Assembly: GCA_004017535.1 (NCBI GenBank)
Contig: SAJS01000021.1
Coordinates: 1-64,000 of the forward strand
From: Mesorhizobium sp.
GTDB taxonomy: Bacteria > Pseudomonadota > Alphaproteobacteria > Rhizobiales > Rhizobiaceae
DNA length: 64,000 nucleotides
Reading direction: 5' to 3'
The translations under genes were made by a program, and so were the position numbers. Below the pieces are notes generated by a model, which was not told where the DNA came from, made no database searches, and saw only the letters and a list, made by a program, of their open reading frames with translations. Shown here in pieces: positions 1-64,000 of this stretch (the first letter of the stretch is position 1; every line of letters starts with the position of its first letter).

Positions 1-90
1 GGCCCGTCCGAGCAACCCTCGGACGCGCAGTGTAGGGCGAGCCACCTCATCGGCAGAGGCGGACATACGGTCTTACGACGAAGCGGCCAA
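1..90. repeat. 90-bp dispersed repeat, copy 1
   Basis: This stretch recurs at about 39539-39628 with few changes; both start with ggccc and include the stretch ending in acatacggtctta. The second copy lies upstream of a decayed IS110-type transposase, so the repeat is probably IS debris. What follows differs between copies: an IS66 remnant here, non-coding sequence there. Confidence 0.75.
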
Positions 91-123
91 TCACCTCCCG
101 GTAACCTTGCCAGAGCGAACGCG

Positions 124-730
124 ATGATCCTCGCCGAGCGTGCGGCCCGACGCGAGGCGCAAGCGCCCGCCGCCCGCGCAGGCCGTCAACGCGCACCGGA
201 TGCGCTGATCGCGCGACTGCGGCTGGAGCTCGAGAAGCTGAAAGGCGAAATCCATGCCAGCCGCTCGGAGCGGAAAGCCAGCTTCTCGAACAGATGGAGC
301 TGCAGCTCGAGGGAGCTGTAGACTAATCCAGCGAAGACGTACTGGCAGCGGACGTGGCTACGCGGTCATCAACGGTCCGGGCGTTCGAGCGCAAGCGCCG
401 TCAAGGTAGCCGTTTCCCGAGCGCCTGCACGCGAGCGCGTCGTCATCGCCGCACCGTCGAACTGCCCGTGCTGCGGTTCGGGGAAGCTGGCCAAACTTGG
501 AGAGGATATCACGCTGGAGGTGATCCGGCGCCAGTGGAAGGTGATCCAGACCGTGCGCGAGAAGTTCACCTGCTGCGAATGCGAGAATATCCTGCAGCCG
601 CCGGCGCCTTCCAACTGACGCCGCGCAGCCTTGCCGGACCAAACTTGCTGGACGATGATCCTGTTCGAGAAGTTCGCCCGCTGCCATTGGCTCCGTTCCG
701 ATCGGTCCTGAAGCTCCCGCGACGCATTAG
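124..730 (+). pseudogene. IS66 TnpC remnant (N-terminal part)
   Basis: Translation in shifting frames recovers the N-terminal half of an IS66 TnpC transposase: a coiled stretch with LRLELEKLKGEI, then an ERKR...PFPE-like segment, a CPCCGSGKLAKLGEDI-like zinc-ribbon segment read across frames, and finally AGPNLL. Several frameshifts and the loss of the whole DDE half show it is dead. It is followed without a gap by IS21 debris. Confidence 0.7.
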
Positions 731-1015
731 CCGGGAGGGCATGGTCAGCGTCGGCGGCAATTTCTATAACGTGCCCCGACGCCACCAGGCGTCGTGCCGT
801 CGAGGTACACACGCTGGCCGAAGAGGTTCGCATCTTCAAGGACGCGGCTCGCTGATTGCCACCCATCCCATTGTAAAAGGCCGGCATCAGCGTCATGTTG
901 AGCCGGGCCATCGCAACATCCATGTCCACAAGCGCCAACAGAGCCACACGGGGTCATTCTTCATGGCTCGGTGACAGGGTCCCTCAGCGCCCTTGGCCTT
1001 CTACGATGCCATCGC
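731..1015 (+). pseudogene. IS21 IstA remnant (C-terminal part)
   Basis: The frames give GMVSVGGNFYNVP, then VEVHTLAEEVRIF-like and ATHPIVKGRHQR segments, which is the C-terminal beta-rich domain of IS21 IstA transposases. The DDE core is missing and the frame changes more than once. An IstB remnant follows in the same orientation, as in an intact IS21. Confidence 0.65.
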
Positions 1016-1074
1016 CTGGGTTATAGCGAAGGAGCAGCGTCCATGACCAACGCGCTCGACACAACACCATCACA

Positions 1075-1330
1075 CCATCCTCGACCGAATCCGCCCCTGG
1101 TCGGCCTGAAGATGCCGCGATCATGTTGTGCGTCGCCTCGAGCAAGGCGAGATCGCCCCACTCGAAGCCATGGACATCCTCGTCTCGGAAAGCTGCGCGA
1201 GAACAGCCCGATCAAGACGGCACTGCGCATGGGGCGCCTGGCCACTCGCCGGCTTCGACTTCTCTTTCCAGCCTTCGATCGACCGCAATCGAATCTTCAC
1301 GCTCGTCGCGGAAGCCCGGCGGCAACCCAC
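1075..1330 (+). pseudogene. IS21 IstB remnant (N-terminal part)
   Basis: The segments ILDRIR, RRLEQGEIAPLEAMDIL and GFDFSFQPSIDRNRI are typical of the N-terminal domain of the IS21 helper ATPase IstB. They are spread over more than one frame, and the P-loop part is absent. It ends about 50 bp before the 3' end of the leftward M24 hydrolase gene. Confidence 0.65.
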
Positions 1331-1377
1331 GTTCGGTCCGCACGAGTCTCAGCGGGAGTGGGTTTGACGCCATTCGG

Positions 1378-2571
1378 CTAAAGCTCCAAAAGCTTACGTG
1401 GTGCCTGCGTCAACACCTCTGCGCCGGACTCGGCCACACGGAACGTCTCGCTGATTACATAGCCGAAGTCCTCATCGACCCAGTTGCCCAGCATAAGGTG
1501 AAAGGTCATGTTCGGCTTCAGCTCGGTCGTGTCGCTATTTTGAAGGCTGGCCGTCTGCTCGACCCAATCGATGCCAATGGCGTAGCCACAGCGCGACTCC
1601 TTCTTGAAACCCATCTTCTCGATCATGCGATAGAAGGCACTGGAAATTTCGCCGCAGGTACGTCCAGGGCGGACCGTCCCGAGCGCGGCCTCGAGGCCAG
1701 CTACCTCGGCTTCATGCAAACGGCGCAGGCGGTCGGAGGCCTCGCCAATTGTGAAAGTTCGCATGATCGCGGCAACGTAGCCATGGCGGTTGCCGCTCAG
1801 TTCTATGTTGATCTGCGAACCATCGCGCAACCTATCTTGGCTCCACAGAATGTGACTCGTACCCGTGCGAGGCGACGAACAGATCAAGGGCGGCAACACT
1901 CCCGACGCAGGCTTGCCGTTCGGACCGCCGCGCACCTGCGCAGCCACGATTTCTGCCGCCAGCTCGGCTTCGTGCAATCCGGGACGGATCACTTCCGCCG
2001 CTCGCATAATGGCCGCGTCAGCGATGGCGGCCGCTTCGCGCATAGCCTCGATTTCAAGGTCGGACTTTACGAGCCGCACCCAGTCCACGGCCTTACTGCA
2101 ATCCACGATTCTGGCGTTCGACAGCCGCGCCCTGAACTTCTCGGCCGCGTGTGCGGAGAGGGACCCCCCTCCTCCCATCCCGCCGCCCGCGAATTCCATT
2201 CCAACACCGCTACTTGCAAGGCCGGCGTCATGGAGGAAGTCGATCACAGCGTCGAAGCCGTTCTTGTCGACCTTGCCCACGTAATCATCTGAATAGCCGA
2301 TTACCTTGCTGCGTTCCAGAAAAGTCTGGTGGATGCAGCCGGGCACATCCATGCGCCGCACGATGAGCGTTGGCTCCTCTTCGCGCAAAGAAACGACAAG
2401 CGCGTGCAAGGAGAACATCCGCGTCAGATTACCCGTAAGGTATGTGATGTTGGGCCAGCTGGTGACAACAAGCGCATCAACTTCGCGTCTTGCCATTTCT
2501 GATTTTACTGCGGAAAGCCTACGCAGGTATTCAGTTCTCGGGAAAGCTTGTGGTCCTTTGCCAATCGTCAT
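1378..2571 (-). CDS. M24 creatinase/ectoine-hydrolase-like enzyme
   Basis: A 397-aa protein with the two-domain architecture of the M24 (creatinase/prolidase/aminopeptidase P) family: an N-terminal creatinase-like domain (about residues 15-150, with ALVVTSWPNITYLTGN) and a C-terminal pita-bread domain. The usual metal-binding pattern is altered: INIELSGNRHGYVAAIMRT has Glu and Ala where metallopeptidases have two Asp, and YAIGID lacks the His of the GHGIG motif. This argues for a creatinase- or ectoine-hydrolase-type amidohydrolase rather than a metal-dependent Xaa-Pro peptidase. It resembles from memory y4tL/y4tM of pNGR234a. The Met at 2571 is preferred over 2685 because family alignment begins there. 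An M20 peptidase lies upstream in the same orientation, 165 bp away, so co-transcription is possible. The substrate is unknown. Confidence 0.8.
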   Translation of the reverse strand: MTIGKGPQAFPRTEYLRRLSAVKSEMARREVDALVVTSWPNITYLTGNLTRMFSLHALVVSLREEEPTLIVRRMDVPGCIHQTFLERSKVIGYSDDYVGKVDKNGFDAVIDFLHDAGLASSGVGMEFAGGGMGGGGSLSAHAAEKFRARLSNARIVDCSKAVDWVRLVKSDLEIEAMREAAAIADAAIMRAAEVIRPGLHEAELAAEIVAAQVRGGPNGKPASGVLPPLICSSPRTGTSHILWSQDRLRDGSQINIELSGNRHGYVAAIMRTFTIGEASDRLRRLHEAEVAGLEAALGTVRPGRTCGEISSAFYRMIEKMGFKKESRCGYAIGIDWVEQTASLQNSDTTELKPNMTFHLMLGNWVDEDFGYVISETFRVAESGAEVLTQAPRKLLEL

Positions 2572-2736
2572 AGTCTTGGTTCCGTCCGGTTTTGTTAAAT
2601 GATATCGAAGCACGGGAGCTGTCTGGGAGATGGTTTCAGGTCTCGAAGCAACTCCGGCGCCTCTGTCACCTCTGCCCTCTGCCAAGGCAAGCTCTGCGAT
2701 GGAAATTCGTGTAGATTATGATTATCGTCTCCCTCT

Positions 2737-4125
2737 CTACGATCGCGCGCACCGGCCTAGTCCATCCAGCAGAGCAGCTCCGGTGCGGATACCCTTGATA
2801 AAGCAGTCGATCGTAATATTCTCGTTCGGCGCATGATTGTCTTCATCGTAGTTGGCGTAAGGAACTACAAAGGATGCCGTACCGAGAACCTTCGTGAAGA
2901 CGTAGTCTGGGAGGGTGGCACCTAGTGTTGGGTAGATAAGCGGCTCGACACCGTGTGCTGTGTAGACGGCGTGCTGAACAACATCTGAAAACGGGGAATC
3001 AAGTGGAGTCTTCGACGGCAGCGTGGACTCGGTGCGAACAAACTTTACGTCCGGAGCATACTTTTTGACATGAGCCTCTATCTTCGCGAGGACGTCATCA
3101 GGATTTTGCCGTTCTACGAGACGAGCGTCACACTTAACGAAAGCCTCATGCGGCAGCACCGTTTTCGAGCCGGGTCCACCGTAACCGCCGTGGAATCCGT
3201 TAATGGTAAATGTCGGATGGAACATGAGCCTGTCCGCCACCGGCCGATCAGTCGGCGCATCCAACTCTACAAGTCCGAGTTCTTGCTTAACGTGATCTGC
3301 ATCTAACCGCAAACGTGCTGTCGCCTCACGCTCAAGTGCGGTGGGTGCCACAACATCGTCATAAAAGCCCTCGATTGTAATTTCTCCAGCTGAATTTTTC
3401 ATAGTCGCCAGCAGATGCACTAGCGTCCAGATAGGATTTGGCACGACACCGCCGAAGTTGCCGGAATGGACGTCGCGATTAGCAGCACGAGCTCTCAACT
3501 CGAATGCTGCAATGCCTCTTACACCGTAAGTTATAATCGGCTGGCCTGACTCGTGCCCAGGGCCATCGGCTGTTACAACCAAATCTGACTTGAGCCGATC
3601 GGCGTGGGCGCGAACGAATTCGGCGATGTTCGGACTTCCAACCTCCTCTTCCCCTTCGAGTAGAATCAACACATTGCATGGTAAGCGGCCGTGCACAGTC
3701 AGGTGCGATTCCAAGGCGAGGATCTGAGCGAAGTGCTGGCCCTTATTATCTCCGGCGCCACGCGCATAAACGCGCCCGTCCCGGATCGTCGGTTCGAACG
3801 GCGGACTGATCCAAGCCTCCAAAGGGTCGGGAGGCTGGACGTCATAGTGGCCGTAAAGCAAGACCGTCGGTGCTCCAGGTACTCGCTCCCAGCGCCCCAT
3901 CACGACGGGGTATCCAGGCGTCTGAATCAACTGCGTCTCAAAACCCAAGTTGCTCAGCATTCCGACTAGGAGTTCGGCAACCTTTCCGATGCCGATGTTT
4001 TGGGCGCTAACACTCGGATGCCTTAGGTATTCGATCAATCGGCCGACAAATAATTCCTTATTTGCATCGATGTACTCAAATACTTCTGACAACTCGACGT
4101 TGGATTTATTGAGGTCTATATTCAT
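2737..4125 (-). CDS. M20 family metallopeptidase (dipeptidase-like)
   Basis: A 462-aa protein of the M20/M28 zinc peptidase family (CNDP2/DapE-like). Visible ligands and catalytic residues are GHYDVQPPD (first metal His and catalytic Asp), GAGDNKGQ (bridging Asp), LEGEEEVGS (catalytic Glu and metal Glu), VTADGP (metal Asp) and DNHAPNEN (last His). The central dimerisation domain (about residues 210-330) is present, so the protein looks complete and active. There is no signal peptide, so it is probably cytoplasmic and cleaves imported dipeptides or N-acyl amino acids. It is followed leftward by the M24-like gene at 1378-2571, a likely two-gene transcript. The upstream 4126-4200 stretch is AT-rich, which fits a promoter. 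Confidence 0.85.
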   Translation of the reverse strand: MNIDLNKSNVELSEVFEYIDANKELFVGRLIEYLRHPSVSAQNIGIGKVAELLVGMLSNLGFETQLIQTPGYPVVMGRWERVPGAPTVLLYGHYDVQPPDPLEAWISPPFEPTIRDGRVYARGAGDNKGQHFAQILALESHLTVHGRLPCNVLILLEGEEEVGSPNIAEFVRAHADRLKSDLVVTADGPGHESGQPIITYGVRGIAAFELRARAANRDVHSGNFGGVVPNPIWTLVHLLATMKNSAGEITIEGFYDDVVAPTALEREATARLRLDADHVKQELGLVELDAPTDRPVADRLMFHPTFTINGFHGGYGGPGSKTVLPHEAFVKCDARLVERQNPDDVLAKIEAHVKKYAPDVKFVRTESTLPSKTPLDSPFSDVVQHAVYTAHGVEPLIYPTLGATLPDYVFTKVLGTASFVVPYANYDEDNHAPNENITIDCFIKGIRTGAALLDGLGRCARS

Positions 4126-4965
4126 GTGAAAGCTCTTCTATTTAAACTATTATTTATCTTATGTGCATTTTGGACGCAATACTTTTAATTTATTGCACCT
4201 AATTTCACAGAGAAACAAGACGTCAGCCTGATGAACCTATCGTGGCGGCCCCGTCAACAGCGGTTCACTTCCGATCTGAGGCCACTACGTCGACGACGCC
4301 CGTTGCCAATTGCTCAAGCGCTGTGATTCGGGAGCGCTTGCTTCGCACTCGGCCTCGGCAGCCATCACATGACGTGAGGGGCAATCAGCCACAACATAGG
4401 CAGAAGCGTCAGGAGCGACGCCACTGGGGCCAATTGCAGGATCCTGCTCGCTTCGCATGCTTTCCCACATTCTCAATGGCAGGGTCCGATTCGACCTACC
4501 GACTATGGACGAAAGGACCACCTCGTCGAAGGAGTGGATGATGATGCTAGGGCGAATCAACGAGTGTGACCTTATGAAAGTATCCCTACTACCCGTCCAA
4601 TGACTAGTTCATCTTGGATTGCGACGACGCTCACCTAATAATCGGAGGCAGCGCAAAAGGGTCGCTGCATATGACGTAGTGCGAAGACTGCCTTCGTCGG
4701 TTGATTTGAACGCCACTTCGCTCCGTTCAGCATCGCCTCTTTTGGCAACTCACATCGTGTAGGATCGCCTCAGATCCACATGATGGCCAATTACACAGCC
4801 TAGCTTGTTTTTCTTTGAAAATCAGTTGCCGGGCTGCATTCGTCAAATACAATTTGCATATAATTCGTATCTCACAGCGAGATGGGCAGCATGCCCTAAG
4901 CAGGTTGTTGAAAAAGGCACTCGCCACCGGACCGCAGCGGTGATTCACTGGTTCCGAAGGGATAC
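4126..4965. other. Intergenic region without a recognisable gene
   Basis: 840 bp. Only short overlapping frames on both strands, none with a family signature. The first 75 bp are AT-rich and probably contain the promoter of the leftward M20 gene. The rest looks like worn mobile DNA. Confidence 0.5.
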
Positions 4966-4969
4966 GGAG

Positions 4970-5130
4970 GTGACGAGTGCGCGACGGCGACGATCGAAGT
5001 GGCGAACTGTTCAGCTATGTTGACCTTGAGGCGCGGGTGCGGCGCAATCATCCGTTGCAGGCGAGGACCGGCCGCAGGCGATCACACTCGGCGCCGACAA
5101 GGCCTACGATGCGGAGGACTTCATTGGCGC
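4970..5130 (+). pseudogene. IS5/IS1182-type transposase remnants
   Basis: Two pieces of a transposase are visible: SGELFSYVDLEARVRRNHPL near 4990-5050 (N-terminal motif) and ITLGADKAYDAEDFI near 5080-5125 (a DDE-core motif). The middle of the gene between them has been deleted. From 5130 to 5570 nothing is recognisable beyond short frames. Confidence 0.6.
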
Positions 5131-5574
5131 GGGGCTTGATCATGTGGTTCCAGCCATCGCCAAGGCCTTTGCCGGTCGCTGGCGTATCGTCGAAATGGAT
5201 CGTCTATGTAGATGCCTTGATTGGGTGATCGGCCAGGCCGACCGTGAGCCGCTGAAGGATTACTTTCTCCGACGGGAGCGCAAGAGCGTGGAGGCCGTTG
5301 GCGGCCGTCAAGGCGCCGTCGAGTGCTGCATTTCATGGGAGGCGCCGTGGTTGGATGCGGCCTCACTCGCACAGCTTCACGAGTGCGAGCAGCATGGACG
5401 GATTCGAGCTTGGATCGTCGATGATCCGATTCCTTAGGAGGCAAGCACTCGCTGGGCGTAGCGCGTCAGTTAAGAGGCCATCGACTGAGACGGAAAGGTG
5501 GGGGCCGTGAGAGATGGCCCAATAGAGAAAGCCGCTCGGCCTGGAGGGACTTCCTAGCAGGGTGTTGAAGAAGT

Positions 5575-5860
5575 CAGGCGCGCTGGCAGACGAAGCCTGA
5601 ATCGTCTGCATTATGGATGTAAAAGTGGCCGACGAGGCGACCGGCAGGGCCGATCATCGCCCATCCGCGGCCGCAAGCGGGATCGCTTTCGTCGTGACCC
5701 TCCCACAAGAATTCCGCGCAGGCCGAACCGTCTCGCGCGCCGTAGCGAACATCAAGGAAGCCCTTTGAGGGCGCCGAAGCCGATCTCGCCGTCCGCCGCG
5801 CTTTGAACGTCAGATGGGCTCTTCGACGAGATCGAGGAAATCGTTGTCCCAGACAATCCG
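5575..5860 (-). pseudogene. Frameshifted small conserved rhizobial ORF
   Basis: Reading leftward, WDNDFLDLVEE is followed, after frame changes, by KGFLDVRYGARDGSACAEF, WEGHDESDPACGRGWAM and GRLVGHFYIHNADDSGFVC. Together these would form one protein of about 95 aa. I recognise this as a small hypothetical protein common in rhizobial accessory DNA, but I know no function. At least two frame changes interrupt it here, so it is probably not expressed. Confidence 0.5.
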
Positions 5861-5969
5861 CGACAAGCGCGAATCACCCGCATCCGCGACTTCCTGACCC
5901 AGTAATACCCGGTTTAGAATTCGCTTTTCTAGGCATCTTTGTTGAGCGCGAGCGACCGCGGTCTGAAGG

Positions 5970-6616
5970 TCATCGTGCCATGCTCGCGACCAAATCGCTG
6001 AACCTCTCGCCCTGCACGCCGACATGCGTCCGCAGCAGGCGGCGGGCTTCCTCGCCGTCCCCCCGCAACGATGGCATCTAAGATCGCGCAATGTTCCGAA
6101 AAGGAGGTGGACAGGCGATTGCGCACACGCAGCTGCAACCTGCGGTACGGTCGGAGGCGACGGTGCAGTTGAGTGCACTGCTCCTGCAGAAACGCGCTCC
6201 GGCTTGCCGTGTAGATCGCCCTATGAAACTCCTCGTTGGCATAGTAATAGTCGTCGCTATCGCCGGCTTTGGCTGAGAACTCGCACCGCTTATGGGCGGC
6301 CTTGATCGCTGTGCAATCCTGGGCACTCAGCCGGCGGGCAGCCAGCGATCCGGCCAGCCCTTCCAGCCATGACCTCGAACATTTCATAGACGCGGTGCGG
6401 TCCCGGATCAATGACCACGGCACCTCTTCGCGGCCGGATTTCAATCAGGCCGATGGCGTCAAGCTGCAAGAGTGCCTCGCGCACCGGCGTCCGGGAGACT
6501 CCGAACTGACGGGCCAGCACCATTTCGTCCAGACGCTCGCCAGGGGAGAACGCATTGGAAAGAATTACATTTTCAATTTCGTCTCGGAGCCGACATTCTC
6601 GGACATTGATGCGCAT
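5970..6616 (-). pseudogene. matR: matR, GntR/FCD malonate regulator, frameshifted
   Basis: The gene is divergent from matA and encodes a GntR-family regulator of the FCD subfamily. The N-terminal winged helix is intact (DEIENVILSNAFSPGERLDE, QFGVSRTPVREALLQL, PRRGAVVI; frame starting at 6616). Near 6350-6370 the frame changes, and the FCD ligand domain continues in another frame (GLAGSLAARRL, NEEFHRAIYTASRS, SEHCAILDAIVAG). A second change at a run of six G (around 6055-6060, minus strand) throws out the end, which in the corrected frame would read DGEEARRLLRTHVG and stop at 5970. With two lesions the full repressor cannot be made, so matAB may be derepressed. A truncated DNA-binding domain alone could still be produced. 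Confidence 0.75.
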
Positions 6617-6628
6617 TCCTTAAACACT

Positions 6629-6642
6629 TCTTGTATACGTTG
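6629..6642. promoter_or_regulatory. Candidate MatR operator
   Basis: TCTTGTATACGTTG lies in the 131-bp space between matR and matA, just upstream of the matR start. The left half TCTTGTA equals the half-site I recall for the Rhizobium matABC operator (TCTTGTA/TACACGA). The right half keeps only the initial TAC. Position and sequence fit a MatR site, but this rests on memory of the published operator. Confidence 0.45.
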
Positions 6643-6747
6643 CGATTGACGTCAGGTACATATATTGAGAATTTGCATACTAGCGGCGACCCCTGACGGG
6701 AAGCAATTCGCGCAACCAAGGTGAGCGATAGAGAAGAGGAGAATGGC

Positions 6748-8139
6748 ATGCCTTTCACGGACATGCTGCAGAGCATCACCGAACGTGGACGCATGCTTTT
6801 GTTTTCCGGTTCGCGCATCAGGCAAGCTGCAGCGAAAGCCGATCTCGAAACACTTTGCGAAATGCTGCTGTCGAGCCGGGGCGAAGCGTCAGGCATGGCG
6901 CTAGCTGCCGAAATACTTGATCGCTGGAGCGCACTCGGTAGCGATGGTGTACAGATCTTTCTGCATATGCTTCATGAAAAGTTCGGCCCCGAAACGACGA
7001 AGCTCGACATGGCGATCGAAAACTACCTAACTGACAAGAGCTCCGCTACGATCATCGCACTCCACCAGGCCGCAGAACCCCGTCGACAGGAGCTCCTGCG
7101 CCGCTTGAATCATGCACCCAACGGCACGGCTAAGCTCGTCCGGATGCGCCAGAAGCTTCTTTCCTGGAAAGAGCAATCTGCTGAATTCCGCGCGCTCGAC
7201 GCCGATTTCGCCCATCTTTTCGGCTCCTGGTTTAATCGCGGCTTCCTCACGCTCCGGCCGATCGATTGGTCCACATCAGCCCACATTCTCGAAAAAATCA
7301 TCAAGTACGAGGCCGTGCACGAAATCGCTGGCTGGGAGGAGCTGCGTCGTCGCTTGGCGCCGGCCGATCGTCGCTGCTTTGCCTTTTTCCATCCGAGGCT
7401 GGCGGACGAACCGCTCGTCTTCGTCGAAGTGGCGCTCACCCGGTCCGTTCCCGCCGCAATCAGAGACGTGCTCGATGATGCCAGGAAACAGATTAATGCT
7501 GACGAGGCGACGACCGCCGTCTTCTATTCGATTTCCAATTGCCAAGACGGCTTGCGCGGAATCTCCTTCGGAAACTTCCTAATCAAGCAGGTCGTCGAAG
7601 ACCTACGCCGGGATCTGCCCGGTCTCAAGAATTTTGTCACCCTGTCCCCCGTTCCGGGCTTTGCCCGTTGGCTTGCGAAGGCCCGCAGTTCGGCAATCGA
7701 CCCACTACTGTCGGATAGGGACCGCGAAAGGCTGGTGCTGCTCGATGATTCGAATTGGGCCGACGACGAGAACATTGCAATGCAGTTGGAGAGCGTTTTG
7801 TTACCGCTCGCGGCGCGTTACTTCTTGGTCGAACGGACGCCGCAAGGAAGGCCAGTCGATCCGGTAGCGCGATTCCATCTCGGCAATGGCGCTCGACTGG
7901 AGCGATTGAATTTTCTCGGCGACCGCTCGGCCAAGGCGATGCAGCATGCACATGGACTGATGGTCAATTACCTCTACAAGCTCGAGGACATCGTGGCCAA
8001 TCACGAGGCGCTCGCTCAGCGCGGTGAAGTAATCGCATCGCCCGAGGTCAGGAGGTTTCTTGACCACTACGGCGAAAACCGGCGCGGTGTCGACCACAAA
8101 GGATCGGAGGAAAGCGAAAGTGAGCAACCATCTTTTTGA
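6748..8139 (+). CDS. matA: Malonyl-CoA decarboxylase
   Basis: A 463-aa malonyl-CoA decarboxylase, which converts malonyl-CoA to acetyl-CoA and CO2. The N-terminal helical domain (to about residue 170) and the GNAT-like catalytic domain are both present; FFHPRLADEPLVFVEVAL and FVTLSPVPGFARWL are family signatures. The start at 6748 is preferred to the GTG at 6721 because GAGGAG sits about 8 bases before it. The stop overlaps the start of matB by 20 bp, indicating translational coupling. The function is to use malonate, which is abundant in legume tissue, with MatB making the CoA ester. The regulator next door is broken. Confidence 0.93.
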   Translation: MPFTDMLQSITERGRMLLFSGSRIRQAAAKADLETLCEMLLSSRGEASGMALAAEILDRWSALGSDGVQIFLHMLHEKFGPETTKLDMAIENYLTDKSSATIIALHQAAEPRRQELLRRLNHAPNGTAKLVRMRQKLLSWKEQSAEFRALDADFAHLFGSWFNRGFLTLRPIDWSTSAHILEKIIKYEAVHEIAGWEELRRRLAPADRRCFAFFHPRLADEPLVFVEVALTRSVPAAIRDVLDDARKQINADEATTAVFYSISNCQDGLRGISFGNFLIKQVVEDLRRDLPGLKNFVTLSPVPGFARWLAKARSSAIDPLLSDRDRERLVLLDDSNWADDENIAMQLESVLLPLAARYFLVERTPQGRPVDPVARFHLGNGARLERLNFLGDRSAKAMQHAHGLMVNYLYKLEDIVANHEALAQRGEVIASPEVRRFLDHYGENRRGVDHKGSEESESEQPSF

Positions 8140-9634
8140 TGCCATACGAACCGCTGCGCCCGGCAAGGCGCCGTTTATCCGAACAAAGGACGGCCGCACC
8201 TGGACCTACAATGATACGCTGACCCTTTCCAGCCGCATTGCCGGTGCGATGCAAACGCTCGGCATTCATCCGGGCGACCGGGTTGCGGTGCAGGTCGAGA
8301 AAAGCGCCGAGGCTCTGATCCTTTATCTCGCCTGTCTCCGCAGCGGCGCGGTCTACCTACCTTTCAACATGGCCTATACGCTGGCTGAACTCGAGTACTT
8401 CATTGGCGATGCCGAGCCGCGCCTGGTAGTCGTTTCTTCGGCCGCTCGGGAGAACGTTGAGAAAATTGCGAAGCCTCACTACGTGATTGTCGAAACGCTG
8501 GATGCTGACGGGAGCGGCTCCCTGCTCGATCTCGCTCGCGACGAGCCGGCAAACTTTGTCGATGCCTCCCGCTCGGCCGATGACTTGGCAGCTATCCTCT
8601 ACACCTCAGGAACGACGGGGCGCTCCAAGGGGGCGATGCTCACCCAAGCAAACCTGCTCTCGAATGCCATCATGCTGCGCGATTACTGGCGGGTCACCGC
8701 CGAAGATCGGCTGATCCATGCCTTGCCCATTTTCCACACGCATGGGCTGTTCGTCGCAACGAACGTCACGCTGCTTGCGGGAGCGTCAATGTTCTTGCTG
8801 CCGAAATTCGACCCGGATGAGGTGATTTCGCTAATGCCTCTGGCAACAATGCTAATGGGTGTGCCGACATTTTATGTGCGCCTGCTGCAGAGCCCGCGCC
8901 TCGACAGCCAGGCGGTCGCGAACATGCGTCTTTTCGTATCGGGCTCAGCACCGCTGTTGGCCGAGACACACGTCGAGTTTGAGAACCGTACCGGGCATGC
9001 CATCCTCGAGCGTTACGGCATGACCGAAACCAACATGAACACCTCCAATCCCTATGACGGAGACCGGATTGCCGGAACGGTCGGCTTCCCGCTGCCAGGC
9101 GTGACGGTGCGCGTGACCGATCCCGGCACCGGAGCCATACTGTTTCCGGAAGAGACCGGCATGATCGAGATCAAGGGGCCTAACGTCTTCAAGGGCTACT
9201 GGCGCGCGCCCGAAAGGACCGCAGCCGAGTTCACCGCCGATGGCTTCTTCACCAGCGGCGATCTCGGCAAGATCGACAGGCGCGGCTACGTCCACATTGT
9301 CGGCCGCAGCAAGGACCTGGTGATTTCGGGCGGATACAACATCTATCCGAAAGAGGTCGAGGGCGAGATCGACCAGCTCGAGGGTGTCGCGGAGAGCGCC
9401 GTGATAGGTGTTCCGCATCCGATTTTCGGCGAGGGCGTGACGGCGATCGTCGTGCCCAAGCCAGAGTCGGCCCTGGATGAAGAAGCGATCCTGAGCGCTC
9501 TTAAGCATCGGCTCGCGCGCTACAAGCAACCCAAGCGCATCATCTTCGCAGAGGACTTGCCGCGCAACACAATGGGCAAGGTCCAGAAGAATGTCCTGCG
9601 AAAACAATACGCCGATCTATATGTTAGGGCGTGA
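8120..9634 (+). CDS. matB: Malonyl-CoA synthetase
   Basis: A 504-aa ANL-superfamily ligase that makes malonyl-CoA from malonate, ATP and CoA. The P-loop-like motif TSGTTGRSKGAM, the ERYGMTETNMNTSNPY motif, the hinge GRSKDLVISGGYNIYPKE and the C-terminal catalytic Lys in PRNTMGKVQKN are all present. The GTG at 8120 is chosen because the protein then begins V(M)SNHLFDA, as in Rhizobium MatB, and GGAGG precedes it by about 9 bases. Longer in-frame extension to 8060 is not supported. No matC (malonate carrier) follows: downstream sequence is IS debris, so uptake must rely on another transporter. Confidence 0.95.
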   Translation: MSNHLFDAIRTAAPGKAPFIRTKDGRTWTYNDTLTLSSRIAGAMQTLGIHPGDRVAVQVEKSAEALILYLACLRSGAVYLPFNMAYTLAELEYFIGDAEPRLVVVSSAARENVEKIAKPHYVIVETLDADGSGSLLDLARDEPANFVDASRSADDLAAILYTSGTTGRSKGAMLTQANLLSNAIMLRDYWRVTAEDRLIHALPIFHTHGLFVATNVTLLAGASMFLLPKFDPDEVISLMPLATMLMGVPTFYVRLLQSPRLDSQAVANMRLFVSGSAPLLAETHVEFENRTGHAILERYGMTETNMNTSNPYDGDRIAGTVGFPLPGVTVRVTDPGTGAILFPEETGMIEIKGPNVFKGYWRAPERTAAEFTADGFFTSGDLGKIDRRGYVHIVGRSKDLVISGGYNIYPKEVEGEIDQLEGVAESAVIGVPHPIFGEGVTAIVVPKPESALDEEAILSALKHRLARYKQPKRIIFAEDLPRNTMGKVQKNVLRKQYADLYVRA

Positions 9635-10043
9635 CTGCGCGCTCGGTGCGAAGGCGCGCCGAGGTCCGCCCCATTCGAGGTGGATTATCGTGGCCTTCAT
9701 TGCATCTCGAAGTCAGATGACGAGGATATAAACACTGAATTTGACTCGACGCCCCCCCGCGGACGAGCGTCATATGAACCGAGTAATTGACATCCGATCG
9801 GCAAGTACTGCCCAGAGCCGAACCAATGCCATGACTCCTCAGGGATTTGTGTGAGGCGGGGCCGGCAGGTAAGGGGCCATCAATCACAACTCTTGGAAGT
9901 GGGCACATGCGCAGCGCCGGAGAATTCCCCTCACTCCCGGCAGAATTGCCAAAAACTGCGGCGAGTTGGCGCAAATTCAAGACAGCGCCGATCCGGTCTG
10001 CCTACTGGAGATCGGCGGATCGCTCTGAAAAGAGGAATGCCAG
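9635..10043. other. Intergenic region after matB
   Basis: No gene is recognisable; in particular, no matC-like membrane protein can be read in any frame. AGAGGA at 10031-10036 precedes the broken ligase frame that begins at 10044. Confidence 0.5.
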
Positions 10044-10230
10044 ATGTCAATAACCATACCTGACCTTCTTGCAACCGCCGATGGTGCCAATATCGCCATC
10101 ACGGCGCCTGAGCGGCGTCCATGACTTTCGAGGCGATGCGAGCTCTGGTTTCAGCTACGCAGCGCCAGTTTGCCGCGCGGGGCATCGGACCTGGCAATCG
10201 CGCCGCAATCGTGCAAAGCCTTGGATTCTT
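10044..10230 (+). pseudogene. Acyl-CoA synthetase N-terminal stub
   Basis: Starts with a plausible SD and ATG: MSITIPDLLATADGANIAIT, then after a one-base frame change MTFEAMRALV, ATQRQFAARGIGPGNRAAI. This matches the N-terminal segment of ANL-family acyl-CoA or oxalyl-CoA synthetases. The frame breaks after about 60 residues and no further ligase motif is found, so it is the truncated end of a second acyl-CoA ligase, distinct from matB. Confidence 0.6.
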
Positions 10231-10489
10231 GCCCACTTCCTCATCGCGCTTGTGACCGAACCCCTTTCGCAGGAGTTGGGTGTCTCTCCCCCTTGAGCGA
10301 CGGGCGCCCGCTGCTGTGGCGCGCCACCCCCCAGATTCGCCTCGCTGATCGCAGCGATCTTTGCTCAACCGCCCTTGGCAACCCTGCGCCAAAATCTCCA
10401 TGCCTTGCGACATCGATGGCGTGAGCCACCCTCGAAAGCGCAAATTTCAGTCCATGCCGAAGCTATCTTAGCGCATATGGTCTGGAGGG

Positions 10490-10802
10490 GGCTTGAAGCC
10501 GCTGCAGTCCTAGCGCAGCTCTATGCGACGGTGCGGCTGTTCGTGAACTTCTTCCAGCCTCCTTCAAGCTCGCCGGAAGGGAGCGGGACGGCGCCCGCGT
10601 ACGCAAGCGTTATCCTCGCCCGGCGACGCCCTGCCAACGATTGCAGGCGGATCCGCGGACGCCGCAACCGGTTCGCGCCGCCCTCGCGCAAACCTATGCG
10701 CGGACGGACCCAGTCCGGTTGCTGAGCGAGATGCGGGTGGCGCAGCAGCGCCTCGTCGACATCGCCGACAGGTCCGGAACGCCATCGCTTGTGGCGGAGT
10801 GA
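10490..10802 (+). pseudogene. Transposase/integrase remnant
   Basis: Segments ATVRLFVNFFQPSFKL-like and RERDGARVRKRYPRPATPC, then RTDPVRLLSEMRVAQQRLVDIADR, occur in changing frames. They match the C-terminal part of a rhizobial integrase-type transposase. The family name is uncertain. It abuts an IS630 remnant. Confidence 0.5.
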
Positions 10803-10835
10803 TGATCAACGATACCACGTTGGCACAGCCATGCC

Positions 10836-11106
10836 GTGCGGGGCGTCCACGCCCACAATCTTGGCTCCTGCAAGTCGGCCGCCGTCCGGCAGATGATCCA
10901 AGCCGCCGGACAGGGCTCCGGTGTTTGCAGCCATACTCGCCCAATCTCAACTCGATCGAGCAGGCCTTCGCCAAGATCAAGCACTGGATGCGCGTGGCTC
11001 AAAGCGAACCCTGGAGGAGACATGGCAACAGTCGGCTACCTCGTCTCCTCGATCCAGCCCGGCGGATGCAGCATTACTTCGTCAAGGCGAGTATGCTTTC
11101 GTAAAA
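10836..11106 (+). pseudogene. IS630 transposase C-terminal remnant
   Basis: Reading across frames gives NLGSCKSAAVRQMIQAAG, then YSPNLNSIEQAFAKIKHWMR, WRRHG and a C-terminal YFVKA. This is the end of the IS630-family DDE transposase, including the third acidic residue (IEQ). The upstream two-thirds are absent. Confidence 0.7.
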
Positions 11107-11186
11107 CCCGAAAGGCTCTAAGCCTGTGTAATAACATCCAGCGCCGTGTTGGGCTCATCAATGATGACGGTTGGCGACAGAATCCA

Positions 11187-13304
11187 TTATCTGCTCGAGC
11201 GTCGGAGCTGGTCGAGCGCCCAGGCCATACGAAATGCTGCTTCCTCGGCCACGCCAGGCCCATGGGAAGCGCCGCTGTGGCCCCCTGCCTTCCGCATGCG
11301 GAAGACAAGCTCGGGGTCGCGATGGATCGCACAGGAACGACGCTGCGCCACGTAGCGAGCGGGCTGATAATACAGCACCTGGCCGTCGTCGAGGGCGGCA
11401 TCGACGTACGTCGGTGGAAGTGGGCGATCGGCGCTCAGGTTGTAGTAGGGATCGTAGCTGCGCAGGTACCGATATTCGTGCGCGATATGGGGATCTCCGT
11501 ACTCCACCGTTTCAATGAGCGCGTACGGCATCGTAAAATCCAGCTCGGTATCTAGGATGTCGGCGAGTGGAACCTCGGCGATGACGCAGCGGAACAAGTC
11601 AGGCCGCAAGCCGGCCGTGGCAAGCACAACTCCCCCCCCGGCGCTGGCTCCCTCGATGATGATGCCATCGCGGGTGGCAATCCCCTGAGCAACGAGCCCC
11701 TCGGCAACCGCGATGAGATCCGTATGAGTAACAAGTTTCCGATCGCGGGTAGCAGCTTCGTGCCACAGTCGGCCCAACTCGCCGCCCCCCCGTGTGTGCA
11801 CGATGCCGAAAGCAACCCCGCGGTCGAGGAGGCTTAAGCGCGCGGTCATGAACGACGGCCAAGCGAAGAACGACGGCCATCTCGATGTTCCGTAACAGCC
11901 GTACACATTTAATACCACCGGCCCGGGGGTCATTCGATCGCGCCTGGCGACCATCGAGATCGGGACCTGCACCCCATCTTCCGCCTCCGCAATGACGACG
12001 GTAGCCGCGTATTGGGCCGGGTCATAGCTGGGAACGCTGGCCTGGTAAAGCACTGCTGATCGGTCATCGGAGAGATCATGCTCAAGGACGGTGTCCGGCG
12101 TCACAAACGAGCTAACTGAATAGATCAACTTTGAACTTCGGAACGGATGTCGTGCGACCGAATAGTGACCTCCTGCCGACAGGCCTACCCTTAGGGTGTA
12201 GCTCGGCTCGTCGTGGCAGATCGTGGCCTCTACCCGCCCGCTACCGTTACGCGAGACTAGGCGTGCACGCAGTCCGTCCCGTTCTAGCACAACCAGGTGC
12301 TGTTCGAGCACGTGAACTTCCTCAAGCGTTATGCCCGCTCGGTGCGGAACGATCTGCTCCCAGCACGACGGTGACGGGTCATCTATCGGCGCACACACGA
12401 GCCGCCAGTCCGGTCCAGCGTCGTTTACCCGAAACAGGAACCTGTCGCCCCAATGCTCGGCATAGATCTTGTGCCCGAGTTCACGCCTTACAATACGACG
12501 CCATGTGCCCTCCGGTTCGTCGGCAGGAAGACACCACACTTCTGCTGCGCCTCGCTGAACGGCAGAGGAATTGTCCGATGTCGTAACTACGTCGAGGAAC
12601 AACCAGGCGCCGCTATTAGAACGCCGAACCAGCACCGCTAATCGCTCATTGGCCTCCTGGAATACCACCTCGGAGTTGCCGACCTCGACGTCCAAGCGGA
12701 CGATCTGATCGTGATGCCGCCGGTCAATCCGCTCCCGTGTGAAAAAGAGCGTGTGATTGTCGGCGGCCCATACAACTCGACCGGCACGACCCGCGTCCCT
12801 CCAGACGTCACTCCCGCCGGCCATGTCCCGCACTGTCAACTCATAGCGCTCGTCACCGATGAGATCAAAGCTAAACGCCACGTAACGCCCGTCATCGCTC
12901 GGCTCGAAAACACCGAGCGAATAGAAAACCTCGGCACCCGCAATCGTGTTCGGATCGAGAACAAGCTCGGGCGAGCCTCCGCTCACCGGCCGGCGCCACC
13001 ACGCCGGATGAGACAGGCCCTTCTGGTGCCTTTGGAAGTACTCGAAAGGCCCAACTTGTAACGCTGGTGAGGCTCCCTCGTCAGGCTGACGCCCTTCGAT
13101 CTCGGCGATGAGCTCCGCCTTAAGCCCTGTCAGGTGAGCTGTCGCCTGCTCCGCATAGCTGTTTTCGGCTTCCAGATAGGCGCCGACTTCGGGATTTTCC
13201 CGGTCGCGAAGCCAAAGATACGGATCCATCGTGACGTCGTCATGAAGGACCCTGATCCGCGGCTGGGCACGGGGAAGTGGCGGCGGCAGGCGCTTGTCTC
13301 TCAT
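11187..13304 (-). CDS. S9A prolyl oligopeptidase / oligopeptidase B-like
   Basis: A 705-aa serine peptidase of family S9A, complete in length. An N-terminal beta-propeller (about residues 60-410) precedes an alpha/beta hydrolase domain with the nucleophile in GASAGGG, the Asp in DAALDDGQV and the His in AGGHSGAS. HTRGGGELGRLWHE is the conserved oxyanion-side motif. No signal peptide is present, so the enzyme acts in the cytoplasm on short imported peptides. The ATG at 13304 follows a GAGGG and is preferred to the GTG one codon earlier. It resembles from memory y4nA/y4sO of pNGR234a. It is the last gene of a leftward group with ggt and M24; the 600-bp space after ggt suggests its own promoter. 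Confidence 0.9.
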   Translation of the reverse strand: MRDKRLPPPLPRAQPRIRVLHDDVTMDPYLWLRDRENPEVGAYLEAENSYAEQATAHLTGLKAELIAEIEGRQPDEGASPALQVGPFEYFQRHQKGLSHPAWWRRPVSGGSPELVLDPNTIAGAEVFYSLGVFEPSDDGRYVAFSFDLIGDERYELTVRDMAGGSDVWRDAGRAGRVVWAADNHTLFFTRERIDRRHHDQIVRLDVEVGNSEVVFQEANERLAVLVRRSNSGAWLFLDVVTTSDNSSAVQRGAAEVWCLPADEPEGTWRRIVRRELGHKIYAEHWGDRFLFRVNDAGPDWRLVCAPIDDPSPSCWEQIVPHRAGITLEEVHVLEQHLVVLERDGLRARLVSRNGSGRVEATICHDEPSYTLRVGLSAGGHYSVARHPFRSSKLIYSVSSFVTPDTVLEHDLSDDRSAVLYQASVPSYDPAQYAATVVIAEAEDGVQVPISMVARRDRMTPGPVVLNVYGCYGTSRWPSFFAWPSFMTARLSLLDRGVAFGIVHTRGGGELGRLWHEAATRDRKLVTHTDLIAVAEGLVAQGIATRDGIIIEGASAGGGVVLATAGLRPDLFRCVIAEVPLADILDTELDFTMPYALIETVEYGDPHIAHEYRYLRSYDPYYNLSADRPLPPTYVDAALDDGQVLYYQPARYVAQRRSCAIHRDPELVFRMRKAGGHSGASHGPGVAEEAAFRMAWALDQLRRSSR

Positions 13305-13549
13305 CACACCCTCACGTAAAAGCGATAATAATCATTGCCGCAAGCGCGAAGACTTTCAGTTGCTTAAACAACGTACTTCCGGACTAAAGTGCGCACGACA
13401 CAGTCACAAGGTCGGCACGCAAGAGTTCTTACTCATTCTGCCGCCTAGTATGGCTAGTAAGAGTTGCACAGTCATCTCATTTCGGGGAGTATAGAATGCA
13501 GATATTAGCTATCGATATTCCAGATGATAACGCGCCCGTCTCGGTACCT

Positions 13550-13760
13550 TGTGTAGGCCGAGGACCCCGCCCTGCAAACGCGGATGGAAACGATATCCGT
13601 TCCGCACCCGGCCGGCCGTTGGGACCTCGCCTTCCGGGCCGGCAACTGGCCGCAATCTTGCGAGCTTCTTTCCACTGCCCGATTCACCCACAAGCGCCCT
13701 GGGCGGTGCGCAAGCGCACGTCATGGGTCGCGTATCGAGGAAAGTAAAGCGAGGACGAGC
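13550..13760 (-). pseudogene. Peptide-ABC ATPase remnant (internal deletion)
   Basis: One leftward frame reads [10 protein letters not shown] (Walker A) followed about 20 codons later by EGEVPTAGRVRNGYRFHPR. The latter is the C-terminal motif of oligopeptide ABC ATPases (compare GEVPSAARVPKGCRFHPR in the gene at 28702-29703). The nucleotide-binding core between them is gone. It marks a lost peptide transporter next to the peptidase group. Confidence 0.6.
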
Positions 13761-13907
13761 GCCGCTTTTTGAGTGACGGGCTCTGTTGAACACCAGCTAA
13801 AGGGTCTTTCATTGCGTGCAAACCGCATTGCGTAGCCGAGAAGGTCGCCCTATCGGTTCTGCTACAGCCGCATGATGTTCGTCAGCCTTCAGGCAGGCCT
13901 CCCCATC

Positions 13908-15695
13908 CTAGCGACCAATCGCGTAGGCCTGCATCAGTCGCGGGGTGGCGGCCGCCTGCATCAAGCCGTCGGGATGGCGTAGCGCGGCGGTGAGTCTGCC
14001 AATCGTATTTGCTGGCGACACAACGAGCTCGTGGCCAAGTTCCTTGAGCCGGGCAATTGTCGCTTCGCCGAAAGACGCTTCCAACATGAGACGTCCCGGG
14101 TTCGCCTGCCTCGGGAAGAATGACCCCTGGAAATGCTGCGAATGGAACAGCGGCGCATCGATGCCGGCCTGTAAGTCCAACCCGTGATGCACGAAACGAA
14201 GAAACCAGATCAGCTGCCACTGATCTTGCTGGTCGCCCCCTGGTGTACCGAAGGCAAGCGCACGGCCATCGCCATGCAGAGCCAGCGAAGGAGTCAACGT
14301 CGTGCGCGGACGGGCCCCCGGCCTCAGCGTCGAAGCAAGTCCGTGATCCAGCCAGAACATCTGGGCGCGTGAATTGAGAGCAAATCCCAGCCCCGGAATC
14401 ACCGGATTGGATTGCAGCCATCCGCCGGAAGGTGTTGCCGACACGATGTTTCCACACCGATCAATGATATCGAGATGTACGGTGTCCCCACGGATATCGG
14501 TCAGATGTGCCATGGTCGGCTCCCCTGTGGCCGGATTGTCCTCTATGTTCACGCGGCGCAATGCGCGCGCGATCGCCGCCTCGACAAGTGCTTCGCAGCC
14601 GCAGATCACCCCGGGCCGCTGCTGGAGAGAGGCGGACTGACCAATAAGCTTCGCCCGCTCCCGCCCATAGGCTTCCGACAACAGCTGCGTGATCGGAATG
14701 TCGAAGAAATCAGGGTCGCCATAGTAGGCCTCGCGGTCCGCCCATGCCAGCTTGATGGCCTCAACCACGATGTGCACGAATTCGGGCCCCATAGGGTCCA
14801 TTGGAGACAGGTCGAAGTTCCGGAGTATCTGCAAGGCCTGCAACAAGACCGGCCCCTGCCCCCAGGGGCCGGTCTTGTAAATTTCCCAACCGTGATACCT
14901 GACGCTGAGAGGGGCTTCGACGCGTGCCGCCCAGTTTTTCATGTCATCACGTGTCAGGAATGCCTTGTGACGCTCACCGGTGACATCCATGACATTGGCA
15001 TTCTCAAGCCAGCCCGCGATGGTGTCGGCGACGAAGCCGTCTCTCCACGTTATACGCGCAGCGTCGATCCGTTCTTGCCGTGTCGTTCCGTCGGCCAGTT
15101 CGCAGATTCGCTGCCATGTTCTGGCAAGCTCGGGATTTCGCATCAGGCTTCCCGGCTCGGGCACGACACCCCCCGGCGCCCATACATCCGCAGAAGACGG
15201 CCAATGCGCCCGGAAGAACGGCAGCAGTTCCTTGATCGCCGCGCTTACGGCGGGCAAGGTCGGCCATCCGTTGAGCAAATATTCGATTGTCGGAGCGAGA
15301 ATCTCCGACAGCTCCATGGTGCCCTGATCGCGCAGCAATGAGAGCCAGCCATCGAAGGCGCCCGGCACCACAGTGGCGAGCAGACCGGAGCCTGGAATCA
15401 TGTCCAGTCCCAAAGCCTTCATCGCCTCCACCGTGGCAGCTGCAGGCGCCGAACCTTGAGCGCAAAGCACTTTGGGCTCTCCGCCGGCCGGACGGTAGAT
15501 GACGGGCAAATCGCCCGCGGGGCCGTTGAGGTGAGGTTCGACCACCTGCAGGACGAATCCGGCCGCCACCGCGGCATCGAAAGCATTGCCGCCTCGTTCA
15601 AGAATAGACATGCCGACCGCTGATGCAATCCAGTGGGTCGATGTGACAACGCCGAATGTGCCTTTGATCTCAGGGCGCGTCGTGAAGTGTGTCAT
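13908..15695 (-). CDS. Gamma-glutamyltransferase family protein
   Basis: A 595-aa Ntn-hydrolase of the gamma-glutamyltransferase/cephalosporin acylase family. The large-subunit motif GGNAFDAAVAAGFVL lies near the N terminus, and the autoprocessing nucleophile is the Thr in RGDTVHLDIID. Oxyanion and substrate residues follow in SATPSGGW and PGLGFALNSR. FGTPGGDQQDQ is the usual C-terminal motif. There is no signal peptide, unlike the periplasmic E. coli enzyme. The start at 15695 (MTHFTTRPEIKG) is preferred to 15749 because homology starts there. It lies downstream of the M24 gene, 120 bp away and in the same direction, probably under the divergent LysR regulator. Confidence 0.88.
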   Translation of the reverse strand: MTHFTTRPEIKGTFGVVTSTHWIASAVGMSILERGGNAFDAAVAAGFVLQVVEPHLNGPAGDLPVIYRPAGGEPKVLCAQGSAPAAATVEAMKALGLDMIPGSGLLATVVPGAFDGWLSLLRDQGTMELSEILAPTIEYLLNGWPTLPAVSAAIKELLPFFRAHWPSSADVWAPGGVVPEPGSLMRNPELARTWQRICELADGTTRQERIDAARITWRDGFVADTIAGWLENANVMDVTGERHKAFLTRDDMKNWAARVEAPLSVRYHGWEIYKTGPWGQGPVLLQALQILRNFDLSPMDPMGPEFVHIVVEAIKLAWADREAYYGDPDFFDIPITQLLSEAYGRERAKLIGQSASLQQRPGVICGCEALVEAAIARALRRVNIEDNPATGEPTMAHLTDIRGDTVHLDIIDRCGNIVSATPSGGWLQSNPVIPGLGFALNSRAQMFWLDHGLASTLRPGARPRTTLTPSLALHGDGRALAFGTPGGDQQDQWQLIWFLRFVHHGLDLQAGIDAPLFHSQHFQGSFFPRQANPGRLMLEASFGEATIARLKELGHELVVSPANTIGRLTAALRHPDGLMQAAATPRLMQAYAIGR

Positions 15696-15815
15696 GGCTA
15701 TCCCAATGTCCGTCTGATTATGAGATGGGGTCGCGGAGCATCGCATCAACTTGCTGAGATGCGATCGAAAACAGGCAGGCTGGCCACCTTTTGCATCGCA
15801 GCCGCGAGTCTCGGA

Positions 15816-16991
15816 TCACTCGGCAGTGAGAAGTTCCCTGGGGCAACTTGCGAAGGTGCGGGCCCCCTGCGCCGTGACAACGAAGCTTTCAGAAACAACG
15901 AGACCATACTTGTCCTGCCATAAAGCCGGAATGCAGTGGAACGTCATGTTCTCTTCAATGACAGTGCGGTCCCCGGCGCGGATCGAGCATGTGAGTTCGC
16001 CCCAGGTGGGTGGGAAGCCGATACCGACAGGGTAGCCGATCCGGCTGTCCTTCTCTATTCCGTGCTTTCGGATCACCCTGTCCCAAGCCGCATGCATCTC
16101 ATGCAATTCCACGCCCGGATGAACCGCGTCGAGTGCCGTTTCCAGGCCCTCACGAATGATCCTCGTCATCTCAACAAGTTCCGGCTTCGGCTTTCCAACC
16201 ATCACGCAGCGGGACAGCGGAGAGTGATAGCGATGCCGAATGCCCCCCATTTCGATATAAAAGACCTCACCCTCCACAAGCGGCGCATCCGTCCAGCTCA
16301 GATGCGGCGCGGAGGCCAACTCGCCAACCATTGCATTCGGCGGCTTGCATGGGAAAGTGCCGCCAAACTCGGGAGTCCCTGCCGTTGTAATGCGGTAAAT
16401 TTCCGCCATCACGTCACATTGGCGGACGCCGGGGCTCACCAGCCTGCGGCCTGCATCCATGGCAGCGGTGGCAATCTGACCCGCCTGAGACATGAATTCT
16501 ATCTCTCTCGCCGACTTCACCATGCGGCAACGATTTACGAGGAGAAAACCGTCTTCAAAGTGATCGTGCCCAAGGCCTTCGGTGAGAATCTGGTTCCATT
16601 TGGCGGTATAGTAATAATCGTCCTGTTCGGCAGCGATGCGGCCGCGATCAAGACCGCGGCTCTTCAAAACCCCGACCAGATATTGCATCGGATGCAGGTC
16701 TCTGGACCCGACATACTTATCAGGGTACCCGACTACGTTCTCTTCCGAAAGATAAGCAGTGAACTTGGCGCCGACCGCGTCCATCTTACGGCCGAACCAG
16801 AGGGGCTCGTCCTCTTCCAGAGAAACCACCACCATCTGAGGGGTGTAGAAAGACCAACCATCGTAGCCAGTCAGCCAAAATTGGTTGGCAGGATTCGAGA
16901 CCAGCAATACGTCGATACCTGCCCTGCGCATTGCCTCCTTGGCGCGGGCTACCCTATGTTTATATTCATCTATTTCGAAAATGAGTTCCAT
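15816..16991 (-). CDS. M24 creatinase/ectoine-hydrolase-like enzyme
   Basis: A 391-aa M24-family protein paralogous to the one at 1378-2571. The N-terminal creatinase domain (GIDVLLVSNPANQFWLTGYDG) and the pita-bread domain are complete. As in the paralogue, metal ligands are replaced: FYIEMGGIRHRYHSPLSR has Glu and His in place of the two Asp, while the final SES Glu is kept. This pattern resembles ectoine hydrolase DoeA and creatinase, so amide or cyclic-amidine hydrolysis is more likely than Xaa-Pro cleavage. First gene of a leftward unit with ggt. It shares a 94-bp divergent promoter region with the LysR gene at 17086. Confidence 0.82.
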   Translation of the reverse strand: MELIFEIDEYKHRVARAKEAMRRAGIDVLLVSNPANQFWLTGYDGWSFYTPQMVVVSLEEDEPLWFGRKMDAVGAKFTAYLSEENVVGYPDKYVGSRDLHPMQYLVGVLKSRGLDRGRIAAEQDDYYYTAKWNQILTEGLGHDHFEDGFLLVNRCRMVKSAREIEFMSQAGQIATAAMDAGRRLVSPGVRQCDVMAEIYRITTAGTPEFGGTFPCKPPNAMVGELASAPHLSWTDAPLVEGEVFYIEMGGIRHRYHSPLSRCVMVGKPKPELVEMTRIIREGLETALDAVHPGVELHEMHAAWDRVIRKHGIEKDSRIGYPVGIGFPPTWGELTCSIRAGDRTVIEENMTFHCIPALWQDKYGLVVSESFVVTAQGARTFASCPRELLTAE

Positions 16992-17085
16992 CTCAGGTCC
17001 CTATTTTAGAGCGTCTGATTATTTTTCCTTCGAAACCCGGAAGTGTCGATTGAAAAATGATCACGAAAATCATAACGCATTCGGC

Positions 17086-17994
17086 ATGATATATCCAAAT
17101 CTGCGTCACCTCGAAATCTTCCTGCGCCTGTGCGCAACAGAAAGCGTAACCAGGACGGCACATACTCTTAACCTGACGCAACCGGCAGTCAGCAAGGCGA
17201 TCTCTTCACTTGAAGACGTCACTCAGATCCAGCTGTTCGAACGTCGCAAGAACCGGCTACATCTGACCGCCAATGGCATTCGGATAAGAGATGAGGCTGA
17301 GCGGCTCCTGAACCAGGTCGGCTTCTTTCGCGCCGAGATCGAGGCATTGCAGAAGTCGAGACGCGGGACGATCAATATTCTGGCGATCCCCTCGCTTGGC
17401 GCAGGCGCCGTCGCAAGCGCGGTGGGCGACTTTCTAATCAGCCATCCTGAAATAAATGTCCATTTTGGCATCAGCATGTCCCGCCAGATCAGCGAAATGG
17501 TGGCGCAAAACAGAATCGATGTCGGGTTCATCCACGGTTCCAGCGCCCATGCCAAGATTAAGGAGACGTTCGTCGCGGAAACAACTGTTCACTGCCTGAT
17601 GGCAACCAGCCATCCTTTGAGTTCCCGACCGGAGATAACGGCGACGGATCTCTCTCCTTACCCTTTGATTGGAACTGACGTCGAATCGCCACCAAGCGTC
17701 CAAATCCGGGAAGCCTTCTCCAAGGCCGGGCTGCATGCCAATGTACGCACCGAGATCAACGCGTCGCTTCTGGCGGCGGAGGCTGTGAGAGACAAGACAG
17801 TCGCGCTTGTCGATCCCCTTTCAGTGAAGCCGTGCCGCGATCTCGTGCTTATACCCTTCAGTCCCAGAATCCCCTTATCAATATTTATTCTGACGCATCG
17901 GGATAAAACGCCCTCCTTGCCTGTTGCAGCGTTCTGCGACACCGCACGCCGCCTTATCTTTCGTACTACGATGAAATTTCAGCCAAAGCCGTGA
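17086..17994 (+). CDS. LysR-type transcriptional regulator
   Basis: A 302-aa LysR regulator. The N-terminal winged helix (MIYPNLRHLEIFLRLCAT, TLNLTQPAVSKAISSLE, LFERRKNRLHLT) is followed by a full periplasmic-binding-like effector domain. The start at 17086 is preferred over the longer frame from 16885, which would run through the M24 start. Being divergent and only 94 bp from the M24-ggt unit, it probably controls that unit in response to a peptide or gamma-glutamyl compound. The effector is unknown. Confidence 0.88.
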   Translation: MIYPNLRHLEIFLRLCATESVTRTAHTLNLTQPAVSKAISSLEDVTQIQLFERRKNRLHLTANGIRIRDEAERLLNQVGFFRAEIEALQKSRRGTINILAIPSLGAGAVASAVGDFLISHPEINVHFGISMSRQISEMVAQNRIDVGFIHGSSAHAKIKETFVAETTVHCLMATSHPLSSRPEITATDLSPYPLIGTDVESPPSVQIREAFSKAGLHANVRTEINASLLAAEAVRDKTVALVDPLSVKPCRDLVLIPFSPRIPLSIFILTHRDKTPSLPVAAFCDTARRLIFRTTMKFQPKP

Positions 17995-18189
17995 CTGTTT
18001 GACCGGCTTTGGGGCTTCAAGTGGAAGGTCAAAGCGGGATCGCTTCACTTCCGGAGGGATAACCAATTCGTATTGCCTTGAGATCGTTACCGGGCTCGCA
18101 TGGCCTCTCACTCCTAGTGTACTGTATTCCCGAAGGTGACCGAACCGACCACTTACTGAAGTAGGCTGCAGGGCTGTAAGCACTAGAGT

Positions 18190-18370
18190 TGCTCTATGAC
18201 GAAGGTGCGGGCAGCTGAGGCCGTTCAGCGCTGGTAACACATGGCATGAGGGGTTCTATCGCTGTATGGCCAGCAAATGGGGGTGCGATCTGGAAAGCGA
18301 AGCGTGCGGATCGGCCTGATTCGACTTGGTGGTCAGCAGTGTGGCGACGGTGGCCCATGTTCGTCCACCG
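18190..18370. repeat. IS66 end remnant
   Basis: This stretch matches the tnpC 3' end of the IS66 copy at about 35960-36130: both share GCCGTTCAGCGCTGGTA, a stretch with GGTGGTCAGCAG and GCCCATGT. It is shortened and substituted, and carries no usable frame. The rest of 17995-18790 shows no gene; an open frame at 18430-18750 has no recognisable family. Confidence 0.65.
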
Positions 18371-18790
18371 CCGCCCGGCGGAGGACCTCATGATGCGCGG
18401 GTGCCTATACCTCCCCGTTCCCGGCATAGATGATCGATCCAGCGGTCGCATCGGTCAAGACGACTGACGTTCCCGCGTATTTCGGTTGCGCCATTTTGAT
18501 CGTACGGCGTTTCCTGGAGTCAGGGCTAGCCTTTGCAACCTTGGGGAAGGAATTCTCAAAGGAGGCGCTGATGGCGAAGCAGTGGACGCAGGTTGGCCAG
18601 AAACTGCAAAGCCATCGGCCGATCTTGATCGACGCGACAGGATCTGCGGCACCCGCGGTGCGCATCTGGGCGGCGACAGGCACCGGCGCAATTTCCAGTT
18701 TCGACAGTTGGGTTCGTGATCTGGAGATATTGACACTTCTTCGCAAATAATATCAACACTATCATAATGTGATCACAATAGAGTCGATAT

Positions 18791-20158
18791 ATGTCTTTTG
18801 AGAGCGGCGAATTCAAAGCGTTCAGCGAATGGCTTGACCGGAACGGTCCGGTTGAAAGCATTCAGGCGGTGATCTGCGATTTGAATGGCATCATGCGGGG
18901 TAAACGGTTGCCCGTCGATCAAGCTCCGAGGGTTCTCGGAGGTGGTATCCGCATGCCACTCTCAATTGTTGGTGTCGATATTTGGGGCGAAGACATTATC
19001 GGTAGCGAGCAGATCTTGACGACGGGCGATCGGGACGGTTTATGCGGCGTCACCGGTCGAGGGGCCCTACCGGTCAACTGGACGTCACGGCCGAGCGCGT
19101 TGGTGCCACTCTGGCTCTTTGTCGAGGAGGGCATGCCATTCCCTGCCGACCCGCGGCAGGCGCTGGCGGCCATCGTCCGCGAGTATCGCGAACTGGGCCT
19201 TCGACCGGTCGTTGCGACGGAGCTCGAGTTCTACCTCATCGACCCTGAGCCCGGCAGCGCGGTTCCCCCGATCTCGCCATATACCGGCAGGCGGCTAGAC
19301 TCCGACGCGATCCTGTCGATCGACGAACTCGACGACTTCGGGGAGTTCTTCTCCGACGTTTATAAGGAATGCGCTCATCAGAACGTGCCGGCCGATGCGG
19401 CGATCGCGGAGAACGGTATCGGGCAGTTCGAGATAAACCTTTTGCACACCGACGATCCGCTTAAGGCAGCGGACGACGCAATTTTCTTCAAGCGCATCGT
19501 TAAAGGTGTTGCCCGGAAGCATAGGCTCGCCGGAACCTTCATGGCCAAGCCTTATGGCACTCGCTCTGGAAGCGGTATGCACGTCCATTTCAGCCTGCTC
19601 GACCAAGACGGCAACAACGTCTTCAACGACGGCAGCGACGAGGGCTCGTCCGTGATGAAGCATGCAGTGGCAGGTCTGCTAAAGGGCATGGCCGAGACCA
19701 CGCTTTTGTTTGCGCCGCATTTCAATTCCTACCGGCGGCTCAGGCCCGACACGCTCGCGCCCACCTCTGTATCGTGGGGATATGAAAACCGCACGTCCGC
19801 GATCCGCATTCCGGGTGGCAATCCGACCGCACGTCGCATCGAGCATCGGGTCGCCGGTGCCGACGCCAATCCCTATCTCGTCATTGCTGCGATCCTCGGC
19901 GCCGCCTTGGTTGGAATCCGCAACAAGTGGAAGCCACCGGCGCCGGTCGAAGGACAGGCTTATTCGGTAGAGAAACTCTCCAAAATCCCGGCCGAGTGGG
20001 GGCAAGCGGTCGATGCCTTTGAGGCTGGGCTCATTGCCGCCGAGGTCTTCGATCCCCTGCTGCGTTCGATGCTAATTGCTTGCAAGCGTCAGGAGATTGC
20101 GGGGTTTGCAGAGCAGGTCACGGACTACGAGTTCAGCGCCTACCTGGAAATCGTCTAA
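18791..20158 (+). CDS. Glutamine synthetase family (gamma-glutamylpolyamine synthetase-like)
   Basis: A 455-aa member of the glutamine synthetase superfamily of the PuuA/GlnA-like type, joining glutamate to an amine such as putrescine with ATP. Signatures are EFYLIDPEPG (metal Glu), GIGQFEINL (metal Glu), SGSGMHVHFSL (metal His), NSYRRLRPDTLAP (substrate Arg) and ENRTSAIRIPGG. The adenylylation loop and NNVF-type features differ from true nitrogen-assimilatory GS. The stop overlaps the next start (TAATG), so the following oxidase is translationally coupled, as in polyamine pathways where PuuB oxidises the gamma-glutamylamine. The upstream regulator is not obvious; a GntR gene lies downstream on the other strand. 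Confidence 0.87.
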   Translation: MSFESGEFKAFSEWLDRNGPVESIQAVICDLNGIMRGKRLPVDQAPRVLGGGIRMPLSIVGVDIWGEDIIGSEQILTTGDRDGLCGVTGRGALPVNWTSRPSALVPLWLFVEEGMPFPADPRQALAAIVREYRELGLRPVVATELEFYLIDPEPGSAVPPISPYTGRRLDSDAILSIDELDDFGEFFSDVYKECAHQNVPADAAIAENGIGQFEINLLHTDDPLKAADDAIFFKRIVKGVARKHRLAGTFMAKPYGTRSGSGMHVHFSLLDQDGNNVFNDGSDEGSSVMKHAVAGLLKGMAETTLLFAPHFNSYRRLRPDTLAPTSVSWGYENRTSAIRIPGGNPTARRIEHRVAGADANPYLVIAAILGAALVGIRNKWKPPAPVEGQAYSVEKLSKIPAEWGQAVDAFEAGLIAAEVFDPLLRSMLIACKRQEIAGFAEQVTDYEFSAYLEIV

Positions 20159-21342
20159 TGTTTACGAAACAAAAATCCTATGCTGGCGACGGCAGCTACC
20201 CGATCAGCTACTACGGGGTCGTCGCCGTCGAGGGCGCTCACGTCGGCTGGGGTGCCTCGGGCCGCAATGGCGGCCAGGTCGTCAACGGTATCAATGCAGG
20301 CCTTTCGACGATCCAGCGCCGCTGCGGCGAGGACGCAGCGCGTTTCATCGGCGGGCTGGTGCAGGAGGGCGGCAAGATCATCCGCCGCTTAGTAAGCCAG
20401 TATCAGATCGAGTGCGACCTGAAGCCGGGCAACATCTACACCGCATATACGCCTGCGCATATGAAAGAGCTTGAAGCCAAACAGGTACTCTGGCGCAAAT
20501 ACGGCATGGACGATCACCAGCTTCTGGACCGTGGAGCACTGCGCAAGCTCGTGAACTCCGAGGCCTATTGCGGCGGCATGCTCGATACGACCGGCGCCCA
20601 CATGCATCCGCTCAATCTGGCGCTCGGCGAAGCACGCGCCTTCGAAAGCATCGGCGGCACAATTTATGAACAGTCGCCGGTGACCCGGGTCGACCACGAG
20701 GCGGCGCGACCTGCCGTTTACACCGAGCGGGGCGAGGTTTCGGCGCGCATAGTCGTGCTCTGCGGTAACGCTTACCTTGGCGATGCGGTGCCAAAGCTCG
20801 TGTCGCGTGTTATGCCTGTCTCGACGCAGATGATCACCACGGCTCCGCTCGGCGAAGAACTCGGCAACTCGCTTATCCCGAGCGACATGTGCGTCGAAGA
20901 CGTGCGTTATATCCTGGACTATTTCCGGCTCTCGGCAGACAAGCGGATGATCTTCGGCGGCGGCACCGTCTATGGCGGTACCGATCCTGCCGACGTCATT
21001 GCGAAACTGAGACCAAACCTTGAAAAGCTGTTCCCGCAGCTCAAGGGCGTGACGATCGACTATGCCTGGAGCGGCAACTTCGCCCTCTCTTTCACCCGCG
21101 TGCCCCAAATGGGGCGGATTGGCACCAACACCTATTTCGCTCACGGTTATAGCGGTCACGGCGTCACCGGATCGCACCTCTTCGGCCGCACGCTAGCCGA
21201 AGCAATCGACGGCGACACGACGCGCTACGACGTCTTTGAAAAGCTGCCTTGGTATCCGTTCCCCGGCGGACGCATGTTTCGCGCCCAATATTCGACGATC
21301 GGCTCGTGGTGGTACATGTTGAGAGATGCCGTCGGATGGTAG
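20158..21342 (+). pseudogene. Gamma-glutamylputrescine oxidase-like, FAD loop deleted
   Basis: A 394-aa DAO-family flavoprotein (PuuB-like). After MFTKQKSYAGDGSYPISYYG the sequence jumps to VVAVEGAHVGWGASGRNGG. Family members have about 30-45 residues between these points, including the GxGxxG loop that binds the FAD diphosphate, and these are missing without loss of frame. The rest is intact (LVSRVMPVSTQMITTAPL, GRIGTNTYFAHGYSGHGVTGSHLFG). FAD binding is therefore unlikely, and I treat it as an in-frame-deleted pseudogene although it is open. It would have oxidised the product of the preceding synthetase. Confidence 0.72.
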
Positions 21343-21643
21343 CGGCGAAGTTCGGATCATCGAACAACGCCTCGAAGATGCGCGGCCAGACGCACCTGCT
21401 CCGTCGACTACAGGCGGAATCTGTCGCCGAATACATCGCGAAGATCAACGCCAGAATGAGCCCGTTCGGGTATAATCGATGAACACCGCCTCGACGAAAG
21501 CGATCCTTCCGGTCCGTCGATCCCTTCTGATTAGGACGGCCTCAGGGACGCCATCCCTCCCACGCCGTGTCTTCAACACCAACCGAATCCATAACGCCCG
21601 AGGGTGCCTCCAAAAAAACGGCCTTGAACCGCGATCCGTATCA

Positions 21644-22366
21644 TCAAGAAGTAATCCCAAGAGTCCCCACTTCCTCGCCCGCAAGCGCTAAGAGCTTGCC
21701 GATTGCCTGTTTATCGAAGCCGCCAATACCCTCGCGGATGTCGGCTCCAATCGCCTCAGCAACGGCGTCCTCGTCACGCTGTCGCAGAGCCTTGATTGCT
21801 TCGCGATGGCGATCAATGACATAGAGTTGGGTGACATGATCCATCGCGATGCCAAGGATCGGACCGAGTTGCAGCCAAACGCTTTCAATCAGCGGCATGG
21901 CCACCGGGTCCGGATTCCCCATGTAGATTTTTCGGTGGAATTCCTGGTTGGCGATCAAGGCCTCTGCCTTATCACCAGCTAGAATTGCCACTTCAATCGC
22001 GTCATCGATCGCAACAATCGCGTCGATCTGACGATCGGAAAGATGGGCTACCGCGCGGCGTGCAGCATGGGATTCAAGTAGGATTCGGAGCGAGATCAAC
22101 TCTTCGAAGCGGCTTGGCGTCATATTCGGCACAACGATGCGGCGATTTTCCAAGGACTGTAGTGCGCCAATCGAGGTAAGTCGCCGTAGCGCCTCGCGAA
22201 CGGGCGTCGAACTGCTCTCCAAGGCATCGGCAAGTCCGCGGATAGTGAATGGCGTTCCCGGCGGAAATGCGCCGACCATAATGGCCTGTCTGAGCCGCTC
22301 AAAGGCATAGTCATGCGTTGTCACCCCTGCGGACCGGGGAAAAGCAGGCAGTTTGGGCGTTTTCAT
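21644..22366 (-). CDS. GntR/FCD transcriptional regulator
   Basis: A 240-aa GntR-family regulator, FCD subfamily. The winged helix is at about residues 15-80 (AFERLRQAIMVGAFPPGTPF, LESSSTPVREALRRL) and the all-helical FCD domain follows (RILLESHAARRAV, NQEFHRKIYMG, DRHREAIKALRQRDEDAV). The Met at 22366 is chosen; the frame continues upstream to 22477 without family similarity. It is convergent with the glutamine-synthetase/oxidase pair, and may regulate it or a neighbouring uptake system. Confidence 0.85.
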   Translation of the reverse strand: MKTPKLPAFPRSAGVTTHDYAFERLRQAIMVGAFPPGTPFTIRGLADALESSSTPVREALRRLTSIGALQSLENRRIVVPNMTPSRFEELISLRILLESHAARRAVAHLSDRQIDAIVAIDDAIEVAILAGDKAEALIANQEFHRKIYMGNPDPVAMPLIESVWLQLGPILGIAMDHVTQLYVIDRHREAIKALRQRDEDAVAEAIGADIREGIGGFDKQAIGKLLALAGEEVGTLGITS

Positions 22367-22639
22367 TGATTCATTCCGCTTCGAGGACGCAACTGATGCA
22401 GAAGAGGCTGACGCGAGAATGAACATAGTGTCAACTTGGGTACGTAAGTGATCACAATTGTTCTCCGACGCGGCCAAGCTTCATCCCAAAACTTGGGCTC
22501 GCGGTCGAGCAACCCAGCCCGCGAGCTGTGGCGCCAGTCGATGAATGTTTGGTGACTCCGAGCGTCGCGGCAGAACTGCCCAGCACCGGCGACTTTTTGG
22601 CATCTGCGCGACTAGCTAGCCGCCTTGCTGCCGCGCAAG

Positions 22640-23095
22640 ACCCCTCGACACCTTCGCGTTCGAGGCCGTGCCGATGATCTCAATGGCCGGGGTGATGGCG
22701 ATCACCGCCATCACAGCTGGATGGAGAAGGGAGCGAACCTGCTTCTGTTCTTCCGCCCGCCGGGCGGCGGCAAAAGCATCTCGCTTCAGCCTTCGGCCTT
22801 GCGCTCATCGAGAATGGCTGGCGGGTGCTCTTCACCAGAGCAGATTCTTCAGACGGAACGGCGAGACCTGGCGCTTGAGGGCGCTCTGGCCAAGCTCGAC
22901 AAGTTTGATAGTCGATGATCTCGCCTACGTCACCAAGGATAAGGCTGCGACTAGCGTGCTGTGCGCCCGCCACGAGCGGCGCTCGATCGTGACCGTTAAC
23001 CAGCCGTCCGGCGAATCGGGGAAGGTGTCCCGATCCCGCTATGACGCTTCCCGCGGTCGACCGCCAAGCATGGCATGGTCAGTAATTCGGTGTCG
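22640..23095 (+). pseudogene. IS21 IstB remnant
   Basis: Shifting frames give HSWMEKGANLLLFFRPPGGGKS (P-loop), QTERRDLALEGALAKLDKF, VDDLAYVTKDKA (Walker B) and RHERRSIVTVNQPSGE. This is an IstB ATPase with at least three frame changes. From 23100 to 23510 the sequence is open in places but unrecognised. Confidence 0.7.
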
Positions 23096-23511
23096 AGGCG
23101 ATCGGTTTTGCGCAGAGTCACGACATCCCGTTCCGCCGCTGTCGGACACGGCGACTTGCCGTCGGCGAGGCGGCGGGGGTCCTTCGCGCGTGAGGGAGCG
23201 CGATACCGAAGCCAGCGGTTAGCAAGACCCTGGCGCAGATCGAGGCAATGCTTTGGCATACACTCTCCAGCTGTGCATGGCCGCGTCTCCCAATGCCGAT
23301 CGCCTCTAGGCGGCGTCCTTGGGGCGATACAGAAGCTGTCGATTTGGCCACCACCTCTCGTCGATACCCGATTCTTCAACGATTCAGAGTCCGAAGCCGA
23401 GTTGCATAGGCCTGAGGCACGCAAATCGGTGTCTCCGCGCGAGCTCGCCGAGGCACCCCTGATCCTGGTCTCGATGCGCTCCTTCTTGAGGCAGAAGCTG
23501 CAGGAACTCTG

Positions 23512-24483
23512 TCAGGGTGCGTGTTTCGGTAATTCCTCGACACTCTTTTCGCTAAATCCCGGACAGTGATGGAGTGCACCCCTATCGTGAGACAGAGCAA
23601 TTGCGAGACAATTCCCTGTCGTGAGTTCAAATGCGGCATTTTCCGACGGTGTCGACAAGGTCTTTTCGTATTCCTCTGGGGTGAGATAGTCGAGTGCTGA
23701 ATGCAGTCGTTGCCGATTGTAGACATCTTCAATGAAGCTCGCGATACGTCGCCGCGCATCGGGTGCATCGCGATAGGCCAATCCTGCGACTTCTTCCTGC
23801 TTCAAGGTTTTCATGAAGCTTTCCGCGCGTGCGTTATCATAAGGGTTCCCCACCCGGCTCATGCTCGGCTGGATCCCATGCCCATGGAGGATATCAGAAT
23901 AGCTGGTGCAAGCGTATTGAACGCCCCTGTCGGAATGATGGATCAAACTGCCGGGAACCGGAACACGTGCGGAGATCGCCATTTTTAGGGCATCGACAGC
24001 AAGGCTGGCCCGCAAGTGGAGTTCGAGCGCCCATCCGATGACCTTGCGACTGAATGCATCGAGCACAACCGCCAGATAGGCGAACTGCTCGGCAAGGTGC
24101 AAATACGTGATGTCGGCGACCCAAAGCTGGTTGACGCCTGTCAGTTCCATGCCTCGGGCAAGGTTCGGCACCACCCGCCAGCTGTGCCGGGAATCTGTTG
24201 TGCGCGGCACAAGTGGCCGAGTGCGCAAGCATAAGAGATTATCCTCCTCCATTACCCGCAACACACGTTTGTGGTTTACCTGCCAACCCTCCCGGCCAAG
24301 AAGGGCGCCGATCCGGCGATAGCCATAGTGCCGGTTGGCCAAGGCCAGCCTTTGAATGACATCTCGCAGACCAGTTTCTTCCTGCCGCGGCGCCGACTGC
24401 CGCCAGTGCCGGTAGTATCCAGCCCTGCTGACGTCGGCGAGACGGCACATCTGTTCAATTCCTGGAGAGCCTTGCGGGCACAT
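23512..24483 (-). CDS. IS3 transposase OrfB
   Basis: A 323-aa IS3-type integrase-domain transposase. The HTH_21 region (GYYRHWRQ, RHYGYRRIGALLGREGWQVNHKRVLR) precedes an rve core with the DDE residues in WVADITYLHL, HHSDRGVQYA and NARAESFMKTLK. The frame runs past the inverted repeat at 23570 into flanking DNA and stops at 23512, so the natural stop has been lost; the catalytic core looks intact. Confidence 0.85.
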   Translation of the reverse strand: MCPQGSPGIEQMCRLADVSRAGYYRHWRQSAPRQEETGLRDVIQRLALANRHYGYRRIGALLGREGWQVNHKRVLRVMEEDNLLCLRTRPLVPRTTDSRHSWRVVPNLARGMELTGVNQLWVADITYLHLAEQFAYLAVVLDAFSRKVIGWALELHLRASLAVDALKMAISARVPVPGSLIHHSDRGVQYACTSYSDILHGHGIQPSMSRVGNPYDNARAESFMKTLKQEEVAGLAYRDAPDARRRIASFIEDVYNRQRLHSALDYLTPEEYEKTLSTPSENAAFELTTGNCLAIALSHDRGALHHCPGFSEKSVEELPKHAP

Positions 24484-24984
24484 GGGCTGTCATTTTTTGA
24501 ATGACCTCGAAGACACTGCACCGCCAGGTGCGTCTTTCTGCTGTTGATTGCCCCTGACATGCCGCAAGGCTTCTTGAAAAAATCAAGTTCAACCTGTTGC
24601 TGCCCAATCTTGCGTTCAAGTTCGACAATGCGGCGGCGGGCTTTCGCCAACGCATCGGCCCGACGCTGTTCAGCCGACAGTGCAAAACCTGCCGCCAAGG
24701 CTTGCCGATCTGGCGGTGCCTCGGGAGGCCGCTTCTTTGGGCGCCCCGGTCGGCTCGGCATTAGATTGCCAAACGTCCGCAGCTGCTCACGCCAGGCATA
24801 TAAGCGTTGGCGGTGAATACCCAGTTCATCAGCTAATCGGCTGACGTTCTCCCCGTTTTGCATCCGCAAAAGCATGGAGAGTTTCTCTTGTTCGCTAAAT
24901 CTCGCCTTTCTTCCAACCATATCCAGTTCCTGCAATCCAGAAACTGTCCCCTATTTATTTGTCTCAGTCGAGGGGTGCACTCCA
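23570..24984 (-). mobile_element. IS3-family insertion sequence, 1,415 bp
   Basis: The ends are inverted repeats: TGGAGTGCACCCCT at 23570-23583 and its complement AGGGGTGCACTCCA at 24971-24984, both followed inward at 4 bp by TGAGACA. Two overlapping leftward frames (orfA and orfB) lie inside. No convincing target duplication flanks the element, and orfA is frameshifted, so it may be an old copy. Confidence 0.85.
24276..24935 (-). pseudogene. IS3 OrfA, frameshifted at its end
   Basis: The N-terminal HTH (RKARFSEQEKLSMLLRMQNG, LADELGIHRQRLYAWREQL) and the leucine-zipper region (RRIVELERKIGQQQVELDFFKK) are typical of IS3 OrfA. After LDFFKK the frame changes: the expected ending (ALRHVRG...SFKK, stop) is in the +1 frame. 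A single base appears lost at about 24566, so this frame runs on to 24276. OrfB is in the -1 frame. Confidence 0.7.
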
Positions 24985-25049
24985 GTTTTCGGGAGCGGAT
25001 TTAGCGGTCGGTTCTCGGCTGCGCCGTTCTGGCAGTTTGGCCTCTCACG

Positions 25050-25834
25050 ATGACGTTGAGAGCGGCCATGCCGAGACGGAAGCAAGCGAGACGAACGAGC
25101 GTGAGGGATTTCCAAGCGATCTTGCGCCTGACCCATGAGCAGGGTCTTTCGGTGCGTGAGGTGTCGGAACGGCTGAAGATCAGCAAGACGACGGTATCGA
25201 CCTATTTGCTGCGGGCGCGGGAGGCCGGGCTGGCATGCCGGCCACTGCCGCCCCGGCCACGACGAGGCGACGCTTGAGCGGCTGCTGTTTGGCCGTGCCG
25301 GTCGTCTGCCGCAAGACCTGAGCGAACCGGACTTTGCGCTGGTCGCCAGGGAGTTGAAGCGCAAGGGGGTGACACTGACGCTGTTGTGGCAGGAGTATCG
25401 CGCCGCCCACCCCGACGGCTACGGCTACACCTGGTTCTGCGAGCACTTCGCCGCTTTCGAACGCCGGACGAGCGCGACATTCCGCAATCGGCATGCGGCG
25501 GGCGCGGTGATGCAGACGGACTATGCCGGGCAGACGGTGCCGGTGATCGATCCGGCGACCGGCGCCATTTACCCGGCGCAGGTTTTTGTCGCGGTGCTGG
25601 GCGCCTCCAATCTGACCTTCGCCTTTGCCAGCTCCAGCCAAAAGCTGCCGGACTGGATCGAGGGCCAGGTGCGAGCGCTCGCCTTCTTCGGCGGCGTCAC
25701 AGAGCGATCGTGTGCGACAACCTGAAGGCCGGCGTCGTCAAGGCGTGTGGTCGAGCCGACGCTGAACGCGACCTTTGCCGCCATGGCCAAGCATTACGAC
25801 ACCACCATACTGCCGACCCGCAGCCGCAAGCCTG
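25050..25834 (+). pseudogene. IS21 IstA, frameshifted and truncated
   Basis: MPRRKQARRTSVRDFQAILR with the HTH GLSVREVSERLKISKTTVSTYL is in one frame; LLFGRAGRLPQDLSEPDFAL and the DDE-core MQTDYAGQTVPVID follow in others, then VCDNLKAGV. The gene is cut in ILPTRSRKP near 25834, before the catalytic Glu region. At that point it joins an IstB gene in the opposite orientation. Confidence 0.8.
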
Positions 25835-26338
25835 CACGATCCGGTCGAGAATGGCGTCGGCGACGGTAGGGTCTGCGATGCGATCAGGTCATGCCATCTG
25901 GCCACCGGGACCTGGGCGGTGATCAGGGTGGATTTGCGGCGATAGCGTTCCTCGACGATTTCGAACAGATGGAAGCGCTGTTGGTCGGTGAGGCTGTGAG
26001 TTCCGAAGTCATCGAGGATGAGCAGTTGCGCGCGGGTGAGTTTGTCGATGAGGCGTGGCAAGCGGCCATCGAGACGAGCGAGCGCCAAATCCTCGAACAG
26101 GCGCGGCACGCGCACATAGAGCAGGGAATGATCGAGCCGTGCCGCTTGCCGTCCGAAGGCGCAGGCCAGCCACGACTTGCCGGTTCCGGTCTGGCCGGTG
26201 ACGATCAGGTTCTCATGAGCTTTCAGCCATTCGCCCTGGGCGAGCGCCTGACTGCGCCGCAGCAGCCGGTCGGCTTCGCCGGAGCGGCCAGCCCTTCCCC
26301 ATCCGGGCGGGCCGCACCGCTGAGACGGCGAATAGTCT
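25835..26338 (-). pseudogene. IS21 IstB, truncated, inverted next to IstA
   Basis: The leftward frame contains [17 protein letters not shown] (Walker A), [16 protein letters not shown] (Walker B/sensor) and [20 protein letters not shown], which is the IstB ATPase. It stops being IstB at ILDRIVQ and runs into the reversed IstA end at 25835. Its N-terminus abuts the 3' end of the prolyl oligopeptidase gene at 26340. In intact IS21 elements istA and istB point the same way, so this is a rearranged product. Confidence 0.8.
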
Positions 26339-26339
26339 T

Positions 26340-28445
26340 TCAAGACATCCCGAGCTCGGCCATTAAGAAGGCGAGCCACTCTGCGATCTGCTGAGAATCG
26401 GAGACGGGATCGATGTGCCCGGCGCCCTCCCAACACCGCAGCAGCACCGGATGTAAGGAGGCCGTCGCCGCCTGGAGGCGTGCCGCGAGCTTGCGGCTGT
26501 GCCAGGGCGGACACCAGACGTCCTCGGACCCGCATACGAGCAGCAGGGCAGGATAAGCGACCCCCTCCTCGACCAAATGGTAAGGTGAGTACGCGAGAGG
26601 ATCCGGATACATGGCCTGTGGGAAGTGCGCGCGGCGCTTCTCGGGTGGCGGGTCCGCGTTCTCGCGTCCCCACGTCGGATCGCGCCAGGTGCCGCTATTG
26701 ACATGGAGGCCCTGGTGATGGCCGGTGGTCGCCACGCCGCCGCAGAAATGATCTCGGTTGTAACGCAGCAGGTCGCAGTGCGGCGCGAGCGCGGCGCCGG
26801 CCCGGAAGAGGCCGGGCCGCTGTACGATAGCTGTGCAAACATTCGTTCCTCCGTTGCTCAGCCCCACAATGCCGAGTTGCTTGCTCGTGGTGTACCCGCC
26901 ACGCACAAGACCTTCCGCCACGGCGTAGATATCATCGAACGAGCGCTGCTTGTTCTCATGGTGGCCTTCGCGCCACCAGAGGGTGCCGAACTCACCGCCT
27001 CCTCGCAAATGCGCGAACGCCGCTATGCCACCGGCTTCGACAAATGGCCCGAGCGCGCCAATCCAGCCCGGGACCGTTGCGAAGTTGTAGGCGCCGTAGC
27101 AAAAGATGATGGTCGGGGCGGGTGTGACGACGCCTCTGCGGCTCACTAGCGTGACTGGTACGAACACCCCGTCGTCAGCCTCAAAGGACTCATTGAGTAT
27201 GGCGGCATCAGTAAGCGCCATGGCGGGCGGGACCACTTCCGCGACAGTACCCCTTCCGAAATCATACCAATGGAGACTTGGTGACCGATCATATTGGCTG
27301 TGAACGAAAGCAAACCCGGTGGCCCCTGGCGAAACCGCCGGATTGCCGAGGCTCTGGAACCAACCCTGGAAGACCGACCCCGGCCCCGGTAAAGCTACCT
27401 CGCGCGCCTCCGTTCCATCCATGCGCATGACCCTTAGTCGCGACACTGTCTCGTGGAACTCGCAAACGACGATCATCTCTCCCACCACCGTCAGATCGCG
27501 AATGACAGCCTTCCCCTCCGGCACAATCTCACGCCATTTTGCCGGGTCGTCGGCCGAGGCGAGCGGGATCGAAACGATGCGGCCGCGAGGACTCTCCCAA
27601 GTAGTAAGCGCTAGGTACTCGTCACCAGCGAAGACTCCGAAGCAGGCGGCGGGCACGTGCATAAGGAAGGGCCGCCATTCCCCCGTCCGGCGGTCAAGTA
27701 GCCAGTCGGCCCGGGGTTCCCGCTTGCCTGTGCGCACCGCCAAATACCGGCCATCCGGCGAAATCTCGACCCGCGCGTCGAACCCGAGCCCCCGCAAGGA
27801 TTCGATCCCTAAAGAGTAGCTTTCATTTAGCGACTGGAATCCGATCCGACGCTCCGGATTCTCGTTCGCGCGAGCGGCTCCGCACACAATGTAGAGACCA
27901 CTCGAATCCGGGAGCCATTGAACCTCTGCCGTCACATGTGGGATGCGGATCGGCAGGTCTTCTCCCGTAGCTGTGTCCAGAACGCGGAGGCGCAAGAGTT
28001 GCGCAGCGCCCTGCTGTCCACCGCCCTCTGCCGCCCCGTAAGCAACGAAACGCCCATTGGTCGAGGGCTGGAACCAGGAGAAGGAGGGGGCCTCGGTGTC
28101 CTCCGGCTCGCGTGAGCCGGGGGAAAGCACCTTGCCGGAGCCGTCGAGTGTTGCGGATAGGATGAGCCCGCCCTCACCCGACCGGCGGAACCAGCCCGCC
28201 CCTGAGAACACCGGTGCGAACACTGCCTCGGCTCCGACAAAACCTTCGACGGACGGCAGTAGGCGCCGGAACAGGTCGCCACGACAGAATCCCATGGCCC
28301 TTGCTGTCTCGGCTGCCTGCCAAGCCAGCGCCTCTGCACTGTCCTCCTCGAGCGCCCTGTAGGGATCACGCACAACTATTCCGTCGATCGCCTCGAGTAT
28401 GCGCCCAGGCGCGATCAAGGCCGGGGCCGCCTCGTGTCTGATCAT
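26340..28445 (-). CDS. S9A prolyl oligopeptidase
   Basis: A 701-aa family S9A serine peptidase, a distant paralogue of the one at 11187-13304. An N-terminal extension and beta-propeller (to about residue 420) precede the hydrolase domain with the nucleophile in [11 protein letters not shown], the Asp in [13 protein letters not shown] and the His in [27 protein letters not shown] is the conserved loop. No signal peptide. It is the last gene of the leftward peptide-transport operon (gap of 256 bp after the second ATPase), which suggests it degrades what the transporter imports. IS21 debris begins right after its stop. It resembles from memory y4sO/y4qF of pNGR234a. Confidence 0.88.
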
Positions 28446-28701
28446 GGTTTAGCCTTCCTTTCTGAACCGGATCCCACCCGTCTTTAACTGCTGCGGTGCC
28501 CTGCAAGCGGTCCACGAGTTGGCGGCATCGAGCGAAAAACTACGAAAGCGCGCCGTCTGGGTTTGCACTAAGGTTCTGGCCCGGTCGACCGTCGGCCTTT
28601 CAAGACAGCTTCGCGATACTCGCCAAATCACTATCTTTGTGGTCCTTTGAGGAACCGGTTCAGCGCGAGTTTCCTAGCCCAGCAGTCGCGGTACCGGAGT
28701 C

Positions 28702-29703
28702 TCAATTCGCCAGCCAGCATGCGGACAAGTGCTGCGGCCCCACTTCGATGGCTGGTGGTTCGTCTTGCCGGCAGCGGTCGAAGGCCAGCGGGCAACGTGG
28801 ATGGAAACGGCAGCCCTTCGGAACGCGTGCGGCGCTTGGAACCTCGCCTTGCAGGGCGGGCAGCTTACTGCGATCTGCGTCGGTGTGAATCTGGGGCGTG
28901 GCGTCGCGTAGCGCAACGGTATATGGATGACGGGGGTTGAATGTGATCTCGTCGGCGCTACCGATCTCAACCAATTTGCCAAGATACAAGACCGCAATTC
29001 TGTCGGCGATCAACCAGGCGAGCGGCAAGTCGTGGGTAATGAATAGCAGCGCCATATTGTGCTTGTCGCGCAGGTCAACCAGGACCTGAAGAATCTGTGC
29101 GCGTATCGAGACATCGAGCATTGAGACAGGCTCGTCGGCAACTATGAGCTCCGGCCTGACTGCAAGCGCACCGGCAATCACGACCCGCTGGCGCTGCCCG
29201 CCAGACAGCTCGTGTGGGAAGCGGGCGAAGAAATCACCGGGAGGATTGAGCCCGGCGGCCGCAAGCGCTTCGCTGACCCGCTCTGTAAGTTGGGCGTCGT
29301 TCTCGACCAGCCGCAGTGACCGCAGCGGCTCCGCCACGATATCGAACACGGTGTGTCGCGAATTGAGCGCCTGATAGGCGTCCTGGAAGATCATCTGCAC
29401 GTGATGCCGGTAAGGGCGCAGGGCCGACAAGCCTCGCACCGACGTCATGTCGGCACCCTCGAACAACAGCCTGCCGGCTGTTGGCTGGGCAAGTTTGGTG
29501 ATGACTCGGCCCACAGTCGTTTTGCCGCTTCCCGATTCCCCGACCAGGGCGACGATCTCACCATGGCCGATGGTCAGGTCGATCCCGTCCACCGCGCGCA
29601 CGACGCCGGCAGGTCGCCCCAGGACACGGTCGAACAATCCGCCCTGGATAGGAAAATGAACTTCCAGGTTCTCCAAACGTAGGATGTCGCCGGTATCAGG
29701 CAT
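28702..29703 (-). CDS. Peptide ABC transporter ATPase (DppF/OppF-like)
   Basis: A 333-aa ABC ATPase of the dipeptide/oligopeptide type. Walker [14 protein letters not shown]-loop in MIFQDAYQAL, signature ELSGGQRQRVVIAG, Walker B ELIVADEPVSMLD and the switch His in FITHDL are all intact. The C-terminal oligopeptide-transporter domain ends with GCRFHPRCPLAFDRC, whose Cys residues are typical of this subfamily. It overlaps the preceding ATPase gene by 8 bp and is the fifth gene of the operon. Corresponds from memory to y4tS of pNGR234a. Confidence 0.92.
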   Translation of the reverse strand: MPDTGDILRLENLEVHFPIQGGLFDRVLGRPAGVVRAVDGIDLTIGHGEIVALVGESGSGKTTVGRVITKLAQPTAGRLLFEGADMTSVRGLSALRPYRHHVQMIFQDAYQALNSRHTVFDIVAEPLRSLRLVENDAQLTERVSEALAAAGLNPPGDFFARFPHELSGGQRQRVVIAGALAVRPELIVADEPVSMLDVSIRAQILQVLVDLRDKHNMALLFITHDLPLAWLIADRIAVLYLGKLVEIGSADEITFNPRHPYTVALRDATPQIHTDADRSKLPALQGEVPSAARVPKGCRFHPRCPLAFDRCRQDEPPAIEVGPQHLSACWLAN

Positions 29704-30706
29704 GAGCTGCGATCTTGTCTTCTTGCGTCAAGGACTGGTGAAGGTGACAGGCGACTCGTCCACACCCCAAGGGATCGAGGCTGGGGACCTCGGTCGTGCA
29801 AACCGCCATGGCCGACGGGCAACGCGGATGGAAAGCGCAACCTGACGGTCGACTCACCAGATTGGGGGGATCCCCGGGGATAGGCCGGATCATCCTTTTG
29901 CCCTTCGCCGGGTTCGGAATCGAGTCGATCAGGAGTTTGGTGTAGGGGTGCTTGGGCTTGGCAAAAATCTCGCCGACAGTTCCATCCTCGACGATGCGGC
30001 CGGAATACATGATCATCACCCGATCACAAGCCTCAGCCACAACAGAAAGATCGTGGGTGATCAAAATGAGGGCAAGGTTAAGCCGCGATCGCAAGTCACC
30101 CAGCAGTTTGAGGATCTGAGCCTGGGTAATGACGTCGAGCGCCGTGGTCGGCTCATCTCCGATGACGATCGAGGGGCGACATGCGAGCGCCATGGCGATC
30201 ATCACCCTTTGACGCATGCCGCCCGACAGTTCGTGCGGATAAGCGGTGCCGCGATCCGCCGGAATACCGACCAGCTCGAGTAGCTCCCTTGCCCGGGCGG
30301 TCGCCTCGCCACGCGACATACGGAGCTTCAGCCTACACGGCTCAGCGATCTGCTTGATGATGCGGTGAACGGGATTGAGTGCATTCATTGCACCTTGGAA
30401 GACGACGGACGTCTCGCTCCAGCGATGCGGTCGCATGGCGGCATCGTCATCGATCGGCAGTCGCTCTCCGCGATAACGTACCTCGCCGCCGCTGACTAGA
30501 GCGTTAGCCGACAGCAGACCAGCAATCGCCATAGCGGTCGTGGTCTTCCCACTGCCCGACTCACCGACGAGGGCAACCGCCTCGCCAGCCCGGAGCCCGA
30601 AGCTTACATTCTCGATCGCACGCGCTGAAACAGCCTTGAGACTATAGTCGACAGAAAGCCGGTCGACCTCTAGCAACGGTGCGTTGTCCTTGGAAAAGTC
30701 CGTCAT
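29696..30706 (-). CDS. Peptide ABC transporter ATPase (DppD/OppD-like)
   Basis: A 336-aa ABC ATPase. Walker [14 protein letters not shown]-loop [10 protein letters not shown], signature [14 protein letters not shown], Walker [14 protein letters not shown] and LITHDLSVV are intact, and the C-terminal [15 protein letters not shown] motif is present. It overlaps the upstream permease by 4 bp (ATGA) and pairs with the DppF-like ATPase to power the transporter at the inner membrane. Corresponds from memory to y4tR. Confidence 0.92.
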
Positions 30707-31635
30707 GGAATTACCCGCCGCCGCGGATTGAACGTATCGTCAAGGGCATTGCCGATCAGGACGAAGCTAAGCGAAACCATGAGCACGCATATCCCGGGGG
30801 CGCCAAGGTACCACCAAGCTCCAGCACTGGCTGCACCGGCGCGTTGAGCGAGCGCAAGCAAAGTGCCCCATGAAGGCTGCAACGGATCGCCAAGCCCGAG
30901 GAACGAGAGCGAGGTCTCGACATAAATTGCGCCGGCGACGACCAGAGCACCGTTTGCCGCGATCTGCGGCACGAGATTAGGGAGGATGTGCTTTAGCATA
31001 ATGCTCAGATTGCTGGTTCCCGCAACGCGCGCGCGATCGACGAATGTTCGCTCTTTGAGCGACAGCGTCTGGCTGCGAACGATTCGCGCGACGAAGGCCC
31101 AGCTCGTCAGTCCAATGACGACAATGATCACAAAAATAGAAGGACGGAAGCCGAGGATATCTCGGCCCCGACCCATCACCTCGAGCACCACGGGTGTGAT
31201 CACCAACGCCAGGACGAAGGAAGGCACGACGAAAAAGAAATCCGTCAAGCGCATCAGCCAGACGTCGGCCCAGTGGCCGAAGTAGCCCGCGGTCATCCCA
31301 ACCGTCGCGCCGACAATGAGACTGATCACCGTAGCCAGGAGCGCGATTGTCAGCGATATGCGGGCACCATGGACGACCAGATTGAGCACGTCTCTCCCCA
31401 CCTCGTCCGTCCCCAGCAGATGCTGGCCCGAGGGCGGAACGAGGAAATCCCCAGTTGCATTGACCGCAGTCTGGAGCGGTCCCACCAGAATATTGGGCAC
31501 CGCTGCCAGCACAAGAAAGCAGACCAAACATACGAAGCCCAGCTGAGCGCCGCCATGACCTAGAAATTGGCGCAGAAAGCCTTTGAATGCTTGCACTCGT
31601 CTGTGCGTAGAGTATGGAACACTACTTTCACTCAT
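30703..31635 (-). CDS. Peptide ABC transporter permease (DppC/OppC-like)
   Basis: A 310-aa inner-membrane permease. A first transmembrane helix (LGFVCLVCFLVLAAV) is followed by the periplasmic GTDEVGRDVL motif typical of DppC and five further helices. The EAA loop reads DRARVAGTSNLSIMLKHILPN, the site that contacts the ATPases. Starts within the stop of the partner permease. Corresponds from memory to y4tQ. Confidence 0.92.
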   Translation of the reverse strand: MSESSVPYSTHRRVQAFKGFLRQFLGHGGAQLGFVCLVCFLVLAAVPNILVGPLQTAVNATGDFLVPPSGQHLLGTDEVGRDVLNLVVHGARISLTIALLATVISLIVGATVGMTAGYFGHWADVWLMRLTDFFFVVPSFVLALVITPVVLEVMGRGRDILGFRPSIFVIIVVIGLTSWAFVARIVRSQTLSLKERTFVDRARVAGTSNLSIMLKHILPNLVPQIAANGALVVAGAIYVETSLSFLGLGDPLQPSWGTLLALAQRAGAASAGAWWYLGAPGICVLMVSLSFVLIGNALDDTFNPRRRVIP

Positions 31636-32591
31636 TACCGAACTCGTGGATCAAGAAGGCCGTAAGCAAGATCGGCCATGAGATTCGCGACAACAATCGA
31701 CGCACCAAGCAACAGGAATATCCCTTGAAGGACAGGGTAGTCCCGTGCATTGAGCGCTTCCACAGTCAGGCCGCCGACCCCCGGCCAGGCGAAGACGGCT
31801 TCGACGGTGATGGCACCCGCCACCACATAACCCAGATTGAGGGTGATCAAGGTCACGACCGGCAGCATTGCGTTGCGAAATGCGTGACGCATCAGCATCT
31901 GACCATTCGTGAGTCCCTTCGCTCGAGCGGTCACCATGTAATCCTCGCTGACCACGTCGCTCATTGCCGCACGTGCGACCACAACGTATTGACCGATTAG
32001 CCCGAGAGCCACCGCAGTGACCGGAAGCGCGAGATGCCGCAAGTAATCGAGCAAAGAATTCGCTCCGGGAGAGTATGCACCGTAGCCGGGAAGCCAGCCC
32101 AATGCCGTACTGAAGATGACCACTAGAATCATGGCGACCCAGAACGAGGGCGTCGAATAAAGCGCCAGAGAGGCTCCAGTGGCGACATGGTCGACGGCTC
32201 CTCCTCTGCGCCAACCTGCATAAAGGCCAAGCATGACCCCGCAAACAATGGCGATGAGCTGGGCCAAACCGACCAAAGCAATGGTGGCGGGCAGCCGCTC
32301 CAGGATCAGATCAACGACATGCCTGCCCCTGAACTTGAAGCTGTAGCCAAAATCACCCCGGAGGGTTGCCGACAGGTAGTCGACCACCTGATCCGGGAAT
32401 AGCGGCCGGTCGAGGCCCCAGCTTTGACGTTGCGCCTCGATCTGCTCTGGGGTCACGCTGATGCGCGCCCCACTAAGCAGAAGTGCTGACGGATCCCCTG
32501 GAATGACCCTGAACAGGATGAAATTCAGCGTCGTCACCATCAGAAGCGTCACGAACGCCCTGAAAAGAATGCGACCGATGTGTTGACTCAT
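31635..32591 (-). CDS. Peptide ABC transporter permease (DppB/OppB-like)
   Basis: A 318-aa inner-membrane permease. The N-terminal helix contains TLNFILFRVIPGDP, diagnostic for DppB, and the EAA loop reads TARAKGLTNGQMLMRHAFRN. About six transmembrane helices. The gap to the binding-protein gene is 27 bp, and the stop overlaps the next start by one base. Corresponds from memory to y4tP. Confidence 0.92.
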   Translation of the reverse strand: MSQHIGRILFRAFVTLLMVTTLNFILFRVIPGDPSALLLSGARISVTPEQIEAQRQSWGLDRPLFPDQVVDYLSATLRGDFGYSFKFRGRHVVDLILERLPATIALVGLAQLIAIVCGVMLGLYAGWRRGGAVDHVATGASLALYSTPSFWVAMILVVIFSTALGWLPGYGAYSPGANSLLDYLRHLALPVTAVALGLIGQYVVVARAAMSDVVSEDYMVTARAKGLTNGQMLMRHAFRNAMLPVVTLITLNLGYVVAGAITVEAVFAWPGVGGLTVEALNARDYPVLQGIFLLLGASIVVANLMADLAYGLLDPRVR

Positions 32592-32618
32592 CCGGCCTCC
32601 TTGTCCACGGAAAGCAAC

Positions 32619-34289
32619 TTATATCGACCGCAGGCGATCTAGCGGAAAGGAACCCCAAGCCGAAATAGCGTCCTGCGTCCCCCAACCTTCGAAGCAATCC
32701 TTGCGGTAGGCCTCGAGAAAAAAGGGATAGCACAGCATGATGTAGGGGGCTTCGGTGTAAATCAAGCGCGTCGCCTGATCGACCAGTTCCTTGCTTTTAT
32801 TTGGGTCGACAGTGCGGTCGGCTTCCGACAGGAGCCCGTCGAACTTGTCATTTGTCCAGTAAGAGGTGTTACCCGACCCGATTTGCTTGCTGCTGCCAAG
32901 GCCGAGCAAGTCGTGAGGCATGGGGGAGAGCCAGGTTCCGGCAACAAGGAGATCCCAGCCTCCGCCGCCTTTCGCCGGCGATGCTGTGCGGGCGATGAGC
33001 GCGCCGGAATCAAGCTGGGTCACCGATACGGGGATGCCGATTTGACCCAACCAGCCAGCGATAAGCTGCACGGCCGCGATCGGCATTTCGAGAGTACCAG
33101 ACGCCGTCCCGGTAATCAGATCGAGCTGGAAGCTGTTTCCCTGCTTATCCTCCCGGACGCCGTCGCCGTTCGTGTCTCGATAGCCGGCGGCATCGAGCCG
33201 GCGGCCCGCCTCGGTGAGATCGAAATGGCGCCTGATGTCGCTCAGGTCCGAGTAGTAGTCGGCGGCCGCCGGCATCACAATGCCCACACCAGGATCAGCG
33301 TGGCCGCGCATGGCTCGGTCGATGATGACCTTCTGGTCGATGGCATAGCCGATCGCATCGCGAAACGCCGGATCCTGAAGCGCCTTTGTGCGGCCTGTCC
33401 CCTGCCCGGACGCGGTGTTGAAGGCCAGGTAATTCCGCTGCTCAATGCGCTGTTGACCGACCACAATGCCGGAATCTTTCGAGAGGTCAGCCCACTGGGC
33501 GGCTGTCAGGCTGAGGCCATAATCGAGACTACCACTCTTAAGACCTTGAGCGATGGGATCGGCCGTATTAAAGAGGTAGAGAATCATGCCGGCCGTCGCC
33601 GGCCGCCCTTTGCGAAAGTTGGGATTCGGCGTGAAGCGTATAAACTGGCCCTGCTGAAACTCCGCGACAATCATTGGTCCCGTGCCCACCAGCGGCGGAT
33701 CGTTGCGGAAGGTGCCGCGCGCATCGGCGTAGCTGATGTCCTTCCAGATGTGCTCGGGAACCATCACAACATAATTGTCAATCGGCCAGCGAGTGGGGAC
33801 CTTCGTCACGATTTGCAGAGTTTCGTCGTCGAGGGCCTTGACCGACTCGACGTCCTGCATGCCTTCTGTGCTGCTTTGACCGACGTTCAGTTCGTCGGGC
33901 TTGCCTATGGAGCCGAGCAGGTAGTTGTAGGTGAACGCGGCATCTCTCGCCGTGGCAGGCTGGCCGTCCGACCACTTCATGCCAGGCCAGATCTTGAAGG
34001 TCCATGTGAGGTTGTCATCCGCAACAAACCACTCTTTGGCAAATCCCTTTCGGTCGGGGTGGCGTTGCGCGTCCACGTTGACTAAAAAGTCGTAGGTGTA
34101 GACGAACGGTCTGAACGAACTCCATGTGGCAAAGGGGTTCATCGTGTCGGGAGCGTAGATTCCGGCGAGGCGCACGATGTGATCGTCGCACGACGAGGCG
34201 AATGCCCGTGAGTTCATGACCCAAGGGGCCGCCGATCCCAGCAGTAGCGCCTTCACAACCGCGCGCCGATTAAGTGACCACTCTTTCAC
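32619..34289 (-). CDS. Peptide ABC transporter substrate-binding protein, Tat-type signal
   Basis: A 556-aa family-5 extracellular solute-binding protein, first gene of the operon. The N-terminus SLNRRAVVKALLLGSAA has twin arginines before a hydrophobic stretch and ends in SRAFA, suggesting Tat-dependent export to the periplasm. WTFKIWPGMKWSDGQPATA is the conserved family-5 motif, and YYSDLS, GYRDTNGDG and WGTQDAISAW fit the fold. The cargo is probably a di- or oligopeptide, given the ATPases and the terminal oligopeptidase, but nickel or opine uptake by the same family cannot be excluded by sequence. Corresponds from memory to y4tO. Confidence 0.9.
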   Translation of the reverse strand: MKEWSLNRRAVVKALLLGSAAPWVMNSRAFASSCDDHIVRLAGIYAPDTMNPFATWSSFRPFVYTYDFLVNVDAQRHPDRKGFAKEWFVADDNLTWTFKIWPGMKWSDGQPATARDAAFTYNYLLGSIGKPDELNVGQSSTEGMQDVESVKALDDETLQIVTKVPTRWPIDNYVVMVPEHIWKDISYADARGTFRNDPPLVGTGPMIVAEFQQGQFIRFTPNPNFRKGRPATAGMILYLFNTADPIAQGLKSGSLDYGLSLTAAQWADLSKDSGIVVGQQRIEQRNYLAFNTASGQGTGRTKALQDPAFRDAIGYAIDQKVIIDRAMRGHADPGVGIVMPAAADYYSDLSDIRRHFDLTEAGRRLDAAGYRDTNGDGVREDKQGNSFQLDLITGTASGTLEMPIAAVQLIAGWLGQIGIPVSVTQLDSGALIARTASPAKGGGGWDLLVAGTWLSPMPHDLLGLGSSKQIGSGNTSYWTNDKFDGLLSEADRTVDPNKSKELVDQATRLIYTEAPYIMLCYPFFLEAYRKDCFEGWGTQDAISAWGSFPLDRLRSI

Positions 34290-35020
34290 TGTGTCCTCCC
34301 TTCAAGCTCTGGTGGGCGTCATCCACTTATGTGATACGAGGCAGTTCGCTTTTGCTCTTCTACGCACTTAATTGCCCGGCCGTTAGGAGTTTGCAAACAT
34401 AGAATCTATATCGCACCATCTAGGTTCCAGATGGGTGACTGCTGCCTGTCTTCGAAACTAGAGAACGGTCTTCGACCAAGACAACGGGTTGGTGCGCAGG
34501 GAGGCCGATAGGAGTAGCAGACGGTGGAAGTCCGTTAGAAGGAACAGCGAAGACACCGAACCCCCACGGTGACCGGAGGAGGATACGTACGTGCTGCCGC
34601 CGTCTGCATGGCCGTTTCACCATCGTGCCCATTCTGGCCTGCGGCAAAGCCCGCTACCGGCGCATGTATGGTGCAGCTGAGCATGGTATCAGCTGAAAGC
34701 GCGCCACATTTCTCGCTCGTCGTCCTCCGCTGCCAATTCCATGATTGATCCGGGTCCTCGCGGAACAGGGGCTTCAAAGTGCGGGGGCCTGCGAGAGCAT
34801 TCGACCAGTAAAGAACGTTCAGTAAAAAACTTTGCGACCACCAGTTTTCGCACCTTGAGGGGCGCGTCTACTTTCTCGGCTTTGCTGACAATCCTAGTCC
34901 ACATCAGCAAAAAGTAGTGAGAGCGAGGAGGCGCAAGTAGTCGGTCGCCGCGGCTCCTACAGCAGCAGGACCTGTACTGCCGCCAAGACGCGCTACGCCA
35001 TGCGATGTAGACTAAATTTA
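34290..35020. other. Intergenic region upstream of the peptide operon
   Basis: The first 120 bp probably contain the operon promoter, but I cannot point to a clear -35/-10, nod box or -24/-12 element. From 34420 to 35015 there are only short frames without similarity, presumably mobile DNA remains. Confidence 0.45.
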
Positions 35021-35797
35021 AGGCCTGTTGAGATTCATCGTATGACGGCGGCTGCGAGATTGAAGATTGCCTTGAAGCTCTGGTCGGTTTTGTCAGCTCG
35101 CATGGCGATACGCTTGAACTCCTTGAGTTTGCAGAAGAAGTTTTCGAAGAGATGACGCGATTTGTAGAGTTCGAGATCGAGAGGCAGTGGCAAGGCGCGC
35201 CTCAGATGCTGCGATGACGATCTTGGCGCCGCGCTCGTTCAGATCGGCGATGATGGTGTTGCAGCAAAGGCCATGTCGACGATCAGCCCGCCGAAGGCGA
35301 GACGATCGATGAGCGGCGCGACGCCCACCGTATCGAAGCGATGCCCCGGCAGGAGAACGAAGCGCATGAGATTGCCGAGCGCATCGGTGAGCGCACAGCA
35401 TCTTGGTTTCATACCGCCCTTGGAGCGGCCTATGGCCTGGCTTTGAGTGCGCCTTTGCGTCCTGGTGGACCTTGACGATGGTTGCGTGAACCATGGCGAA
35501 CTCCAGTCCGGCTGGTCCGAACGGGCCTCGAAAGGCCGAACGAAAACATCGGCTTTGACCCAATCGCGATAGAAGACGGTGTTGCAACTTCCGAAAAAGG
35601 CTGGAAGGTCACGCCGCAGGCTTCCTATGCGTACGATCCAAAGCACGGCCTCGACAAAGCGGCGGCTGTCGCTGCCGCTTCGACCAGGGTCGATTGGCTA
35701 CCCAGAATGTGATTTCATCTTCGTCCATTGCGTCAGTCAGCACAAATCGTTCCATCAAAGCCTAAGCCCGAATTGGAACCTAAATCTCAACAGGCCT
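35021..35797 (-). mobile_element. IS5-family element, decayed, 777 bp
   Basis: Perfect 15-bp terminal inverted repeats: AGGCCTGTTGAGATT at 35021-35035 and AATCTCAACAGGCCT at 35783-35797, flanked on both sides by TA, the usual IS5-subgroup target duplication. Inside, leftward frames encode pieces of the transposase, ending with LYKSRHLFENFFCKLKEFKRIA, the C-terminal motif with the third catalytic acidic residue. At least three frame changes show it cannot transpose on its own. Confidence 0.85.
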
Positions 35798-35807
35798 TAA
35801 CCTCGCG

Positions 35808-35878
35808 AACGAGCGCAACGCTTCGGCTACCGGCGGCTGTTTACCCTGCTCAGGCGCGAGGGCGAGGCATCGGGTCAA
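35808..35878 (+). pseudogene. IS3-type OrfB scrap
   Basis: Reads ERAQRFGYRRLFTLLRREGEASG across a frame change, the conserved GYRR motif of IS3/IS407 OrfB proteins. Only about 70 bp remain, squeezed between the IS5 end and the older tnpA remnant. Confidence 0.55.
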
Positions 35879-35879
35879 C

Positions 35880-35949
35880 TGTATGTACCGTCACGCGCAT
35901 CGCGACGCCGTCGTTCTCAAGCTCAATCAGGCCGGCATCTCGTGCGGCT
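35880..35949 (-). pseudogene. Older IS66 tnpA, C-terminal end (left of the nested insertion)
   Basis: Reads AARDAGLIELENDGVAMRV leftward, the end of an IS66 TnpA protein. The remainder of the same gene is at 38039-38310, on the other side of the inserted IS66, showing that this tnpA was split by the insertion. Confidence 0.7.
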
Positions 35950-37560
35950 GTAAGCGGGTAGCTGATGCCGTTCAGCGCTGGTAGTTCCAAGGCATAAGCG
36001 CCTCGATATGCTGTTTGGCCAGCCATTGGCGATACGCTCGAGGGTCTGGGTGAGCCAGGCGTGCGGATCAACCTGGTTCATCTTGGCGGTGGTCAGCAGC
36101 GTGGCGATGGTCGCCCATGTCCGTCCGCCGCCGTCGCTGCCAGCGAAGAGGCTGTTCTTTCGAGTAATTGTCTGCGGCCTGATAGCACGCTCGACGGTGT
36201 TGGAGTCGATTTCGATGCGGCCGTCGGCGAGGAAGCACTCGAGCGCGGCATGTCGGCCGAGCGCATAGCGGATCGCCTCAGCGGGCTTCGATTTGCCCGA
36301 CAGTTTCGGCAGCTCCTTTTCCCACAGCGCAAAGAGAGCGGCAACGACGGCGGCGGATTTCTCCTGACGCGCAGCTATCCGTACTGCCGGGTCCTGGCCG
36401 CGCACGGCCGCCTCGGCGGCCCACAGCGGGGCCATCTGCGCCACCGTCTGCGAGGCGATAACGGAGGAGCCTGCGGCATGCAGTTCGTAGAACTTGCGCC
36501 GCACGTGCGACCAGCACGCCGCCAGCGTCACGCCATCATTGCCCCGATCCGATCGGGCCAGCCGGTTATAGGCGGCGTATCCGTCGACCTGCAGGATGCC
36601 GCGATAGCCGTCCAGATGGCGGGCGACACATTCGCCGGCACGGCTGTCTTCGAAGCGGTGGGCGACGATGGGCGGTCCGCTGCCACCGAACGGCCGATCA
36701 TCACGGAGATAGGTCCAGAGGTAGGCCGTCTTGGCCTTGCCCGATCCTGGGGCCAGCGTTGGCAGGGTGGTCTCATCTGCAAACACCCGCTCACCCTGCT
36801 TGATGCGGGTCAGTGCGTAATCGGCGAGCGGCTCGAGCTCGAAGCCGACCTTGCCCATCCACTGCGCCATCTGTGACCGGTCGATCTCGACCTGATCGCG
36901 AGCATAGATCGCTTCCTGGCGGTAGAGCGGCAGGCCATCGGCGTATTTCGACACCGCGATCTGCGCCAGCAGCGCTTCGGTCGGAATGCCGCTTTCGACG
37001 ATGCGGGCGGGTGCGGCTGCCTGGATAACGCCGTCCCAGCCCTTGTAGGCATATTTGGGGCGACGCGTGACGATCACCCGGAACTTCGCCGGGGTGACAT
37101 CGAGCCGTTCGGAGACGTCCTCGCCGATCAGGATCTTTTCCAGCGCTTCGCAGCCAGCAGGCGTTTCGGGCTCGATAACCACCTCGACCCGTTCGAGATG
37201 GGCCGCAAAGCTTTTGCGAGGACGCGGCGCGCGCTTCGCTTTCGAGCCGCCCGCAGACTTCTCCATCTGCGCTTCGATGGCCGCCACGCCGGTTTCGATC
37301 TCGTCGAAGACCAGCGCATACTGCTCCTCGCTCAGCGCACCGGTCCGCAACCTTTCGGAGCGGCTGCCATAAAGACACACGCCGCTGCCGTCCCACCAGA
37401 CGATCTTGATCCTGTCCGCTCTTTTGGCGCGGAAGACATAAAGCGCGCCGTTGAACGGATCCGAGCCGGCATCGCGCACCAGTGCCAGAAGGCCGTCGGG
37501 ACCTTTTCTAAAATCGACGGGATGACTGGCGACCAACACCTTCACGCCGGCCGGGATCAT
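35923..37560 (-). CDS. IS66 TnpB-TnpC in-frame fusion
   Basis: A 545-aa frame. Residues 1 to about 70 are TnpB (MIPAGVKVLVASHPVDFRKG, ADRIKIVWWDGSGVCLYGSR). From SRSERLRTGALSEEQYALVF onward the protein is TnpC, with the zinc-ribbon region altered and the DDE residues in FADETTLPTL, LQVDGYAAYNRL and DGRIEIDSNTVERAIRP. The normal TnpB C-terminus and TnpC N-terminus are missing, so a deletion joined the two genes in frame. One base is also missing near 36010: the natural ending HIEALMPWNYQR is in another frame, and this frame runs out through the element's end to 35923. Transposition competence is doubtful. Confidence 0.85.
   Translation of the reverse strand: MIPAGVKVLVASHPVDFRKGPDGLLALVRDAGSDPFNGALYVFRAKRADRIKIVWWDGSGVCLYGSRSERLRTGALSEEQYALVFDEIETGVAAIEAQMEKSAGGSKAKRAPRPRKSFAAHLERVEVVIEPETPAGCEALEKILIGEDVSERLDVTPAKFRVIVTRRPKYAYKGWDGVIQAAAPARIVESGIPTEALLAQIAVSKYADGLPLYRQEAIYARDQVEIDRSQMAQWMGKVGFELEPLADYALTRIKQGERVFADETTLPTLAPGSGKAKTAYLWTYLRDDRPFGGSGPPIVAHRFEDSRAGECVARHLDGYRGILQVDGYAAYNRLARSDRGNDGVTLAACWSHVRRKFYELHAAGSSVIASQTVAQMAPLWAAEAAVRGQDPAVRIAARQEKSAAVVAALFALWEKELPKLSGKSKPAEAIRYALGRHAALECFLADGRIEIDSNTVERAIRPQTITRKNSLFAGSDGGGRTWATIATLLTTAKMNQVDPHAWLTQTLERIANGWPNSISRRLCLGTTSAERHQLPAYSRTRCRPD
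35942..35949. repeat. 8-bp target-site duplication, left copy
   Basis: GTGCGGCT directly precedes the left end (GTAAGCG) of the IS66 element and is repeated at 38039-38046 directly after the right end. An 8-bp duplication is the hallmark of IS66 transposition. Confidence 0.93.
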
Positions 37561-38038
37561 GCCTGGCGAACCGCCCGGATGATCCGCACCAGCTGCTTGA
37601 TATCGGCACCGGCGCGAATGACCACGCCACCCAGCTCGATCTCCACCGACGCAGACGCTGTCGGCGTAACCTCGACAAAGCCGAGCCGAGCCGCATCTCG
37701 CTGCCGCCTGACCGCACCGCTCTTGATCGCCTTGCGCCGCCAGCCGAACAGCTGCGAGCTCGCCAGTCGGGCCTGGCGCGCGATCGCCGACACGTTCGCC
37801 CCTGGCTTCAGGGACTCTTCAACCAGCCGTGCCTTCGCTTCCGCCGACCAGCGCCGCCGCGGACGCTGCGGACTTGCGTCCAGCCGGTTCGCAACCGCCT
37901 CAAGGACATGGAAGCTCCTATCATCAGGCATAGGCGCAGACATAGAAATTGACACTGCAAGCTCCTCGGCTCCTTCAGTGTCACTATCTCTCGCTCATCA
38001 CCTCAAACCGCGCCAGATGGGGTCAGCTTGGCGCTTAC
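35950..38038 (-). mobile_element. IS66-family element, 2,089 bp, with 8-bp duplication
   Basis: Left end GTAAGCGGGTAGCTGA and right end TCAGCTTGGCGCTTAC (complement GTAAGCGCCAAGCTGA) are imperfect terminal inverted repeats. It contains leftward tnpA and a single frame that starts as tnpB and ends as tnpC. It is about 0.4 kb shorter than a typical IS66, consistent with the internal deletion at the tnpB-tnpC boundary. It is inserted in the tnpA of an older IS66. Confidence 0.92.
37557..37955 (-). CDS. IS66 TnpA
   Basis: A 132-aa IS66 accessory protein. It has the helix-turn-helix of this family (RRWSAEAKARLVEESLKPGANVSAIARQ in consecutive blocks, then ASSQLFGWRRKAI) and the usual tail VEIELGGVVIRAGADIKQL. 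It overlaps the following tnpB-tnpC start by 4 bp, as in intact elements. Confidence 0.88.
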   Translation of the reverse strand: MSISMSAPMPDDRSFHVLEAVANRLDASPQRPRRRWSAEAKARLVEESLKPGANVSAIARQARLASSQLFGWRRKAIKSGAVRRQRDAARLGFVEVTPTASASVEIELGGVVIRAGADIKQLVRIIRAVRQA

Positions 38039-38310
38039 GTGCGGCTTGCCGTTTCCGCTGCTTCGCTGGACCCTTGGCTACAGATATGCCGCCACAAAGC
38101 CGCCGGCACAAACGGAGGAGGATCTTGCTTCACCGAAGCGGCCTGTTTGAACGCTTCGTGGCGCCAGGGAAAACCTGCTGCGGCCTCAGACCATACCGGC
38201 GGGCGACCTCGGAAGTGACTGCGTTTGGCTGCAGCGGTTCCGCTATGATCCGCGCCTTTGTCATCCACCCACCAATGACGCCGAGCGTCAGCACCGTTGA
38301 TGCCTCGAAA
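38039..38310 (-). pseudogene. Older IS66 tnpA, N-terminal part (right of the nested insertion)
   Basis: Leftward, KARIIAEPLQPNAVTSEVAR, RYGLRPQQVF and WRHEAFKQAASVKQDPPPFV form the HTH and linker of an IS66 TnpA distinct from the one at 37557. It continues across the inserted element at 35949. Its first 8 bp are the right copy of the target duplication. One frame change is present. Confidence 0.72.
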
Positions 38311-38584
38311 TGTCGAGGCTGCCGCTCCGGGCAGGCGTGAGGTCAATTCCAGACACAAGGCGATCTCCGATCCCAATGCAGGGTCGGCAACCTCACAGAC
38401 CGACACCACTCTCCAAGGTGGTCCGGAAACACCGCTCTGATGTCCGCTGTCAAGGTTTGGAACGCAGGAGGTCGCCCGATCCGAGGAACGGCTGCTCATT
38501 CTGATGATCGCGGATGGGTGGAGGCGGAACTGAAGGACGTCGGTGATCAAGCTCTGATGCGCGGGTTGGCTACCGCATTCCCGA

Positions 38585-39445
38585 TTATGCGTCCGGGGTT
38601 GTTCCTATCTTACTGCGGGCGTCGGCGGTTCGCCGGCCACAAAGTGTCTGACGGGCGTTCCCCTGCCGTGGTCCCGCCTCCGCCCATGCGCGAGATGTGC
38701 GCCGTCGCGGCGAGCACTCGCCGCGAACGAGGCCGAGATATCCCATGAGCTGGCGTGGGCTTTCGAACCGGCTGGCGTCGCCGACTTCGGTGACGTACGT
38801 CACGGCGACAATCAGGTCTACCCCACGCAATGTCTGAAGCGCCCACACGATCGGTGCCAGCGACCAGGCCGGGACGAACTCTTCGATCACACGCTCCAGC
38901 CGCCCGACCCGCTCTTTCGAGACGCGCACCGCCTCGACCATCTCCTGGAGTGCGATCTGATGTACAGGATAATCGAACCGCTGCTCCTGCAACCAACGCA
39001 GGTAGCGCATGATCCAGTTCTTCGTGCGCGGATAGCTACGGCCGTGCTTGAGCATGAATGCGCCCACCTGCTGGCGATGGACCCGCAGCGTCTCGACCGC
39101 GGCCGGCCGGGCGCGAACGAGATCGCGCGGCTTCGTGGTCTTCATCGGGAACCATACCTCCGTCAGCCCGCCGGCGCGCAGCGGCCTTGCCAGTGAAAGA
39201 CCATCCCGGCGGTTCGTCTTCACCCGATTGCCAGGCTTCCTTGGATTCAGCGACGGCGCGACTACGGTGCATTCATGGCCGAGGGAACGGATCAGCCGAA
39301 AGAGGCCATAGCCAGTTGGGCCAGCCTATAGCAGAGGTGGATCCGATCGAACTTGGCAGCGATCCGTTGGATAACGCGGCGCATGCTGTATCCGATGGTC
39401 GACCTCGCCGAAGAAGCAAACCTCTCCTTTCCCGACCGGCTCCCG
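38585..39445 (-). pseudogene. IS110-family transposase, frameshifted
   Basis: Leftward frames give AAKFDRIHLCYRLA (end of the RuvC-like N-terminal domain), LIRSLGHECTVVAPSL-like, KPGNRVKTNRRDGLSLARPL, then LRGVDLIVAVTYVTEVGD and SRFESPRQLMGYLGLV (transposase_20 domain). The frame is interrupted at about 39220 and again before 38690, and the conserved Ser-containing end is disordered. Not functional. Confidence 0.75.
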
Positions 39446-39538
39446 CAATCGCGACGGCATTCCTCTGCCTCGCAACATCGATTCAAAACTGCTTCCCTAC
39501 AATCTGCCACGGCTCGCTCCTGTGATGAGGATCGGCTC

Positions 39539-39628
39539 GGCCCGCCCGAGCAAGCTCGGACGCGCAGTGCAGGGCGAGCCACCTCACCGGCAGAAGCGGA
39601 CATACGGTCTTACGGCCAATTCGTATGA
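39539..39628. repeat. 90-bp dispersed repeat, copy 2
   Basis: Near-identical to window positions 1-90. It lies about 95 bp beyond the start of the IS110 remnant. The stretch 39630-39938 shows no gene. Confidence 0.75.
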
Positions 39629-39938
39629 CGTGGAAACTCTCACCAGGCTCGCATGGCAGTTGCACCCATCGTTTCGTCCTCCACTCGCGAAAACGCGAAC
39701 CGATAACCGGGCAAGCCCTAAACGACGGCGTCAGTTTGTACCAATAGGCCGACGAGCGCTAGTGGTCGGCCGTGCTTGCAGTTCATCTCCTGACCTATTC
39801 AGCCCCGAAAGCCTACGGACCACGTCTGGAGCGAAGTTTAGCAGCCGCAGCTTGGGGCCAGGAGCTCGCGGCGAGCCCTATCACCAAGCCGAGTTAACAT
39901 CAGCGATGGTGCGGCCAGCAAGGGCTTGCAGCTTTTTC

Positions 39939-41174
39939 CTATTCGGCGGGATTCGGAAATGGTGTAATCGTCCAACCGATCAAGTCGACGGCATGTCGAA
40001 GTATGGCCTCGGTCTGAGTGGGGTTGGATGAACTGGCGATGACATGCCCCAACCAATCTCGGTAATCTCCCACCCTGGTAATCGGCGTCTTGGGTTTAAC
40101 GTACAATTTGACCTCCTTGACACCCGGTACAGCGGCCGCCCGGCTAACGCCACCGATCCAATCGAGCATGCCATCGCATTCAGGAAGAAGTATCCGCGCG
40201 GCCGCAGCATGCGAACGAGTTCTCCCCAAATTCGATTCCTCGCCGATAACCAGCTTGAGGTGCTCGGTGACAAGATCAATCCCATAAGCCAGTTGGACCA
40301 GTTGAGGATCGGGGAAGCCACCAGCCCGCGGATTGACTTCAATGACCACTGGGCCACGTTTCGTCCAACGGAATTCAATGCCCGTTGGCCCCCAGCCAAG
40401 CTCGAGAGCTCGCAGAGACGCTAGCGAAATATCGACAATACGCTCGTGCTCATGATCCGCCAGCGGGGCCGGGAAGGTGACCTCACTATAAACAAAATGC
40501 GGTGCAGGACCGAAGCTTGCGGCGCCAATCGCCAATACCTCATTTCCCATTATTTTCGCGTAATAATGAGAGCCTTGTGCGAATTCTTCTATCAGAATCC
40601 TTGGCGAAGATCGCCATCTATGCTTGCCGCCCAACAGATAGGTCGTATGCTCGACTACCTCTTCAAGGTTGCGGCACAAACGGACACCGCTGCTGCCGAT
40701 GCCCACTGCCGGTTTAAGAACTACCGGCAAGCCGACCTCCGAGGCAGCGCGTTCTGCATCCGTCGCATTTTCCACCAAGCGATAAGCAGGTATTGGAACT
40801 CTGGCTTTCTCCAGGAGCTGACGTTGAGTGAATTTATCGCAGCATTGTTCAATTGATGCGGGGTTCGGTCCCGGTAGATCGAAGTGCCGGCAGAGCGTGC
40901 CAACTGTCGAATAGACCGACTCGTTGACGGAGGTAATGCCAGCAATATCATAGCTCTCACCTAGCCGGGAACATTCGTGGATCAACGCATCGTGATTGCT
41001 TGTATCGACAGAGATTGCCTCACATCCCGCCGCAAAATAGTCGTACTGAGCTGGATCAGCTGAGAGGGCAATTGGATGAAGACCAAGACGCTGGGCCGCT
41101 TGAACGTATAGCAGGCCATTGCCCGTTGAATACTGTATATTACCTTCGAGCAAGATGAGCGTTCTTCTAATCAT
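39939..41174 (-). CDS. ATP-grasp carboxylate-amine ligase
   Basis: A 411-aa ATP-grasp enzyme of the amino-acid-ligase type (BacD/carnosine synthase-like). An N-terminal domain (RRTLILLEGNIQYSTG, SALSADPAQYDYF region) precedes the ATP-grasp core: KFTQRQLLEKARVPIPAY, LPVVLKPAVGIGSSGV (nucleotide lysine and glycine loop), ILIEEFAQGSHYYA and the metal-binding GPVVIEVNPRAGG. It should form a peptide-type bond between an amino acid and a second amine or acid with ATP. The Met at 41174 is preferred because GGAGG lies 9 bases upstream; the frame extends to 41225 without need. It lies downstream of the oxygenase and aminotransferase genes in the same direction, after a 450-bp gap. The product is unknown. 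Confidence 0.82.
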   Translation of the reverse strand: MIRRTLILLEGNIQYSTGNGLLYVQAAQRLGLHPIALSADPAQYDYFAAGCEAISVDTSNHDALIHECSRLGESYDIAGITSVNESVYSTVGTLCRHFDLPGPNPASIEQCCDKFTQRQLLEKARVPIPAYRLVENATDAERAASEVGLPVVLKPAVGIGSSGVRLCRNLEEVVEHTTYLLGGKHRWRSSPRILIEEFAQGSHYYAKIMGNEVLAIGAASFGPAPHFVYSEVTFPAPLADHEHERIVDISLASLRALELGWGPTGIEFRWTKRGPVVIEVNPRAGGFPDPQLVQLAYGIDLVTEHLKLVIGEESNLGRTRSHAAAARILLPECDGMLDWIGGVSRAAAVPGVKEVKLYVKPKTPITRVGDYRDWLGHVIASSSNPTQTEAILRHAVDLIGWTITPFPNPAE

Positions 41175-41625
41175 TGATGTAGACCTCCGTAGCGTGCTGG
41201 GTGGCATGTGAGCGTGAACGGACATGAGCCTTTGTCCGTGCCTGGCCTCAGACTTTCTGCAACGTTTTTATCATCGACAGGTACCTTCGTTCGTAATGAT
41301 TCTGTGAACTTAGTTGAAGCATCTGTTGCGGTACCATAGGTCGTGTTGAGCGATTTAAGAGCTTAGGGACAAGCGGCTGAACGCATTTACTGCTCTCGTC
41401 TTGGCAAGGGTGATCAGCGTACCGACACCGGCAACGCCGCGACGCGCGACGACCCCGAACCGCTTAGTCGCAGGTCAGGGTCTCCGAGAAGTTCCTAACC
41501 GACGAATAGGACTCTCTGGAGTCTCGGCTTGGGAGGACGTACCGCAAAGGCTTTACGGGCCATTGAGCTGGCACACCCTCACTTCACTGCTGGTGAAAGC
41601 CGGTCAGTCACTGCGAGATCCAACG

Positions 41626-42465
41626 TCACGTCCACCAGAGAACAAGGTCAGGCCGGGCAAATCCGAAAAAGCAATTCAGCACCAGGCGACGCTTTCCGTC
41701 GCCTGATTGACCGGTAACCCCGTGAACGAAGCCGCCATCGATTAGGGCGATATCCCCGGCCTTGAGCTGGAACTCGCGGCACGGGACGGCCTCAAGATAG
41801 GCTGCCGAATAGGGATATCCAGTGGTCTCCACACCCTGCGACTTTCGGTCCGCAACTGTCGGCTTATGGCTCCAGAGCCTCAGATTGCCCCCGTGCTCGG
41901 ACATGCTAGGATAGAGGTTGAGCGCTGCGACCGTATTGTGCGCCACCGCAGAAAGCTCGTAATCATCGCCAGCACGTAAGACTTGAGCGACATCGTCGTG
42001 GGGATCCAAGGAAAACGTGCCACTGCCTGACCAACTGAGAGCGCGACAGACGTTGGCCTGACCGCGTTCCGAACGGGCTAGCCGCAATTCGATGCCCTGG
42101 TTGTGAAGCTCTCGCTTCAACGCGCCGAATATTGCTCGGACCGGGTCAACCAAATTCTCAAAAAGGGCATCGACGTACGGCCGCGCGTTTTCGGCGTCTG
42201 CGAAATATGTGGCTGCATCCTTCCTGTAGTGAGATGCGCCGACATATTGTCCGGGCACACCATCTCTACGCTCTCTGAGACCGGAGCTTCCAATAAAATT
42301 CGTGGTGATCTCCTCGGCTACTTCGGTGCTGAAAGCTTGCTTGATGTGCAGAGCGGTAAGCTCACCTTTCAGGACCGAGATGATATCCGCTGTGTTGATC
42401 GAGCCGATCCGTTCTCTGATCGAAACCGGCGAGATGGCTGGCACTTGAGATATCTGACTAGACAT
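41626..42465 (-). CDS. 2-oxoglutarate/Fe(II)-type oxygenase
   Basis: A 279-aa protein with a double-stranded beta-helix pattern. Candidate iron ligands are the His and Asp in SLDPHDDVAQ and the distal His in GGFVHGVTGQ, with Arg-Leu (KRRLVLNCFFGF) behind as the 2-oxoglutarate contact. I infer a hydroxylase of a free or carrier-bound amino acid. The start at 42465 overlaps the aminotransferase stop by 8 bp and has AGGAG 7 bases upstream, so the two are translationally coupled. The fold assignment rests on motifs, so PhyH-like or SyrP-like subclasses cannot be separated. Confidence 0.72.
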   Translation of the reverse strand: MSSQISQVPAISPVSIRERIGSINTADIISVLKGELTALHIKQAFSTEVAEEITTNFIGSSGLRERRDGVPGQYVGASHYRKDAATYFADAENARPYVDALFENLVDPVRAIFGALKRELHNQGIELRLARSERGQANVCRALSWSGSGTFSLDPHDDVAQVLRAGDDYELSAVAHNTVAALNLYPSMSEHGGNLRLWSHKPTVADRKSQGVETTGYPYSAAYLEAVPCREFQLKAGDIALIDGGFVHGVTGQSGDGKRRLVLNCFFGFARPDLVLWWT

Positions 42466-43714
42466 TGTCTTGCTCCTGTAGTGCGTGTTCAAGGATGGTG
42501 ATGCCACGATCGAGTTCGGCATCGGTGATGGTTATCGGTGGGAGGACTTTGATAACGTCGCGATTTGGCCCCGAGGATTCGATAAGAAGGCCATTTTCGA
42601 ATGCGACATCGTGCACGCGGCCGACAACTGCCGGTGAACGGCATTTCAGGCCGGCCATCAGACCGCGGCCGCGCTTCTGTTCGATGTATCTTGGAAATTT
42701 CGCAACCAGGCGATCGAGGTGCGTTTGCAGCCTGACGGCTGTCCGCTCGACACCTGCAGTAAATTTCCTATCCGACCACATCTTGCACATGGCTCCTGCC
42801 GTCACGAAGGCGAAATTGTTGCCTCTGAAGGTCCCGCTATGTTCTCCGGGCTTCCATATGTCCAAGTCGGGTCGAATCAGAACGATGGATAGCGGACTAC
42901 CTGAACCGCTTAGTGACTTGGAAAGACACACAATATCCGGTTCGATTTTCGCGGACTCGAATGAGAAGAAATCGCCAGTTCGGCCCGCACCCGCCTGAAT
43001 ATCGTCGACGATAAAAACAATGCCGTGCGTACGGCAAATGCGCTGAATTTCCGTGAGCCAAGCTGCAGATGCGGCGTTCATGCCGCCTTCCGCCTGGATG
43101 GTCTCAAGTATAATTGCGGCAGGCTTTTCTATGCCGCTCCCCGGGTCGCTCAAAACGTGGTCGATGTAACTGGCGGAATCGAAAGCTTGGCTCGGATAGC
43201 CGTCATAGGGAACACGGATCACATCGTGGCGAGCAACGCCTCCCAGTTCCCTGGTTGAGGCCGAGCCCGACACCGCCAGAGAGCCGAGCGACATGCCGTG
43301 GAACGCATTCGTAAAGGCCATGACGCTCGAGCGGCCGGTGTATTTTCGCGCCAGCGCCAGAGCCGCTTCGTTGGCGTTCGTGCCGGTCGGCCCAGGAAAC
43401 TGAATCTTGTATGAAAGGCCTCTGGGTTTCAGGATCCAATCGACGAACCCTTCAATGAAGTCACGCTTTGCCGCCGTATGCATATCAAGCGACAGAAGAA
43501 TGTTCTCACCGACGAGATATTCAATCGCTGGCGCCATAATAGCCGGATTGTTGTGCCCGTAGTTGAGTGCGCCGGAACCCACCAGGAAATCGATAAAGGG
43601 CTTACCCGTCTCGTCCCAGATCGTCGCCCCAAGGGCCTTCGTAAAGACGGTGGGGAACGCCCGGCAATAACGACGAACGCTAGATTCATGAGCCGTGAAA
43701 GCGTCGGTGTCCAT
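42458..43714 (-). CDS. Class III aminotransferase (diaminobutyrate aminotransferase-like)
   Basis: A 418-aa PLP enzyme of aminotransferase class III, closest in pattern to EctB-type 2,4-diaminobutyrate aminotransferases. Motifs: GSGALNYGHNNP near the N-terminus, FPGPTGTNANEAALALAR (phosphate-binding turn), NAFHGMSLGSLAVSG, VDDIQAGAGRTGDFF (cofactor Asp) and the Schiff-base Lys in VCLSKSLSGSG. GTFRGNNFAFVTA follows. The Met at 43714 has AGAGGA 6 bases upstream and is preferred to 43732. First of a coupled pair with the oxygenase. It resembles from memory y4qG of pNGR234a, which also lies near a LuxR gene. It probably makes a diamino acid such as 2,4-diaminobutyrate. Confidence 0.85.
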   Translation of the reverse strand: MDTDAFTAHESSVRRYCRAFPTVFTKALGATIWDETGKPFIDFLVGSGALNYGHNNPAIMAPAIEYLVGENILLSLDMHTAAKRDFIEGFVDWILKPRGLSYKIQFPGPTGTNANEAALALARKYTGRSSVMAFTNAFHGMSLGSLAVSGSASTRELGGVARHDVIRVPYDGYPSQAFDSASYIDHVLSDPGSGIEKPAAIILETIQAEGGMNAASAAWLTEIQRICRTHGIVFIVDDIQAGAGRTGDFFSFESAKIEPDIVCLSKSLSGSGSPLSIVLIRPDLDIWKPGEHSGTFRGNNFAFVTAGAMCKMWSDRKFTAGVERTAVRLQTHLDRLVAKFPRYIEQKRGRGLMAGLKCRSPAVVGRVHDVAFENGLLIESSGPNRDVIKVLPPITITDAELDRGITILEHALQEQDNV

Positions 43715-44329
43715 ATTAAGTCCTCTGCACATAGTCGTCGAAGAAGAGAGCTGTTTAATGGCTAGTGGTTTGCGGCATATGTTCGTCGTTTAACATTGAA
43801 GCAGAATGCCGGAGGCAGCTTTGTTTGGTCTGGGTTTGGTCTGGTGGTGCCGGGATCCTCATTGAATATTGTTGGTTGCGTTGCCCTCCATTCGGATGTT
43901 TTCGGGGAATGTGCTGCAACAAGATGGCTTCTAAACCTTCCGCGAAAGCACCGATACTATGGCATCAGGTAGTTGACGTACCCACCCATCGCTGCCCATA
44001 GCGCCTCCGCACAAATGAATGAGTCCAAGGAGATCAGCAGGGTCGCGTCGCCAGAGGTTGTGTCGCTCGGCGGTAGCGAAGCCGCTCGCGAGCGCGCTCC
44101 TCAATAGCGCCGTAGCGAGCGAGCGGCTTCGCGGCGGTCATCAATATTCGCCGTTCAACCTCGGGCTGCGGACACCAACCTGATTCAATTGATGACCGAT
44201 GACACAGCGAAAGCCACGCTCTCTTGAGAAGAATGCGGATTCCGATCTCTTGCGCGATGACTGGCCCGAGCCGCCGGATCAAGAGGGCGGGGCCGCCGTG
44301 GACCCCCTTGACGGAAAGCCCGTTCGTAG

Positions 44330-44440
44330 GCCAGGCGGAAGCAACCGGGAGACGCGTTGGCGAAGGGCCGCATCGGTTTCGAGAACGTCCACTACCGCGA
44401 CGGCAACCATCCCCGGCCGCAGCTGGGGCTGCTGCCTTCA
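44330..44440 (+). pseudogene. ABC exporter ATPase scrap
   Basis: GRIGFENVHYRDGNHPRPQL corresponds to GRIDFENVHFRYANHPLPLY of the exporter at 48930-48990, with clear nucleotide similarity (TTCGAGAACGTCCACT). Only the start of the nucleotide-binding domain is left. Positions 43733-44330 contain no recognisable gene. Confidence 0.65.
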
Positions 44441-44554
44441 GGCCAGTCGAAAAGGAGATCGTCCGGGAGGGTGAAGGCGTTGACGAGGTGAGCCGTGAGT
44501 AAGCAATCAAGCTCTGATCGGGATCGACTAACACTGTTTCCATCCGACCGATGG

Positions 44555-44686
44555 TTGACCTGTGATCGGCGTTACCTCAAGCTAGGCAGGCCGACAAGCT
44601 CGGTTGGAAGGCGAAGACCTTTCGATGAGCTCGTCTCCGAAATGCTCGAGGCCCACTGCCGCGCCTACAGGAACATACTGGCGTAA
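44555..44686 (+). pseudogene. GDP-mannose 4,6-dehydratase C-terminal remnant (gmd/noeL)
   Basis: The frames give RYLKL, then QADKLGWKAKTF in another frame, and FDELVSEMLEAHCRAY with a stop at 44686. This matches the conserved end of GDP-mannose 4,6-dehydratases (DPTKA...LGWKP...F.ELV.EMVE.D). In rhizobia the enzyme (NoeL) supplies GDP-fucose for Nod factor decoration, so this is probably a lost nodulation gene. Only about 45 codons remain. Confidence 0.6.
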
Positions 44687-44772
44687 CGTGAAAACACGAT
44701 CGCGTCGCGGGCAGGTGCATCTGTCGTGGGGCCATCCGCACTGCCAGGCACGCCCTCTCGGCCGGCATGCAC

Positions 44773-45615
44773 TCAGGTCCGGTCGTTTGGGTCGGCGAAT
44801 TCACACATCCTGCAAAGCAGAAAACCATCTGCTCCATTCATGCGGTCGACGATTTCGCGAAAAACTGGCTTTTCAAACAGAGCGGAGTAACCCTCATATA
44901 GAAGGTTGCCCAATACGTGACGCCGTTCAAAATCCATAGAGCACAGGGTAACGTCGCCGTTTGGAAGAAGAACATTCCGATACTGTCGTGCGTCCACGCA
45001 GGTTAGGGCTCCGACCACTGGCTGACGTGGTGCAACGATCTTAGGGTCGACGCTTCCACCCCTACTGCTCACCGGCCGCGCTTTTATCAGGGCTTCGGTA
45101 GGAATAATGTCGGCTATATCTGGGTGGGGCTCGCCCAAGGCCACGAATCGGATCAAGGGGATGTCCGCGTCGACGAGTTGACGAACCAGATCGCGATACT
45201 TGTCTCCGACCAGGCGGCTGTTCATGTAGGTGCCGTCATCGAAAACATGGACCACGAATACGCCCAAGCGCAAGGCTTGCAATCGCTGCAGGTCCTGCCC
45301 GTTCATTCCCACCAGCGTCGTAAAAATCCTGATGCCATGGCCTTTGGCGAAGGCGTGCTCCACCATTTCGGTACAGTCCGGATTGAGCCAAGGTTCGGAG
45401 TATCCCGCAAAACCAATGTCGACGGAAGTCGGTACGCGGGCCAGACACCGCTTGAAATCTTCAAGATCCAGATGACTCGCATGAGACACTTTTCTTTGCC
45501 GGACCGCGAACTTGTCCTGGGGACAATATGAACATCCTACGACGCATCCCGTGGTCGTCGTTATCTCCAAAACCCTGCCGGCTGTGTTTGCTGAGCGAAG
45601 TTCCGGTAAAATCAC
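44773..45615 (-). CDS. Radical SAM protein with SPASM/twitch-like C-terminus
   Basis: A 280-aa radical SAM enzyme. The SAM-cluster motif is CVVGCSYC (CxxxCxxC) at residues 24-31, preceded by LEITTTTG; GFAGYSEPWLNPD is the GxxEP-type SAM-contact segment. After the barrel there are four more Cys: LTCVDARQY, VTLCSMDF and LLCRMCEFA, a half-SPASM (twitch) arrangement that would hold an auxiliary iron-sulfur cluster. The start is a GTG with GGGAG 9 bases upstream. It is leftward, like the aminotransferase cluster, but separated from it by 1 kb of debris. The role may be modification of an amino acid or a peptide. A degraded NifA/sigma-54 promoter lies 0.4 kb upstream. Confidence 0.82.
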   Translation of the reverse strand: MILPELRSANTAGRVLEITTTTGCVVGCSYCPQDKFAVRQRKVSHASHLDLEDFKRCLARVPTSVDIGFAGYSEPWLNPDCTEMVEHAFAKGHGIRIFTTLVGMNGQDLQRLQALRLGVFVVHVFDDGTYMNSRLVGDKYRDLVRQLVDADIPLIRFVALGEPHPDIADIIPTEALIKARPVSSRGGSVDPKIVAPRQPVVGALTCVDARQYRNVLLPNGDVTLCSMDFERRHVLGNLLYEGYSALFEKPVFREIVDRMNGADGFLLCRMCEFADPNDRT

Positions 45616-46003
45616 TGGTGATTACTCCCATCTACTTCCTGCGAAGCGCCACGATGGTGTGCGTGTGCCTTTGGCTTTCTGATACCGCCTGCTGATCTAC
45701 CGAGGCAACGCAGACATCTACCCTTTTTGGCAGCCTAAGCCGCCCGGTTCACCGATTTGCCGGGCCGACCCTTCACAAACTTCCAGCGAGTCGGACCAGA
45801 GACAGCATTGCATCTTTCGAGGCATCACTCGCTCCGGAGATGTAGCCTCAACCGTTGGTCGCTGGCCCGTCGCCGAGATGCGCGCGCAGCACCCTCGAAC
45901 CCGCCGGAGAGAAGCTTTCTGGATGCCGTCGATCATCCTTCATCGAGCGAGTTCCGTGTTCTCATGCGGGTCAGCCCTCACACTATATTGCCGCACATCG
46001 ACC

Positions 46004-46131
46004 AGCAAAGGCCGAGCTAGTGCGCCTGGCGCGCAGTTACTGCGAGATAGGCTTCGAAAAGCCCGACAGGGCTAAGACGCTCCGCTGTATTGAACCCGAC
46101 ATGTTTTCTGACGGCTGTCAGATTTTGGACA
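46004..46131 (-). promoter_or_regulatory. Degraded NifA/sigma-54 promoter (third copy)
   Basis: On the minus strand TAGCTCG-GCCT-TTGCT (46004-46019) keeps the -12 TTGC but has AG in place of the -24 GG. Two NifA-type upstream sites TGT-N10-ACA lie at 46086-46101 (TGTATTGAACCCGACA) and 46116-46131 (TGTCAGATTTTGGACA). The first is nearly identical to the site in the promoter at 53199-53214, and the surrounding bases also match. It points towards the radical SAM gene at 45615, with about 400 bp of non-coding sequence between. Confidence 0.6.
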
Positions 46132-46269
46132 CACATCACTCATCGTCAGTCGCTTAATACGGATGGTAATTTCTTCCAGGAATCGGTGACATTGAACACC
46201 ACCCTGTCATGACCGCCCAATCTCAGCGAAGCGAACTCAGCATGGCCACCAGGACGAAGCCTGAAGATA

Positions 46270-46475
46270 AATCCGCCATAGCAGCGTCAACGACATTTTG
46301 CTTTCGAACCCGGATGGATTGCACGAGGTGATTCGCGCCGTGATGCAGGAGGTGCTCGAGGCCGAGATGGACGAGGCGCTGGGTGCTTCGAAGAGCGAGC
46401 GCACGCCGGAGCGTCTCGGCTATCACGCGCGCTACTACGGGCGGAGAACTAGCTGCGCACCTACGGCGGTTCGAT
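46270..46475 (+). pseudogene. IS256 transposase N-terminal remnant
   Basis: NPDGLHEVIRAVMQEVLEAE followed by MDEALGASKSERTPERLGY and YYGR is the conserved N-terminal part of IS256-family transposases. The frame ends within the 3' end of the leftward LuxR gene. Confidence 0.75.
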
Positions 46476-47207
46476 AATCCCAAGTTTCAAAGCTTTTACA
46501 ACAGCTACCGTTCTGCTGGTCGCATCCAACTTCCGCATTACATTTTTTAAATGGAAATCTATCGTATTTCGTGATCTGCCTAAAATAGTTCCTATTTCCC
46601 ATGACGATTTTCCTTTCGACACCCAATCAATGCACTGTATTTCTCTCGGAGACAGGTTATGTACTCGTTCCGACGCAGTCGTAGTGTCGAACTTCGTAAC
46701 CATCAGATGAAACCGCAGCGCGGCCATTTGCAGGTAGGTGATCGTTCTATTTAGCAATTCGCAGTCTAAGGATTGAGCAAAACTCATAAACCTAAAGCTG
46801 TCAGCGGGGCCATGTAATGGGATGGTAACGCCTGACCTCAAGCCGAATGTTGCTGCTTCGTCCAGAACGCGGCGTCCATCTTCAGTTATGCTTTCATCGG
46901 TATACACCTCGCTCCATCGAAAGGGTCCCGCCTCCTTTCGACCTTTCTTGATGAGGGGGTCTATTTTGGCATAGCCCATTCTCGAGTAGCGCTCCTGCCA
47001 TTCAGCAGGATAATTCCACATCACCACAGAACCCTCTCGGTTCGGCTTAAAAGCCCTCTCTGATGCGAGCGGCCCATAGGCAATCCACGGGCAATCGAAA
47101 TTCAGCGCAAACGCAGACAACAGTTCGAACAACTGTTCGGATTGAGCGACATCATCAGTCATTTCGAGGAATAGGTCTAACTCCATCGCAATCCGCCGGA
47201 GTTCCAT
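46461..47207 (-). CDS. LuxR-family regulator with complete AHL-binding pocket
   Basis: A 248-aa quorum-sensing-type regulator. The autoinducer domain (about residues 20-175) retains all six residues that line the acyl-homoserine-lactone pocket in TraR: Trp70, Tyr74, Asp83, Pro84, Trp98 and Gly126, with identical spacing. The C-terminal LuxR HTH (LSPREIQCIDWVSKGKSSWE, RSRNTIDFHLKNVMRKL) is intact. No luxI-type synthase is found in the window, so here it is a solo. Plant-signal sensors of the OryR/PipR type change the Trp and Tyr, so this one more likely binds a true AHL. AAGGAG lies 6 bases before the start. It resembles from memory y4qH of pNGR234a and probably controls the adjacent leftward biosynthetic genes. 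Confidence 0.87.
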   Translation of the reverse strand: MELRRIAMELDLFLEMTDDVAQSEQLFELLSAFALNFDCPWIAYGPLASERAFKPNREGSVVMWNYPAEWQERYSRMGYAKIDPLIKKGRKEAGPFRWSEVYTDESITEDGRRVLDEAATFGLRSGVTIPLHGPADSFRFMSFAQSLDCELLNRTITYLQMAALRFHLMVTKFDTTTASERVHNLSPREIQCIDWVSKGKSSWEIGTILGRSRNTIDFHLKNVMRKLDATSRTVAVVKALKLGIIEPP

Positions 47208-47739
47208 GATGTCTCCTTCATTGCGTTCTCATTGGTGCACAGTTAGCTCCAACCCAGCCTCGCAACATCCGAAGTCAACGGACTCGAGCCGGAGTTCCTT
47301 CCGCCACCTGGAGTACCCTCAAGAGTCGTGCCAGCTTTCGAGCGAAGCTTCTTCTTCAGGTCGTCAATCGACTGGGGAAGGTACCCAGGAGGCGAACCGA
47401 ACAGCACTGTGTCGGGGAGCGCACAATCCGACAGTCGAGCATTCGATTGACGGAATATGGGCAGGAAAGTATTCGCGGCGCCCTTTTGAAATCAGCACTT
47501 AAGTCGCGGGCCTGAGAAAGCTGCATTGCAACTGTACTTATTTGATCGAGGCAACGTGATGCACCCACTCCGCTTATCGGGTGGAGAAAGAACAAGTTCA
47601 AAATTCAATCGATACCTCGACCTTCTTTTCCAATCTCCCGAGTTGGGCAGCCGTAGCAATCGTATTCGACTGGATCGCGGCTGATTTTCTCCAGGCTTGG
47701 TAACCTGCTGAATTTGTCCTTCGGATCTTCCCGCTCAAT

Positions 47740-47754
47740 TGGCACGACTTTTGG
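47740..47754 (+). promoter_or_regulatory. Possible sigma-54-like promoter
   Basis: TGGCACG-ACTT-TTGG matches the sigma-54 consensus except that the -12 GC is GG, about 120 bp upstream of the ABC exporter. The nearest TGT-N10-ACA is 315 bp further up, which is far. Weak on its own. Confidence 0.3.
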
Positions 47755-47881
47755 ACATCACCGTCGTGAGGCGGCAGGAGCTGCCCGCCAAAATTGATGC
47801 TGTTATGGGGGAGGTCGAAATTCCAGTTTTGTCTTTTGTCGTCTTTGGGACCGAGCGTGTTGATGCGCCCGCTTGGAAACT

Positions 47882-49681
47882 ATGAAACGTTTACCCGTCC
47901 ATGGACGCGGCGCCACTGGTCGCGAAGTACTCGCCTTCACTGTCCGCCACTGGAGCCGGCAGCCGGCCCGGCTCGCGATCATCATGACCGCGATGCTCGC
48001 CTCCACGCTGGCTGACGTGTTGATGCCGCTCTATTCTGGCCGACTTATCGACGCTGTTTCTCGTGCTGCTAATGCGGCAGCACCAGCTTCGGCAGCTGTT
48101 GTAGCATTCTCTGTACCGATTGCATTGGCACTCGGTTCCATTGCCATGCGCCACGTCGCCTTAATTGGCCTGAACGACTTGGTGTTGAAAATGATTTCCG
48201 ATGTCGCGACCGAAGCGTTCCATCATGTGCAGCGCTTTTCGACAGACTGGCATGCAAACAGCTTCGCCGGCTCGACAGTGCGCAAGATAACGCGCGGCAT
48301 GTGGGCGCTCGACCTCCTCAACAGCACGATACTCGTCACGCTGCTCCCGTCATTTGTCATCTTGATCGGCTCGACGGTGCTGCTCGGCTGGCACTGGCCG
48401 GTCATGGGCGTGATCTTTGCTTGCGGCTCTCTCGTCTACCTTGCGTTTTCGATTTCGCTGTCGCTCGGCTATGTCGCGCCAGCGGCGAGCCTTGCCAACC
48501 GATGGGACACAAGGCTCAGCGGCGCGCTTGCGGACGCGGTCAGTTGCAACGCTGTGGTCAAGGGCTTCGGCGCAGAGGTTCGCGAAGACGAGCGGCTTGC
48601 AAATATCATGACGAAATGGCGGCACCGCGCGCGCCGGAGCTGGGTGCGCGGAACGATCATCGGCTCAACCCAAGGCGTAACTTTGGTTGCGCTCAGGGTG
48701 GCGGTGGTCGGATATGCCCTGCTTCTGTGGTCGCATGGATAGGCAACGCCGGGCGAGATAGCATATGTTCTCACGTCCTTCATCGTCCTGCAGGGCTATC
48801 TGCGTGATGCCGGCATGCATGTCCGCAACGTGCAGCACTCGGTTAATGATATGGAAGAACTGGTGGCCATCCACAATCAGAAGGTGGATGTTGCCGATCG
48901 TCCAGAGGCCAAGCCGATCCGGATCACGAAGGGCCGTATCGATTTCGAGAACGTCCACTTCCGCTACGCCAACCATCCCCTGCCGCTCTATAGCGAATGT
49001 TCGCTGTCGATTGAAGCTGGCGAAAGGGTTGGGTTGGTTGGACCCTCCGGTTCCGGCAAGACAACATTCGTGAAGCTGATCCAGAGACTCTACGACCTGA
49101 GCGGCGGCCGGATCCTGATAGACGGTCAGGACGTCTCCGAGGTGACCCAAGAGTCCCTTCGTTCGCAGATCGCGATCGTGCAGCAGGAGCCGATCCTGTT
49201 TCACAGGTCGCTTGCCGAGAACATCGCCTATGGCCGGCCTGGCGCGAGCCAGGCCGAGATCGAGCAAGCGGCACGGCTGGCAAGTGCCCACGAATTCATC
49301 GCGCCCCTGCCGAAGGGCTATGGGACATTGGTCGGCGAAAGGGGTTTGAAGCTCTCCGGCGGCGAGCGCCAGCGCGTGGCGATCGCGCGCGCCTTCCTCG
49401 CGAACGCGCCGATCCTTATTCTGGACGAGGCCACATCGAGCCTCGATTCGGAATCCGAGGTGCTCATTCAACAAGCGGTGGATCGGTTGATGGTAGGCCG
49501 AACCACACTCGTCATCGCACACCGGCTGTCGACAGTCCGCTCGCTCGATCGGCTGCTCGTATTCGATCGTGGCCGCATCATGGAGGACGGCGATCATGCC
49601 GCGCTGATCAATCTCGATGGTGGCATTTACCGCCGCCTGTTCGAACGGCAGGCGTTGGAGCTAGCGAAGGGCCTGGCCTGA
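47882..49681 (+). pseudogene. ABC exporter (MsbA/NdvA-like) with in-frame amber codon
   Basis: A half-size ABC exporter of 599 codons split by a single TAG at 48740-48742. The upstream part holds the membrane domain (LAIIMTAMLASTLADVLMPL, VALIGLNDLVLKMI). The same frame continues unbroken after the stop (ATPGEIAYVLTSFIVLQGYL) into the nucleotide-binding domain with Walker A GPSGSGKTT, signature KLSGGERQRVAIAR, Walker B ILILDEATSSLDSE and the switch His in IAHRLSTV. Apart from the amber codon the gene looks intact, so the mutation is recent or the codon is suppressed. The ATG at 47882 is used; the frame also opens with TTG at 47873. A scrap of the same gene lies at 44330-44440. It resembles from memory y4gM. 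The cargo is unknown. Confidence 0.82.
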
Positions 49682-50305
49682 GCGCCAACCGGATTGCGCG
49701 ACGCGCCGAGCCGTTGCCGGAGAGGCGTGTGGCAGTGAGGCCTTACCGACGAGCGGCGGGCGTTACGGCCGGCAAAACCAGCACGGCCGGAACTATCCGC
49801 CAAGCGGGCGAGCGGGAATGCACCACGTCTAAGCTTCGGCGAATGCGCGCAGTTACACGCGGGCACCGAATTGTCGCGCCTAACGGCGCACGCACCAAAA
49901 GGGCGGGAATGTCGACGGCCCGGGAAGAGTGCGGCCCTCGCCGTTACCCACATTTCGCCAAAGGAAGCGAAGTCAACGCACATTGAGAGGGCGGTGCTTC
50001 CCGGCCGGCTGGGATCCCTGTCGCTGGCCCAACCTACCGCACGCCGGCCACCTCAACGCTTCAAAGTCCCTTCGGTTCGCAAAGTCGTCCCCTTGGAGAC
50101 CCGGAAGCGCAGGAGCTCCGACCGCAGTCTTCGCTCAACTCTGGCCATCTGCTCCGGGATTGGATTCCGTTCCCTTGCTAGCACAGTGGCAGCTGAGCAC
50201 GAACTCGCCGGCCTCGTGTCTTTCGATTACGGCCAACGGGCTTAGGAAGAGATTGGATTCGCCGGCCCTCTGCGGAGCGAATGAACAGTTCTACAGATCA
50301 TCGAC
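49682..50305. other. Intergenic region without a recognisable gene
   Basis: Only short frames without family similarity on either strand. Ends where the duplicated 3.1-kb segment begins. Confidence 0.45.
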
Positions 50306-50309
50306 GTCC

Positions 50310-50470
50310 GCGAAAAAGAGCACGCTGCCGAAATAGCAGGCCTGAAGCAGCAGCGAACAGGCCAGGCGTCGTGACGACTGCCACTCGGAGAGTCCAAAGC
50401 GAAGTAAACCGTCGACGCATTGCTGCACAGGACCAGCCACACGAGCCGACAAAAAGATATAAAGTGCAAC
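50310..50470 (-). pseudogene. ExoX-like membrane protein remnant, copy A
   Basis: FISFCRLVWLVLCSNASTVYF is followed by a frame change that scrambles the second hydrophobic segment. In copy B the same region reads through as a two-helix protein resembling exopolysaccharide-production repressors (ExoX/PsiA type, whose end is ...LLQVGYF..VLFLVW). It is downstream of fdxB. Confidence 0.5.
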
Positions 50471-50494
50471 GCCGTTCTCCTGGTTTTTGCCAGA

Positions 50495-50812
50495 TCATGT
50501 TGCGAGCTCGTCGGCCGCAACATGCGTCTGGCAGTTCTTGGGGCAGACGCGGCCGCAGGCTCCGCAGCCGATGCAGCGGCCGGCATCATCGACAACCATG
50601 ATCATGCGATTGAGCTTGCCGTCGAAATCATCGTCCTCGTCATCGCAGGGGCCGAGGATTTCACCCGCATCATCGACGCCGTGAAGATGCATGACATCGC
50701 GCGAGCAGACCTTGAAACAACGGCAGCAGCCGATGCAGGTCTTGCTATCGATGGAGGTCAGGTACGACGGCATCCAAATGGAGCCGTCACGGGTGGTGAA
50801 TGTGCGCATCAT
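50495..50812 (-). CDS. fdxB: nif-associated 2[4Fe-4S] ferredoxin III, copy A
   Basis: A 105-aa ferredoxin III. Two four-Cys motifs, CIGCCRCFKVC and CIGCGACGRVCPKNC, bind two [4Fe-4S] clusters, separated by an acidic loop (CDDEDDDFDG) characteristic of FdxB. It donates electrons to nitrogenase or cofactor assembly. The start at 50812 overlaps the stop of the DUF683 gene (ATGA), so it is coupled; the longer frame from 50908 would run through DUF683 and is rejected. Last intact gene of the operon driven by the promoter at 53116-53214. Confidence 0.92.
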   Translation of the reverse strand: MMRTFTTRDGSIWMPSYLTSIDSKTCIGCCRCFKVCSRDVMHLHGVDDAGEILGPCDDEDDDFDGKLNRMIMVVDDAGRCIGCGACGRVCPKNCQTHVAADELAT

Positions 50813-51012
50813 CCTAAATTCTTCATTGAAGCGAGTTCTCTCTTGGCAACATCCAACTCGGCATAAACGGCTTGGGTTTTCTCGGCGACTTCCTGTATGT
50901 CGGCCCACTTGCCCGGCAGACCCTCGACAAGGTCCTGCAATGCCATCTTGGCAATAGCTGCACGCAACTGGAGCTTTCGGACTTTTTTCCTCATCTTATC
51001 TAGGTCTGACAT
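50809..51012 (-). CDS. DUF683/CCE_0567-type small nif protein, copy A
   Basis: A 67-aa helical protein (MSDLDKMRKKVRKLQLRAAI, KMALQDLVEGLPGKW) of the DUF683 family, found between DUF269 and fdxB in many diazotrophs. Crystal structures of the cyanobacterial homologue show a metal-binding helical hairpin; the role in nitrogen fixation is not settled. The start at 51012 has GGAAGGA upstream. It is 45 bp after DUF269 and overlaps fdxB. Confidence 0.85.
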   Translation of the reverse strand: MSDLDKMRKKVRKLQLRAAIAKMALQDLVEGLPGKWADIQEVAEKTQAVYAELDVAKRELASMKNLG

Positions 51013-51057
51013 AGATCCTTCCTGGAACAATGGTTTCTTGATGCGCGCCATCTCGGG

Positions 51058-51495
51058 CTACGCTTCAATGGCTGCAGTCGCATCGTCGGCCAGTTTCGTA
51101 CTGGCCTCAGCCAATTTGCGGAAAGTCTCGAAGCCGAACCGGTGGACGTCCGGATAGAACGACCAACCGCTGGAAGCCCGCAGGGGCTTCATTTCTATTG
51201 TCGGCGACGTCGACACGCCGGAGCGCTCCTCGATCGCAAGCGCTACGGCGGTGTAAAACATGTCGAGCCTCCACAGCGCGTCAGGATCGGGATCGCCGCC
51301 AAAGGATACCGCACGTTGCTGTTGCTTGGTGATGATGAACTCGGCCAGCAGCTCGGCATCCGAATGGCCTTCCCATAAGCCGAAGGAATCCTGAGTACGA
51401 ATGAGCCGCAGGAGGCATTTGACGAACGGGGAAGCAAGGGCCTCGTCGTCATTGTTGACAGCAGGGCCAACCGGAGGAATTTCGTTGTTCGTCAT
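51058..51495 (-). CDS. NifX-associated protein (DUF269), copy A
   Basis: A 145-aa DUF269 protein, always found next to nifX in diazotrophs and thought to assist FeMo-cofactor handling. Core: FVKCLLRLIRTQDSFGLWEG, AELLAEFIITKQQQRA, DPDALWRLDMFYTAVALAIE and DVHRFGFETFRKLAEA. Start ATG at 51495, immediately after a worn nifX tail. Three versions exist in the window (here, 55830 and 62324); this one and copy B are close, the third is more distant. Confidence 0.87.
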   Translation of the reverse strand: MTNNEIPPVGPAVNNDDEALASPFVKCLLRLIRTQDSFGLWEGHSDAELLAEFIITKQQQRAVSFGGDPDPDALWRLDMFYTAVALAIEERSGVSTSPTIEMKPLRASSGWSFYPDVHRFGFETFRKLAEASTKLADDATAAIEA

Positions 51496-51570
51496 TTCAG
51501 TCTTCGTCTTCGAGGTACGATTTCCTTTTCCGATGCCCACTCCGGGTCACTTGATGCCGGCCGACGAATG
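51496..51570 (-). pseudogene. nifX C-terminal scrap, copy A
   Basis: Just upstream of DUF269 the leftward frames give KSYLEDED with a stop, and ASEKEIV in another frame. Compare AEKKPSFEDED at the end of nifX (62820). It indicates that the duplicated block once began with nifX. 51571-51817 has no other gene. Confidence 0.55.
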
Positions 51571-51817
51571 GCTTGGCCGGGCCAACCCCAAGAGTGCCCC
51601 GTGGCCGACCTCGACATGTCCACGAGTGCGAGACCCGCGGCGCGAATTCGCGGCGCACATCGTCTGCGCCGCGATCCGACCGGTGGTCAACGCAATTGAA
51701 ATCCAACCTGCCGCAAGCCGCCGCCCTGCTGCATCGACATACTTGCTGCGAAGAGAGCCTCGATGGGCGGATTGGCCAGTGTTCAATTCCAATTGTCAGT
51801 CCCTTCGCGATTCTTGC

Positions 51818-52993
51818 TCAGGAAGTGACTGCGTTTTGAGTTTCGGGTGCCTTCTTTTGCGGAGCCACACAAAGATCCGCGTGACAGGCAGGCTCACCCG
51901 TGTAGTTGGCCAGTGCTTCGAGCAATGGGGTAAGATAGTACTGTTTGGTGTGGTCCGGAATTGGCCCCAGCCGGTCCACCGATTTCAGTGCCACCTCGAT
52001 CAACTCGATTGCGCGATCTTTGTTGCCGCTCTCGTAATAATACTGAGCTACCGGGAGGTACCGGAGGTATTTAAACGGGCCATCGCCGTTCGGGGGATTG
52101 AGTGCCAGTATCTGTTCCGAGAGCTCGTTGCCCATCGCAAAGCGCTCCGCGCGCGGAAGATGGGAATTGTCCATCGTGGGATCGAAGAGTTGGTTGAGGG
52201 CCAAGGCCATCCACGACACCGCGTCGGACGTTTTGTCGATCGCGTCCTCGACCAATTCTCGCATGACCGGCATGCCGGTCTTGATGTCGCGCAGCTTGTG
52301 AAGCAGAAGATCCGCATGAATCTGCCGGAACTCACAAGAGTCTGGCATCAAGGCGAGGCCTTCTTCGATGGCCAAGAGCGCCGCCGTCCAATCCTCGGCC
52401 TGCATCGCCGGCTCAAGTTTGGCGTATATCGGCCCGGTAAGCGACATTTCGCGCGCTGCAAGTTGGTTATGCGCGATGCGCTTTGCATCGGCGGCTTTCG
52501 CTTCATAGCTGCTGCGCCAGCTGCCGTTAAGGACTTTCGGCAAAACGTCATCGAGTTCCGCCGGGTGGCCGATAAAAGCGATGTGGCCGTCGCGGTCGAC
52601 CACGAACGAGGTGGGAATCCCAATCGAAGAGCTGGGATCCATCCAGAGCTTGTTCATTTCGCCAATGTAATCGAACCCGATACGATAATTCAGATTCGGG
52701 AACTTCTCGGTCAGCCAGGCATCCACGTTGGTCCGCGCCTCGTCTGCGGTAGGACCCTGTTCGCAGGCGGCAACTCCGACCGCCTCAAATCCGCTGCCTT
52801 CATATTTCTCCTGCAGTTCGATCAAATGGGGCATGGCGTCGACACATGGTCCGCACCAAGTCGCCCAAAACTCAACGAGGTAGACCTTGCCGGGCCGAAA
52901 GTTCGTGAGGGGCTCGCCACGCAGCCAGTTCTCCACTTTGACCGCAGGAGCCGGGGACCCCATACGCAGTTCCATCTTGGTGTCCAAAGTCAT
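51818..52993 (-). CDS. TlpA-like thioredoxin-fold protein with helical C-terminal domain, copy A
   Basis: A 391-aa protein. Residues about 10-165 form a TlpA/AhpC-type thioredoxin domain with the redox motif FWATWCGPC and the cis-Pro region IGIPTSFVVDRDG. The rest (about 190-370) is helical and looks like TPR-type repeats (AMQAEDWTAALLAIEEGLAL, SGNKDRAIELIEVALKS). There is no signal peptide, so it probably acts in the cytoplasm. The start at 52993 has AAAGGTG upstream; the frame to 53113 runs into the leader. First gene after a good NifA/sigma-54 promoter and ahead of DUF269-DUF683-fdxB, which suggests redox protection or assembly of nitrogenase proteins. No named homologue is known to me. 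Confidence 0.8.
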   Translation of the reverse strand: MTLDTKMELRMGSPAPAVKVENWLRGEPLTNFRPGKVYLVEFWATWCGPCVDAMPHLIELQEKYEGSGFEAVGVAACEQGPTADEARTNVDAWLTEKFPNLNYRIGFDYIGEMNKLWMDPSSSIGIPTSFVVDRDGHIAFIGHPAELDDVLPKVLNGSWRSSYEAKAADAKRIAHNQLAAREMSLTGPIYAKLEPAMQAEDWTAALLAIEEGLALMPDSCEFRQIHADLLLHKLRDIKTGMPVMRELVEDAIDKTSDAVSWMALALNQLFDPTMDNSHLPRAERFAMGNELSEQILALNPPNGDGPFKYLRYLPVAQYYYESGNKDRAIELIEVALKSVDRLGPIPDHTKQYYLTPLLEALANYTGEPACHADLCVAPQKKAPETQNAVTS

Positions 52994-53115
52994 TCCACAC
53001 CTTTCGTCTCTTTTGTCGCGGAATATTTTCCAGTCAAAATCGGACACGGTCTCGAGGGCATCGCTCCCTCTGGCTTGCTTCAGCGAAGCTCTCACCGTGT
53101 TGCCGCACATCAAGC

Positions 53116-53214
53116 TGCAACGGAGGTGCCAATTCCCTCAGCTCCGGTAAGCGGCGGGAAATGCTTTGAAATTCTCCACGAGCCCAAATGCGGCCGATTG
53201 TCGTGAACCCGACA
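53116..53214 (-). promoter_or_regulatory. NifA/sigma-54 promoter of the duplicated nif operon, copy A
   Basis: Minus strand: TGGCACC-TCCG-TTGCA (53116-53131) matches the sigma-54 consensus TGGCACG-N4-TTGCW at all but one position, with GG and GC correctly spaced. A perfect NifA site TGT-CGTGAACCCG-ACA lies at 53199-53214, about 75 bp upstream. The start of the thioredoxin gene is 123 bp downstream. Expression should be symbiotic or microaerobic. Confidence 0.85.
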
Positions 53215-53574
53215 TGTCTTCTGCCGCTGTCGGGTTTCGCCCTATCACTCTTGAGAGCTTGGACGGCTCGCCTGTGATTAGACTGGCCTCGGTCCTCGAG
53301 CAGTGGCAGTTTGGCGCCAGTTCGAAAGCGCGAACTCGCCGGCTTGGTCCTCGTGCCGCCACCGCCGCGTGTGGATTCTTGCCCCGGAGTCAAAATTCGC
53401 CTCGCGGTTGCCAACGGCGGCATGCGCTCAATCCGCGTGGCGTTGAGCCCCGACAGCACGTAATGGTACCAATTAGTGGATGCCCGTCGCTGCCTCCACT
53501 TCTCCAGCCAAGCGCTCGAACGACGCTACCTACCCACGTTCGAGCGCGACCGCGGAATCGCAGACTGCCGAACG

Positions 53575-54588
53575 TCAGCCGTTGCGAAAGGTGTAGCCGT
53601 ACCCGTTGATCGCCGGCGCGCCGCCTAGATGTGCGTAGAGGACCCTCGATCCCTGTGGAAAGAAGCCCCTCTGGACGAGGTCGATCATCCCTTGCATCGA
53701 TTTGCCCTCGTAAACGGGGTCGGTAATCATGCCCTCGAGCCGCGCGCACAAACGGATTGCCTCTTTGGTTTCCTCCGATGGAACGCCATAACCCGGGTAC
53801 GCGTAGTCCATGAACAACACCACGTCTGCCTCGACAATTTCCGCTCCGAGGTGGACGAGCTTCGCTGTATTTTGGGCGATGCCAAGCACCTGCGCCTTGG
53901 TCTTGGCGGGCATGGCGGAGGCATCGATACCGATCACGTTGCGCTGTCGACCATCCTTGGCGAACCCGACGAGCATGCCGCCGTGGGTTGAACCAGTCAC
54001 CGTACAGACGACGATATAGTCGAAGGCAAACCCAAGCTGCTCTTCCTGGGCACGCACCTCCTCAGCGAACCCCACATAGCCCAGGCCGCCGTATTTGTGG
54101 ACAGAGGCGCCGGCAGGTATCGCATATGGCCTGCCGCCCCTGGCCTTGACTTCATAAAGTGCCTTTTCCCAGCTGCGGCGGATGCCGATGTCAAAGCCCT
54201 CGTCAACCAGGCGCACCTCTGCCCCCATGATGCGGCTCAACAGGATATTGCCGACCCGGTCGTAGACAGCATCATCATGTGGGACCCAGCTCTCCTGGAC
54301 CAGGAGGCATTTCATGCCGATCTTGGCGGCGACCGCAGCGACCATGCGCGTATGGTTGGACTGCACGCCACCGATTGTGACGAGCGTATCGGCATCTGAC
54401 GCGATCGCGTCGGGCACAATGTATTCGAGCTTGCGCAGCTTGTTTCCGCCGAACGCGAGACCGGAGTTGCAGTCCTCGCGTTTGACGTAGATTTCCACCT
54501 TGTCGCCCAGATGCTTGCCGAGGCGGTCGAGCCTCTCGATCGGCGTGGGTCCAAAGGTGAGCGGATAACGTTCGAATTTTTCCAGCAT
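53575..54588 (-). CDS. acdS: 1-aminocyclopropane-1-carboxylate deaminase
   Basis: A 337-aa PLP enzyme that cleaves the ethylene precursor ACC to 2-oxobutyrate and ammonia, favouring nodulation. The PLP lysine is in [10 protein letters not shown] and the substrate Ser in GGVQSNHTR. The two residues that separate ACC deaminase from D-cysteine desulfhydrase are present: Glu in DPVYEGKSM and Leu in YAHLGGAPA. The start at 54588 has GGAGAT 6 bases upstream. It sits between two copies of a nif block. In Mesorhizobium acdS is NifA-controlled; here a NifA-type site is found at 54645 but no convincing -24/-12. Confidence 0.95.
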
Positions 54589-54644
54589 GCTATCTCCAGC
54601 AAAAAAGTACCTGAACCGGCTGCGCACCGGTCAGCCCAGGGGTA

Positions 54645-54660
54645 TGTGTGATCAAAGACA
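54645..54660 (-). promoter_or_regulatory. Candidate NifA site upstream of acdS
   Basis: TGT-GTGATCAAAG-ACA, 57 bp upstream of the acdS start. The only GG-N10-GC element (TGGGCTGACCGGTGC, minus strand, 54625-54639) is a poor match and lies too close to the site for a normal enhancer arrangement. 54661-55050 contains no gene. Confidence 0.35.
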
Positions 54661-55053
54661 CCCGTCTTTCGAAGCGGGTGCAGAAGTCGTTCATCGGTAG
54701 TGCAGCACCGAGTTTGTCATTGCGACAAGCACACCGCATCCAGCGTGCTGCGATGACTCTTATGTGCCTAATCGACCAACCACCCGCATCTCCCGGCCTA
54801 AGGACAAACTGAATGTGGTCGCGTGTTAGCCGAACACAGATTCCCTATACGATCAGCTCAGTCATCAGAGGGTGACCAAAATTGGTGTGGGTCTGAGCAC
54901 TGATCCTGTCATCCGCGCATCAAAGCAGCAGCACATGCTGGGCATTCGACCAAGCCGGGACACAGCTGAAAATTGCATTCCGCAGTTGATCAGAGTCAGA
55001 CGACTGGTACCCGAGCTTTCCTGTAACCATCGGCATGCTGGCCCCTGTGGCGA

Positions 55054-55240
55054 GTTCCACGAGCGCGGCTAGAGGACTGCCAGATCAGAAAGAGCACGCG
55101 GCCGAAGTAGCCGGCCTGAAGCAGCAGCGAACAGGCCAGCGTCGTGACGACAGCCACACGGAGCGAATCCAAAGCGAAGTAGACCATCGACGCATTGCTG
55201 CACAGGACCAGCCCCACGAGCCGACAAAAAGATGAAGTGC
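55054..55240 (-). pseudogene. ExoX-like membrane protein remnant, copy B
   Basis: Leftward frame with two hydrophobic segments, FCRLVGLVLCSNASMVYFAL and VVTTLACSLLLQAGYF, then VLFLIWQ. This is the pattern of ExoX/Psi-type exopolysaccharide repressors (about 60-100 aa). No clear ATG start remains in this frame, so it is probably not expressed. It is the counterpart of the stub at 50310-50470. Confidence 0.5.
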
Positions 55241-55266
55241 ACGCCGCTCCCCTGGTTTTCGCCAGA

Positions 55267-55584
55267 TCATGTTGCGAGCCCGTCGGCCGCAACATGCGTC
55301 TGGCAGTTCTTGGGGCAGACGCGGCCGCAGGCTCCGCAGCCTATGCAGCGGCCGGCATCATCGACAACCATGATCATGCGATTGAGCTTGCCGTCGAAAT
55401 CGTCGTCCTCGTCATCGCAGGGGCCGAGGATTTCACCCGCATCATCAACGCCGTGAAGATGCATGACATCGCGCGAGCAGACCTTGAAACAACGGCAGCA
55501 GCCGATGCAGGTCTTGCTATCGATGGAGGTCAGGTACGACGGCATCCAAATGGAGCCGTCACGGGTGGTGAATGTGCGCATCAT
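55267..55584 (-). CDS. fdxB: nif-associated 2[4Fe-4S] ferredoxin III, copy B
   Basis: A 105-aa ferredoxin III differing from copy A at one residue near the C-terminus (Gly for Glu in AADGLAT). All eight cluster Cys are present in CIGCCRCFKVC and CIGCGACGRVC. Coupled to DUF683 by an ATGA overlap as in copy A, but DUF683 is truncated here, so coupling may be lost and expression reduced. Confidence 0.9.
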   Translation of the reverse strand: MMRTFTTRDGSIWMPSYLTSIDSKTCIGCCRCFKVCSRDVMHLHGVDDAGEILGPCDDEDDDFDGKLNRMIMVVDDAGRCIGCGACGRVCPKNCQTHVAADGLAT

Positions 55585-55784
55585 CCTAAATTCTTCATTG
55601 AAGCGAGTTCTCTCTTGGCAACATCCAACTCGGCATAAACGGCTTGGGTTTTCTCGGCGACTTCCTGTATGTCGGCCCACTTGCCCGGCAGACCCTCGAC
55701 GAGGTCCTGCAATGCCATCTTGGCAATAGCTGCACGCAACTGGAGCTTTCAGACTTTTTTCCTCATCCTATCTAGGTCTGACAT
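55581..55784 (-). pseudogene. DUF683 small nif protein, copy B, nonsense codon
   Basis: Identical in layout to 50809-51012, but codon 12 is TGA (55749-55751, minus strand) where copy A has CGA (Arg). The remaining codons are still in frame and nearly unchanged (KLQLRAAIAKMALQDLVEGL), so the change is recent. Confidence 0.88.
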
Positions 55785-55829
55785 AGATCCTTCCTGGAAC
55801 AATGGTTTCTTGATGCGCTCCATCTCGGG

Positions 55830-56510
55830 CTAGGCTTCAATGGCTGCAGTCGCATCGTCGACCAGTTTCGTACCGGCCTCAGCAAGTTTGCGGAAAGTCT
55901 CGAAGCCGAACCGGTGGACGTCTCGACAGAACGCCCAACCGCCGGAAGCCCCCACGGGTTTCATTTCTATTGTCGGCGACGTCGACACGCCGGAGCGCTC
56001 CTCGATCGCAAGCGCTACGGCGGTGTAAAACATGTCGAGCCTCCACAGCGCGTCAGGATCGGGATCGCCGCCAAAGGGTACCGCACGTTGCTGTTGCTTG
56101 GTGATGATGAACTCGGCCAGCAGCTCGGCATCCGAATGGCCTTCCCATAAGCCGAAGGAATCCTGAGTACGAATGAGCCGCAGGAGGCATTTGACGAACG
56201 GGGAAGCAAGGGCCTCGTCGTCCTTGTGGACAGCAGGGCCAACCGGTTCATGAGGAATTTCGCTTTTCCTCAATTTCAGTACTCCTCTTGAAGGACGATC
56301 TCTTTTTCTGCGATGTGTGGTTCGGGCGCTTGCGTGGGCGGGGAATGGCTTGGGCGAGCCGATCCCACGCAACAGTGTCCCGTGGCCGACCTCGAGCACG
56401 TCCACCAGTGCGAGACCTTTCACCGCGGCGCGAACGCCTGCGCCGCGGTTCGACCCGAGGTAAACGCAATGGAAATTCCACCTGCCGCAAGCCGCGCACT
56501 TTTGCGGCAT
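55830..56510 (-). CDS. NifX-associated protein (DUF269), copy B, displaced start
   Basis: The DUF269 core is intact (FVKCLLRLIRTQDSFGLWEG, DPDALWRLDMFYTAVALAIE, DVHRFGFETFRKLAEA). The ATG used by copy A (51495) has no counterpart: the aligned codon near 56267 is not a start. The frame instead stays open to an ATG at 56510, adding about 80 unrelated residues from the decayed nifX and spacer region. Translation may start at a TTG near 56261, at 56510, or not at all. Confidence 0.65.
   Translation of the reverse strand: MPQKCAACGRWNFHCVYLGSNRGAGVRAAVKGLALVDVLEVGHGTLLRGIGSPKPFPAHASARTTHRRKRDRPSRGVLKLRKSEIPHEPVGPAVHKDDEALASPFVKCLLRLIRTQDSFGLWEGHSDAELLAEFIITKQQQRAVPFGGDPDPDALWRLDMFYTAVALAIEERSGVSTSPTIEMKPVGASGGWAFCRDVHRFGFETFRKLAEAGTKLVDDATAAIEA
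56268..56350 (-). pseudogene. nifX C-terminal scrap, copy B
   Basis: A leftward frame reads HIAEKEIVLQEEY with a stop, matching GIAEKKPSFEDED at the end of nifX. It is preceded by a proline-rich remnant aligned to the PPPWLRK segment. As in copy A, only the end of nifX survives. Confidence 0.55.
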
Positions 56511-56593
56511 CGACGTTATTGCTGCGAAGTGCGCCTGGGCGGGCGGATTTGCCGGTGTTCAATTCCAATTGTCATGCCCTTCGCGATCCTTGC

Positions 56594-57757
56594 TCAGGAA
56601 GTGACAGCGTTTTGAGTTTCGGAAGTCTTGTTTTGCGGAGCCACACAGAGACCCGCGTGACAGGCAGGCTCACCCGTGTAGTTGGCCAGGGCTTGGAGCA
56701 ACGAGGTGAGGTAGCGCTGTTTGGTTTGGTCCGGCACTGGCTCCGAATGGTCCAGCGATTTGATTGCCACCTCGATCAACTCGATCGCCCGGTCCTTGTT
56801 GCCGCTCTCGTAATAATACTGAGCGACCGGAAAGTAACACCCGAATTTAAAGGGTCCATCGCCTTGCGGAGGATTAAGTTCCAGGATCTGTTCGGAGAGC
56901 TCCTTGCCCATCGCAAAGCGATCATCATGCGGAAGATGGGAGTTGTCGATCGTGGGATGGAAGAGTTGGTTCAGCGCCATCACCACCCAAGACATCGCTT
57001 CGAACTTTTTGTTGATCGCGTCCTCGACCAATTCGCGCATAAGCGGCAAGCCGGTTTTGATGTCGCGCAGCTTGTGAAGCAGAATATCCGCATGAACCCG
57101 CCGAAAATCAAAAGAGTCTGGCATCACGGCGAGGCCTTCTTCGATGGCCAATAGTGCCGCTGCCCAATCCTCGTCCTGCATCGCCGGCCCAAGTTTGGCG
57201 TATATCGGCTGACTCAGCGACGATTCGCGCACACGCGAGATTCGCTTTGCATCGACGGCTTTCGCTTCATAGCTGCTGCGCCAGCTGCCGTTAAGGACTT
57301 TCGGCAAAACGTCATCGAGAGGTGCCGGGTGGCCGATATAAGCGATGTGGCCGTCGCGGTCGACCACGAACGAGGTGGGAATCCCGAACGAAGAGCTGGG
57401 TTCCAGCCAGAGCTTTTTCATTTCGCCAGTGCAATCGAACGCTGTCCGATAATTCAGATTCGGGAACTTCTCGGTCAGCCAGGCATCCACGTTGGTCCGC
57501 GCTTCGTCCGCGGTTGCAGCCTTTTCGCAAGCTGCGACTCCGATAATCTCAAATCCGCTGTCTTTATATTTCTCCTGCAGTTCGATCAAATGGGGCATGG
57601 CGTGGACACATGGTCGGCACCAAGTCGCCCAAAATTCAACGAGGTAGACCTTGCCGGGCCGAAGGCTCGTGAGGGGCTCGCCACGCAGCCAGTTCTCCAC
57701 TTTCAGCGCAGGAGCCGGGGACCCCATACGCAGTTCCATCTTGGTGTCCAAAGTCAT
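56594..57757 (-). CDS. TlpA-like thioredoxin-fold protein with helical C-terminal domain, copy B
   Basis: A 387-aa paralogue of 51818-52993. The domain layout is the same, but the redox motif is WATWCRPC (Arg for Gly) and it is followed by VHAMPH. Both Cys remain, so thiol chemistry is possible with an altered redox potential. A 4-residue deletion falls near residue 200 (KRISRVRESSL). The start at 57757 has AAAGGTG upstream. It is preceded by a sigma-54-like promoter without a NifA site. Confidence 0.78.
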   Translation of the reverse strand: MTLDTKMELRMGSPAPALKVENWLRGEPLTSLRPGKVYLVEFWATWCRPCVHAMPHLIELQEKYKDSGFEIIGVAACEKAATADEARTNVDAWLTEKFPNLNYRTAFDCTGEMKKLWLEPSSSFGIPTSFVVDRDGHIAYIGHPAPLDDVLPKVLNGSWRSSYEAKAVDAKRISRVRESSLSQPIYAKLGPAMQDEDWAAALLAIEEGLAVMPDSFDFRRVHADILLHKLRDIKTGLPLMRELVEDAINKKFEAMSWVVMALNQLFHPTIDNSHLPHDDRFAMGKELSEQILELNPPQGDGPFKFGCYFPVAQYYYESGNKDRAIELIEVAIKSLDHSEPVPDQTKQRYLTSLLQALANYTGEPACHAGLCVAPQNKTSETQNAVTS

Positions 57758-57881
57758 TCCACACCTTTCGTCTCTTTTGTCGCGGAATATTTTCCAGTCA
57801 AAATCGGACACGGTCTCGAGGGCATTGCTCCCTCTCGCTTGCTTCAGCGAAGCTCTCACCGTGTTGCCGCACATCAAGCAC

Positions 57882-57897
57882 GGCAAAGGGCATGCCA
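57882..57897 (-). promoter_or_regulatory. Sigma-54-type promoter, copy B, NifA site lost
   Basis: Minus strand TGGCATG-CCCT-TTGCC keeps the GG and GC at the right spacing. The sequence aligned to the NifA site of copy A is deleted; only the following GTCGG...TTTCG is left at about 57975-57990. Activation by NifA would be weak at best. Confidence 0.6.
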
Positions 57898-58011
57898 ACC
57901 CTTCTTAGCTTCGGCAAGCGCCGGTACCGCCTTGAATAAGCGAGCCCTAACATGGCCAGCTGACGTTAACCTGAATGTCGGCTTTCGACGGCTCACCTTA
58001 GCGGCTGCCGT

Positions 58012-58389
58012 TTAGGAAGGTGAGAGTTTGGCTGGCCCGCTGGCGATAAGACCGGCTTCGGCGTCCTGGAGTAGTCGCACTTCGGCGATGGGGTCGAAAG
58101 TGCGGGAGAGGCTCGGTACCCTTGCAGCCACCGCCGCATGTGGCCCGGCGTCATAATTCGCGTCGCGGTTGCCAACGGCGGCGTTGGGCTCGATCCACGT
58201 GGCGTTGAGCCCGACAGCACGTAAAGCTGCATCGTGATTGAATGCCCTTTGCTGTTTCACGCCAAGCAGGAGTCGCGCGACGCTACCTTGCTCAAGCGCG
58301 AGCAGAGCGATCTGACGCCGTAGGAATATTGCTCGTCCCGCTTTTGCCGCCAGAGGCGGAAATCTTTCCTGAATGCCACCGCCGATCAT
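58012..58389 (-). CDS. Unrecognised ORF, end of duplicated segment
   Basis: A 125-aa open frame. The central and C-terminal part (LNATWIEPNAAVGNRDANYD) matches at DNA level the broken sequence at 53270-53460 in copy A. I do not recognise a family; the N-terminal part (LRRQIALLALEQGSVARLLL) is helical. It may be a gene fragment. It is directly downstream of the monooxygenase gene, 14 bp from its stop. Confidence 0.35.
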   Translation of the reverse strand: MIGGGIQERFPPLAAKAGRAIFLRRQIALLALEQGSVARLLLGVKQQRAFNHDAALRAVGLNATWIEPNAAVGNRDANYDAGPHAAVAARVPSLSRTFDPIAEVRLLQDAEAGLIASGPAKLSPS

Positions 58390-58402
58390 TAATATCGACG
58401 AA

Positions 58403-59701
58403 TCATATCCCGCTGCCCATTTGTTCGACTCCGAGGTCGGGCCAGCACTCCGTCAAGGGACGGTTGATGAACCCTAGATGCTCGGGATTGGCGCATGGCG
58501 CGCGCCGCAGAAGGCTGTCAAGGATGCGGCGCGCTCGCCAGGCCAGCAGCCCAAAGTTCGGATCAGCCAGCCCGCGCTGTCCAAGGCAGGCGTTCTGAAC
58601 GAAAAGGCGTCGGTCTCGCGGTCCGTCCCAGTACACCGAAAAATCCTCGCCGATGGCGAGCTCATTGCCGATCTGTTCGAGGCGATCTGCGATCGGTTCT
58701 AGGAAACCCGGCAGCGGTTTCTCGTACCCGGTGGCCAGGATGACGATATCGGCGGTTACTTCTCCGATGTTGTCCAAGCCGCGTTGCAGCGTGAGCCTGT
58801 GCCCTGCTCCGGCATTGATGCAGCGCGACACGTTGCAACTTGGCCGCAATGTGATCTCGCATTGGTGTGGCTCGAGAAAGGCGTGGTGGTAGAGCGCCTG
58901 ATAGACCGCGCGCAACTTGCTTTCTGAAATGCCCTCGGAGGCAAGCGCGAAACGCCGCAGGAACAGCTGTCGATGCACCTCGCTCATCGCAGCAAAACGA
59001 TCCGAGAAGCATGGCGTGAACAGCCCGTTTGTGAACGCGTGGTCGTCGAAAGGCATCTCGCGCGTCAAGACCCATGTGATCGCCGCGGGCCGCCGTTCTT
59101 TCGGCCGGCCGACAAGGTGCAGTAGCAGCTCGGCTCCCGACTGTCCGCCGCCAACAACGCAGACATGCTTTTTTTGCACCTCAGGATTGATGTGGGCCAA
59201 CTCAGATGAGTGGAACAGGTTGGGTCCAGTCCAGCCATGAAACTGAGGCGGAATTTGCGCCTGCTTGCCTATGTCGATGACGAGGTTTCTTGCATCAAGG
59301 ACCGCGTTGTCCGTCCGCACGCGAAACTCGCCGTCAAAGCGGATTTCGCGAACGGCCTCGCCGCCACGGACAAGCGGATTCTTCTGGAACGCCCAGTTGA
59401 GATATTGGGCGAACTCGGCTCTAAGCACCCCGTGAAATTGCGCATTGAGGAAATTGTAAAGACGCCCGTTCTCGTGGAGGTAGTTTACGAATGTGTAGGC
59501 TGATCGCGGATTGACCAGAGTAACCAGATCCTGGAAGTGGCCGACCTGGAGCTCCGCGCAATCGAAAGCGCTGCCTGGATGTCCTCGGAAATCGACCTCC
59601 CGGTCCAGGAACAGTGCCCCTTGCGCAATCTCTTCCTGTATCTGACACGCAAGGCTCAAATTAGATGGTCCAGCACCCACACCAATACAAAAGAGGTCCA
59701 C
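58403..59701 (-). CDS. L-lysine/L-ornithine N-monooxygenase family protein
   Basis: A 432-aa flavin N-hydroxylating monooxygenase (SidA/IucD/PvdA type), using FAD, NADPH and O2 to hydroxylate a side-chain amine. Motifs: GVGAGPSNLSLA (FAD), FRGHPGSAFDCAELQVGHFQ region, VCVVGGGQSGAELLLHL (NADPH) and DIVILATGYEKPLPG. Start is a GTG with GAGGAG and AAGGA upstream. No siderophore synthetase, acyltransferase or transporter is found nearby, so the hydroxylated product is unknown. Its place between nif genes suggests symbiosis-linked expression, but no promoter is visible in the 840 bp upstream. Confidence 0.85.
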   Translation of the reverse strand: MDLFCIGVGAGPSNLSLACQIQEEIAQGALFLDREVDFRGHPGSAFDCAELQVGHFQDLVTLVNPRSAYTFVNYLHENGRLYNFLNAQFHGVLRAEFAQYLNWAFQKNPLVRGGEAVREIRFDGEFRVRTDNAVLDARNLVIDIGKQAQIPPQFHGWTGPNLFHSSELAHINPEVQKKHVCVVGGGQSGAELLLHLVGRPKERRPAAITWVLTREMPFDDHAFTNGLFTPCFSDRFAAMSEVHRQLFLRRFALASEGISESKLRAVYQALYHHAFLEPHQCEITLRPSCNVSRCINAGAGHRLTLQRGLDNIGEVTADIVILATGYEKPLPGFLEPIADRLEQIGNELAIGEDFSVYWDGPRDRRLFVQNACLGQRGLADPNFGLLAWRARRILDSLLRRAPCANPEHLGFINRPLTECWPDLGVEQMGSGI

Positions 59702-60543
59702 TTATCCTTACTCCTCTAGGAGTGTTTTCCAACTCAGCGGCATGTTGACGTCGATCGCCGGGCATTGAGCAATGCGAACCTCACAAGCATGCTTGAGCCG
59801 CGGTCCCGACTGAGAGGACAGCAAAAGCGTGTGCCGCCTTCCAGGTCTTGGGCTCAATGTCGGCGGCATCGACAGCGGCGCGGCGTGATCCGAACCCAAG
59901 AGCAGAAGGAAAGTGTGTGATGCTGTCGCGCGGCTCTTCCGGATCTTACGGCGGCTTCTAGCGCCGGCCTCCACCCCAGGAGTGGCTGTTTCCCTGCCAC
60001 GACGGAAGCGGCTCTTTCTTTCGAGGGGCGTAACCATGGATAACGGCTCTTAATGCTTTCGGAGACTCCCATGCATGCGGCGTGCCGGATAAAGACCTGT
60101 CAAACCAACGAGTTCGCGCAGTTCCAGCTCGTCTGGAATCCGACATTGTCGCACGCCCGACGATCGGGCAGGGGAAGCTCCGCGGCAGCGGCCCTTGCAC
60201 ACCGCAGGCTGACAGGGACAGCCGCCGATTTGACGCGCGTCCGGGTACTGATAAGGGGCCTTCCAACAGGGTTCGCGCACGAGGCGGGGTCTCCTGGTAC
60301 ACCCGCCCTGTGGCTTGGCTGCGGTCTGCTGCAGCCGTTCGTCTTTACTGCCCGTTGCGGACGATCTCGCACGAGTTGGTTCACGAGAGCGTCGTGAAGC
60401 AGTCGAGGCGTCCGGTTTGGCTCTGACAAGCGTCGCAAGATGTTCGCGGATCCAGCCATGTCTCCGCAATCCGACCGGTAACCGACGACGACTTCGGACT
60501 GGTTGGCGGTCCTACGACCTGATCGGTGTTCCTACGGAGCTGA
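59702..60543. other. Intergenic region without a recognisable gene
   Basis: Frames up to 139 aa exist on both strands, but they are mutually overlapping, arginine-rich and without family signatures, which is typical of non-coding GC-rich DNA. Possibly a decayed gene. Confidence 0.45.
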
Positions 60544-61416
60544 TCAGCGAGCCAAAAACAGCGGCAATGTGGTCTTCCCAAAGCTCCAGCTCGGCGGACC
60601 GCCGAAAATCCGCTCACGCAGCCCACGGCTGCCATAAGCACCCATGACCATCATGTCAGCACAGATGTCGTTCGCGTGCTGGGTCAGCACTGTGCCCGCC
60701 GATTTGCCGGCGCTCTTAAGCAGGTCAACGGAGACCCGAGCACCGTGCCGAGTAAGATAGGCAGCGATGTCAGCTCCAGACTGCGCGCCTTTCCCGTTGT
60801 TTTGCGCCTTTGGATCGACCATAGCGACACAGACTTCCTTGGCAGCGGATAGGATACTAAGAGCTTCCCGAACCGCACGCGAGGCCTCTACACGCGAATC
60901 CCAGCCGACCAGCACGCGTCGAGGCGACAGCGTCGCCTTAACGCCCTTCGGCACGATGAGCACCGGCTTTCCGCTATCGAACAAGCAGCCGTTGACAACA
61001 GGAGGTCCGAGAGTCTCATCGTTGAGGAGGTCTCCTCCAACGATCGTCAGGTCAGCGCAGAGCGCCCGCTGTCGTGCCACTTCACCGAGGCTAGCCGGAT
61101 CGCAATAGTCGGTGTCAACGTCACAGGAAAGCGACATAGCTTTCAGCCTTTTGAGGATATCCGCGGACCGTCTTTCCATTCTGGTCACGTCCTGTGAAAA
61201 TTTCTCGATTTGCTGAAATCGATAGTTCGGTACTGCAATTGCCTGTGCACGTCCTGTATTCCATTCGGGGGGCGGAGACGACATCAAGAGCAATGGAGGC
61301 GGTATAATGAGTACCGATAGGTGCGCGCCGACCTCGGCACACAGTCCGGCAGCTGTTGTGAGGTCCTCATCAGAATGATCAGCACCCGTCACACTGAATA
61401 TGCTTTTAAATTCCAT
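60544..61416 (-). CDS. Universal stress protein (tandem UspA)
   Basis: A 290-aa protein with two Usp domains. The first (1 to about 155) is degenerate; the second (about 165-290) has RRVLVGWDSRVEASRAVREA and the nucleotide-binding MMVMGAYGSRGLRERIFGG, after which the usual small residue is followed by a proline-rich PPSW. Likely a cytoplasmic stress or low-oxygen protein. It lies 95 bp downstream of the response-regulator gene, same direction. Confidence 0.85.
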   Translation of the reverse strand: MEFKSIFSVTGADHSDEDLTTAAGLCAEVGAHLSVLIIPPPLLLMSSPPPEWNTGRAQAIAVPNYRFQQIEKFSQDVTRMERRSADILKRLKAMSLSCDVDTDYCDPASLGEVARQRALCADLTIVGGDLLNDETLGPPVVNGCLFDSGKPVLIVPKGVKATLSPRRVLVGWDSRVEASRAVREALSILSAAKEVCVAMVDPKAQNNGKGAQSGADIAAYLTRHGARVSVDLLKSAGKSAGTVLTQHANDICADMMVMGAYGSRGLRERIFGGPPSWSFGKTTLPLFLAR

Positions 61417-61511
61417 TTGCCTGCTTCTCCTGGTCTTCGTTAGGAGCGCCTCAAAGCGGCAACACCGCTCTCAGGAGGAAGAGAGAGCGGCACCACGTTC
61501 GATCACCGATT

Positions 61512-62216
61512 TCAGTCGTCCGGCTTCTCGAGCGAGTAGCCGGCCGACCTGACGGTGCGAATGACGCTGCCGGGCAAGGCCGTTTTCAGCGCCCTCCTGA
61601 TTCGGCTGATATGGACATCGACGGTGCGTGCACCGACATGAATGTTGGGCAGCCAGGCCGCCCCGATAAGCTCGTCCCGGCTGAAGACCTTGCCGGGGGC
61701 CTCAATCATAAGCCGCAGCACGTTGAAATCGATCCGTCCGAGATGGATGTCGTGGCCATTACCGCGAACCCGATGGGCATCGAGCTTCATCTCCAGGCCT
61801 CCACAACAAATCCAACTGTCGTTTTCAACCCCGTTCGGACCACGCTTGGTCAGCCCGAGCCTCGCCCGCAGGCAGTCGAGCAGCTTGGCCGGAGCCACCG
61901 GCCGCACAAAGCTCTCAACGCCTGCCTTCAAGAGATCGAGGTGCTGGTGCTCGGCGCCAGGCGCGATCAGGGCGATGATAGGCAGGTCGGTGGTGCGCGG
62001 TTCCCGCTTGAGGTGGGCGCAAATTGCGGACCCGTTTATGCTGGCTGGGTCGCAATCCAGCACTACGGCCTGAAGCTCCCGTTGTTCGGCCAAGGCCAGC
62101 GCAGCCTTCGCGCCGTCTGCCGTCTCACTGCTGAAACCGTCAACCTCCAGTATGTGGCTGTAGAGCAGATAGAACTCGGCATCTTGCGAGCAGATCAGGA
62201 CCAGCGGCTTCTTCAT
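61512..62216 (-). CDS. OmpR/PhoB-like response regulator with degenerate receiver
   Basis: A 234-aa protein with a receiver domain (about 1-120) and a winged-helix DNA-binding domain (about 135-230; LGRIDFNVLRLMIEAPGKVF, ARTVDVHISRIRRAL, IRTVRSAGY). The receiver retains an Asp in AVVLDCDPAS, but the acidic pair near the N-terminus is SQD, the switch Thr/Ser is Ile (PIIALIAPG) and the conserved Lys is Arg (FVRPVAP). Phosphorylation control is therefore doubtful; it may be constitutive or respond differently. The start at 62216 fits the family. The frame is open to 62327, where an ATG overlaps the DUF269 stop, so it could be longer and coupled. No partner kinase is in the window. Confidence 0.82.
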   Translation of the reverse strand: MKKPLVLICSQDAEFYLLYSHILEVDGFSSETADGAKAALALAEQRELQAVVLDCDPASINGSAICAHLKREPRTTDLPIIALIAPGAEHQHLDLLKAGVESFVRPVAPAKLLDCLRARLGLTKRGPNGVENDSWICCGGLEMKLDAHRVRGNGHDIHLGRIDFNVLRLMIEAPGKVFSRDELIGAAWLPNIHVGARTVDVHISRIRRALKTALPGSVIRTVRSAGYSLEKPDD

Positions 62217-62323
62217 CGGCGATACCCCAACAACCTGGTCGGCCTCGAGCCCCTGGATCGAGGGGACTGGCCAACATAGTTTCTCGGGTCCGTCATGATG
62301 GCCTTTCTCGAAAATCGCGCCCA

Positions 62324-62803
62324 TCATGCCAGCGCCACGTGGGGAAAGGTTTCGATGACTGAAATCGCATCGTCGACCAGCTTCGTACCGGCCGTGGCGA
62401 GCTTCAGGAGCGTCTCGAAGCCAAACCGGTGGACATCGCGCAGCGTTTTGGACAAAACGACCAGCCGTCCGGTCGTGAAAAGCACCCGACCAAAACCCTC
62501 ATGGCTCACCTGGATAATCGGCGATGCCATAAGGCCGCAGCGCTCCTCGATCGCAAGCCCGATGGCGGCGTAGTACTTGTCGAGCCTCCACAGCACGTCG
62601 GGATCGGGATCTCCGATGATTGGGATCCCTCGGCGCTGTTCCTTGGTAATGATGAAGTCGCCCAGCAGCTCAGCGTCCGCTTTGCGTTCCCACGAGCCGT
62701 AGGAATCCTGAGAACGGATCAGCCGCACGAGGCATTTGACGAACGGGGTGCAAAGAGCCGCCTCGTCTTCGGCGACAGCTGGGGGGATTGCGGGGTCAGG
62801 CAT
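62324..62803 (-). CDS. NifX-associated protein (DUF269), third version
   Basis: A 159-aa DUF269 protein in its standard place behind nifX. Core: FVKCLVRLIRSQDSYGSWER, AELLGDFIITKEQRRG, DPDVLWRLDKYYAAIGLAIE and DVHRFGFETLLKLATA. The start at 62803 has GAGGAGG upstream and lies 16 bp after the nifX stop. It differs clearly from copies A and B, so it is the older paralogue rather than a third recent copy. Likely role in FeMo-cofactor assembly. Confidence 0.88.
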   Translation of the reverse strand: MPDPAIPPAVAEDEAALCTPFVKCLVRLIRSQDSYGSWERKADAELLGDFIITKEQRRGIPIIGDPDPDVLWRLDKYYAAIGLAIEERCGLMASPIIQVSHEGFGRVLFTTGRLVVLSKTLRDVHRFGFETLLKLATAGTKLVDDAISVIETFPHVALA

Positions 62804-62819
62804 TGGCGTCCTCCTCTTT

Positions 62820-63317
62820 TCAGTCCTCGTCCTCGAAGGACGGTTTCTTTTCGGCAATGCCCGCTCGCGCCAGCACCTTGCGCAGCCAAGGCGGAGGACA
62901 CGTCCTGAGCATCATCTGCGTGCGCAAGAGCACCTGTGGGATCGATTGGGGCTCCGCCACTTTGATCGGGTGGATTTTTGCCGCGACAAGCTTGGCTGCC
63001 GAAGGGCCGCCAATTGCCAGACAAAACAGGATCTGACAGCCCTTGAGCGCATCCACCTTTGGCGTGATGCGATCATCGCGCTCGGCCCGATGCTCCCCGC
63101 TTTCATCGGACACGTCATCGAAGGCCACGGCTTCTACGAGATTCCATTCCTCGCGCGTCACGTCGTAGACAGCAAAGCGCCTGGCCGACCCGAAATGGGC
63201 ATTGAGGTCCTGCATGTCCTGAGTGGCGATCGCAACGCGCAATGCGCCCTTACGTCGTTCAGGCATCGGGGCGAAAACCTCATTACTGACCAGCGAGAGG
63301 CGGCGAACAGCGTTCAT
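62820..63317 (-). CDS. nifX: NifX, FeMo-cofactor precursor carrier
   Basis: A 165-aa NifX/NafY-family protein that holds NifB-co or VK-cluster during FeMo-cofactor synthesis. Motifs: LRVAIATQDMQDLNAHFGSA and FAVYDVTREEWNLVEAVAF near the N-terminus, then ILFCLAIGGPSAAKLVAAKI and PPPWLRKVLARAGIAEKK at the end. Its start overlaps the nifN stop by 4 bp (ATGA) and DUF269 follows after 16 bp, the usual nifN-nifX-DUF269 order. Confidence 0.93.
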   Translation of the reverse strand: MNAVRRLSLVSNEVFAPMPERRKGALRVAIATQDMQDLNAHFGSARRFAVYDVTREEWNLVEAVAFDDVSDESGEHRAERDDRITPKVDALKGCQILFCLAIGGPSAAKLVAAKIHPIKVAEPQSIPQVLLRTQMMLRTCPPPWLRKVLARAGIAEKKPSFEDED

Positions 63318-64000
63318 CGTGATATTTCTCGATTACGGAGTGGATCAAGCGCCTCAGGAGTGGGCGCGTGTTGGTTGGCCTGGAAGATGTTGGCGACCTC
63401 GAAGATCATGTCGCGGGTGCCCTGATAGAGAATTGCGAGCTTGTGCTGGCTGCCTAGTCGATCGAAGACCGGGAACCCGATGCGCATGAGCGGAATTCCG
63501 AGCCGCTCCGATGCTTGGCGCCCGTGCGAATGCGTGACAAGCAGGTCAGCACCGACGGCAAGACTTTCCAGATCGCCGAGATCGCCGATCTGAACCGAAA
63601 CCGCCGGGACTTTCTTGAGAATTTTAGACCTGTCGGTCGTTGTGACGGCCGCGGCTATCTCGGAGCCGAGACCAGCAAAGAAGGTTGCAAGTTGGAACAG
63701 CTGGTCTGGTTCGGCAGCGATGGCAATTTTCTTGCCGCCGAAATGGAAATGTCCGTCGAGCATCGCGTCCTGCAATTGCGCCCGGCGCCGGCGCACGCGG
63801 GCCGGTACCGCCGCGCCCGAAATCGAAGACAGCAGCGACACGAAGCGGTCCGCGTCCTGCAGCCCAGTCAGTGACTGGAACAACACGTAAGGCACGCCGG
63901 TCAACCCGAGCAGCGCTTTCGCCGGGCGGCGCATGTGCTCACCGATGGCGATGCATCGCATGGCCGTGCCCAACTCGCGAATGTCTTCGACGCTGGTGCC
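63314..64000 (-). CDS. nifN: NifN, FeMo-cofactor scaffold subunit (C-terminal part)
   Basis: The 3' part of nifN; the frame stays open to the right edge of the window. NifN forms the NifEN scaffold on which the FeMo-cofactor precursor matures. Visible segments: LFQSLTGLQDADRFVSLLSS, GKKIAIAAEPDQLFQLATFF, DLLVTHSHGRQASERLGIPL and MRIGFPVFDRLGSQHK, matching the C-terminal half of the nitrogenase-like fold. The start and the cluster-ligand Cys lie outside the window. Confidence 0.93.
   Translation of the reverse strand, partial: GTSVEDIRELGTAMRCIAIGEHMRRPAKALLGLTGVPYVLFQSLTGLQDADRFVSLLSSISGAAVPARVRRRRAQLQDAMLDGHFHFGGKKIAIAAEPDQLFQLATFFAGLGSEIAAAVTTTDRSKILKKVPAVSVQIGDLGDLESLAVGADLLVTHSHGRQASERLGIPLMRIGFPVFDRLGSQHKLAILYQGTRDMIFEVANIFQANQHAPTPEALDPLRNREISR

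Follow-up and report, generated by a model that had tools for sequence, protein, structure and literature searches.

The genes at positions 39,939 to 47,207 of the window (the whole 64,000-nucleotide stretch of Mesorhizobium sp. DNA that was analysed) can be read, with a probability of about 0.6, as the Mesorhizobium version of a nodulation-linked, LuxR-linked, bacteroid-stage pathway leading from aspartate through aspartate semialdehyde (ASA) and L-2,4-diaminobutyrate (DABA) to a ligated, probably hydroxylated small molecule. On the side of the present analysis, this reading draws on gene families, the coupling and fusion of aminotransferase (AT) and 2OG oxygenase (OG), co-occurrence, restriction to nodA+ genomes among those sampled, linkage of LuxR to AT, and a lux-type dyad in relatives; on the side of work by others in relatives, as far as the available texts go, it draws on DABA aminotransferase activity, DABA in pea bacteroids, and nodule-stage expression of AT and neighbouring ligases.

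Gene set and locus integrity

The initial annotation had named five leftward genes, for an ATP-grasp ligase, OG, AT, a radical SAM protein (rSAM) and a LuxR regulator; all five ORFs are intact at the positions given below and are matched by domain models of these families.

11190..13307, minus strand: S9 prolyl-oligopeptidase-type peptidase, a possible accessory of weak membership
39939..41225, minus strand: ATP-grasp carboxylate-amine ligase (L-amino acid ligase type), 428 aa; LAL_C2 and ATP-grasp_3
41626..42465, minus strand: 2OG/Fe(II) oxygenase (OG), 279 aa; HxD, distal His and Arg conserved
42458..43732, minus strand: diaminobutyrate--2-oxoglutarate aminotransferase (AT; EctB/Dat type), 424 aa; TIGR02407
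43733..44772: 1,040 bp separating AT from rSAM, containing repeat debris
44773..45615, minus strand: radical SAM/SPASM protein (rSAM), 280 aa; SPASM; probably a linked bystander
45718..45733, minus strand: lux-type dyad CTGCC-N6-GGTAG, ~110 bp before rSAM starts
46461..47207, minus strand: LuxR-family regulator with autoinducer-binding domain, 248 aa; Autoind_bind and GerE
47873..49681, plus strand: ABC exporter-like gene, divergent from LuxR, with an in-frame stop; a possible product exporter

IS debris surrounds the five genes, and the debris of about 1 kb described earlier between rSAM and AT corresponds to a gap of 1,040 bp that is in part repeat-matching, with ~44028-44186 matching unannotated repeats on many Sinorhizobium plasmids. 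In our own Nei-Gojobori count, made with two to four comparisons per gene, dN/dS was 0.10-0.21 for OG and AT, 0.15-0.18 for rSAM, 0.26-0.31 for LuxR, and 0.35 for the ATP-grasp gene against two more distant copies. The ABC exporter-like gene, which did not figure in the gene set first annotated, is interrupted here by a single in-frame stop (codon 290); in 21 relative loci it codes for ~600 aa.

Aminotransferase and oxygenase

With 630.3 bits for the TIGR02407 EctB model (cut-off 552.2), AT scores as a DABA aminotransferase of the EctB/Dat type; it aligns with solved EctB 6rl5 over nearly its whole length, and its next best match within its own genome reaches 32%. By analogy with Dat, a 52% relative whose activity others have demonstrated, AT would form DABA from ASA. 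Neither ectA nor ectC occurred among that part of the window ORFs that was scanned, and the available text of one report describes ectB without the remaining ectoine genes in R. tropici (PMC3557214).

AT and OG form one unit, and several observations support this. Their proposed coupling is borne out by the 8-bp overlap of the OG start with the AT stop (alignment places the start at ATG 42465, giving 279 aa, where the mechanical ORF list had the earlier 42522), by adjacency in 58 of 58 loci, by an identical distribution over 146 Mesorhizobium genomes (both are present in 77, each of them nodA+), and by fusion of both into one ORF in Rhizobium jaguaris (locus L005). Nine of these 77 genomes had stops flagged within OG, and five of the nine could be equated, by contig and coordinates, with loci L046, L047, L050, L061 and L066. 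Decay of OG was nevertheless rejected: among the 58 loci read, the stops in L046, L047, L050, L061 and L004 precede the true start and only L066 is broken. AT itself is in pieces at L037 and L066, and the genus search flagged stops inside it in three genomes.

What kind of oxygenase is OG? In WelO5-type halogenases a small residue replaces the metal-binding Asp of the HxD motif. Although OG exceeds the cut-off of the WelO5 model (43.6 bits against 27), a halogenase reading was ruled out because its HxD is intact, H165-x-D167 being invariant in 25 sequences (numbered as in the alignment, where positions are nine higher than in the protein of 279 aa). The generic 2OG-FeII_Oxy_3 model stays below its cut-off (20 vs 27), as does NF041274 for the L-isoleucine dioxygenase HilA (84.2 vs 500 bits), and searches of solved structures with OG and an OG profile returned nothing useful.

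Upstream of the OG-type AT there is little conservation past the stretch adjoining the start, which leaves the idea of a conserved promoter unsupported. One NifA/RpoN pattern for a -24/-12 site gave 0 matches in the 600 bp before each of the five genes. TGT-N10-ACA has a single occurrence ahead of AT (-63), a single one ahead of LuxR (-218) and two ahead of rSAM.

ATP-grasp ligase and radical SAM gene

The domain content of the ATP-grasp protein (LAL_C2, 56.9 bits against a cut-off of 29.4; ATP-grasp_3, 52.1 against 23.2) is that of an L-amino acid ligase; K171, E296, N298 and R300 are invariant in 20 sequences, and its solved relatives include the L-amino acid ligase 3vot. Judged from sequence, the enzyme is thus of the L-amino acid ligase type, with dipeptide formation as its putative activity. 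Its position in the window is rare: a relative lies within the fetched stretch at 18 of 58 other loci (4 of them cut by the stretch end) and stands beside OG on the same side and strand only at L003, where a window-like ATP-grasp gene follows OG but LuxR and rSAM are missing from the stretch. At a looser limit, two Azospirillum plasmids also carry ATP-grasp relatives.

The suggestion that rSAM is a pathway enzyme fared poorly. The SPASM model scores above its cut-off and Radical_SAM just under (26.9 vs 29.5), and in 21 close Mesorhizobium loci rSAM is collinear with LuxR, AT and OG; on three other plasmids, however, it has no AT-OG alongside, its surroundings there being hup genes, nifB/nifZ, or IS elements mixed with other genes. 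It is probably a bystander, even though the sole lux-type box in the neighbourhood of these genes is the one in front of it.

LuxR linkage and the lux-type dyad

Autoind_bind (111.7 bits) and GerE (63.4 bits), both above their cut-offs, mark LuxR as a quorum-sensing regulator by domain content, and its best solved relative by score is LasR (E 2.7e-25). No AHL synthase gene is adjacent; the genome holds three synthase matches, none on C13.

LuxR is linked to AT, and a lux-type box lies upstream of DABA-pathway genes in relatives. On 19 of 37 rhizobial plasmid records, against 0.32 expected at random, no more than 2 kb separates an AT from a LuxR related to that of the window, and 18 of these 19 ATs are 50-54% identical to the window AT; an ATP-grasp gene lies within 30 kb of AT on 18 of 34 records (4.6 expected). 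These counts take the best place per record in 42 records, drawn from 60 of 62 AT and 60 of 100 ATP-grasp records, with 8 of 45 LuxR records excluded that have no AT among the matches listed; the random expectation assumes placement over the whole plasmid and ignores the clustering of symbiosis genes.

Twelve of the loci fetched have a divergent AT. In nine of them the dyad precedes AT by 142-178 bp, and the other three (L073, L075 and L076) have none upstream of AT. Since the dyad was discovered from an alignment, its seven tandems, picked for an adjacent LuxR, are no independent test; the copies in Mesorhizobium AR07, S. mexicanum, pHRC017 and L067 were found later, outside the discovery set. 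AR07 has two copies between the ATP-grasp and the ASADH-aspartate kinase genes, and pHRC017 a single strict copy upstream of ASADH. The dyad also precedes an IucA/IucC-type synthetase gene in AR07 (FslA-like, but under the cut-off of the FslA model) and a look-alike in L067. A reversed control pattern outnumbers the dyad in the genome (153 vs 35) and is commoner on all four plasmids too; near-perfect palindromes in intergenic regions were seen only in L086, at a different place.

In the window itself, the only box near the genes is that preceding rSAM, which recurs in 13 of 30 rSAM loci, all with a nearly identical rSAM. With the strict pattern, the 400 bp preceding either AT or ATP-grasp and the 700 bp preceding LuxR contain no box, and no OG-type AT match has one upstream; L003 has a near match at -575. 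LuxR may nonetheless control these genes in this strain.

Distribution among nodulating strains

In the samples searched, close relatives of the key genes are confined to strains with nodulation genes, which points to a small molecule made in root nodules. Among 146 Mesorhizobium genomes, AT/OG is present in 77 of the 101 that are nodA+ and ATP-grasp relatives in 94 of these 101; neither occurs in any of the 45 nodA- genomes. LuxR relatives (E up to 1e-60) are present in 68 of the 146, all nodA+. For the family sample the counts were 9 of 18 genomes with full-length NodA and 0 of 278 others, for the order sample 4 of 7 and 0 of 290. These searches scored at most 12 (genus) or 5 (family and order) first-look ATP-grasp candidates per genome, with E limits of 1e-100 and 1e-120, so that misses are possible. 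Genus genome lists and plasmid positions were compiled by hand from listings, and the P values are not calibrated because genomes and plasmids are related, some nearly identically (e.g. CP148093/CP149874, CP120369/CP120372 and CP140943/CP140954).

The outcome named earlier as refuting a common pathway, a lack of co-occurrence elsewhere, was not what the loci showed: all five families fall within the fetched stretch at 4 of 58 other loci (L021, L023, L031 and L050), but in another order or strand, and with ATP-grasp cut by the stretch end in the first three. Some loci stop at contig ends, which makes neighbour counts lower bounds. Co-occurrence alone is in any case no proof of a single pathway, because symbiosis genes cluster on mobile replicons.

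Related gene groups and published data

For the group of y4q genes named earlier for pNGR234a, the likeness holds in part: a LuxR adjoins a 53% AT, followed by an S9 peptidase to which the window peptidase (11190..13307) is 79% identical, but no OG match was found. The y4q names were missing from the pNGR234a gene tables examined and led to no relevant paper, and no ATP-grasp is annotated in the stretches inspected. pHRC017 (S. meliloti) and Mesorhizobium AR07 share LuxR, AT, ATP-grasp, ASADH and the dyad with the window; they differ in that AT is 52-53% identical and that aspartate-kinase-like and KamA-family radical SAM genes replace OG, the kinase-like gene being only a fragment in pHRC017 and OG reduced to a remnant in AR07. 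The msi260 gene of M. loti R7A is probably the orthologue of the window AT by synteny, sharing the neighbours iscN, iscU and acdS in L056 (CJ3sym), which we take to carry the R7A island.

In the available text on msi260, the gene is expressed in the nodule in a NifA2-dependent manner, is listed among genes lacking a NifA/RpoN-type promoter, and yields a fully effective mutant; that text does not mention OG, LuxR or a ligase (PMC3538637). The accessible portion of a P. phymatum study reports ectB as 7.58 log2 lower in nifA-mutant nodules, with ASA and DABA also lower, and the ATP-grasp-domain gene Bphy_7724, a candidate relative of the window ligase, as up rather than down (PMC8305402). R. leguminosarum Dat has DABA aminotransferase activity, and a dat mutant loses DABA (PMC10228743, available text). 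In strain UPM791, dat (RLV_1844) lies on pRlvC near nif genes and has as neighbours two ATP-grasp ligase genes of the family seen in the window; AT is ~52% identical, neither OG nor a LuxR of window type was found on pRlvC, and a Ddl-type ligase, a GlutR-like protein and an MFS transporter are added. The products of RLV_1844, 1845, 1846, 1848 and 1849, which by order and length are the AT, ATP-grasp, Ddl, GlutR-like and second ATP-grasp proteins of this cluster, are abundant in pea bacteroids, more so than in lentil bacteroids, in the sections of the source at hand (PMC7950203). DABA itself is reported from pea bacteroids. The texts obtained for bacteroid transcriptomes contained no match for diaminobutyrate, biotin carboxylase or aspartate-semialdehyde (R. 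leguminosarum) or for the terms sought (NGR234), and the open-licence literature searched, as far as its text was available, yielded no paper joining the aminotransferase to ligases or OG.

Proposed pathway and alternatives

The favoured reading is that AT aminates ASA to DABA, turning glutamate into 2-oxoglutarate, and that the tightly coupled, 2-oxoglutarate-consuming OG hydroxylates DABA or a DABA-derived product. The ATP-grasp ligase would then link the amino acid, as an amide, with another amino acid or acid, LuxR would tie the pathway to an acyl-homoserine-lactone signal, expression would be mainly in bacteroids, and the product would most likely be exported; the substrates of OG and ligase, the product and its export are proposed from gene content. 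Of the single pathway first suggested, the AT-OG unit, the AT-LuxR link and a looser AT-ATP-grasp link on symbiotic replicons hold up, whereas membership of rSAM is weak. Counting against it are near relatives without ATP-grasp next to OG, the missing LuxR of window type in UPM791, which offers the best protein evidence, and the interrupted exporter-like gene. The lack of a strict box before AT, ATP-grasp and LuxR in the window and before AT in L073, L075 and L076, the greater frequency of the reversed control pattern, the fully effective msi260 mutant, the rise of Bphy_7724 in nifA-mutant nodules and the ATP-grasp relatives on two Azospirillum plasmids weigh on the same side.

Might AT instead serve primary metabolism, supplying DABA for homoserine use or for beta-alanine and pantothenate as proposed for R. 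leguminosarum Dat, with OG degrading or modifying DABA and the ligase unrelated? The dat mutant does grow more poorly on homoserine, and DABA relieves pantothenate auxotrophy (available text of PMC10228743); AT-OG and ATP-grasp are, moreover, frequently not neighbours. This is unlikely. The ligase and GlutR-like neighbours accumulate with Dat in pea bacteroids; in AR07 the dyad marks the promoters of both AT and ATP-grasp, and the ASADH and aspartate-kinase-like genes adjoining them suit a biosynthetic purpose. Equally unlikely is that separately mobile genes of the symbiosis region came together by chance, AT-OG being the only true unit. Such an assembly would suit the IS debris and the varying positions of ATP-grasp and rSAM, and is opposed by the closeness of LuxR to AT on plasmids, the enrichment of ATP-grasp near AT, the gathering of the same gene kinds in pHRC017, UPM791 and AR07, and the loci with all five families. 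More improbable still seems a metallophore serving the nodule, of carboxylate or hydroxamate type and based on DABA: the dyad before the synthetase genes of AR07 and L067, a 49% AT with an IucA/IucC gene next to OG in six loci, and a Lys/Orn N-hydroxylase gene in the window (58406-59701) speak for it, but the window AT is of the OG type rather than the 49% type, the part of the window ORFs scanned includes no IucA/IucC gene, and ATP-grasp ligases have, to our knowledge, no part in known NIS siderophore routes.

If true, the preferred reading of a nodulation-linked DABA pathway would connect the separately published nodule-stage DABA aminotransferases of M. loti, R. leguminosarum and P. phymatum with ATP-grasp ligases that occur, in the samples searched, only in nodA+ genomes, would offer possible targets for LuxR regulators on symbiotic replicons, and would turn the reason for DABA production by bacteroids into a testable small-molecule question. 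A bolder and rather doubtful extension is that nodulating Rhizobiaceae share a LuxR-gated bacteroid family of DABA amides, built by aspartate kinase, dehydrogenase and AT, an oxygenase or aminomutase, and diversifying ATP-grasp ligases accompanying nod genes in most Mesorhizobium symbionts, each replicon-specific product being perhaps a private nutrient or a host-directed signal.

Joining of a non-protein amino acid by an ATP-grasp ligase is familiar from bacilysin (BacD) and dapdiamide. BacD and the L-amino acid ligases are sequence relatives of the window enzyme, although amino acid source, regulator and host all differ. Distant, NRPS-based Streptomyces clusters, with no EctB-like AT listed in the stretches, contain OG homologues of 29-31% identity (S. 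angustmyceticus and S. tendae); that of S. angustmyceticus directly follows a gene for an ATP-grasp protein (27% over 254 aa) and has sbnA/sbnB close by.

Five genes and a conserved pair

The initial annotation had placed five leftward genes in one candidate natural-product pathway; all five are present in the window, and the family names that it gave them are borne out:

39939..41225, minus strand, ATP-grasp ligase
41626..42465, minus strand, 2OG/Fe(II) oxygenase (OG)
42458..43732, minus strand, EctB/Dat-type diaminobutyrate (DABA) aminotransferase (AT)
44773..45615, minus strand, radical SAM/SPASM protein (rSAM)
46461..47207, minus strand, LuxR regulator

The proposal of a small-molecule pathway with no assigned product stands for AT and OG and, at the family level, is well supported for the ATP-grasp ligases and LuxR; for rSAM the case is weak. 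AT scores above the EctB equivalog cut-off and aligns with solved EctB over nearly its whole length. An OG start at 42465 agrees with the alignment and gives the 8-bp overlap with the AT stop originally proposed, and H165-x-D167, H257 and R269 (alignment numbering), which we take to be the complete hydroxylase-type set of a 2OG/Fe(II) enzyme, are kept in 25/25 aligned sequences. Across the comparisons made for the five genes, dN/dS was 0.10-0.35.

AT and OG are one unit. Our 58 OG loci are 54 from named genomes, retrieved through their OG, plus 4 others on plasmids; a fifth plasmid with OG, NZ_CP015322, is common to both sets (as L001 and L057). AT lies directly upstream of OG in all 58; OG is intact in 57 (exception L066) and AT in 56 (exceptions L037 and L066). 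The pair is fused as a single 696-aa ORF in Rhizobium jaguaris and occurs also in two Bradyrhizobium loci (L064, L065), while AT orthologues (at least 83% identity, partial in G045 and G142) and OG were found in the identical 77 of 146 genus genomes. Stops were flagged in nine of these 77 OG matches, five of them readable as loci; they mostly do not reflect decay, since the stop precedes the true start in four of those five. Supposed OG decay drops out as an objection to the pathway; with the objections named below (control pattern, P. phymatum ATP-grasp, Azospirillum) also counted, the estimated likelihood of the pathway is unchanged.

What might OG act upon? Distant relatives (29-31%) sit in two Streptomyces NRPS clusters; because one of them directly follows an ATP-grasp gene, with 2,3-diaminopropionate genes close by, a diamino acid or derivative is a fair guess for the substrate, and no more.

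Neighbourhoods of the pair

Twenty-one close Mesorhizobium loci have LuxR, rSAM, AT and OG in collinear order (87-100% identity; in L018 and L019 LuxR is split in two), and an ABC exporter-like gene lies beyond LuxR. This gene, of about 600 aa in the 21 relatives, is divergent from LuxR in the window (47873-49681, plus strand) and has a single in-frame stop there, at codon 290.

Does the ATP-grasp gene belong here? Relatives (58-69%) lie within the fetched stretch in 18/58 loci, in varying places and strands, four being cut at its end. In L003 (S. meliloti LMB1) the gene is 0.8 kb from OG, on the same side and strand as in the window, and the co-occurrence elsewhere that had been suggested as a check was found in L021, L023, L031 and L050, which hold all five families in gene orders that differ from the window's. 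The position of ATP-grasp in the window is therefore rare, and its presence in the neighbourhood recurrent. On three other plasmids the neighbours of rSAM are hydrogenase genes, nifB/nifZ, or a mix of IS and other genes; rSAM is probably not a pathway enzyme.

An IPNS-like 2OG oxygenase (21 loci) and a GMC oxidoreductase (17 loci) recur near AT-OG, for example at L019 16536-19725, and possibly form a second module; queE/queD/queC genes are likewise recurrent in L019 and similar loci. Three further window genes recur near AT-OG in other loci:

53578-54627, PALP-family (ACC deaminase-like) gene
56597-57898, redoxin gene
58406-59701, Lys/Orn N-hydroxylase gene

The last resembles, by family name only, M. 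loti msi280, an annotated L-lysine 6-monooxygenase that is NifA-regulated (PMC3538637, in excerpt). At 1381-34289 the window carries a series of peptidase genes (two M24, one M20 and two S9) together with genes for gamma-glutamyltranspeptidase, a glutamine-synthetase-like protein and DAO. Others there share 35-46% identity with parts of the L003 dipeptide ABC transporter; the peptide-handling genes could serve small-peptide uptake or breakdown.

Association with nodulation

NodA was detected in 101 of the 146 genus genomes. AT/OG occurred in 77/101 nodA+ vs 0/45 nodA- genomes, ATP-grasp (E up to 1e-100; one to six copies per carrier) in 94/101 vs 0/45, and LuxR (E up to 1e-60) in 68/101 vs 0/45. 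Within the nodA+ genomes, 61 had both OG and LuxR, 16 OG only, 7 LuxR only and 17 neither (P 1e-5, relatedness ignored). Of 296 family genomes, 18 had full-length NodA (E up to 1e-80); 9 of these 18 had ATP-grasp (E up to 1e-120), vs none of the other 278. In the order sample of 297 genomes, ATP-grasp was found in 4 of the seven with full-length NodA and in 0/290 others. The samples overlap in some genomes, and at most 5 to 12 first-look candidates were scored per genome. With a looser cut-off, members of the ATP-grasp family were found on 100 plasmid records, 98 from Rhizobium/Sinorhizobium/Mesorhizobium and two from Azospirillum, the latter a point against a pathway in which aspartate would pass through aspartate semialdehyde (ASA) and DABA to an oxidised, ligated, LuxR-linked product of the bacteroid stage.

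Because of synteny in L056 (CJ3sym), which we take to carry the R7A symbiosis island, M. loti msi260 is likely the orthologue of the window AT. Its lacZ fusion gave 1339 units in nodules vs 5 in a nifA2 mutant, and the msi260 mutant was fully effective (PMC3538637, in excerpt). In R. leguminosarum UPM791, Dat is a DABA aminotransferase; DABA is present in pea bacteroids and gone in the dat mutant, which has lower symbiotic performance and competitiveness on pea, and a search of that text gave no match for ATP-grasp or LuxR (PMC10228743, in excerpt). RLV_1844, 1845, 1846, 1848 and 1849, mapped here by order and length to AT, ATP-grasp, Ddl, GlutR-like and second ATP-grasp of the pRlvC cluster, were higher in bacteroids from pea than in those from lentil (182/22, 52/0, 111/42, 128/64 and 76/35), RLV_1844 and RLV_1848 being undetected in vegetative cells (PMC7950203, in excerpt). 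In nifA-mutant nodules of P. phymatum, ectB was down 7.58 log2 with lower ASA and DABA, and an ATP-grasp-domain gene was up 2.26 (PMC8305402, in excerpt); this rise, in a gene that may be related to the window ligase, speaks against the pathway. R. tropici CIAT 899 reportedly carries ectB but lacks the remaining ectoine route (PMC3557214, in excerpt).

The wider AT-LuxR-ligase family

Among the matches listed, AT lies at most 2 kb from a relative of the window LuxR (37-64%) in 19/37 rhizobial plasmid records (0.32 expected at random), on the same strand in 15; 18 of the 19 carry a divergent AT (50-54%), the other being the R. jaguaris fusion. Plasmid pNGR234a has LuxR, AT and an S9 peptidase with a 79% relative in the window (11190-13307); pHRC017 reads ATP-grasp, KamA-family radical SAM, ATP-grasp, ASA dehydrogenase (ASADH), AT, LuxR. 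On UPM791 pRlvC, nif genes, redoxin, AT, ATP-grasp, Ddl, GlutR-like, ATP-grasp and MFS follow one another, with ASADH and an aspartate-kinase-like gene across nif from this cluster; Mesorhizobium AR07 has LuxR, an OG remnant, a KamA-family gene, AT and ATP-grasp, the last divergent from ASADH and an aspartate-kinase-like gene. OG remnants near LuxR, in AR07 and S. americanum NZ_CP013109, tie the OG version to the wider family. The same KamA-family gene lies near ATP-grasp in three OG-type loci (L050, L054, L062). In S. mexicanum and S. garamanticum (L074, L077) ATP-grasp has an NRPS/PKS gene on one side and a gene for an M81 peptidase on the other, and the S. meliloti pSmeLPU88b gene table has an MFS permease between two genes listed as ATP-grasp, candidate members of this family (PMC10194956, in excerpt).

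A lux-type dyad

Seven aligned LuxR-AT intergenic regions share CT-N2-C-N6-GGTAG, 142-178 bp before AT; the element is a CT-N12-AG dyad resembling las/rhl boxes (background 0.0084 per 250 bp in all DNA fetched by then). The Mesorhizobium I1 promoter has an inverted repeat aligned with such boxes (PMC10470506, in excerpt). Later, perfect dyads turned up ahead of AT in both AR07 and S. mexicanum; the AR07 promoter that separates ATP-grasp from ASADH has two copies, and the sole strict copy in 298 kb of pHRC017 lies 715 bp before ASADH. Dyads also precede an IucA/IucC-type synthetase gene in AR07 (L092 10564-12864) and its look-alike (L067 2797-5092), at a distance of about 370-400 bp, and 4/5 strict copies in the 1.02-Mb AR07 plasmid are in the 30 kb that surround LuxR, AT and ATP-grasp. 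The dyad is missing before AT in L073, L075 and L076, and no OG-type AT match has one within 400 bp upstream (L003 has a near match at -575). The reversed pattern used as a control outnumbers the dyad in the genome (153 vs 35) and on all four plasmids searched (7, 5, 4, 20 vs 5, 1, 2, 5), a point against the pathway, and because of it the dyad is evidence by position, not by number. The window's single site, 45718-45733, precedes rSAM and is weak evidence; none was found before AT, ATP-grasp or LuxR.

In genome G000 a second ATP-grasp copy (62%; C16:1851-3080) and the genome's best-scoring AHL synthase (C16:82830-83351) share one 91-kb contig.
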